Assembly (NCBI GenBank): GCA_024413465.1
Contig: JAKSVU010000018.1
Coordinates: 1-32,944, forward strand
Direction: 5' to 3'
Source: Alphaproteobacteria bacterium
GTDB lineage: Bacteria > Pseudomonadota > Alphaproteobacteria > CAAGCB01 > CAG-977
DNA: 32,944 nucleotides
Shown here piece after piece: positions 1 to 32,944 of the stretch (the stretch's first letter is position 1; each line of letters opens with the position of its first letter). The position numbers were made by a program, and so were the translations under genes. The notes below the pieces were generated by a model. It did no database searches and was not told the origin of the DNA. It was given only the letters and a program-made list of their open reading frames with translations.

Positions 1-2
1 TT

Positions 3-1079
3 GCTTCAGAAAGTACAAATATATCAGATTTGGAAACACCAGTTGAAGAAGTTCCAGTTTCAGAAGTTGCTGCAGAACCAGAATTGCCTCCTGAAGATGG
101 TTTTTCAGAAAATGGAGAAATTCCGAATTTCGAAGGAACCACAGAACCCGATTTGCCAAGTGAAGATTCTGTGCAAGAAAATAATTATGAACAAAAAATT
201 TCTGATGAAACAGATTCAATGGACGATAAAATTGCACGAATCTCAGTAGTCGCTGAAACAATGGCAAGTTCTGCATATGTGTATAGTGGTGAAAAAACAG
301 AACATTCTTCTAGTGCAGAAATAGTTTTAGATAATACAAAGGGTGCATTTAATAATTTGAAAAATTGGCATTTGTTGATTACGGAAATGTCAGTAAATCA
401 GATTGAAGGTCAAGGTGGACAAGTTATTGAATTATCAGGAGGTGTTTATAATCAAGGATTTATTATAACAGGAGAAGGTGAACAAATTAATTTCGCAAAC
501 GTTGATAAAGTAGAAGTTCCTGTAAGTGAAATAGATACGTGCACACTGTTTGTTTCTGCAACAGTTGAAACAAGTCTTGACGAACAAGCAGGGCAAGTTA
601 TTGAATTAGAAAATTCTAATGGTATTTTGCTTGGACCAAGTGGTGTAAAATTAACGTTTAGTCACGTGAATAAAATTACAGTACCTAATGCTGTTAATAC
701 GGAAAAAGATGATTCAGTTGAGCCAATTGTTCAAAAACATTTTGAACAAAGTCAACAACCAATTGTTTCTGCATTATCTCAAGATTTGCCAAGTGAAACG
801 ACAACGTTTATTTTTGACGAAAATAGCGGAGAAAAGACAATTCAAGGTGGTACAGTATTAGTGAAAACAGGTTATAGTTTATATGGTTGGAACGTCCATT
901 TTGATAATGGTTTGACGATGAGTTTGGCAGATGTAAGAACTTTTGAGTCTTTAAATAATGCGTTGCCTTCTAATAAAGGTGAAATCACCTATAAAAATGC
1001 TAAATTAATTTTTGAAAACGTTGAAAATATCAAAGTTTATGAACAACCTGCTTACTGTGGATATAGTGTTAATTCATAG
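3..1079 (+). CDS. 3' part of an acidic, repeat-containing protein of unknown function
   Basis: The frame is open from base 3 to the TAG at 1077-1079 with no convincing start, so the gene begins upstream of the window. The visible part opens with a Glu/Pro/Ser/Asp-rich linker (about 70 residues) in which a short motif recurs, AEPELPPEDG then TEPDLPSEDS. It continues with degenerate beta-rich modules that share a signature: GGQVIEL followed by INFANVDKVEVP, GQVIEL followed by LTFSHVNKITVP, and near the end LIFENVENIKV. The module spacing is about 58 residues between the first two GQVIEL copies. No transmembrane segment is visible. The composition suggests a long exported or surface protein, but no family was recognised and the missing N-terminus prevents a localisation call. 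The cca start codon follows 8 bases after the stop, so the two are probably co-transcribed. Confidence 0.75.
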   Translation, partial: ASESTNISDLETPVEEVPVSEVAAEPELPPEDGFSENGEIPNFEGTTEPDLPSEDSVQENNYEQKISDETDSMDDKIARISVVAETMASSAYVYSGEKTEHSSSAEIVLDNTKGAFNNLKNWHLLITEMSVNQIEGQGGQVIELSGGVYNQGFIITGEGEQINFANVDKVEVPVSEIDTCTLFVSATVETSLDEQAGQVIELENSNGILLGPSGVKLTFSHVNKITVPNAVNTEKDDSVEPIVQKHFEQSQQPIVSALSQDLPSETTTFIFDENSGEKTIQGGTVLVKTGYSLYGWNVHFDNGLTMSLADVRTFESLNNALPSNKGEITYKNAKLIFENVENIKVYEQPAYCGYSVNS

Positions 1080-1087
1080 GAAATAAA

Positions 1088-2338
1088 ATGCAATCTTTTA
1101 TTGTCGGTGGATTTGTTCGAGATTATTTGTTAAATAGAACTTCATCGGATAAGGACTGGGTTGTTGTTGGTTCAACAAAAGAAAAAATGGTAGAACATGG
1201 ATTTACTTGTGTAGGTGCAGGTTTCCCTGTCTTTTTGCATCCTGAAACAAAAGAAGAATATGCTTTGGCTAGAAAAGAAATAAAAGTAGGGGTAAAACAT
1301 ACAGATTTTGTTTTTGATTTTTCAGAACAGATTTCTCTTGATGAAGATTTAATTCGACGAGATTTCACAATAAATACTTTAGTGATGGATGAAAAATATA
1401 ATTTAATAAAAACGTCTTTGTCTGAGAGAGCACTAAGTGATTTAAAAAATAAAGTGATAGATGTTGTTGATCCAGTTCATTTTGTGGAAGATCCGTTAAG
1501 AATTTTAAGATGTGCTCGTTTTAGTGCTCAATTAGGTTTTTCTATTTCAGATCGAACAATGAATCTATGCAAAAAAATGGTTAAGGATGGTGAATTATCT
1601 TATTTACCTAAAGAGCGAATTAAGGCAGAATTTTCTAAGGCTTTTAAGTCAAGATGTGGTGGTAAATTTTTTGAGATATTAAATCAAATGGAAGCCTTGT
1701 CCGATTATTGTAGAGAATTATCGTTGTTATTTACCCATAGTCCTGAAAAATTACAATGGCATCCAGAAGGAAATACAGGGGGACACATTATAAGTGCTTT
1801 GTTATGGGTGGATAATAACGTTCCAAATTTTGAAAGAATAGAAGATTTATATTGGGCTGTCTTATTTCATGATATAGGAAAACCTTTTACAGATGAGAGT
1901 AAGTTTCCATCTCATCATAATCATGATGAACTTGGAGCTGATTTGCTAACAGACAATTATATTCAAAATCTAAAATTGCCAGCAAAGACAGGGGGTTTGA
2001 TGAGGTTAGTCGCTAAAAGACATATGCGTTTTTGGAAAATGTCTGAAATGAGAAAAATAAAACAGGTTCATTTCATTTATGATATGTGTAAAAATGATTT
2101 GAAATGTTTTTTGTATGCTTGTTTTGCAGATAGATTTTGTAATGATTCTTCGGATTGTTGGAAAATTTTGTTTGATAGAATTTATGGGTGGATTGATAAA
2201 ATGTATAATGAAATGGAGAAATTTCATTTAACAAAAGAGGAAATTAATAAAATTCATCCTGAAAATAGAAGCGATTATATTTGGTGTAAACGCGAAGAGA
2301 TAGTCCATGATTTGTTGAATATGGAGAATATAAAATGA
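1088..2338 (+). CDS. cca: CCA-adding enzyme (tRNA nucleotidyltransferase) with HD domain
   Basis: Adds or repairs the 3' CCA end of tRNAs from CTP and ATP in the cytosol. The N-terminal nucleotidyltransferase head shows the GGFVRD motif at residues 7-12 and the metal-binding acidic pair at D21/D23 (SDKDWVVVGST). It is followed by the FPVFLHPETKEEYALAR and EEDL-type RRDFTINTL segments typical of the E. coli-like class, and by the DPLRILRCARF motif. An HD phosphohydrolase domain with HDIGK starts at H261. The 416-residue length fits the bacterial HD-containing form (E. coli 412). The start ATG is preceded by AGGA overlapping the upstream stop codon. The 3' end overlaps the following kinase gene in an ATGA arrangement, so translation is probably coupled. 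All three tRNA genes in this window already encode CCA, so here the enzyme would mainly repair ends. Confidence 0.95.
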   Translation: MQSFIVGGFVRDYLLNRTSSDKDWVVVGSTKEKMVEHGFTCVGAGFPVFLHPETKEEYALARKEIKVGVKHTDFVFDFSEQISLDEDLIRRDFTINTLVMDEKYNLIKTSLSERALSDLKNKVIDVVDPVHFVEDPLRILRCARFSAQLGFSISDRTMNLCKKMVKDGELSYLPKERIKAEFSKAFKSRCGGKFFEILNQMEALSDYCRELSLLFTHSPEKLQWHPEGNTGGHIISALLWVDNNVPNFERIEDLYWAVLFHDIGKPFTDESKFPSHHNHDELGADLLTDNYIQNLKLPAKTGGLMRLVAKRHMRFWKMSEMRKIKQVHFIYDMCKNDLKCFLYACFADRFCNDSSDCWKILFDRIYGWIDKMYNEMEKFHLTKEEINKIHPENRSDYIWCKREEIVHDLLNMENIK

Positions 2339-3228
2339 TAGTTGTTTTTGGATCGTTAAATGCTGATTTTTTTTTAAATATAAATCATTTCCCAGAACCT
2401 GGAGAAACAATTTTAACTCCTAAAACTGTTGTAAAAGCCGGTGGTAAAGGAGGGAATCAGGCTGCTGCTGCAGGAAAGGTCGGGGCTGTCGTGAAGATGG
2501 TTGGTGCAGTTGGTATAGATACAATTTCAGACGTTCCTTTGAATGCTTTAAAAATGGCGACAGTTGATGTGACTCCTGTTGTAAAATCTAATAATTCAAC
2601 AGGAATGGCAATGATTATGGTTGATGTAACAGGTGAAAATTCGATTGTTGTTGCAAGTGGAGCCAATTTAGATTTAAAAGCGGAACACGTTCCTCAAAAT
2701 TTCTACTCAAAAGAAAATGTTTTTGTTTTTCAAATGGAAACAGAAAAACAAGAAACTTTTAAAGTTATCAATAAAGCAAAATTATCTGGAGCAAAAGTTG
2801 TTCTAAATGTCGCTCCTGCAAATGAAGTTCCCATAAATATTTTGAAAAACGTGGATTACTTGATTTTGAATGAAATTGAAGCAAAAACAGTTTATCAAAG
2901 TGAAAAAAGTTCGGATGAAATTGCGGTTCAACTGGCAAAAATGATAGAAGGCGTTTGTATCATTACATTGGGAAAACAAGGTGTTGTTTTTGCAGATAAA
3001 GAAAAGTTATATCATCAAAAAGCTCTTCAAATAAAACCAGTTGATACAACAGGAGCTGGAGATACTTTTGTAGGTATTTTTTCTGCTATGATTGATAGAG
3101 GTTTCCCTCTAGAAAAAGCGGTTCAATATGCTTCTGTTGGAGCAAGCCTTGCTTGTTTAAAAAATGGTGCACAAGAAGGAATGCCGAATTTAAGTCAAAT
3201 AGAGAAAATGATAGAAAATATCGATTGA
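2335..3228 (+). CDS. rbsK: PfkB-family sugar kinase, probably ribokinase
   Basis: Expected to phosphorylate D-ribose at O5 with ATP, feeding ribose into the pentose phosphate pathway. The N-terminal GSLNADF and the glycine-rich AGGKGGNQA (about residues 36-44) are the ribokinase sugar-binding signatures. The C-terminal DTTGAGDTF places the anion hole and catalytic base at D243. The 297-residue length is normal. The gene overlaps cca by four bases and is the last gene before a strong terminator. No ribose transporter, RbsD or RbsR is nearby, so uptake is not shown. Other PfkB kinases have related motifs, but the GGKGGNQA string favours ribokinase over fructokinase or adenosine kinase. Confidence 0.88.
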   Translation: MIVVFGSLNADFFLNINHFPEPGETILTPKTVVKAGGKGGNQAAAAGKVGAVVKMVGAVGIDTISDVPLNALKMATVDVTPVVKSNNSTGMAMIMVDVTGENSIVVASGANLDLKAEHVPQNFYSKENVFVFQMETEKQETFKVINKAKLSGAKVVLNVAPANEVPINILKNVDYLILNEIEAKTVYQSEKSSDEIAVQLAKMIEGVCIITLGKQGVVFADKEKLYHQKALQIKPVDTTGAGDTFVGIFSAMIDRGFPLEKAVQYASVGASLACLKNGAQEGMPNLSQIEKMIENID

Positions 3229-3291
3229 TGTAAATAGATAAGTATCTTATTGATTATCATTTAATAATTCATCTTTTCGCAAAATTCATTT

Positions 3292-3319
3292 TTTACCTTT
3301 TCTTACGGGGGAAGGTAAA
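3292..3319. repeat. 8-bp inverted repeat downstream of the ribokinase gene
   Basis: TTTACCTT (3292-3299) and AAGGTAAA (3312-3319) form a perfect 8-bp stem around a 12-base loop that ends in a run of G. It lies between the ribokinase stop and the main terminator at 3351. No T-tract follows directly, so it is not a standard intrinsic terminator. It could protect the mRNA 3' end. The function is unknown. Confidence 0.45.
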
Positions 3320-3350
3320 TGTTTGTTAGGGATAAATTTTTTTTGATACA

Positions 3351-3376
3351 AAAAAATCCCCAAAAGGGGATTTTTT
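3351..3376. terminator. Bidirectional intrinsic terminator between rbsK and tRNA-His
   Basis: A perfect inverted repeat: AAAAAATCCCC (3351-3361), AAAA loop, GGGGATTTTTT (3366-3376). On the plus strand it ends the cca-rbsK transcript with a T6 tail. On the minus strand the complementary T6 tail ends the tRNA-His transcript. The two transcription units converge here. Confidence 0.9.
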
Positions 3377-3379
3377 AAC

Positions 3380-3457
3380 TGGGGCGAGAGATGAGACTCG
3401 AACTCACGACATCCGGATCCACAATCCGGCGCTCTAACCAACTGAGCTACACTCGCC
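3380..3457 (-). tRNA. tRNA-His (GTG)
   Basis: Full cloverleaf on the minus strand. The D-arm contains GCTCAGTTGGTTAGAGC. The anticodon stem CCGGA/TCCGG encloses the loop TTGTGGA with anticodon GTG. The T-arm is GTGAG-TTCGAGT-CTCAT, and CCA is encoded (3380-3382). G at 3457 can serve as the histidine-specific G-1, opposite discriminator C73 (3383). The acceptor stem GCGAGTG/CTCTCGC pairs except for a U6-U67 mismatch. The gene has its own promoter upstream and the shared terminator downstream. Confidence 0.97.
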
Positions 3458-3470
3458 ATAAGCAAGAAAG

Positions 3471-3499
3471 TATTTAACTGTTTTTTGAAAAAGTGTCAA
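3471..3499 (-). promoter_or_regulatory. Sigma-70-type promoter for tRNA-His
   Basis: Read on the minus strand: TTGACA (complement of 3494-3499), a 17-base spacer, then TAAATA (complement of 3471-3476). The -35 box is perfect and the -10 good. Predicted transcription starts near 3464, a few bases before the tRNA. Confidence 0.75.
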
Positions 3500-3518
3500 T
3501 TCTTTTTTGCTTTTTTAA

Positions 3519-4670
3519 TTATTTTTCTGACGTTACAGTCTCATAAGCCCACTCAAGCCAAGGTATCAATTTTCTAACGTCTTCTGTTTCAACTGTGGCT
3601 CCACACCAAAATCTTAATCCAGCCGGAGCATCTTTATAAGAACCACAATCAAAAGCAACACCTTCGTTCATCAATAAATTGACAATCTTTTTACAAAAAG
3701 ACTTTTGCTCGTCTGTTGATAATTTTGTAAAATCTGGATCTGTAATTTTCAAGCAAACGGAGGTGTTTGATCTAAATTCTGGTTGTTCAGCCAAGAAATC
3801 AATCCAAGGGGTCTTTTTTACGAAATCTGCAATAACGTTAAAATTATCCTTTGATCTTTTTATTAGGCCTCTTAAGCCTCCGACTGTTTCAGCCCAAGTT
3901 AAGGCATCAATAAAATCTTCAACACATAACATTGATGGCGTATTAATGGTATCTCCAATAAAAATACCTTCATTTAATTTGCCATTATTCGTCATTCTGA
4001 AAATTTTAGGAAGAGGTCTGTCAGGAGTAAATGTTTCAAGACGTTCAACTGCTTTTGGACTGAGAACAATAACACCGTGAGCAGCCTCACCACCAAGTGC
4101 TTTTTGCCAAGAAAAAGTTGTGACATCTAATTTTTCCCAAGGTAAATCAAAGGCAAAGGCTGCGGATGTTGCATCACAAATCGTTAATCCGATTCTATCA
4201 GATTTTATAAAATCTGCATTAGGTACACAAACACCAGAGGTTGTTCCATTCCAGGCAAATACGATATCATGAGAACTATCAGCCTTGTTTAAATCTGGTA
4301 ATTGACCATAAGGAGCTTCATAAACGTTAACATTAGAAAGTTTTAGTTGTTTTGTGATGTCTGTTGCCCAACCTTTTCCAAACGTTTCCCAACCGAAAAC
4401 GTCTACACTACGAGGGCCTAACATTGACCATAATGCAGCTTCTACGGCTCCAGTATCAGAAGCAGGCATAATCCCAATTCTGTAGTCAGCAGGAATCTCA
4501 AGTACTTTTCTCATTAGGTCAATTACGAGTTTTAATCTTTCATGGCCTAATACAGAACGATGAGAGCGACCTAAATCATTTAGATATAGATTCTGTATAT
4601 TCCAACCAGGTCTTTTGGCACAAGGACCTGATGAAAAATTTGGACAATTTGTTTTTATTGTTGGTTTCAT
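3519..4670 (-). CDS. serC: Phosphoserine aminotransferase, alphaproteobacterial subtype
   Basis: A PLP enzyme that converts 3-phosphohydroxypyruvate and glutamate to phosphoserine in serine synthesis; the homologous reaction also serves pyridoxal phosphate synthesis in some bacteria. The N-terminus [13 protein letters not shown] matches the SerC subtype found in Alphaproteobacteria and Methanosarcina, not the E. coli form. The PLP-binding lysine is K190 in [11 protein letters not shown], and D166 in TICDATSA fits the pyridine-nitrogen contact. The 383-residue length is normal. It starts 8 bases after the glmM stop, with AGG upstream of the ATG, so the two genes form an operon. serA, which often accompanies this subtype, is not present in the window. 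Confidence 0.95.
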
Positions 4671-4678
4671 TTTCTTAC

Positions 4679-6058
4679 CTATCTTGTTTCAAGATCAGAG
4701 ACTTCGGAGATGAGGGCATTTGCAATTTCATCAGCCATTTGTTTTATTTGATCTTGATTTTCCCCTTCTAACATAACACGAATTAGAGGTTCCGTTCCAG
4801 AAGCACGAATTAATAATCTGCCGGAATCTCCTAACGTTTTTTCTGTTTTTTCAATCAATGCCTTTAGAGTATCCGATTTTAGAGCAGCTTGAGCCAGTGT
4901 TCTGTCGGATAAGCGCACGTTTTTCAATAATTGTGGAACAGGTTCAAAAATGTGCATAACTTCACTTACAGGACGTTTTTCTGCTGTGACAGCAGCACAT
5001 ACTTGTAAAGCAGCTACCAATCCGTCTCCAGTTGTTGAATGTTCTCCCAAAATAAGATGTCCTGATTGTTCTCCACCGAGATTATATCCATCAGCACGCA
5101 TTTTTTCGACAACGTATCTGTCCCCGACTGTTGTTCGGATATGATTCAATCCCTGTGACTTTAAATATCTTTCCAAACCAAGATTTGACATAACAGTTGT
5201 AACAACGCCATTGCCTTTAAGTATTCCAGCTTTGTTCCATTCACGACTAATCATTGCAATAATTTGGTCGCCATCAATTACTTGACCTTTTTCATCACAA
5301 ACGATCAAACGATCTGCATCACCATCAAGAGCTATACCAATATCTGCTCCAGTTTCAATTACTTTTTTACACATTTGGTCGGTATGAACAGCACCACAAT
5401 CCTGATTAATATTTTTACCATCTGGATCAACGCCAATTGTAATTAATTCAGCCCCTAATTCATATAAAACTGTTGGCGCAACACGATATGATGCTCCATT
5501 TGCACAGTCTAAAACAACTTTTAAACCATCTAATCTTTTTCCACGAGGAAATGTGTTTTTGACGTATTCTATATAACGGCCAATCGCATCGTCCATGTGT
5601 TTAACTTGACCAATTTGACTAGAAGGAGCAAGAAGGTTATCTGTTCCAGCAAAGATTCTAGATTCTATTTCAGCTTCAACTTCATCAGATAATTTATATC
5701 CATCTGGACCAAAAAATTTAATACCATTGTCTTCGTATGGATTATGCGATGCTGAAATGACAACACCCAAATCAGCTCTCATTGAACGTGTTAACATTGC
5801 AATTGCTGGTGTTGGTAATGGACCTGTTCTTGCAACGTTCATTCCAACTGCAGTAAAACCGGCAACTAAAGCAGATTCAATCATATAGCCAGATAATCTG
5901 GTATCCTTACCAATTACAACCTTACCATGATGAATTCCATTTTTAGCAAATAAAGAACCTGCAGCAATGCCTAGTTTTAAAGCAATTTCTGCGGTCATTG
6001 GATGTTGGTTTGCTTTTCCACGAACACCATCAGTTCCAAATAATTTACGTTCAGCCAT
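4679..6058 (-). CDS. glmM: Phosphoglucosamine mutase
   Basis: Interconverts glucosamine-6-phosphate and glucosamine-1-phosphate on the route to UDP-GlcNAc for peptidoglycan and LPS. The protein begins [14 protein letters not shown]. The phosphorylated catalytic serine is S104 in ISASHNP, the metal loop is DGDADR, and the C-terminal phosphate-binding motif is [15 protein letters not shown]. The start at 6058 is chosen because AAGGAGG sits just upstream and the family N-terminus aligns there. A longer in-frame start at 6115 would add 19 unrelated residues and ignore this site. The product is 459 residues. glmM lies divergent to cpoB-tilS-ftsH here, whereas in many Alphaproteobacteria it follows ftsH in the same direction. 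Confidence 0.96.
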
Positions 6059-6086
6059 AAATTCCTCCTTAAAAAAGTTATTTAAT

Positions 6087-6115
6087 GTTTTAAGCAAAAG
6101 TGATCGTTTTGGCAA
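6087..6115 (-). promoter_or_regulatory. Putative promoter for glmM-serC
   Basis: Minus strand: TTGCCA (complement of 6110-6115), 17-base spacer, TAAAAC (complement of 6087-6092). This gives a leader of about 20 bases to the AAGGAGG site. It would place the 6115 start codon inside the promoter, which also supports the 6058 start. The -10 is imperfect. Confidence 0.45.
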
Positions 6116-6127
6116 GCAACTTTATTA

Positions 6128-6156
6128 TTTATCTTTATAAAATTTTATTCTATATT
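6128..6156 (+). promoter_or_regulatory. Putative promoter for cpoB-tilS-ftsH
   Basis: A weak -35 TTTATC (6128-6133), a 17-base spacer and a good -10 TATATT (6151-6156). Predicted start near 6163, about 30 bases before the chosen cpoB ATG. It is divergent from the glmM promoter. Confidence 0.4.
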
Positions 6157-6191
6157 GATGTTAAATTATGGCTTTGAAGGATAAATGTGTT

Positions 6192-7103
6192 ATGCGTTTA
6201 ATTAAATCTGTTTTGTTAACGTTTTGTTTATTATTTTCTACAAGTGTTTTTGCTAATTCAAATAGTTCCGTTGAAGATTTGAAAACAAGAATGGATAACT
6301 TCGATAAGGCATTGAAGAGAATTAATAAGCAAATATCAAACAATTATGTTGGCGCTAAAAAGATGCCTTCAGAAGCTCAAAATTCAAAGGCAAATGATGC
6401 TTTGTTGTTTAAAATTCAATCGTTGGAAGAAACTATTCAAGGATTAACGGGGGATATAGAACGTTTAACCTATGAAATAGAGCAATTAAAAGAGCAGCAA
6501 AAACAACAAAATGATGAAAGTGGTATTAGATTTAAAGAAATTGAATCTAAAATTACAAATGCCGATAGAAAAGCTCAATCTTTGATAGATGAAAAAGAGC
6601 AAATTAAAGCTGCTAAAGTAGAAGCTGAAAAAAAGAAAAAAGAAAAGGATGAAGCTGATGCTAAAGCAAAAAAAGATAAGGAAACAAAAATAAAGGCAGA
6701 TTTTGGTCAGAAAAAACCGGATGAATTGTACAAGTTAGCTTTATCGTTCATCAATGTTAAAGATCCCAAAAAGAAAAATTTGAAAGAAGCTGAACGCCAT
6801 TTTGAAGCTTTTCTATTCCTATATCCACAGCATAAATTGGCTGGAAATGCACAATATTGGTTGGGAGAAACATATTTTAGTGCTAGCCAATTTGAAAAGG
6901 CTGCAAAAACATTTGGACTGGGATATGAAAAATATTCTACACACGAGAAAGCTCCAGATAATTTATTTAAACTTGGTGTTACATTTGTAAAAATGAAAGA
7001 ATTAGAAAAAGCTTGTCAGGTATTTTCAATTTTTGAAGGAAATTACCCAAATATGATGGCGAAAAGAATTGCTATCGAAAAGAAAAATGCAAAGTGTCAA
7101 TAA
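6192..7103 (+). CDS. cpoB: Periplasmic TPR protein CpoB (YbgF)
   Basis: CpoB coordinates outer-membrane constriction with peptidoglycan synthesis during division through the Tol-Pal system. The sequence shows a signal peptide (MRLIKSVLLTFCLLFSTSVFA), a long coiled coil with Lys/Glu/Gln-rich heptads, a very charged KKKEKDEADAK linker, and a C-terminal TPR block. The TPR block contains AERHFEAFLFLYPQHKLAGN, AQYWLGETYF and a third helix pair ending in the YPN type. The start at 6192 is chosen because AAGG precedes it and the signal peptide begins there. An in-frame ATG at 6168 adds eight residues ahead of it. The gene usually follows pal; here tol and pal are absent and cpoB leads tilS-ftsH. Confidence in the family is high; the gene name rests on architecture plus context. 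Confidence 0.85.
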   Translation: MRLIKSVLLTFCLLFSTSVFANSNSSVEDLKTRMDNFDKALKRINKQISNNYVGAKKMPSEAQNSKANDALLFKIQSLEETIQGLTGDIERLTYEIEQLKEQQKQQNDESGIRFKEIESKITNADRKAQSLIDEKEQIKAAKVEAEKKKKEKDEADAKAKKDKETKIKADFGQKKPDELYKLALSFINVKDPKKKNLKEAERHFEAFLFLYPQHKLAGNAQYWLGETYFSASQFEKAAKTFGLGYEKYSTHEKAPDNLFKLGVTFVKMKELEKACQVFSIFEGNYPNMMAKRIAIEKKNAKCQ

Positions 7104-7106
7104 CTA

Positions 7107-8363
7107 ATGGATTTGTATCGTTTTTTTGAAGAAAAATTATGCACTCTAGGTGTTTTAGATGGTCAAAATTTAGCAGTTGGAGTTTCTGGAGGTGCAGATA
7201 GTCTTGCATTACTTCATTTAACGTGTCGATTTGCTAAGAATCATAATAATAACGTTTTTGCTTGTTGTGTTGATCATGGTTTAAGACAAAATTCTGATAA
7301 AGAAGCTTCATACGTATCAGAATTATCAAAAAAATGGGGGGCGAATCCTATTGTACTGAAGTGGGATGGTGAAAAACCTCAAACAGGAATTGAAAAAAAA
7401 GCAAGAGATATGAGATATTTCTTACTTTTTGAAGCTTGTTATAAACAAAAAGCACCTTTTTTATTGTTAGGTCATCATTATCAAGATCAAGCTGAAACTT
7501 TCATTATAAGACAACAAGGTCAAAGTGGTGATTTAGGATTAGCTTGTATGAGCGAAAAAAAATCTTTTTTCGATGGGATGATGCTTCGTCCTTTTTTAGG
7601 AATATTCCCCCAATTATTAAAAGATTATAATCAACAAATGGATATAAAGTGGGTAGAAGATCCAACAAATCATACTTCAGAATTTATGAGGGGTCGTTTG
7701 AGACAAAACTTGACAAGAGAAGAAATTAAAAATGCTTTTGAAATGGCAAGTTTATATGGGGAAAAAAGAAAGAAATTTGAAAAAAAAGTATGCTATTTTT
7801 TTCAACAATATTTGGATTTTAGACCGTTAGGATTTGCTTTTTTGCCTATAAGTTCTTTTGATGAAGATGATGTTGATGTTCAGTCTTATGCTCTTGGAGA
7901 AATTATTCGTATAATTGGCGGAAAATCGTATGCTCCTGATACAAAAAGGTTGCAGGCAATTTGTTTTTCTATCAAAAATAAAAATTTTAGAGGATGTACA
8001 CTAGGCGGATGCAGAATAGATGTTGCAGCTCGGGAAAAAATATTGGTTTGGAAAGAGGCAATAGATCAGGATATCGATAAAGAAATTAAAAATCCGGAGT
8101 TGTTTTATTGGGACCGTTTCAGATTTTCAGTTGATAATTATTTTCAGGGGTGGACAGTTGGTGCAACGAAAAATAGATTTCCCAATAAAAATTTTTATCC
8201 TAAACGGGTTTTTCAGACGTTGCCTGTTGTTTTTAGAAATGAAAAGCTTTTTTTTATTCCAAAAGTAGAGTATAAGTATAACAATTTGAAATTTCAGGGA
8301 GAATTTTATTCTGCTTTTCCGCTTGTTAGAAAACCAGAATGGAGTGTTCCTGTTGCAATATAA
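7107..8363 (+). CDS. tilS: tRNA(Ile)-lysidine synthase
   Basis: Modifies C34 of the CAT-anticodon tRNA-Ile to lysidine with ATP and lysine, so that it reads AUA codons. The PP-loop motif SGGADS is at residues 27-32. It is followed by CVDHGLR, the [13 protein letters not shown] segment and the [18 protein letters not shown] segment that are conserved in TilS. The C-terminal half matches the longer proteobacterial form only loosely. The start lies three bases after the cpoB stop with no clear ribosome-binding site, suggesting translational coupling. An AT-rich genome uses many AUA codons, so the enzyme is expected to be essential. Confidence 0.93.
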
Positions 8364-8374
8364 GGAAAAAAAAT

Positions 8375-10222
8375 TTGAAGAAAAATATAGTAATTTGGTT
8401 GATTGTTGGTGTAGTTTTATTCTCTTTATTTGATTCTTTCATGAAGAGTGATAAGGTGTCTAACGTACCTACAATTCCTTTTTCAGAATTTAATCAGCAA
8501 ATTATGGATAACAATGTTCAAGAAGTTGTTATTCAAGGAAGAAAAGTAAAGGGAATATTAAATGGGGGACAACCTTTTATTGTTTATATGGTATATGATC
8601 CCCAGTTAGTGACCAAATTGCTAGAAAAAGGGGTTCGTGTTTCTGCGATTCCTGAGGAAAGTGGTGGCATTTTATCTATGTTGGGATATTGGTTCCCATC
8701 GATTTTGTTTTTGGTTGTTTGGGTGTTTTTTATGCACAAAATGGCTGCAGGAAGTGGAAAGGCTTTCACTTTTGGCAAATCAAGAGCAAAAATGCTTGAA
8801 AATGCTAAAAAGGTGACTTTTGAAGATGTTGCTGGGATTGATGAAGCTAAAGAAGATTTAGTTGAAATTGTTGATTATCTAAAGGATCCTCAAAAATTTC
8901 AACGCTTGGGTGGTAAAATTCCACGTGGTGTTTTATTAGTTGGGCCTCCAGGAACAGGTAAGACATTGCTTGCAAAAGCCATTGCTGGTGAGGCAGACGT
9001 TCCGTTTTTTACAATTTCAGGTTCAGATTTCGTAGAAATGTTCGTTGGTGTAGGTGCTTCTCGTGTAAGAGATTTGTTTGAGCAAGCTAAAAAACATTCT
9101 CCATGCTTAGTTTTTATTGATGAAATCGATGCTGTTGGTCGTCATCGTGGTGCAGGATTAGGTGGTGGAAATGATGAACGTGAGCAGACATTGAATCAGT
9201 TGTTGGTAGAAATGGATGGTTTTGATACAAATGAAGCCGTTATTTTGATTGCAGCAACAAATAGACCAGATGTTTTGGATCCAGCATTGTTGAGACCAGG
9301 TCGTTTTGATCGTCAAGTTGTTGTTCCTAATCCTGACGTTTCTGGACGTGAAAAAATTTTGGCTGTTCATATGAAAAAAAGTCCAATGGGGCCTGATGTT
9401 GACGTGAATAAGATAGCTCGTGGTACACCAGGTTTTTCTGGAGCTGATTTGGCAAATTTAGTTAATGAAGCGGCTTTGTTAGCTGCAAGACGTAATAAAC
9501 GTGTTGTAACAATGGCTGAATTTGAATATGCAAAAGATAAAGTTATGATGGGGGCAGAAAGAAAGTCTCATATCATGACGGAGGATGATAAGAAAATGAC
9601 GGCTTATCATGAAGCTGGGCATGCTTTAATGATGCTTGAATGTACTCATACAGATCCATTGCATAAAGTAACAATTATACCAAGAGGTCGCGCTTTAGGT
9701 GTAACAATGAGTTTACCAACAGATGATAAAGATTCTAGATCGTATATTAATTTGAAAGAGCAGATGGCTATTTGTTTTGGTGGTCGTGTTGCTGAAGAAT
9801 TGACGTTTGGAGCAGAAAATATTTCAACAGGTGCATCACAGGATATTCGTGTGGCTACAAATATTGCTCGTAATATGGTTACGCAATGGGGAATGAATAA
9901 GGATATTGGTCCAGTTGCTATTGAAGAACCAGATGGTGAAGTATTCTTAGGGTATTCTTTGTCTAAGCGTAAGAATGTTTCTGATGAAACTGCTGCAAAA
10001 GTTGATGCAGAGATAAAGTCTTTGATAGATGAAGCATATAGTAAAACAAAGACAGTTTTAACAGAAAAACATGATGCGTTAGAGGCAATAGCTCAAGGTT
10101 TACTAGAGTTTGAAACGTTATCAGCTGAAGAAGTTAAATCTTTAGTGAATGGTGAAAAAATTATTCATGAGGATAAAACTGTCCATATTTCAAATAGATC
10201 AACAGTTCCTGTTGTAGAATAG
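8375..10222 (+). CDS. ftsH: ATP-dependent zinc metalloprotease FtsH
   Basis: A membrane-bound AAA+ protease that degrades misfolded membrane proteins and short-lived regulators. Two N-terminal transmembrane segments flank a small periplasmic domain. Walker A GPPGTGKT starts near residue 190, followed by Walker [12 protein letters not shown], the second region of homology [18 protein letters not shown], and the zinc motif HEAGH starting at H412. I choose the TTG at 8375: AAGGA sits eight bases upstream and the protein then begins [16 protein letters not shown], as FtsH proteins usually do. The alternative ATG at 8339 overlaps tilS by 25 bases and adds a Cys-rich [12 protein letters not shown] stretch unlike the family. 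The product would be 615 residues. It ends the operon ahead of a clear terminator. Confidence 0.96.
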
Positions 10223-10240
10223 TTTGCAAGAATAGTAGAT

Positions 10241-10275
10241 AAAAAATCCATAGATTAATTTCTATGGATTTTTTT
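10241..10275 (+). terminator. Intrinsic terminator of ftsH
   Basis: AAAAAATCCATAG (10241-10253) pairs with CTATGGATTTTTT (10262-10274) around an 8-base loop, and a T-tract follows. It lies 18 bases after the ftsH stop. Confidence 0.88.
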
Positions 10276-10285
10276 GTGACAATAT

Positions 10286-10314
10286 TTGTCGACTTTATGC
10301 TTTATAAATATAAT
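10286..10314 (+). promoter_or_regulatory. Sigma-70-type promoter ahead of the 41-residue peptide gene
   Basis: TTGTCG (10286-10291), a 17-base spacer and a perfect TATAAT (10309-10314). Predicted start near 10321, giving a leader of about 18 bases with GGAG at 10327-10330. Confidence 0.65.
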
Positions 10315-10338
10315 TATTGATTTTATGGAGATTTTAAT

Positions 10339-10464
10339 ATGGAACAAATAATTATATTTTCAATGATGATGTTATCTTTTTTTATTTTTACATCTATGTG
10401 CATTGCATACGTTTTAGGTGATTTTAAGACTGTTTTAAAAGAAAATAGGAGAAATGATATTTGA
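10339..10464 (+). CDS. 41-residue single-pass membrane peptide, unknown function
   Basis: A short ORF from ATG at 10339 to TGA at 10462. It has a consensus promoter, a GGAG ribosome-binding site eight bases before the start and no competing longer gene. The product starts MEQIIIFSMMMLSFFIF, has one hydrophobic segment (about residues 4-26) and ends in a charged tail with KENRRND, so the tail is probably cytosolic or periplasmic depending on orientation. No family was recognised. The next gene starts 58 bases downstream and has its own promoter overlapping this stop codon. The main support for it being real is the promoter, ribosome site and membrane-peptide pattern together. Without homologues it could still be chance. 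Confidence 0.55.
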   Translation: MEQIIIFSMMMLSFFIFTSMCIAYVLGDFKTVLKENRRNDI

Positions 10465-10488
10465 AATTTTATTCTAAATAAATACAAT
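10461..10488 (+). promoter_or_regulatory. Putative promoter of the ArfA-like gene
   Basis: TTGAAA (10461-10466), a 16-base spacer and TACAAT (10483-10488). Predicted start near 10495. The in-frame ATG at 10487 lies inside the -10 box and could not be translated from this promoter, which favours the ATG at 10523. Confidence 0.5.
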
Positions 10489-10522
10489 GGTGTTGTTTGT
10501 TTTATGGATAGGAAATAAAAAA

Positions 10523-10750
10523 ATGAGTAAAAAAAAGAAAGTTCCACATCGGGATTTAATTGCTAAAGATATGCTTTTGTCGGGAAAGTTTCGGATGAAA
10601 GTGATACCAAATAAGAAGAAAAAAATTAAAAAATTCAATTGGAATCGGGAAAAATGTAAAGAAAATTTCCCGATTTTTTTTTATTTATATTTTCCGAAAC
10701 TAAAATACTTCAAAAATAACTTGCCTTTTCATTATATTTGGAATACATAA
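10523..10750 (+). CDS. Small basic ArfA-like protein encoded on a predicted non-stop mRNA
   Basis: Starts at the ATG at 10523, nine bases after AGGA. The 75-codon frame begins MSKKKKVPHRDLIAKDMLLS and contains KFRMKVIPNKKKKIKK (residues 22-37). By eye this resembles E. coli ArfA LFRQRVEKNKKGKGSY: FR, a basic residue, V, then NKK and more lysines. ArfA rescues stalled ribosomes with RF2 when tmRNA fails. The frame has no stop before an intrinsic terminator at 10643-10682, so a transcript ending in the T-tract would stop near codons 51-53. The codons beyond it would encode an aromatic, hydrophobic tail up to TAA at 10748. The same arrangement, truncated mRNA plus a hydrophobic tail in the full-length form, is established for arfA elsewhere. 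The tRNA-Arg promoter lies in the post-terminator part. The homology is suggestive only, because the sequence is short and lysine-rich. Confidence 0.6.
   Translation: MSKKKKVPHRDLIAKDMLLSGKFRMKVIPNKKKKIKKFNWNREKCKENFPIFFYLYFPKLKYFKNNLPFHYIWNT
10643..10682 (+). terminator. Intrinsic terminator located inside the ArfA-like reading frame
   Basis: AATCGGGAAA (10643-10652) pairs perfectly with TTTCCCGATT (10666-10675), and nine consecutive T run from 10674 to 10682. The ArfA-like frame stays open through the hairpin and for 22 more codons, so RNA ending here has no in-frame stop. Confidence 0.9.
10721..10749 (+). promoter_or_regulatory. Promoter of tRNA-Arg
   Basis: TTGCCT (10721-10726), a 17-base spacer and TACATA (10744-10749). 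Predicted start near 10756, six bases before the tRNA. It overlaps the last codons of the upstream frame. Confidence 0.6.
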
Positions 10751-10761
10751 TTACGCATAGT

Positions 10762-10838
10762 GGTCTCGTAGCTCAGCTGGATAGAGCAACAGCCTTCTAA
10801 GCTGTGGGTCCCGAGTTCGAATCCCGGCGAGATCACCA
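10762..10838 (+). tRNA. tRNA-Arg (TCT)
   Basis: A complete cloverleaf. The acceptor stem is GGTCTCG/CGAGATC with one G-U pair, and the anticodon stem CAGCC/AGCTG region encloses CTTCTAA with anticodon TCT. The T-loop is TTCGAAT, the discriminator is A, and CCA is encoded. It reads AGA/AGG codons, which are common in this AT-rich genome. Confidence 0.97.
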
Positions 10839-10847
10839 TTTTAAAGG

Positions 10848-10870
10848 ACACCCGAGAGGGTGTTTTTTTT
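10848..10870 (+). terminator. Intrinsic terminator of tRNA-Arg
   Basis: ACACCC (10848-10853), a GAGA tetraloop, GGGTGT (10858-10863) and a T-tract to 10870. It is 9 bases after the tRNA. Confidence 0.9.
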
Positions 10871-10896
10871 ATAAGTAGATTTCTAAAATTAAAAAT

Positions 10897-10915
10897 TTCA
10901 TATTGAAAATATGAA
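10897..10915. promoter_or_regulatory. Perfect 8-bp dyad in front of the I42 lipoprotein gene
   Basis: TTCATATT-GAA-AATATGAA at 10897-10915 ends just before the AAGG ribosome-binding site of the gene starting at 10928. It could be a repressor operator or an RNA hairpin affecting translation. No regulator is encoded next to it. Confidence 0.4.
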
Positions 10916-10927
10916 TAAGGTGAAGCT

Positions 10928-11317
10928 ATGAAAAAAAATTTTTTATTACTTAGTTTTATTTTAATGGGGTGTGTTCCAGATATTCTTTTAACTAAAGAAA
11001 ACGTTGGACAAGTAATTGAAGCAAAAACTAAAGATCAAATAATCATAAAATTAAACGAAAATCCAACGACAGGATATCAATGGAAATTTGAAATTTTTAA
11101 TGAAAAAAATGAAATTATAGAAAAAAAAGACGCAGTCGTTCAAGTAAGCTATGAACAGACAGTAAAAGATCCGCATATAGCAGGTGCTGGTGGAATTAAA
11201 ACCTTTAAAATAAAATTTAAAAATATTGGTAAATATCAAATTAAAGGGAAATATGAAAGATCTTGGGAACAAAACTCAGCGATTAAAGAAGTTCAATATA
11301 AGATATTTGTCAAATAA
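10928..11317 (+). CDS. Chagasin-like (MEROPS I42) cysteine-protease inhibitor lipoprotein
   Basis: A predicted lipoprotein: the N-terminus MKKNFLLLSFILMGC gives a lipobox with Cys15 as the lipidated residue. The mature domain carries the three loops that insert into papain-type proteases in chagasin-family inhibitors: NPTTGY (residues 45-50), GAGG (86-89) and a RSWE version of the usual RPWE motif (111-114). The length and beta-strand-rich pattern fit the family. Chagasin-type inhibitors block C1 cysteine proteases; in bacteria the natural target is usually unknown. No cysteine protease gene is present in the window. The gene stands alone between the tRNA-Arg terminator and a convergent gene ending 4 bases away. 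Confidence 0.85.
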   Translation: MKKNFLLLSFILMGCVPDILLTKENVGQVIEAKTKDQIIIKLNENPTTGYQWKFEIFNEKNEIIEKKDAVVQVSYEQTVKDPHIAGAGGIKTFKIKFKNIGKYQIKGKYERSWEQNSAIKEVQYKIFVK

Positions 11318-11321
11318 ACTG

Positions 11322-12131
11322 TTATTCAAAATGAATTGTATACAATATGTCAGGTTCATCAGTTATATCTTGAGGTTTTTGCTTCCAAAGTTTTATAGCA
11401 AGGTGAGCAGGAAGTTCTGTAATTGTAAATTGTAATCCTGAATTTAGAGGGGCGTAGTTGTTACATTTTGTTGACTTATCATAATGATAAACGCCATTTG
11501 TTGTTAATAAATTTGTCGATAAATTTATATTTTCATTTGCAAATTTAATATTTTTATAATTATCGGTAAAAGCAAAATTAAACCCCAAATCTTTCGCGTT
11601 AGCGTCATTTAAAGAAATAGGGAAAAACTTTCTATTTTTATTTATAAAAGAATGGTAGTTAATATGAGCTATAATTTCTTTATGTTTTTTATGGTAACTT
11701 ACATAAGTCGGAATTAAATAATCAACAGAATCACATCCAAGTTTTGCGTATTTAAAAGCATAAGAGGAAATTTGAATTGTATATAATAGTTCTGGATTTA
11801 GTATGGAAACACTTTCTTTTGAAAGACCATCTCCTATTTTTTTAGAATATTGTAGTCCTTCACAAGATATTTCATGTGCGCTTATCCATGGTAAGTTGTT
11901 TTCAATTTTAAAAACATTTGGGTTTGGTTTGTAATCGGGATTATCACTAAAATATTTGGATAAAGAAACAGCATTAATTCTTTTTGATAAGATTTCCGAT
12001 ACGGTTAATCCTGAGAAATTTTCCATAGGTTGAATGGATATAGTTCCATAGTCTTCTGTGAAAGAATATACATTTTGTGGATGCATAAATATAAGAAAAA
12101 CTAAAAAAAAGATAAATAAATTCGTTTTCAT
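11322..12131 (-). CDS. Exported protein of unknown function
   Basis: A 269-residue product. The first 23 residues form a signal peptide (hydrophobic FIFFLVFLIFMHPQ, probable cleavage after VYS). The mature part has three or four cysteines scattered (ISCEG, LGCDSVD, TKCNNY), which could form disulfides in the periplasm. No known domain, transmembrane segment or repeat was recognised. It is convergent with the I42 inhibitor gene, with only 4 bases between the stops and no terminator visible in between. It is divergent from the CDF transporter gene. The ribosome-binding site before the ATG is weak (GAAAGA). Confidence 0.75.
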   Translation of the reverse strand: MKTNLFIFFLVFLIFMHPQNVYSFTEDYGTISIQPMENFSGLTVSEILSKRINAVSLSKYFSDNPDYKPNPNVFKIENNLPWISAHEISCEGLQYSKKIGDGLSKESVSILNPELLYTIQISSYAFKYAKLGCDSVDYLIPTYVSYHKKHKEIIAHINYHSFINKNRKFFPISLNDANAKDLGFNFAFTDNYKNIKFANENINLSTNLLTTNGVYHYDKSTKCNNYAPLNSGLQFTITELPAHLAIKLWKQKPQDITDEPDILYTIHFE

Positions 12132-12201
12132 AATGGTATCTTTCTGAAATTTTTATCTAATCTATTTTTGGAGATATTCTTCGAAAAAATCAATATAAAA
12201 A

Positions 12202-12230
12202 TAGCACTAATGCTTTTTTTTAGGTATAAT
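12202..12230 (+). promoter_or_regulatory. Putative promoter of the CDF transporter gene
   Basis: A perfect -10 TATAAT at 12225-12230, with only a poor -35 (TAGCAC, 12202-12207). Predicted start near 12237. AAGGGA at 12247-12252 is the ribosome-binding site. Confidence 0.4.
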
Positions 12231-12258
12231 CGGATGTAAAAGTATTAAGGGAGTTTAT

Positions 12259-13128
12259 ATGGATAAAAAAGAAACATCTATTGCATATAGAATTTCTACT
12301 GTTAGTATTTTTGTAAACCTGTTTTTGACAATTATAAAGTTGATAGCTGGTATAGTTGGTCATTCGGGAGCAATGATTTCAGATGCAATCCATTCAGCTA
12401 CAGACGTCTTTAGCACTTTTATCGTTATGATAGGTATACATTATTCTAAACGAGAAAAAGATAAAGATCATCAATATGGCCACGAAAGAATGGAATGTGT
12501 TGCTGCAATAATTTTAGCAACGTTGCTAGGGTACATTGGAATTGAAATAGGATGGGAAGGTATAAAAAAAATTATTTATCCAGAAAATCTTATTGTTCCA
12601 GAAAAAATAGCATTATTTTCTGCTTTATTATCAATTTTAGTAAAAGAATGGATGTTCTGGTATACAAGAAGTGGTGCAAAAAAAATAAATTCTTCTGCTT
12701 TAATGGCGGATGCATGGCATCATAGATCAGATAGTTTGTCTTCAGTGGGGGCTTTTATAGGTATTTATGGTGCTCAATTAGGATATCCAATCCTTGATCC
12801 GATAGCGACAGTACTAATTAGTTTTTGTATTTTGTTCGCAACTTATGAAATATTCAAAGATGCAATTGATAAAATGGTCGATAAGTCATGTGATATTGAA
12901 ACTGAACAACAAATTAAAAATCTAGTGTTAAAACAACAGGGGGTCTTGGCCGTAGATTTGCTTTCTACTCGATTGTTTGGGGCAAAAATTTATGTTGATT
13001 TAGAAATTTCTGCAAATGGATCGATGTCTTTATATGAAGCCCATGAAATAGCTAATAAAGTTCATGATGAAATAGAAAGTAAGTTTTTAATGGTAAAACA
13101 TTGTATGGTTCACGTTAATCCTCGATAA
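12259..13128 (+). CDS. Cation diffusion facilitator (CDF) family metal exporter
   Basis: A proton-coupled divalent metal transporter of the inner membrane. It has six predicted transmembrane segments. The metal site is formed by two HxxxD motifs: H45-D49 in SDAIHSATD (TM2) and H154-D158 in DAWHHRSD (TM5). The conserved cytosolic HQYGHERME follows TM2, and the C-terminal domain ends in the ferredoxin-like fold with HEIANKVHDEIE and CMVHVNP. HxxxD in both helices is common in zinc-type members, but iron, manganese or cobalt cannot be excluded by eye. The gene has a ribosome-binding site AAGGGA. The next gene starts 12 bases downstream and may be co-transcribed. Confidence 0.92.
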   Translation: MDKKETSIAYRISTVSIFVNLFLTIIKLIAGIVGHSGAMISDAIHSATDVFSTFIVMIGIHYSKREKDKDHQYGHERMECVAAIILATLLGYIGIEIGWEGIKKIIYPENLIVPEKIALFSALLSILVKEWMFWYTRSGAKKINSSALMADAWHHRSDSLSSVGAFIGIYGAQLGYPILDPIATVLISFCILFATYEIFKDAIDKMVDKSCDIETEQQIKNLVLKQQGVLAVDLLSTRLFGAKIYVDLEISANGSMSLYEAHEIANKVHDEIESKFLMVKHCMVHVNPR

Positions 13129-13140
13129 GAGAGTAATAAT

Positions 13141-14220
13141 ATGTTGTATAAAAAGTCTGTTTTTGTATTTTTTGTATCTTTTTTTTGTTTAATATTGGGA
13201 TTATCAAGCGTAGTTGTTTTTCGTGATCCTGAAGTTATATTCCATCACTCATTTCGTAAAATGATGTCTAAAAATATGAGAAAGGCGGATTTTGGTTTAA
13301 TTAATTATGAAAATTTCGATAGTGTGATACTTGGAACTGACAGTTTGATAAATGCATCTGCTAACGAAGCTAGTCAAAAAATAGGAGGCACTTTTGCAAA
13401 TTTATCTATACCAGAGGCTTCTTTTTATGAACGCTTTGTTATTCTTAATTATTTGCTGAAATATAAAAATATAAAACATGTTATTCTATCCTTTGAATTT
13501 AATCATTTTGATCAAGAAAAAAATACAAAAGATAAAGAGGCAATGGATTTATATACAGGGGCATGGCTATCTAAATGGAAAATTTATTTACATAAAAAAA
13601 ATTTAAAATGTGTTTTTTTTAACAAAGAATGTGATTTAATGCCTGTAGACATTAATCAGCCTGCAGAAGATTATTCATTTCAAGAAAAAAGATTAGGATT
13701 TGGTGGCTTTGATAATTGGCTAAATAACTTTAAAAATAATCTTTTTATACAAAATACATTGAAAGATTTACTGGGAGAAGCTGTTCAAAATAGAACGTCC
13801 AGTGAAAAAATAAAGAGAATTTTTGATACAGAAATTTTTCCAGTATTGAAAAATAATTCATTAACAAAATTTAGTATCATTATTCCACCATATAGTGCTT
13901 TGTATTTAGTTAAAAATAAGTCGTATTTTAAAGATAATTTAAAAGCATATAGATATTTATTAGAACGTGTAAAATTGTTAGAAAATGTAGATATTTATTG
14001 GTTTTTTGATGATAAATTTATATTTGATATTGCAAATTATAGAGATTTAATTCACTTCTTACCAAAATATAATTCTGTTCAGTTGGATGCCATAAAAAAT
14101 AGAATACATTTGTTGACTGAGAAAAATTATTCAAAAAAAGAAAATGATTTACTAAAAAAATTGGATCAATTTGACTTAAATTATTATGTATATCAAATTG
14201 ATCCAAATTGGTTTGAATAA
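13141..14220 (+). CDS. Membrane-anchored SGNH-like protein of unknown function
   Basis: A 359-residue product with one N-terminal membrane anchor (about residues 5-27) and the rest predicted outside the cytosol. The segment SVILGTDSLINAS...FANLSIPEASFYE...VILNYLLKYKNIKHVILSFEFNHFD has the layout of SGNH/GDSL-type proteins: a strand ending in a GxxS turn, then a NLS-xxx-A block and a second hydrophobic strand. The usual GSS at the first block is replaced by GTDS, so hydrolase activity is uncertain. Related proteins often act on envelope polysaccharides, but that is inference. It follows the CDF gene by 12 bases. Its 3' end contains a 14-bp inverted repeat and abuts the convergent chemoreceptor-like gene. 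Confidence 0.7.
   Translation: MLYKKSVFVFFVSFFCLILGLSSVVVFRDPEVIFHHSFRKMMSKNMRKADFGLINYENFDSVILGTDSLINASANEASQKIGGTFANLSIPEASFYERFVILNYLLKYKNIKHVILSFEFNHFDQEKNTKDKEAMDLYTGAWLSKWKIYLHKKNLKCVFFNKECDLMPVDINQPAEDYSFQEKRLGFGGFDNWLNNFKNNLFIQNTLKDLLGEAVQNRTSSEKIKRIFDTEIFPVLKNNSLTKFSIIIPPYSALYLVKNKSYFKDNLKAYRYLLERVKLLENVDIYWFFDDKFIFDIANYRDLIHFLPKYNSVQLDAIKNRIHLLTEKNYSKKENDLLKKLDQFDLNYYVYQIDPNWFE
14161..14206. repeat. Perfect 14-bp inverted repeat at the end of the SGNH-like gene
   Basis: TTGGATCAATTTGA (14161-14174) and TCAAATTGATCCAA (14193-14206) can form a 14-bp stem with an 18-base loop. It sits inside the coding sequence just before the stop at 14218. No T-tract follows on either strand. It may serve as a shared transcription stop or RNA 3'-end stabiliser between two convergent genes. 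Confidence 0.6.
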
Positions 14221-14222
14221 AA

Positions 14223-16358
14223 CTAAATATTCATAGGGTCGTTTTCTTCTTCATACGTTGGTAATATAGCAATATATTCATCAAAGCGTTTGGTTATCAA
14301 AGAGATTTCTCGTTCCATAAATGGAATAATATTTTCTCCGTCCTGTAAATGAGCAGGTAATTCCGTTAAGTTGGGAACTATTTCATCAAATGTTTTCTGA
14401 ACAACTTCTAAATTTCCTGCTAGCTGATTTAAAAATGTTGCCGTTGTTGACAATTGTTGATGATGAGTTGCTGCGGTTTGAGAGAGCATATTCGAGTATT
14501 CAATATTTGCTGCAGTTTCTTTTTTGGCATTATCAAGGACATTTGCAAAGTTGATTGAACCTTGTTGAACGGTTTTTAATCTATCAATAATAGCAGAAGA
14601 TTGAGCTTCTGATTTTATGCACTGTTGCCTAATTTCCAGGACAATATCATTAAATACACGTGCTTGAGAACTTGATTTTGCAGCCTCAATTGAAGCATTT
14701 AAAGCCATTATTTTAGTCTCACTGACTGTCTTTTGTAAATCAGTAGCTAATTCCATAGATGTTTTTATCCATTCATACAAATATGAAATAAATTCTGTAG
14801 TTGATTGGACAGTTTTTTGTGCAAAAGATGCTTCTTGTACTGTAGTTTGACAAGATTGAATGAGAGATTCAGATATATTTTGAAGATTTTGCAAGCAATC
14901 AAAAATATTTTTCGCACTTTGCTTTATTGTATCAAGTGAAAAATCAGGTGTTTTTTTATTTAAAATATCCAATTGTCCATGAACGTATTGAAGTGTTTCT
15001 GCCATGTTTACAAGTTGAGCTTTACATTGTTCAAATTGGCCACTCATTTCATTTGCCATAGAGTTAGCAGAGGTGCTGATTTGTTGAATTACACCAAGCA
15101 TTTGACAAAGTTGACTTTCTGTATCAACTCCAACTCCCTGACCAAAATAGGCTATATCATCGCCATTTTTATTTGAATCAACAACTTCTGATGGTCCGAT
15201 GGGTACATAGCTTACTGCAGAAGAGGCTACGTAATTTGATGGACGTCCTAGTAAAACATCATTTGACAAAAGGGGAAGTTCTTTTACTTTTGCTAAAACA
15301 GATGATAAGGCACGAGCGAGTGTTCCAATTTCATCAGCCCTTTCTGTATAATAAATAAGTACAGAACGATTACCTTTTGATATTTCATTTGCATTTTCTA
15401 CTAAACGAGCGAGTGGATATCGAAAACCAAAAAGGGATAAAAATGCTATACATACAGATAATAATCCAGAAATCCCAGCAAAAATAACGAATACTTTTTG
15501 AAGTCCAATTTTTTTTACCTCAGATTTATTTATCTTTTCAATGGATAAAGAATTTAATTCGGTAAGAATAGCTTGAAGCTTTTTTGTAGTGCTTTCATTA
15601 AGTTGGATAAGGTTTAAATTCTTTTCTGAAAATGATTTTGAAATGTTTATTTTACGATGAATTTCATCATCCAAAGCGTTGATAGATTCAGCAACTTGTC
15701 TTAATTTTTTTGTGTTAATCATTTCTGCGGATTTCGCATTATTTGCGGATTTTTTTAATTCAGATAATAGAGTAAGTAATTTTTTTTGATCTTTCTCTTG
15801 AGATAACTCTTTAGCAACAGCATCTAATTGATTGCTTAGGTTGTTTAATATCATTGAAGCAGAAGGCAATGTTGCATTTTCAATCATAGATGATAAACGT
15901 TCATTTGTTTTTAAAAGATATTTATCTATATTTGCTGTTGCTTTCATATTTTCATCAAATAAAGCAAGTAATTCATCTAGTTTCTGTTTGTATTCTGTTG
16001 CTATTGTTCCGATCATTTCTGCAGACTGTTTTCCAGAAGATAAACGAGATAAACTTTCCTTTATTTCAAGCACATGATCATCAAATTTTTCAAATAGGTC
16101 GGAAACGCTATCCCTATCTGTTTCAGTCTTGTTTTTTGAAAAGAAAAAAAGTCCTTGATTTAAGGCTACTAAATCAGTCTCTATTTTTGTAATTTGCCCA
16201 GAATTTTCAGCTAATTTAGAAGATTCGGAAAAAGAAGAATGAATGTCATTTACAGCAAACATTCCAATAAAACAAATTAAAACTGAAAATATACCAAGAA
16301 ATAAAAATCCTGAATATATTCTAGTTGCAAGACGAAATTTAGTTAAAAATTTTAACAT
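14223..16358 (-). CDS. Degenerate methyl-accepting chemotaxis-like transducer
   Basis: A 711-residue protein with TM1 (about 15-36), a long helical periplasmic region, TM2 (about 288-312), a HAMP domain (about 308-360) and a C-terminal coiled coil. The signalling hairpin region keeps ETKIMALNASIEAA (residues 547-560). Where chemoreceptors have the conserved GRGFAVVA-x-EVR tip that binds CheA and CheW, this protein has ARVFNDIVLEIR. It therefore probably signals differently or not through a standard Che array. No C-terminal CheR-binding pentapeptide is visible. It is the last gene of the eight-gene minus-strand run, starting 3 bases after the preceding stop. No che genes are in the window. A structural or cell-envelope sensing role is possible. 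Confidence 0.8.
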   Translation of the reverse strand: MLKFLTKFRLATRIYSGFLFLGIFSVLICFIGMFAVNDIHSSFSESSKLAENSGQITKIETDLVALNQGLFFFSKNKTETDRDSVSDLFEKFDDHVLEIKESLSRLSSGKQSAEMIGTIATEYKQKLDELLALFDENMKATANIDKYLLKTNERLSSMIENATLPSASMILNNLSNQLDAVAKELSQEKDQKKLLTLLSELKKSANNAKSAEMINTKKLRQVAESINALDDEIHRKINISKSFSEKNLNLIQLNESTTKKLQAILTELNSLSIEKINKSEVKKIGLQKVFVIFAGISGLLSVCIAFLSLFGFRYPLARLVENANEISKGNRSVLIYYTERADEIGTLARALSSVLAKVKELPLLSNDVLLGRPSNYVASSAVSYVPIGPSEVVDSNKNGDDIAYFGQGVGVDTESQLCQMLGVIQQISTSANSMANEMSGQFEQCKAQLVNMAETLQYVHGQLDILNKKTPDFSLDTIKQSAKNIFDCLQNLQNISESLIQSCQTTVQEASFAQKTVQSTTEFISYLYEWIKTSMELATDLQKTVSETKIMALNASIEAAKSSSQARVFNDIVLEIRQQCIKSEAQSSAIIDRLKTVQQGSINFANVLDNAKKETAANIEYSNMLSQTAATHHQQLSTTATFLNQLAGNLEVVQKTFDEIVPNLTELPAHLQDGENIIPFMEREISLITKRFDEYIAILPTYEEENDPMNI

Positions 16359-16361
16359 TAA

Positions 16362-16817
16362 TTATTCCTTGACGGTTTTAGGTAAACTTTTATCAACTTC
16401 AACTTGATTCAATTTTTTTGTTTCAGCTTCATCTTGAGCTGCTTTTTCTACTTGAAATTCAGCTTCATTTTCAAGAACCCATTTGATTCTTTCTTGAGCC
16501 TCTTTACGCATTTCTTCACGGGCAACATCACGTTCTTTTGCTTGACGTAATTTAATTTGAAGTTTTTTGTTTAAAACTTGCAAATCGTAATCCCTAATTT
16601 CATCAGCTTGTCTGATAAGTAAATTTCTAATTCTGTCAGGGAGAACATCTTTTTGACGAATTTTCTCTACTTTTTTCTTGAACATTTCATCAATAAGCTG
16701 TTTCTTCTGATCGTAATCAGCCTGGAGAGTATCTTCGATCGAAACATCAGCAGCTTTTACGGACATCGTTGCTAGAATCGTTGAAAATAAAATAAGTAAT
16801 TGTTTTGTTTTTTTCAT
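16362..16817 (-). CDS. Small exported coiled-coil protein of unknown function
   Basis: The start is set at the ATG at 16817, seven bases after AGGAGA; a TTG two codons upstream is also in frame. The 151-residue product begins with a signal peptide (KQLLILFSTILATMSVKA, cleavage likely after KAA or KA). The remainder is almost wholly helical and charged, with Arg/Lys/Glu heptads from about residue 35 to 130, so it is probably a periplasmic coiled coil. No family was recognised. It lies 12 bases after the WYL/TerB-like gene and 3 bases before the chemoreceptor-like gene, so the three genes are almost certainly co-transcribed. It may be a partner of the receptor's periplasmic region, but that is only inference from position. 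Confidence 0.7.
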   Translation of the reverse strand: MKKTKQLLILFSTILATMSVKAADVSIEDTLQADYDQKKQLIDEMFKKKVEKIRQKDVLPDRIRNLLIRQADEIRDYDLQVLNKKLQIKLRQAKERDVAREEMRKEAQERIKWVLENEAEFQVEKAAQDEAETKKLNQVEVDKSLPKTVKE

Positions 16818-16832
16818 CAAAGAATCTCCTTT

Positions 16833-18119
16833 TTAACTTAGCCCCATGATGTTTAATCTAATACCATTTGAATGTAATATACAAAGTAATTCAGCCATAG
16901 CTTCTCGTTCTCTTTTTGCTATAAACCCATCGCCTAAGACCATTTGTAAAAACATTTTGACAAATTCATACAAAATATTTTCAGGAAAAGCCGTAAGGAT
17001 TTCTAGGGCTTCATAAAAACTTTGCTCATTCGGTTTTAGATTATAAACATAGTCTAATACTTCACTCACATTAAAAATTATAAACCCACAACGGTTAACA
17101 AGATATTGCTCCCATAATTTTTTTTCAACTTTATCTTCTTTAAATCTACATTGAGAAACATAGCGAAGACCAACTAGTTCATATCGGATATTGTTTAAAA
17201 CTTCTATGAGAGGCGAAAATGGTAAAGGAATGTAATTTTTTATATTTTCTGTCAGAAAATAAAGAGGATTAACAATTTCAGACATTGTTTTTAAATCATA
17301 TAGTGAAACAATTTGCGTTACTGAAATTCTTCCATTCCTATTTAATTCTGGACAAAATGCATTAATAAAAAGTTCTGCATCCACATAATATATTTTCTGA
17401 ATAACCATTATCCTATCTGCTAACATACTATTTTGATCCCAATAAATTATTCCAATTGGGCAAATTAAGTTATCAAAAAGGATACGTTCATTAATAGATT
17501 GTTGGTTTAAATAAGTAGAGTGGGGATAATTTTTTTGTTGTAAATCGGGAATAAAAGATGTTTGAGAAGCAACGTATTGATTTGTTGAAACGTCGATTTC
17601 TGAAATATTAAAATTTGGAATAAAATTGTTCGGAGTTGGTTTTGATGGAGCTTTTGGCGGAGGTGTAAAACGAAAACCTCCATTCTCTTTTTTCTTTTCT
17701 TTTTCCCATTCTTGAGGTGCTAATCCTCGTAATTGTTTTATATAGTTTTTAGTTTCTTTTGTAATAGGAGAAGGAGGCGGGGCTTGTAGCGTTTCTGTAT
17801 TTTCTTTAGCTTCAATAATGGGGGCTTTTTCTTTTCCAATATTGTCAAAAACGCTGTCAAATTTTTCAATTTGAGCTTCAACAAAATTTTCGGCACGTTT
17901 TATTAATCCCTTGATTGAACGTGATTGTTTCTTTAATGCTTCATTTCGTTCTTTTTCAAGTTTTTCTAATTCAATTTTTATTTCAACAGGAGGAATATAC
18001 TTTCCATCAATTTGTGAAAAACGTTTTTCTTTTTTCCATGGACGACGATTACTATGGCTTGTCGCTATTGACAAGCTTTCTAGTAAATCATCATTGACAG
18101 TGTCGTCTTTGTTTTCCAT
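16833..18119 (-). CDS. Cytosolic protein with WYL-like and TerB-like regions, unknown function
   Basis: A 428-residue protein without signal peptide or membrane segment. The first half is charged and disordered-looking, with proline clusters (APPPSP at about 113; FTPPPKAPSKP at 151-161). Residues about 215-275 read IIYWDQNSMLADRIMVIQKIY, then LFINAFCPELNRNGRISVTQI. This matches the outline of a WYL ligand-sensing domain: a strand with IxY, an arginine-led strand, 'yl-AFC', then R-x-(F/I)-x-x-x-x-I. The last 45 residues, VKMFLQMVLGDGFIAKREREAMAELL, look like a TerB helix pair with an acidic GDG turn. Both assignments are by eye and tentative. No DNA-binding helix-turn-helix is seen, so this is not a typical WYL regulator. 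The start has GGAA at a good spacing. Confidence 0.6.
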   Translation of the reverse strand: MENKDDTVNDDLLESLSIATSHSNRRPWKKEKRFSQIDGKYIPPVEIKIELEKLEKERNEALKKQSRSIKGLIKRAENFVEAQIEKFDSVFDNIGKEKAPIIEAKENTETLQAPPPSPITKETKNYIKQLRGLAPQEWEKEKKKENGGFRFTPPPKAPSKPTPNNFIPNFNISEIDVSTNQYVASQTSFIPDLQQKNYPHSTYLNQQSINERILFDNLICPIGIIYWDQNSMLADRIMVIQKIYYVDAELFINAFCPELNRNGRISVTQIVSLYDLKTMSEIVNPLYFLTENIKNYIPLPFSPLIEVLNNIRYELVGLRYVSQCRFKEDKVEKKLWEQYLVNRCGFIIFNVSEVLDYVYNLKPNEQSFYEALEILTAFPENILYEFVKMFLQMVLGDGFIAKREREAMAELLCILHSNGIRLNIMGLS

Positions 18120-18169
18120 AGCTTTCCAAAAAAAATACTTTAATTGTTATTCTACAAAAATAATGTTAA

Positions 18170-20026
18170 TTATTTATGTTTAATTTTTTTAGGATCTATC
18201 AATTTTAGAGGCTTTTTGTTTATTCCAACCTGATTTATCCAAAAATCTTGGCATCCTCTAATGATACTTGATGTTAGTTTGTTTTTATTAACGTCAAATT
18301 TTACGTCAGGTGTCTCATCAAAAGGAGTAATAATTAAATTCCCACCACCATTAAAACAAGAAGTATAACCAGGTGTTAAATTTTTTTCAAAACCAAGTAA
18401 TCTTGTTTTCTTTGATTTAAAGGGAGCGTGAGCGTAAAAAATATCATTTTGACCTGATTTATCTATAATATTCACATAAGGCATTATCCATCCAACTTGA
18501 CCAACGAGTTCCCAAATAAAAAGACGATTATATTCTGGTAATATCTGTTTTCCCGTTGTTCTACTTGGTAAACTTTTTTCTAATCCACGATGCCTTAATT
18601 GCAATTCTTTTAATCGTAATGCAGCACCTTGGCTGATTAAATCTTTTTGTAAACTATTCCATTTTTGAGCAAAAAAAGTATTCCAATGAATATGTTCTGC
18701 ATTAAGAGGAACATAAATTAGAAATTTATGTTTTGTAATATTACTTATTTGATTTGCATGTGAAAAAGGTATGGCTGTTCCTATCGTTAAATAAATTAAT
18801 GTCGTAATGATAACAAAACGAGTTCTTGCGGTTATATTCTCTGTGATGATTTTCATCATTCCAATGGGGATTAAAATTGTGAAAAAACTATAGGGTTTAT
18901 AACCAACAGAATCTGCTCCCCAAAAACATGCATAGAAAATAATGTAGCATACAAAAAATAAACAGAGTTCAATTGGAAAAATTAAAGATAAATATTTTTT
19001 TCTTAAAATTTTAAATCCAAACCAACCACAGAAAAAAGGAAGCCAAAAATAATAGGCATATTCTATGAATATTGAATATAGATATGTTGAACAAAAATCT
19101 GGGAAATTTTTTTGATATTGAGCTATAAAGCTGTTTGGTATTCCAGAATTATACGTTTTTTCTTGGTAGATATAAAAAAGATATAAAATACCAAACATCA
19201 TAAGAGCTATGATCGTTTTAGCTATATATTTCTTTGTTCGAAAAATACCTTGAATGAGTAATATAAATGTGAATAGAGAAAAAATAATTCCATCTAATCT
19301 GCAAATTGCAAGAAGAATTGAAAGACCAGATAAAATAATAGGTTTTCTGTTTTGGGCAGTTGCATGGTAAGTCCATTCTAGAACAATTAAATTGAACAAA
19401 GCTGTTTCTGTTCCAGACCAAAAAAATGCTAAAAATGTTTTGTTAAATAGTAAAATGAGGCAAAGTAAGAGATAAATAATTAAGTTATGTTGTCTTAAGT
19501 CTCCTGTTATCGTCATTCTACGAATAAAACAAAAAGCAATGTATAAACAACAGATAGAACAAGAAAATGACAATAAATTTGCACTATGTGGAGGAATAAT
19601 GCCAATGTACCACATTCCTCGTAATAAGATTAACCATAACCAACTTGTATACCCGTTGACAGGAATAAAGGGAGGACGATTATAAACGAAACCATAACCG
19701 TCTACAGCATTAGAAACATATCTAAATGAGACAAATGCATCATTTGATAAAAAATAATAAGATTTAGATACGTAAAAGAAAATTAATGTAAGAATAGTAA
19801 ATAGAATGGATATTCTGGTACATCCATCAGGTTTCGATGACTTCCAATTATCTAAACAAAAACTAGTTTCTTTTAGAAGAGGTTTTATTCCATGATAAAT
19901 TCTAAAAAAAGTTTTTTTTATATTCAGATATTTTAATGAATCTGTAGAAAAAAATATTTTCTTTAATTTTAAAAATTTTGTTAAAAGCGAAATTTTTAAT
20001 CGCCAGAAAAAATCCTTGTTATTCAT
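18170..20026 (-). CDS. GT-C-type membrane glycosyltransferase, AftB-like
   Basis: A 618-residue polytopic membrane protein with about ten hydrophobic segments between residues 72 and 440 and a soluble C-terminal domain. The first extracytoplasmic loop carries SNDAFVSFRYVSNAVDGYGF (from residue 95) and then NGYTSWLW. This is the pattern of arabinofuranosyltransferase-like GT-C enzymes (DDAYISFRYARN...VEGYTNFLW), with D96 as the likely catalytic acid. Such enzymes move sugars from polyprenyl-phosphate carriers onto glycans or proteins outside the inner membrane. The donor and acceptor here are unknown. It overlaps the preceding bitopic-protein gene by four bases (ATGA), so the two are translationally coupled. 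A long N-terminal cytosolic segment of about 70 basic residues is unusual. Confidence 0.7.
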   Translation of the reverse strand: MNNKDFFWRLKISLLTKFLKLKKIFFSTDSLKYLNIKKTFFRIYHGIKPLLKETSFCLDNWKSSKPDGCTRISILFTILTLIFFYVSKSYYFLSNDAFVSFRYVSNAVDGYGFVYNRPPFIPVNGYTSWLWLILLRGMWYIGIIPPHSANLLSFSCSICCLYIAFCFIRRMTITGDLRQHNLIIYLLLCLILLFNKTFLAFFWSGTETALFNLIVLEWTYHATAQNRKPIILSGLSILLAICRLDGIIFSLFTFILLIQGIFRTKKYIAKTIIALMMFGILYLFYIYQEKTYNSGIPNSFIAQYQKNFPDFCSTYLYSIFIEYAYYFWLPFFCGWFGFKILRKKYLSLIFPIELCLFFVCYIIFYACFWGADSVGYKPYSFFTILIPIGMMKIITENITARTRFVIITTLIYLTIGTAIPFSHANQISNITKHKFLIYVPLNAEHIHWNTFFAQKWNSLQKDLISQGAALRLKELQLRHRGLEKSLPSRTTGKQILPEYNRLFIWELVGQVGWIMPYVNIIDKSGQNDIFYAHAPFKSKKTRLLGFEKNLTPGYTSCFNGGGNLIITPFDETPDVKFDVNKNKLTSSIIRGCQDFWINQVGINKKPLKLIDPKKIKHK

Positions 20027-21096
20027 GGTGTTAATAATTCATTTTTATATTCTGATAAACCCAATAATTCAATAAGAGTTTCCCATTCCATCATACATTG
20101 TTGTTTTCTGGCACAATGATAGATGAGAAAATCAGAAAGAGGTTCAACGTAATCAATTTTTTCATCAATATCTTTTATGTTATCTAAAATAGGCTGTAAA
20201 TTTATATAGAAAGCACTGCTTATTTCATGAGCATTTTCTTTCACCAAATTTAAATCGTAAGAAGGTGTCAATCCGATTTTCTTTAACGTTGTAAATGGTA
20301 ATAAATTTACTTCAGTTAAAGTGGTAAAAGTTTCGAAATTCATTTCTATAATTTTTTCTATTTCCGCAATATCTTCAGATTGAGCCCACTTTTTGATTAG
20401 ACTTTGAACAAAAGGACGAAATTCATTTAATTTTTTAAATGAGTATACATCAGCATTTATCAAAAAATCTTTCAATGCGGGATCTTTTTGAACAGCTGTT
20501 CTAAAGTCAATTAATTTTCCTCGTTTTGGTAAATTAAATGATTTTTGGGAAGATTGCTGATTTGAAGAATTTATCACGACAGGTGCTTGGTGGATAGTTT
20601 TTACATTTGAAACAATATTAGCTTTTTGTTCAGCAGGCTTTTTAGATATTTCCTCTGTGGGAGTTTCTTTTTTTTCTTCGGTTAGTTTTGAAAATTCCTG
20701 TTTTATAGTAGCTTCAACGTTTTTTAGTTCATTAGTAATATTATTAAGTTTATAACGGTTTGTTTCTGGAGCTATTTTGGGGCGGTCTTCAACTTTTGTA
20801 AAATTTTGAATAATGTCAATTGTCTGTTTTTTCCCATTTTGTACTAAGCCAACGACTTTTTCTTTTGATTTATCTGATTTTAAGAAAAAAATAACTCCCC
20901 CGATAATTGCGAGTAGTATGAAAATAGATAAAATAACATTTTTACTTAAATGAAAATTTTCAGATTTTTGGGTAGCCTTATATACCTTAGGTTCAGATGT
21001 ATACGCTCTTACATCTGGATCACTTTCATCCAAATCATCAGCGTCCCATTCTTCATTTGTTGGTTCGTGGTCAAATCTATCTTCAAATGTATCCAT
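20023..21096 (-). CDS. Bitopic membrane protein of unknown function
   Basis: A 357-residue product with an acidic cytosolic head (DADDLDESDPD within residues 18-28), one transmembrane helix (about 54-72) and a long region outside the cytosol. The outer part begins with a Lys/Glu/Thr-rich linker to about residue 195 and ends in a compact helical domain (about 195-357), with two cysteines in YHCARKQQCMMEWE. No family was recognised. The start has GAGG seven bases upstream. The gene lies 60 bases after one predicted glycosyltransferase and overlaps another by four bases. This suggests a structural or regulatory subunit for them, but the sequence does not show a function. Confidence 0.68.
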   Translation of the reverse strand: MDTFEDRFDHEPTNEEWDADDLDESDPDVRAYTSEPKVYKATQKSENFHLSKNVILSIFILLAIIGGVIFFLKSDKSKEKVVGLVQNGKKQTIDIIQNFTKVEDRPKIAPETNRYKLNNITNELKNVEATIKQEFSKLTEEKKETPTEEISKKPAEQKANIVSNVKTIHQAPVVINSSNQQSSQKSFNLPKRGKLIDFRTAVQKDPALKDFLINADVYSFKKLNEFRPFVQSLIKKWAQSEDIAEIEKIIEMNFETFTTLTEVNLLPFTTLKKIGLTPSYDLNLVKENAHEISSAFYINLQPILDNIKDIDEKIDYVEPLSDFLIYHCARKQQCMMEWETLIELLGLSEYKNELLTP

Positions 21097-21156
21097 AGCA
21101 GAATCCTCTTCAATATCTCCTATAGCCTACCCATTTTTATTAAAAAAATCTAGATA

Positions 21157-22665
21157 TTAGTGACTTATTTTGAAAATTTGTATTTTTGACGTTTTGCTAA
21201 TATTTTTTTCATAAACAGGTTCTTGACATACCCAACCAGAAACGGATTTATTTGTGTCATACCTATTTTGAGCAGGTTCTCTTACGTTGTAGCAACCACT
21301 TTCATTTTTTAAATTCAATGCCACATAATAGTCAATTTTATAGTAATTAAACACAGATTGGATATCCGTCTGATTTTTTAAAAATTCTTGCATCTTCATA
21401 TCTGTATTAAGACCATCAAAACGAATGGTTTTTTGTTTTGATTTCGTTGCTATAATACCAGCTCCAGTGGAGGCTGAATAAATACCTGTATTCGTTGTTA
21501 CGAAAGGTTCGATTGCATTTGCATAATTTGAGTAGGAAATATTATAAAGTTTTATGGAGTTAAATAAAGTTGCTATAAAGACTGCTATGCCAAAATACTT
21601 CCAAATATTTAATGATTTTTTACTTTCATCTGAAGAAAGTTTTAGATTTATTTCATTGAACGCGTATGTCAAAGCCAATGGTGTACTAATTGCTAGAAAA
21701 TAAAAATGATATTGTGGAATAAGAGCTACAGAAAAAATTCCATAAAATAAAAGGGATACAATTGAAAACCATATTAACGTATAAAAGAGAGTGTCTTTAG
21801 GTGTTTGAACCTTTTTTTGCCAAGGATAAGAGTTATAAGCAGATAAAATAATTAATAAGGCCGAAAACGGTTGTAAAATAATGTTCAAAGGTTGTTTTAT
21901 CAACGAAAAAAAAGGATCAAAGGCAAAAAAACGAATAAAGGAAATTATTGATGTTCCTTGTCGATTTAAAAGAGTATGAAAATCTGTTGAAAAAATTGAA
22001 TTGTAAATATGCTTGTTGTGTATACACACAAAAATAAGAGGAGCTAATCCACACAAAAAACCTATAATCAGTGGAATAAATTGTTTATAGGTAATTGGCT
22101 CTTTCCCGTTAAATTGAAAATAAAAAACAAGAGCAAAAGTTAAAATAAATAAAAATGAGCTTTCATTTGTAATGAAACATAAAGAACTACTTAGACCTAG
22201 CAAAATGGCTGTGTATAAATTGGGTTTTAAAATTGCAAAGTAAAGAGTTATAGAACAAATTAAAATGAAGGGAATTATTAAAAATTCTCCAGTTCCAAAA
22301 GAACTAATTTTTATATAGAACAGAAGAACAAATGTACCTGAAGCAAAGTAATGAGCATCTTGAAGGTTAAAAGATAGATAGTTAAATATTATCTTAAAAA
22401 GGAAAAGTGTTAGAAAACCACAACTAATAAACAATAATATTATGAATGTTGTTGAATAATTTGCTAAAATAAAGTTATAGATTATAGAATTAGATTTTTC
22501 CATATATCCGAGAGAGCCAGCAAGTTTGTTGAAAAAATGCTCATGAAAGAAATACTGACCTTGATTTTCATATTTTAAAGCTAATAGGGGAAAAGTAGAT
22601 AAGGTTATTAAATAAAAAATTCCCCTTATGAATAGAGATTTTTGCTTAATCAATCTTGGTAACAC
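21157..22665 (-). CDS. Polytopic membrane protein, GT-C glycosyltransferase-like
   Basis: A 502-residue protein with roughly ten hydrophobic segments spread to about residue 390 and a short polar C-terminal domain (ending near NVREPAQNRYDTNKSVSGW and VYEKNISK). The overall layout, an early loop with acidic and aromatic residues, many helices, then a small soluble domain, fits GT-C enzymes, but no diagnostic motif was found, so the call is tentative. The start is GTG at 22665, inside the end of nfeD (20-base overlap), with GGAA nine bases upstream. No better in-frame start exists nearby. It follows the qmcA-nfeD pair, which is not a usual partner of glycosyltransferases. Confidence 0.55.
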   Translation of the reverse strand: MLPRLIKQKSLFIRGIFYLITLSTFPLLALKYENQGQYFFHEHFFNKLAGSLGYMEKSNSIIYNFILANYSTTFIILLFISCGFLTLFLFKIIFNYLSFNLQDAHYFASGTFVLLFYIKISSFGTGEFLIIPFILICSITLYFAILKPNLYTAILLGLSSSLCFITNESSFLFILTFALVFYFQFNGKEPITYKQFIPLIIGFLCGLAPLIFVCIHNKHIYNSIFSTDFHTLLNRQGTSIISFIRFFAFDPFFSLIKQPLNIILQPFSALLIILSAYNSYPWQKKVQTPKDTLFYTLIWFSIVSLLFYGIFSVALIPQYHFYFLAISTPLALTYAFNEINLKLSSDESKKSLNIWKYFGIAVFIATLFNSIKLYNISYSNYANAIEPFVTTNTGIYSASTGAGIIATKSKQKTIRFDGLNTDMKMQEFLKNQTDIQSVFNYYKIDYYVALNLKNESGCYNVREPAQNRYDTNKSVSGWVCQEPVYEKNISKTSKIQIFKISH

Positions 22666-23077
22666 TTAAAGCAGTTCCATTTGTTGCTGTAACAATAACA
22701 TTTGAATTTTCAGCAATATCTGAGTCAGACACAGCTACCCAAAAAGTATCATCAACGGCAATTTTTCCTCTGCCATTTACGATAGCTTCTGTGACTTTAT
22801 ATGTCTTTCCTATGTACGTAGAAGCTCTGTCGTTTAAAGTTGTAGCGGCAATAGGCTGTTTTTTTGTGATAAATTTTCGTCCACATAAAACAGAAATAAC
22901 AGAAAAAATAACAAATAAAGTCGATAGAATTGGAAAAGATTCCAATCCTGTTGTTAAGCTGATAATTCCGGTAACAAAAGCTCCAAGTCCAATCCACATA
23001 AAGAAGACACCTGGAGTTATAACTTCAAGGATGAAGAAAAAAATACTTAGAGTAAGCCATTGCCAATAAATTTGCAT
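22646..23077 (-). CDS. NfeD-family membrane protein
   Basis: A 143-residue protein of the short NfeD class (E. coli YbbK type). The N-terminal half has a hydrophobic block with ILEVITPGVFFMWIGLGA, the family hallmark, and two or three transmembrane segments. The C-terminal half (about residues 85-140) is the OB-fold domain, with YIGKTYKVTEAIVNGRGKIAVDDTFW, where G-x-G-x-(I/V)-x-x-(D/G)-x-x-W is conserved. The gene sits 9 bases after qmcA, and such pairs are found in many bacteria, where NfeD partners an SPFH protein in membrane microdomains and quality control. AAGAGG precedes the ATG. Confidence 0.9.
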   Translation of the reverse strand: MQIYWQWLTLSIFFFILEVITPGVFFMWIGLGAFVTGIISLTTGLESFPILSTLFVIFSVISVLCGRKFITKKQPIAATTLNDRASTYIGKTYKVTEAIVNGRGKIAVDDTFWVAVSDSDIAENSNVIVTATNGTALSVTKID

Positions 23078-23086
23078 GTACGCCTC

Positions 23087-23995
23087 TTATTTCTTTTTCA
23101 ATGTATCTTGGACAACTTCACCAATGCCCGCAATAGAACCAAGGATATTAGTTGCTTCAATTGGCATCAATACTAATTTGGAATTATTTGAAGTGCCAAT
23201 TTCTTTCATAGCTTCCAAATATTTTTGACCTAAAAAGTAATTGATTGCATTGATATTCCCAGCTCCGATTGCTTCAGATACAGCAAGGGTTGCTTTTGCT
23301 TCAGCTTCAGCTTGACGTTCACGAGCTTCAGCATCACGGAAGGCAGCTTCACGACGACCTTCAGCCTGTAAAACAGCAGATTGTTTTTCACCTTCGGCTT
23401 GTAAAATTTGAGCTTGACGTAATCCTTCAGCTTCTAGAATTTGAGCACGTTTATCACGTTCTGCTTTCATTTGACGAGCCATTGAATCTACTAAATCGCG
23501 AGGTGGAGTAATGTCTTTTATTTCAATACGCATAACTTTTACACCCCATGCGTCTGTTGCTTTATCAACAACTTCTAGCAGTTTATGATTAATTACATCT
23601 CGCTGACTGAGTAATTCGTCTAAGTCCATTGATCCCATAACAGTTCTGATGTTTGTCATAACAAGATTCGAAATAGCAACGCGGAGTTGTTTTACTTCAT
23701 ATGCAGCTTGTTCTGCATTTAAAACTTGATAGAAAACAACGCCATCCACAGTTACCATAGCATTATCTTTTGTAATTACTTCTTGAGATGGAATGTCAAA
23801 AACTTGTTCCATCATGTTAATTTTTGCACCAATTGTATCAATAAAGGGAACAATGATATTTAATCCTGGTCGAAGTGTGTGAGTATAACGACCAAAACGT
23901 TCAACGGTAAATTCCATTCCTTGAGGAACAGTCTTAACCCCAGCCATAATAACAACAACAGCAAGAATGATTAAAAATACAAAAAAGCCTTCCAT
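23087..23995 (-). CDS. qmcA: SPFH (stomatin/prohibitin) protein QmcA
   Basis: A 302-residue inner-membrane protein with one N-terminal hydrophobic helix (about 2-20). The SPFH domain shows [45 protein letters not shown] and [15 protein letters not shown], all characteristic of the QmcA/paraslipin group. A coiled coil follows with repeated AEGxxQAxxLxAEG units ([33 protein letters not shown]). QmcA oligomerises in membrane microdomains and interacts with the FtsH/HflKC quality-control network in E. coli. It heads the minus-strand run behind a recognisable promoter. ftsH is in this window, but in another operon. Confidence 0.93.
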
Positions 23996-24032
23996 AGCAA
24001 GTAATCCCCATTTATTGTTTAACTGAGATTGT

Positions 24033-24061
24033 ATTTTAATAAAATTTTAACTCTTTGTAAA
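24033..24061 (-). promoter_or_regulatory. Promoter of the qmcA-led gene run
   Basis: Minus strand: TTTACA (complement of 24056-24061), a 17-base spacer, TAAAAT (complement of 24033-24038). Predicted start near 24026, leaving a leader of about 30 bases. Confidence 0.55.
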
Positions 24062-24077
24062 TTTATTTTTGTCCGTT

Positions 24078-24413
24078 TTATTTTTTGAAAATTAAGCAAG
24101 CTGATAAAACGAGAAGAATGAAACCCGCAATATGATTCCATTTTATTTCCTCTCCTAGATAAAAAATTGAAAAAATAGCAAAAACAGTTAGAGTTATAAC
24201 TTCTTGAATCCCTTTTAATTGTGCTGCGGAATAAATTTCGTGTCCCATTCTGTTTGCAGGGACTTGAAGACAATATTCAAAAAAAGCGATTCCCCAACTT
24301 GTCAAAATAACAACCCATAATGCAGTTGATTTGAATTTAAGATGTCCATACCAAGCAAAAGTCATAAAAACGTTAGAACATATTAACAAAAAGATAGGCA
24401 TGATTGATTGCAT
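24078..24413 (-). CDS. DMT-superfamily membrane protein (DUF486)
   Basis: A 111-residue protein with four predicted transmembrane helices. FMTFAWYGHLKF in helix 1, the central FFEYCLQVPANRMGH and the AQLKGIQEVITLTVFAIFSIFYLGE block are the recognisable DUF486 pattern. The family belongs to the drug/metabolite transporter superfamily, but its substrate is not established. It stands alone, 82 bases upstream of qmcA, and is divergent from the flagellar operon. AAGGA precedes the start with a rather long spacing of 11. Confidence 0.88.
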   Translation of the reverse strand: MQSIMPIFLLICSNVFMTFAWYGHLKFKSTALWVVILTSWGIAFFEYCLQVPANRMGHEIYSAAQLKGIQEVITLTVFAIFSIFYLGEEIKWNHIAGFILLVLSACLIFKK

Positions 24414-24431
24414 AGAATTTTAGTCCTTTCA

Positions 24432-24458
24432 TTTATAAAATTTTGTGTGGAATGTAAA
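24432..24458 (-). promoter_or_regulatory. Putative promoter of the DUF486 gene
   Basis: Minus strand: TTTACA (complement of 24453-24458), a short 15-base spacer and TATAAA (complement of 24432-24437). The spacing is suboptimal, so this is uncertain. Confidence 0.3.
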
Positions 24459-24523
24459 ACTTGTTTGAAAATTGTAAAGTTTTTTAATGATTAAAATAAA
24501 AAAATATGTAAGTATAGATCAAG

Positions 24524-24539
24524 TGGCATAGTTTTTGCT
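24524..24539 (+). promoter_or_regulatory. Sigma-54 (RpoN) promoter of the flagellar operon
   Basis: TGGCATAGTTTTTGCT matches the -24/-12 consensus TGGCAC-N5-TTGCW, with GG (24525-24526) and GC (24537-24538) in the exact register. Transcription should start near 24550, 67 bases before flgB. RpoN control of middle flagellar genes is well known in Alphaproteobacteria such as Caulobacter. It requires an activator of the FlbD/NtrC type, which is not in this window. Confidence 0.8.
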
Positions 24540-24616
24540 TCTGAAGAAAAAGACAAATGGATTCATTTTTTTTAAAGAATTATGTTTTAATGTCTTTTTA
24601 GGAAGGGAGATTTACA

Positions 24617-25060
24617 ATGGATTTACAAAATTTATCTTTGTATCAGATGAGTGAAGAGAAAATGCGTTGGTTAGCACAACGTCAATCCGTTTTATCCCAA
24701 AATATTGCAAACTCTGATACTCCAAAATATATGCCATCAGATCTTCAACCTTTAAAATTTAAAGAAGCCCTAGAAGAGGTAAAAGGCGTACGGTTGACCA
24801 GAACAAATGAAATGCATAGAACAAATGGTTCTGCTGATGTAAAAATGGTTAAAACGAATCCAAATCACTTATCTCCGCTTGCAGAAGGACATTCTAAAGT
24901 GAAAGAAAGTAGACATCCATTTGAAACAAGTATTGATAAAAATGGAGTCATATTGGATGAACAATTTCAAAAAATAGATGATACTCGTCAACAACATGAG
25001 CAAATTACAGCTTTGTTTAAGAAAAATATGTCTATGTTGGTAACGGCGTTAGGTAAATAA
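24617..25060 (+). CDS. flgB: Flagellar proximal rod protein FlgB
   Basis: A subunit of the proximal rod that links the MS-ring/export gate to the distal rod. The N-terminus has the rod/hook signature, MRWLAQRQSVLSQNIANSDTPKY (ANxxTPxY), and the C-terminal helix ends EQITALFKKNMSMLVTALGK, typical of FlgB. The 147-residue length is a little above the usual 130-140. GGGAGA lies upstream of the ATG. It is the first gene after the sigma-54 promoter and precedes flgC by 22 bases. Confidence 0.95.
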   Translation: MDLQNLSLYQMSEEKMRWLAQRQSVLSQNIANSDTPKYMPSDLQPLKFKEALEEVKGVRLTRTNEMHRTNGSADVKMVKTNPNHLSPLAEGHSKVKESRHPFETSIDKNGVILDEQFQKIDDTRQQHEQITALFKKNMSMLVTALGK

Positions 25061-25082
25061 TTCCTACTTATAGGAGGGTGCT

Positions 25083-25493
25083 ATGGATGATTTAGCTTTA
25101 AGTAAAAAGATTGCAGCTTCTGGAATGAAAGCTCAGGCTCAAAGATTGCGTATTATTTCAGAAAACTTAGCAAATGCAGATTCTTTGTCAAAAACTCCAG
25201 GTGGTTTACCATATCGTAGAAAAATACTTTCTTTTAGAAATGAACTTGATCGTGCAAGTGGTGTTGAAACGGTTAAAGTTGGACGTGTAACAAAAGACCG
25301 TTCTCAATTAGAGAGAAAATATGATCCAAATCATCCTTCTGCAGATAAAGATGGATATGTTCTTTTGCCAAATGTAAATCCCTTAATTGAGACAATGGAT
25401 ATGAAAGAAGCACAACGCTCATACGATGCAAATTTGAATGTTATTTCTGTATCAAAAGATATGATGACAAGAACATTGGATATTATTAGATAG
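25083..25493 (+). CDS. flgC: Flagellar proximal rod protein FlgC
   Basis: A partner rod subunit of FlgB. The N-terminal helix contains MKAQAQRLRIISENLANADSLSKTPGG, and the family hallmark YDPNHPSADKDGYVLLPNVN is in the middle. The C-terminal helix with EAQRSYDANLNVISVSKDMM is the FlgC pattern (RSYEANL). The 136-residue length is normal. AGGAGGG precedes the start. It is 13 bases ahead of fliE. Confidence 0.97.
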   Translation: MDDLALSKKIAASGMKAQAQRLRIISENLANADSLSKTPGGLPYRRKILSFRNELDRASGVETVKVGRVTKDRSQLERKYDPNHPSADKDGYVLLPNVNPLIETMDMKEAQRSYDANLNVISVSKDMMTRTLDIIR

Positions 25494-25506
25494 GGAGTAA
25501 AAGCTG

Positions 25507-25827
25507 ATGACACAAGCAATTACAAATGCGTTGAATGCATATCAGGCTGCTGCAAAACGAGCTATTTTACCTGAAGATCATGTTGAAGGTGTGCAAAGTG
25601 TTTCTCCTGCAGGTTCTTTTGCTGAAATGTTACATTCTGCAGCAAAACAAGCAGAGCAAGATAATAAGAGAGCAGAATTTTTAAGTATGAAAGCTGTAAA
25701 TGGGACTGCAGATATGCAAGAAGTTGTTATGGCTGTTGAAAATGCAGAGTTTGCATTACAGACAGTTGTTGCAGTTCGTGATAAAGTTGTTTCAGCTTAT
25801 CAAGATATTTTACAAATGCCGATTTAG
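25507..25827 (+). CDS. fliE: Flagellar hook-basal body protein FliE
   Basis: FliE forms the junction between the export gate/MS ring and the rod. The 106-residue protein has a variable N-terminus, then SFAEMLHSAAKQAEQ and the conserved C-terminal half DMQEVVMAVENAEFALQTVVAVRDKVVSAYQDILQMPI. That last stretch is diagnostic of FliE. AGGGAG lies upstream. Its TAG stop overlaps the possible GTG start of fliQ by one base. Confidence 0.95.
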   Translation: MTQAITNALNAYQAAAKRAILPEDHVEGVQSVSPAGSFAEMLHSAAKQAEQDNKRAEFLSMKAVNGTADMQEVVMAVENAEFALQTVVAVRDKVVSAYQDILQMPI

Positions 25828-25829
25828 TG

Positions 25830-26099
25830 ATGAATGATACTGTTGTTGTTGAAGTTGGAAAAGATGCGATTTATACGCTGTTGATAATGGCTGGGCCACT
25901 TTTGGTTGTGGCAATGGTGATTGGTTTGATTATTAGTTTAATTCAAACTTTGACGCAAATTCAAGAAATGACGTTGGTATTTGTTCCGAAAATTTTAATT
26001 GTTTTTCTAGCATTGTTATTGCTATTACCATTTATGATTGAACAGTTGCGTTCCTTTTCAATGGGGATTTTTGACAGAATTGTCGCATTAGGAATGTGA
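25830..26099 (+). CDS. fliQ: Flagellar export-gate protein FliQ
   Basis: A two-helix subunit of the FliPQR export gate in the flagellar type III system. The sequence has hydrophobic segments at about residues 15-40 and 53-75. The hallmark GLIISLIQTLTQIQEMTLVFVPKI between them matches FliQ (IQAxTQIQExTLxFVPKI). I start at the ATG at 25830 (89 residues); a GTG one codon earlier overlaps the fliE stop and could also serve. No clear ribosome-binding site is seen, so translation is probably coupled to fliE. fliP is not next to it, unlike in many species. Confidence 0.93.
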   Translation: MNDTVVVEVGKDAIYTLLIMAGPLLVVAMVIGLIISLIQTLTQIQEMTLVFVPKILIVFLALLLLLPFMIEQLRSFSMGIFDRIVALGM

Positions 26100-26100
26100 T

Positions 26101-26868
26101 ATGTGGGAACAACTTGTTCGGTTAGAAGTTTATCATTTTTTATATGCTTTTGCTAGAGTTGGATCTGCTTTTTTAGTGATGCCCTTTTTATCATCCAGTT
26201 TTATTCCGGTAAAAATTAGATTATTGTTTACAATCGCTTTCAGTGTTTTATTAACACCATTGATGGTAGATAAAATGCCTGCTCCACCAACAACAGCTTT
26301 GGAATTAGCAAGACATTTGTGTGGAGAAGTTACAGTTGGTGTCTTTATGGGAATGGTTCCTGCAATATTTATGGTAGCAATTGATTTAGTGGGGATTAAT
26401 GCCGCTATGGCAACAAGTTTTTCAAACGCAACTGTTTTAGATCCTCAATCATCAATGCAAACAACAGTTTTATCATCTTTTTTAAGTTTAATTGCTGTAA
26501 TGACAATAGTTGCAACCAATCTTCATCACTTAATGATAGGGGCAGTCTTAGATAGCTATGATTTATTTGCAGTAGGAGCTCCTTTAATGACAGAAGATAT
26601 GAAGGAATTTGTTGCAAAAATTCTTTCTTTGTCATTTTTATGTGGTTTTAAAATCGGGGCTCCATTCATTTTAATGATAGTTGTTTTATATACATCAATG
26701 GGAATTATGAGCCGTTTAATGCCACAATTGAATATTATGTTTGTAATTATGCCTTTACAAGTTTACTTAGGGTTGGCTCTTATTATGATGAGCTTGCCTA
26801 TGATTATTTGGTGGTTTGTAAGTTTCGTCGATGATCAAATGGCCTTATGGTTAGCTGGAGGAGGGTAG
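26101..26868 (+). CDS. fliR: Flagellar export-gate protein FliR
   Basis: A component of the FliPQR gate that exports rod, hook and filament proteins. The 255-residue membrane protein has the family N-terminus with FARVGSAFLVMPFLSSSFIPVKIRLLFTIAFS and the C-terminal GIMSRLMPQLNIMFVIMPLQVYLGL, the FliR signature. It begins 1 base after fliQ with AGGA upstream. One base separates it from flhB, the usual gene order fliQ-fliR-flhB. Confidence 0.95.
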   Translation: MWEQLVRLEVYHFLYAFARVGSAFLVMPFLSSSFIPVKIRLLFTIAFSVLLTPLMVDKMPAPPTTALELARHLCGEVTVGVFMGMVPAIFMVAIDLVGINAAMATSFSNATVLDPQSSMQTTVLSSFLSLIAVMTIVATNLHHLMIGAVLDSYDLFAVGAPLMTEDMKEFVAKILSLSFLCGFKIGAPFILMIVVLYTSMGIMSRLMPQLNIMFVIMPLQVYLGLALIMMSLPMIIWWFVSFVDDQMALWLAGGG

Positions 26869-26869
26869 A

Positions 26870-27967
26870 ATGGCTGAAGATCAAGATGAGGCGTCGAAAA
26901 CTGAGGAAGCTTCCGAGCATAAGTTAAGTAAAGCTAAAGAAGAAGGACATGTTCCTATGAGCCAAGAAGTAAAAAGTTGGTTCATGTTGTTTGCTGGTTT
27001 AATGATGATTTGGGGGATGTTACCGTTTGTCTTAAAATATATTATGCGATTAGCAGTGAAATATATTGAAATTCCACATGAATTTCCGACAGATCCTTTA
27101 GGATTAAGAGATTTATTTTTACATACAGCATTAGACGTTTTTATTGCATTAATAATGCCTTTAGGATTATTTCTTATTCTTGCTATTGCTGCAGCCGTAG
27201 TTCAAGTGGGATTTATGTATGCTCCTAAAAAAATGGCATTAAAATGGGAACGAATTAATTTATTTGAAAATGCAAAAGAATTTATCAATAAACAAAAAAT
27301 TGTAGAAATGTTAAAAGGCATTATGAAAATTATTGCCGTTGGTTATGCAGGTTGGCTCATTATAAAACCTAAAATCATAAATATCTTGAATTCACCGTCT
27401 TTGAATGTGGATGAAATCTTGACGTTGATGTACATATTAATTTTAATGATTTTGTTAACGATGGTGATGATTTTATTTGTAATTGCTTTTGGGGATTTCT
27501 TTTATCAAAAGTTTTCTTTTTTGAAAAAACAAAGAATGACAAAACAAGAAGTTAAGGATGAATATAAAAATACAGAAGGTGATCCTCAGATCAAAATGCG
27601 ATTGAAAAGTATACGGCAAGAACGTGTTCGTAAAAGGATGATGAGCAATGTTCCAAAAGCGTCAGTCGTTGTTACAAACCCAACACACTTTGCCGTTGCA
27701 ATATTATATGATCCATTGCAAAAAGGGTATGAGGTTCCAGTGTGTGTAGCAAAAGGCCAAGATTTTGTGGCTTTAAGAATTAAAGAAATAGCTAAAGAAA
27801 ATGACGTTATCATTTACGAAGATCCTCCTTTAGCAAGGGCGTTGTTTCCAATTGTTGAAATTGACAAGCCTATTCCGGAAGATTATTATGCTCCTGTAGC
27901 TAAAATAATTCAGTACGTTTACGAAGTTAAAGGTAAAAGTTTGCCAGAATATAATGAACCAAACTAA
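26870..27967 (+). CDS. flhB: Flagellar export switch protein FlhB
   Basis: Switches export from rod/hook to filament substrates. It has four transmembrane segments in the first 210 residues, then a cytosolic domain with the autocleavage motif NPTH (N270-P271 is the expected cut). The N-terminus EEASEHKLSKAKEEGHVPMSQEV and the KQEVKDEYKNTEGDPQIKMRLKS linker are typical. The 365-residue length is normal. GGAGGG precedes the start. It is followed after 12 bases by the CckA-like kinase gene. Confidence 0.97.
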   Translation: MAEDQDEASKTEEASEHKLSKAKEEGHVPMSQEVKSWFMLFAGLMMIWGMLPFVLKYIMRLAVKYIEIPHEFPTDPLGLRDLFLHTALDVFIALIMPLGLFLILAIAAAVVQVGFMYAPKKMALKWERINLFENAKEFINKQKIVEMLKGIMKIIAVGYAGWLIIKPKIINILNSPSLNVDEILTLMYILILMILLTMVMILFVIAFGDFFYQKFSFLKKQRMTKQEVKDEYKNTEGDPQIKMRLKSIRQERVRKRMMSNVPKASVVVTNPTHFAVAILYDPLQKGYEVPVCVAKGQDFVALRIKEIAKENDVIIYEDPPLARALFPIVEIDKPIPEDYYAPVAKIIQYVYEVKGKSLPEYNEPN

Positions 27968-27979
27968 AAGGGAAAAATT

Positions 27980-30388
27980 ATGTCTTTTTGGAAAAAAATA
28001 ACATCTCTTTTTGATACACGAGAAATAGATACTGTTTCATGTATATTTGAAAGCGAGAAAGATGCCCTTGCTTTGGTTGATTTTGAAGGTACCTTAATTT
28101 GTATGAATGAAGCTGGACGGTTGTTTTTCAAAAATGATGATTTATATACTGCAGTTACTAAACGTATTTTAATAGATGAAGATTCAAATAAACTGGCACT
28201 TGCAAAGTTGCAAGCTGGTTTACAAAGTACTTCAGATATTGATATTGAATTAGTGATGAAAGCTGAAAATTCAGATTTTTGGGAATGGTATTCAGTTTCT
28301 GTTAAATATCTTGAGGTTGGCCGTCTTTGGAGAGTAAAAGAGGTAACATCAGACCATGCTTTCCATGCAGTATCTATGCAGGAAAAACAGGATTTATCTA
28401 ATTTGATTGATTCTTTACCGGTAGGAATCTATCAAGTAAATGCTGGTAATGAAATTCAATTTGTTAATCAGCGTTTGTGTTCTTGGCTGGGATTTAGTGA
28501 TACTGTTGATTTAATAGGCAAAAAAATCAATGATTATATCGTTGGAGATGTTCCTGACCTTGATGGATCCTGGCGAGGGCAGTTAGAATTTAAAACAAAA
28601 GTTGCTGGAGATTTTACAGCATTTGTTTCTCATGTAATATATGACGATAATGGTGAAACAAAACTGCAGGGATGTGTTGTTCGAGATGTTTCTGAGGTCG
28701 AAGAAAAAAAACACAAAGAACAAAAGGATGAAGTTCATATCCCTAGATTGTTTGAAGAATCTCCCGTTGGTATAGCTGTTTTAGATAAAAGTAATAAATT
28801 TACTGAGGCAAATGGTGCTGTTTTAACTATTCTAGAAAAAAGTCGAGACGAATTAATTGGTCTAAAGCTTGAAGAGTTAATTGCAAATGATGATTGGTCT
28901 GAATTACAGGAAAAAATGGCAAAATTAATGTTGTCAAAAACTGTTAAAATTAATTCTAATATAAAACTAAAGAAAAATAGCAATAAATCAGTTGCTGTCC
29001 ATATTACACCTCTTATAGATGAGGATGAAGAGGGCATTTTAGATATTTTTGGTTTTGTTGTTTACTTTATTGATAATACTCAACAAACAAAATTGTCAGA
29101 GCATTTAGCTGAAAATGATAAAATGAATACTGTAGGAAAATTGGCAGGTGGAATTGCTCATGACGTAAATAACCAATTAACAGCAATTTTAATGGCAACA
29201 GATTTATTATTAGGTGTTCATCCAATGAACGATCCTGATTATGAAGATTTGAATATGATTTCTCAAAGTGCTAAGCGTGCAGGTTCATTAGTAGGAGAAT
29301 TACTTTCTTTTGCTCGTAAAAAACCAAAAATATTAAAATATATTGATGTGAATGAAATTCTGCCAGAACTTGTTTATTTTATTAAAAGATCAATTGGATC
29401 TCAAAAGTTCAATATAAACATTGATAATGGAAGAAATATAGGTTTCATTCATGCTGACAGAGATGAGTTCAATACTATTTTGACGAATTTAGCGTTTAAT
29501 TCTCGGGATGCAATGCCAGAGGGAGGAACATTAACGTTTAAAACGAGAGTTGTAAAATTTCAGGCTGGTCAGTATATTCAAAATGAGGAAGTCTTACCAG
29601 GTGAATATATTGCTGTAGATGTTACAGATACAGGGTGTGGTATGGATGAAAATACAATAAAGCGTATTTTTGAACCATTTTTTACAACAAAAACAAAAGG
29701 AGAAGATTCCGGAACAGGAATGGGATTGTCTGTTGTTTTTGGAACAATTCACCAATGGGGTGGATACGTTAATGTGACAAGTGTTGTGAATAAAGGAACA
29801 ACTTTTTCATTATATTTACCAAGATTTACACAAGAATATATTGATCGTACAAATGTATCTGAACAAAGTGAAGATAAAAATAAAAAGGAAAAAATAGAAG
29901 GAAGCGATTTTAAAGAAATTCAAAAAAAGGAAGAAAAACCGAAAGTTGGAGATCAGTTAGCTTTTTCATTTTTAAGTTCAGAAAAGAAGAAAGTTACTAT
30001 TGAACCTGATTTGTTGGGTAAAGAAACAATCCTAATGGTTGATGATGAAGATATGGTAAGAGCTGTTCATAAGAAGGCTTTAACTGCTAAAGGATATCAA
30101 GTAATAGATTGTTTTAGTGCAGAAGATGCTTTAGAAAAAATTGCAAGTGGTGTAAAATTTGATTTATTAATCACAGATATGGTAATGCCAGGTTTAAGTG
30201 GGGCACAGTTGGCAACAAAATTGCGTGCAGATGGAATTCATACCAAGATTTTGATGATTTCTGGTTTTTCGGAAGAGGCTGCAAGTGGTGAAATTAAGAT
30301 GTTAAAAGATTTTTACTTTATGTCAAAGCCGTTTACATTAAAGGAATTAGGTGAAAAAGTGAAAAGTATTTTACAAGAGGAAAATTAA
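27980..30388 (+). CDS. CckA-like hybrid histidine kinase without membrane anchor
   Basis: An 802-residue protein with three PAS domains (about 14-120, 135-235, 250-360), a HisKA domain with GGIAHDVNNQLTAI (phosphorylated His394), a HATPase domain (NLAFNSRDAMPEGG, DTGCGMDE, FEPFFTTK, GTGMGLS), a Lys/Glu-rich linker and a C-terminal receiver (phosphorylated Asp733 in LLITDMVMPG, then ISGFSEEAASG). The His box and receiver closely follow CckA, the kinase/phosphatase that feeds ChpT and CtrA and controls the cell cycle and flagellar genes in Alphaproteobacteria. CckA usually has two N-terminal membrane helices; none is seen here, so it is either a cytosolic orthologue or a relative. I leave the symbol empty for that reason. 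The gene is 12 bases after flhB and overlaps cysQ by one base. Confidence 0.85.
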   Translation: MSFWKKITSLFDTREIDTVSCIFESEKDALALVDFEGTLICMNEAGRLFFKNDDLYTAVTKRILIDEDSNKLALAKLQAGLQSTSDIDIELVMKAENSDFWEWYSVSVKYLEVGRLWRVKEVTSDHAFHAVSMQEKQDLSNLIDSLPVGIYQVNAGNEIQFVNQRLCSWLGFSDTVDLIGKKINDYIVGDVPDLDGSWRGQLEFKTKVAGDFTAFVSHVIYDDNGETKLQGCVVRDVSEVEEKKHKEQKDEVHIPRLFEESPVGIAVLDKSNKFTEANGAVLTILEKSRDELIGLKLEELIANDDWSELQEKMAKLMLSKTVKINSNIKLKKNSNKSVAVHITPLIDEDEEGILDIFGFVVYFIDNTQQTKLSEHLAENDKMNTVGKLAGGIAHDVNNQLTAILMATDLLLGVHPMNDPDYEDLNMISQSAKRAGSLVGELLSFARKKPKILKYIDVNEILPELVYFIKRSIGSQKFNINIDNGRNIGFIHADRDEFNTILTNLAFNSRDAMPEGGTLTFKTRVVKFQAGQYIQNEEVLPGEYIAVDVTDTGCGMDENTIKRIFEPFFTTKTKGEDSGTGMGLSVVFGTIHQWGGYVNVTSVVNKGTTFSLYLPRFTQEYIDRTNVSEQSEDKNKKEKIEGSDFKEIQKKEEKPKVGDQLAFSFLSSEKKKVTIEPDLLGKETILMVDDEDMVRAVHKKALTAKGYQVIDCFSAEDALEKIASGVKFDLLITDMVMPGLSGAQLATKLRADGIHTKILMISGFSEEAASGEIKMLKDFYFMSKPFTLKELGEKVKSILQEEN

Positions 30389-31158
30389 TGAGTTATTTTT
30401 TTAATGTAGAAGATATAAAAAAAATTATTCTTGAAGCGGGAAAAGCCATTATGGATATTTATGCTCAAGATTTTATGGTATATGAAAAGGCGGATGAATC
30501 TCCGGTAACAGATGCAGACTTAGCTTCAGAACAAATTATCTATAATGGTTTGAAAAATTTATATCCAGATATTCCAGTCGTCGGTGAAGAACATACTGCA
30601 AATGGGGAAGAACCGGATTTATCTACACCATATTTTTGGTTGGTAGATCCAATTGATGGAACTGCAGATTTTGTGAAAAAAAATGGGGAATTTACTGTAA
30701 ATATTGCCTTGATAGAAAATGATACACCTGTTTTCGGTATGGTTTACGTTCCCGTAGCCAAAGAATTGTATTATACGTGTTCAATTCATCAAGCTGTTCT
30801 TGAAAAAGAAGGAAAAGTAATTGAGATTCATACAAGAAAAGTATCTAATGAAGGGTATACCGTTCTAAATAGCAGAACACATTGTGATCAAACTGTTGTT
30901 CAAGAAATCTTGTCAGGTTTTAAAATTAAAGAACAATTTCCGTGTGGTAGCTCTTGGAAATTTTGTAAAATAGCAAGAGGTGAAGCAGATTTATATCCAT
31001 GTTCTCATCATACAAAAGAGTGGGATACTGCAGCAGCTCATGCTGTTTTAAAAGCTGCTGGTGGAGACGTTTATGATGCTAATACAAGATTGCCATTAAA
31101 ATATAGAAAAGAGGGATTAAAAAATCCAATTATCCTTTCTTCTGGGGAAATTTTATAG
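30388..31158 (+). CDS. cysQ: 3'(2'),5'-bisphosphate nucleotidase
   Basis: Hydrolyses PAP to AMP, clearing a by-product of sulfate activation and acyl-carrier transfer. The 256-residue protein has the inositol-monophosphatase-type metal motifs EEH (GEEHTANG), DPIDGTADFVKKNGEF and WDTAAAHAVLKAAGG, and the CGSSWKFCKIARGEADLYP segment typical of CysQ. The ATG overlaps the previous stop by one base (TAATG) and has AGAGG upstream. No sulfate-assimilation genes are in the window, so its presence in the flagellar transcript looks incidental. Confidence 0.92.
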   Translation: MSYFFNVEDIKKIILEAGKAIMDIYAQDFMVYEKADESPVTDADLASEQIIYNGLKNLYPDIPVVGEEHTANGEEPDLSTPYFWLVDPIDGTADFVKKNGEFTVNIALIENDTPVFGMVYVPVAKELYYTCSIHQAVLEKEGKVIEIHTRKVSNEGYTVLNSRTHCDQTVVQEILSGFKIKEQFPCGSSWKFCKIARGEADLYPCSHHTKEWDTAAAHAVLKAAGGDVYDANTRLPLKYRKEGLKNPIILSSGEIL

Positions 31159-31169
31159 AGAACGTTTAA

Positions 31170-32030
31170 TTAGAAGCCTTTTTTAAATGTTTTATTGCAA
31201 TAAGGGCATACAACGTATGTTGATGAAAGTATTTTTGCAATAATAAAAAAAATTACTGGAGGTAAAAGTAGTAAAATAATCCAAGCAAAAAGTAAAATCA
31301 CTTTTATTGGATAAAAATGTTTGTCGATATTGGATATTGCTTTTTTAAAAATACCACCAGCTTTCAAAGCATTGTAGATTGACGCTGTGTTTTGACTTTT
31401 TAATCCAAATTTTTTTTCTTTTAATGCAGTGTATAATTTATCATTTAAGTTGAATTGATTTTTAATTTGATCTCCAACTAATGAAGATAATTCAGTTTTT
31501 AATCCGGATTTTAAATCAGTAGTTATTGTAGATTTAATTTGCTTTGTTGTGTTTTCTATTTGAGTATTTAATTTATTGGCAGATGCTTTTAATTTTTCAT
31601 TAGCAGAATCAATCTTCTTCTGAACGGAATCTAAATTTTTATCGATATCTGATACTTGTTTGATCCCCAATTTTGAAAGGGATGAAGTTACTTTCTTCGC
31701 AGTTTTCGTTTGTTTTGAAATGTTTTCAATTGTATCTAATTTTAATTCTTTTTCAAAATTTATCATTGGTATTGAAATTTTTGCTATGTATTTATCTAAA
31801 TTTACTTTATCAAGAGTTTTATCTGATAAAGAATTATATTGGTCTTCCAATAAGTCATTGATTTTGCTGACAGAAAAAACAATACCGTATTGTTCTAAAT
31901 GATTAGCATTCTTTAAAAAATAGAAAGTAGATGGAACAATTACAAAAATTAACCAGAGTAGAGTGGTTCTTTTAGCTAATTTTATTAAAGGTCTTTGTTG
32001 AGTTAATATTTGCTCATTTTCATTTGTCAT
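31170..32030 (-). CDS. Two-TM coiled-coil protein with C-terminal CxxC, unknown function
   Basis: A 286-residue product with transmembrane segments near both ends (about 20-38 and 240-270). Between them lies a long helical region rich in Lys, Ser and Asn (KKIDSANEKLKASANKLNTQIE), predicted coiled coil. The protein ends in VVCPYCNKTFKKGF, a single CPxC-like half zinc ribbon just after the second membrane helix. Both termini are expected in the cytosol with the coiled coil in the periplasm. No family was recognised. It converges on cysQ with an 11-base gap and is divergent from elbB. AAAGGA precedes the ATG at a spacing of nine. Confidence 0.7.
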   Translation of the reverse strand: MTNENEQILTQQRPLIKLAKRTTLLWLIFVIVPSTFYFLKNANHLEQYGIVFSVSKINDLLEDQYNSLSDKTLDKVNLDKYIAKISIPMINFEKELKLDTIENISKQTKTAKKVTSSLSKLGIKQVSDIDKNLDSVQKKIDSANEKLKASANKLNTQIENTTKQIKSTITTDLKSGLKTELSSLVGDQIKNQFNLNDKLYTALKEKKFGLKSQNTASIYNALKAGGIFKKAISNIDKHFYPIKVILLFAWIILLLLPPVIFFIIAKILSSTYVVCPYCNKTFKKGF

Positions 32031-32059
32031 AAGTATATCCTTTCTATTCCGATACTTTT

Positions 32060-32087
32060 ATATTATGATAGCATTTTGTAAACGCAA
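32060..32087 (-). promoter_or_regulatory. Putative promoter of the two-TM protein gene
   Basis: Minus strand: TTGCGT (complement of 32082-32087), a 16-base spacer and TAATAT (complement of 32060-32065). It overlaps the plus-strand promoter for elbB, so the two may compete. Confidence 0.45.
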
Positions 32088-32104
32088 GAGAATTTATATA
32101 GATA
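32076..32104 (+). promoter_or_regulatory. Putative promoter of elbB
   Basis: TTGTAA (32076-32081), a 17-base spacer and TAGATA (32099-32104). Predicted start near 32111, about 50 bases before the elbB start. Confidence 0.4.
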
Positions 32105-32160
32105 TTATTTTCGTGATAAGTGAATTTTATCATAAAACAAGGTTGAAAAGGGAGTATATG

Positions 32161-32814
32161 ATGAAAAAAATAGCCGTTTTATTGTCAGGATGTGGAGTAA
32201 TGGATGGATCTGAAATCCATGAGGCAGTAACTGCTATGTTGGCTATTGAACAACAAGGGGCTTGTTATAAATGCTTTGCTCCTCAAGGTGAACAAAACGT
32301 TGTAACTAATCATATTTTGAAACAGCCATCTCAAGAACGTAGAACAATGCCAGCAGAGGCTGCTCGTATAGCCAGAGGAGATATTGCATTATTGTCGTCT
32401 TTTGACGTTGATAATTATGACGCAATCGTTATTCCAGGTGGAATGGGGGCTATTGCAAATTTATGTACGTTTGCAATGAATGGTTCAAATTGTAGTGTTC
32501 ATCCAGATGTTGAACGTGTGATAAAAGAAATGCATAACGTTGGCAAACCAATTGTTGGTTTGTGCATTGCTCCTGTTTTATTAGTTAGAATCCTAAAAAA
32601 TATTCTTGTTACGGTTGGTAATGATAGTGAAACTATCGGAGCTATTAAGCAGATGGGGGGAGAACATCAAGTTTGTAATGCTGCAGAAGTTTGCATTGAT
32701 AAGAAAAATAAAATCATTACTACGCCTTGTTATATGTTGGATAAATGTTTAAAAGATGTTGCAATGAGTACTTCGAATGCTATCAAGACATTGATGAGTA
32801 TGTTAAAAGAATAA
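32161..32814 (+). CDS. elbB: ElbB-type glyoxalase of the DJ-1/PfpI family
   Basis: A class I glutamine-amidotransferase-like protein; E. coli ElbB (GlxIII-related) has weak glyoxalase activity and was linked to isoprenoid synthesis. The sequence starts MKKIAVLLSGCGVMDGSEIHE, then has VIPGGMGAIANL and GLCIAP with the nucleophile Cys135, and ends with GGEHQVC and ITTPCYML. I start at the ATG at 32161, six bases after AAGGGAG, which gives 217 residues, exactly the E. coli length. The adjacent ATG at 32158 is too close to the ribosome-binding site. A longer in-frame start at 32065 would add an unrelated basic stretch that contains the promoter. Confidence 0.94.
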   Translation: MKKIAVLLSGCGVMDGSEIHEAVTAMLAIEQQGACYKCFAPQGEQNVVTNHILKQPSQERRTMPAEAARIARGDIALLSSFDVDNYDAIVIPGGMGAIANLCTFAMNGSNCSVHPDVERVIKEMHNVGKPIVGLCIAPVLLVRILKNILVTVGNDSETIGAIKQMGGEHQVCNAAEVCIDKKNKIITTPCYMLDKCLKDVAMSTSNAIKTLMSMLKE

Positions 32815-32861
32815 AAAATATCTTGCAGAATAAATAAAAAAAAGGTAAAGATAATCTTGTT

Positions 32862-32937
<76 letters not shown>

Positions 32938-32944
32938 TTTTTTT

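Follow-up and report, generated by a model that had tools for sequence, protein, structure and literature searches.

The gene at 27980-30388 (+) of the 32,944 nt stretch of alphaproteobacterial DNA that we analysed (hereafter the window) most likely encodes the orthologue of the cell-cycle kinase CckA, and its predicted product carries no transmembrane helix while retaining every catalytic and receiver residue that we checked. In other species CckA is a hybrid kinase/phosphatase that drives a phosphate relay through ChpT to CtrA, and it is normally, though not universally, held in the membrane by an N-terminal transmembrane anchor. We compared the window's own genome with those of 11 relatives, and refer to these 12 genomes together as the family. 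Our overall reading, which we consider probable, is that the protein is the sole detected CckA of its genome, that it lost its helix and kept its catalytic residues, that it is fed, at least in part, by a flagellar operon, and that it acts in the cytoplasm or as a peripheral membrane protein.

Domain architecture of the CckA protein

The cckA open reading frame starts with ATG and encodes 802 amino acids without an internal stop. Pfam detected PAS domains (two stretches), HisKA (residues 386-447), HATPase_c (residues 493-615) and Response_reg (residues 684-794). The second PAS domain (residues about 136-240; 28385..28699, +), counted by Pfam and with its bounds taken from the alignment, is followed by the third (residues 254-354; 28739..29041, +), by the HisKA/DHp region with the phosphoacceptor H394 and the DxxN motif (29135..29320, +), by HATPase_c (29456..29824, +) and by the receiver with D733 (30029..30361, +). 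A divergent first PAS domain (residues about 16-128; 28025..28363, +) was missed by Pfam and was recovered with a class-wide profile. With a 22-sequence class-wide alignment, this region matched the profile of the third PAS domain (probability 95.8, E 6.6e-9) and, more weakly, that of the second (67.5, 5e-5), and it had no match to the DHp, CA or REC profiles; when the alignment consisted of the 12 family sequences alone, it matched none of the other PAS regions. Modelling residues 1-136 from the single sequence gave a mean pLDDT of 40, too low to be of use. The three PAS domains, the CckA-like His box and the receiver that a preliminary description of this locus had listed were thus all recovered.

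H394, the DxxN residues (D395, N398), the checked residues of the nucleotide boxes and the receiver residues D733, S761 and K783 were identical in 12 out of 12 family CckAs. The HATPase_c domain of the window protein has F587 at the position of Caulobacter CckA Y514, which we located by means of the 5idj alignment, numbering from the phosphoacceptor, which we take to be H322. Across the family this position is F in the window, H in G003 and L in G002 (both congeners), and Y in the remaining nine sequences. Y514 is a contact for cyclic di-GMP, and the effect of a Y514D replacement is described in the available text of PMC5189948.

Assignment to CckA

The two best NCBIfam matches of the protein were both CckA models (452.7 and 323.1 bits), with a curated cut-off of 1000 bits that lies far above either score. 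We placed the protein in a kinase-core tree of 104 sequences, computed with a quick method and with SH-aLRT support only, in which 60 of the 101 inner branches were open; L036 and L175 yielded no kinase core and were left out. The 12 family sequences formed one group (support 100) adjoining the CckAs, apart from a separate group (support 100) that held 12 of the 13 paralogous kinases, the thirteenth lying among the CckAs without a resolved place. With two very distant kinases from the window's own genome as the root, the group of paralogues fell inside the CckAs; the tree thus indicates nearness to CckA without delimiting a CckA clade cleanly, and the remainder of the assignment rests on gene order and single copy. 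CckA is present in a single copy in the own genome, and no second CckA, membrane-anchored or other, was detected in this 97%-complete draft. Profile matches, core tree, gene order and copy number together point to a CckA orthologue, as the preliminary description had proposed.

Gene order around cckA

The cckA gene lies near the end of a tight plus-strand operon. Pfam identified flgB (24617..25060; Flg_bb_rod, just over the cut-off) and flgC (25083..25493; rod-protein families), two rod-protein genes that we named by position, followed by fliE (25507..25827), fliQ (25827..26099), fliR (26101..26868) and flhB (26870..27967). Downstream, cysQ (30388..31158, +; TIGR01331, 250 bits with a cut-off of 228.8) overlaps the stop codon of cckA. 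The stop of flhB (27967) is separated from the cckA start by a 12-base gap, and neither of the two terminator-like sites that we found in 24000-32000 falls between the two genes, in agreement with what had been noted before.

This arrangement was conserved in all 12 family genomes, with flhB directly upstream at a spacing of -4 to +15 nt (touching or overlapping cckA in eight of them) and cysQ directly downstream. We also found recA 3' of cckA in several relatives, and the order cckA-cysQ-recA in the five family members whose flank reached recA.

Outside the family, flhB preceded cckA in the same orientation, at a distance of 300 nt or less, in 55 out of 77 genomes (46 families). These 77 genomes represent 67 families with one CckA locus each, and were taken from the matches listed in a search of 61 genomes (own genome and family included) and then of 387 genomes, 269 of them matching, after same-genome repeats and family members had been removed; being drawn from the matches listed, the sample is biased to good matches. 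In the other 22 genomes flhB was not found within 300 nt, including three with flhB at 537-1309 nt and some with little upstream sequence read. The Caulobacter order is, we assume, fliQ-fliR-flhB-cckA. In Rhodospirillum rubrum, ctrA, cckA and chpT are associated with flagellar genes, according to the available part of PMC12363192. Since the adjacency of flhB and cckA is widespread in the class, the location of cckA is inherited, and we discarded the idea of a lineage-specific flagellar location: the placement in a flagellar operon given in the preliminary description holds, and it is not peculiar to this organism.

Promoter-like sites and CtrA boxes

We detected by pattern match an exact sigma-54 (-24/-12) promoter-like site, TGGCATAGTTTTTGC (24524..24538, +), located 93 nt before flgB. 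Among the relatives the strict pattern was found before flgB in G002 only. With a looser -24 GG / -12 GC pattern, which brings further chance GG-N10-GC matches nearby, a GGCA...TTGC block was present 66-104 nt before flgB in 10 out of 10 readable relatives (the contig of G009 ends too early for the region upstream of flgB to be included). The upstream sigma-54 promoter of the preliminary description therefore corresponds to a conserved site. Because the spacing in the family operon is tight and conserved and the sigma-54-like site is conserved too, read-through into cckA is plausible, and cckA and the flgB-flhB genes are probably transcribed together from this promoter. CckA would then be supplied, at least in part, by the flgB-flhB operon.

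Two further elements were observed in this part of the window. A second exact sigma-54-like match, TGGCAACAAAATTGC (30210-30224), lies within cckA, where the receiver is encoded, at a distance of 164 nt from cysQ downstream, and is probably due to chance. In addition, a leader motif composed of ATTCA, a T run and AA is located at 24561-24576, between the sigma-54-like site and flgB; it recurs in 7 out of 10 relatives, is no commoner than chance when the window is taken alone, and may represent an activator site or an RNA element in the leader.

The CtrA box TTAA-N7-TTAA was found three times in the window, against 6.2 expected, with no occurrence at the flgB promoter and the nearest one about 570 nt before flgB. 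The closed loop between flagellar assembly and cell cycle that had been suggested requires an action of CtrA on the operon, and with no CtrA box there it is left unsupported. The same result bears on the possibility that the relay is mainly a regulator of motility and not of the cell cycle, its kinase thus being a regular member of the flagellar regulon. The frequency of flhB-cckA adjacency outside the family speaks for this, as does the flagellar gene control given as the core function of the Rhodobacterales relay in the available text of PMC12363192; the missing CtrA box and the 22 out of 77 genomes without flhB within 300 nt upstream of cckA speak against it, and we regard it as a real possibility, though not as the likelier case.

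A sigma-70-like candidate site, TTGACA-17-TATTAT (11/12), was located inside flhB at 27861..27889 (+), ending 91 nt before the cckA start, so that cckA perhaps has an additional promoter of its own. Taken further, this would mean that cckA is expressed from within flhB and that its operon position is merely an inherited order without regulatory meaning. The site is the only one of its score in the window, and cckA is found away from flhB elsewhere, but 40 shuffles of the region gave a mean of 0.33 and a maximum of 2 such sites, and sigma-70-like sites in general, weaker and stronger ones, numbered 37 in 8 kb against 38.0 expected. Moreover, the -10 hexamer is not kept in the relatives (by eye), the bases of the site encode a conserved stretch of FlhB, and in 8 of the 12 family genomes flhB abuts or overlaps cckA. 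We find a promoter-only account of cckA rather doubtful, and retain probable co-transcription from the sigma-54 site.

Absence of the transmembrane helix

The highest Kyte-Doolittle 19-residue mean of the window CckA was 1.18 over the whole protein and 0.77 for windows starting in residues 1-60, below the threshold of 1.6 used for a membrane helix, which agrees with the earlier remark that the protein has no hydrophobic segment. A mis-called start codon was rejected as the cause: the longest open frame comprises 806 amino acids, and with at most four extra codons available upstream, no N-terminal helix can be hidden by a wrong start.

A predicted transmembrane helix was absent in 12 out of 12 family CckAs. 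By the same simple hydropathy rule, 10 out of 77 CckAs of other families lacked a helix in their first 200 residues; among the 67 other-family CckAs of at least 770 amino acids, 63 had a helix and 4 did not, one of these four (L101) having a hydrophobic stretch further inside. Five CckAs from outside the family adjoin it in the tree, of which L016, L017, L018 and L094 have two helices each and L114 (730 amino acids) has none. The simplest reading of these predictions, and a tentative one since L114, beside the family, is helix-free too, is that the helix was lost on the stem of the family. We also observed three helix-free CckAs of 775-833 amino acids in other families (L076, L087 and L111, from G206, G071 and G130, respectively), all with flhB still upstream, so that helix loss may have recurred. 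In the open-access literature searched, which included the available text of PMC4426382, PMC5189948, PMC4853435 and PMC9791040, we found no description of a helix-free CckA family; the available part of PMC4426382 names Wolbachia wNo as an exception to the two predicted CckA helices. The text available from PMC6180460, PMC9791040 and PMC12421884 was not decisive.

The N-terminus of the window CckA has an amphipathic segment (residues 2-13; 27983..28018, +), a candidate for a peripheral membrane-targeting helix. Its 11-residue hydrophobic moment of 0.75 is higher than those at all 590 background positions of the same protein, while the 18-residue moment is low (0.29), the first 20 residues have a net charge of 0, and among the 32 N-termini of the window one other has a higher moment. 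The family CckAs begin with a short amphipathic N-terminus in place of a helix; this amphipathicity fell within the top 10% of the protein's own background in only 8 of the 12 family CckAs. We infer from this that the N-terminus may bind the membrane peripherally. The statement that localisation must work without membrane anchoring was consequently too strong: given this amphipathic stretch, and given that the same genome encodes a DivL-like protein in which PAS domains are combined with a predicted helix (see below), an absence of anchoring is not established.

Relay and regulatory genes in the genome

Both ChpT (above the Pfam cut-off and below the NCBIfam cut-offs) and CtrA (above the curated cut-off), named in the preliminary description as partners to look for, are encoded elsewhere in the own genome, their genes being on other contigs than cckA. 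We also identified a DUF2497 protein, presumably of the PopZ family, a sigma-54 factor, five GGDEF proteins and an FlbD-like activator (678 bits, with a cut-off of 750). The four HisKA kinases of this genome are CckA and a PhoR-, an EnvZ- and a ChvG-like kinase. Its eight receivers belong to CckA, an OmpR-like protein, CtrA, a ChvI-like protein (so named from its place beside the ChvG-like kinase), a PhoB-like protein, a CheY-like single-domain protein, a NarL-like protein and the FlbD-like protein. The lone single-domain receiver had CheY as its best match, below the cut-off, and no DivK- or CpdR-type regulator was found among the eight receivers of this 97%-complete draft. For the relatives, regulators were read in part (20 regions).

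A fifth kinase, AtoS-like, with two helices and 555-581 amino acids, was found in G006, G001, G003 and G005 (L178-L181; one of the four was scanned). Counterparts probably exist in most of the other family genomes, but only four HisKA kinases were seen in the own genome and in G002. Within the window, six adjacent minus-strand open reading frames of 152 to 711 amino acids (14223-22665) had no Pfam match at 1e-5, and a gene for a Band 7 (SPFH) protein lies near them, at 23087-23995.

A reduced DivL-like partner

Inventories of HATPase_c and response-regulator domains had indicated that the genome has no DivL. This was wrong, as a profile built from the proteins of two relatives detected a DivL-like protein in 11 of the 12 family genomes. 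The own DivL-like protein (556 amino acids; C87:40661-42331 of the own genome, L199:3162-4832) has one N-terminal helix and several PAS domains and lacks the kinase part, so that it was missed by the kinase inventories and was found only with the relatives' profile; no significant trace of a DivL kinase part was detected in the 10 kb examined. For DivL, also named as a partner to look for, the own genome thus encodes a DivL-like protein that has the helix and PAS portion and lacks the kinase end.

The match covered the full length in seven genomes, the copy of G011 having one internal stop; in G001 and G003 it was split in two and the kinase end was shortened, and in G007 it extended over the front part only, with two stops inside. 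The search of G002 gave a weak match only, in the stretch that holds its other kinase matches. In the tree, the CckA of this congener (L015) has a very long branch; together with the lack of a detected DivL-like protein, this suggests that the relay may be evolving fast in the genus.

The kinase part of the relatives' DivL-like proteins had Caulobacter DivL (4q20) as its best PDB match in a profile search (E 1.1e-18). In an alignment of four full-length relatives' proteins, read by eye, the position of the phosphoacceptor His is occupied by R, S, Q or K, Tyr being the usual replacement in DivL. DivL presumably adjoins tsaE, an APH-family gene and a nucleotidyltransferase gene; these three follow the DivL-like gene of G006 after two other genes, and none of them is among the four genes before the DivL-like gene in the own genome. 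The kinase end of Caulobacter DivL senses DivK~P, according to the available text of PMC4211667, and in Rhodobacterales that lack DivK, DivL is short, being reduced to its PAS part, as stated in the available parts of PMC2877005 and PMC9430884.

Discussion

Caulobacter CckA is read as a membrane protein that becomes more active as a kinase when its surface density at the pole increases. The family CckA has shed the membrane helices and kept its PAS sensors together with all the catalytic and receiver residues checked. Helix-free cytosolic constructs of Caulobacter CckA were active in solution and controlled by density on liposomes, in the available text of PMC4853435, so that a CckA without the helix may still be catalytically active, although it lacks the most direct means of being controlled by density. 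With such constructs active and the residues kept in 12 out of 12 sequences, we favour a CckA that is cytoplasmic or peripherally bound and has an amphipathic N-terminus that could contact the membrane. It could also be recruited by the DivL-like protein, with its membrane anchor and several PAS domains, possibly in PopZ zones at the pole. Since DivK was not found and the kinase end of DivL is missing, control of CckA would be left to its PAS inputs, to the PAS part of DivL and perhaps to cyclic di-GMP.

A more radical version is that CckA is plainly cytosolic, that surface-density control has been given up, and that the relay works as a switch within one compartment, responding to PAS ligands and cyclic di-GMP with no polar localisation. 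The lack of a helix throughout the family, the activity of the Caulobacter constructs in solution (PMC4853435, available text), the undetected DivK, the reduced own DivL and an N-terminus that is not basic in the window CckA speak for it. It fits less well with the DivL-like helix and PAS part having been kept, with the presence of a PopZ-family protein, with an amphipathic N-terminus recurring in 8 out of 12 sequences, and with the cyclic di-GMP contact Y514 being F here and H or L in two congeners; we consider it somewhat unlikely. A further proposal, which we put forward as speculative and quite unlikely, is that membrane attachment was handed over from CckA to DivL, CckA being peripheral and kept in place by its amphipathic N-terminus and by a DivL that retains anchor and PAS sensors and has lost the DivK-reading kinase end, and that the flagellar dosage of CckA (through sigma-54 and FlbD), and not the phosphorylation of DivK, couples assembly to CtrA. 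If this were true, the expression of the export apparatus would also set the amount of CckA.

A family in which a helix-free CckA has become fixed, next to a DivL-like protein with a decaying DivK-reading end, is a natural experiment on the control parts that can be dispensed with. The stages of DivL among the 12 genomes (a long form lacking the phosphoacceptor, a shortened one, one with PAS only, and none found) resemble what has been inferred for Rhodobacterales. In addition, with cckA placed in a sigma-54 flagellar operon, the long-standing question of a flagellum-to-CtrA coupling could be tested by a single promoter mutation.

The window CckA differs from those of Caulobacter crescentus and Brucella in having no transmembrane helix, in F at the position of Y514, in a genome where DivK was not found, and in a score below the NCBIfam cut-off. 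As in the DivK-less Rhodobacterales with a short DivL (PMC2877005, PMC9430884, in their available parts), DivK was not found and the DivL kinase end is missing (own genome) or without His (relatives read); unlike in these, the case concerns another family, stages of DivL decay stand side by side, and the anchor of CckA has been lost too. As in Rhodospirillum rubrum (available part of PMC12363192), cckA is near flagellar genes, whereas here cysQ follows cckA, and ctrA and chpT are on other contigs. The position behind flhB is common to the window CckA and most CckAs examined in the class. With the CckAs of Caulobacter crescentus and Brucella it shares the PAS-DHp-CA-receiver order and the phosphoacceptor and receiver residues, and its genome shares with theirs a CckA-ChpT-CtrA relay with CckA in single copy. 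The best reading of these comparisons is a known relay in which the kinase has given up its own attachment to the membrane.
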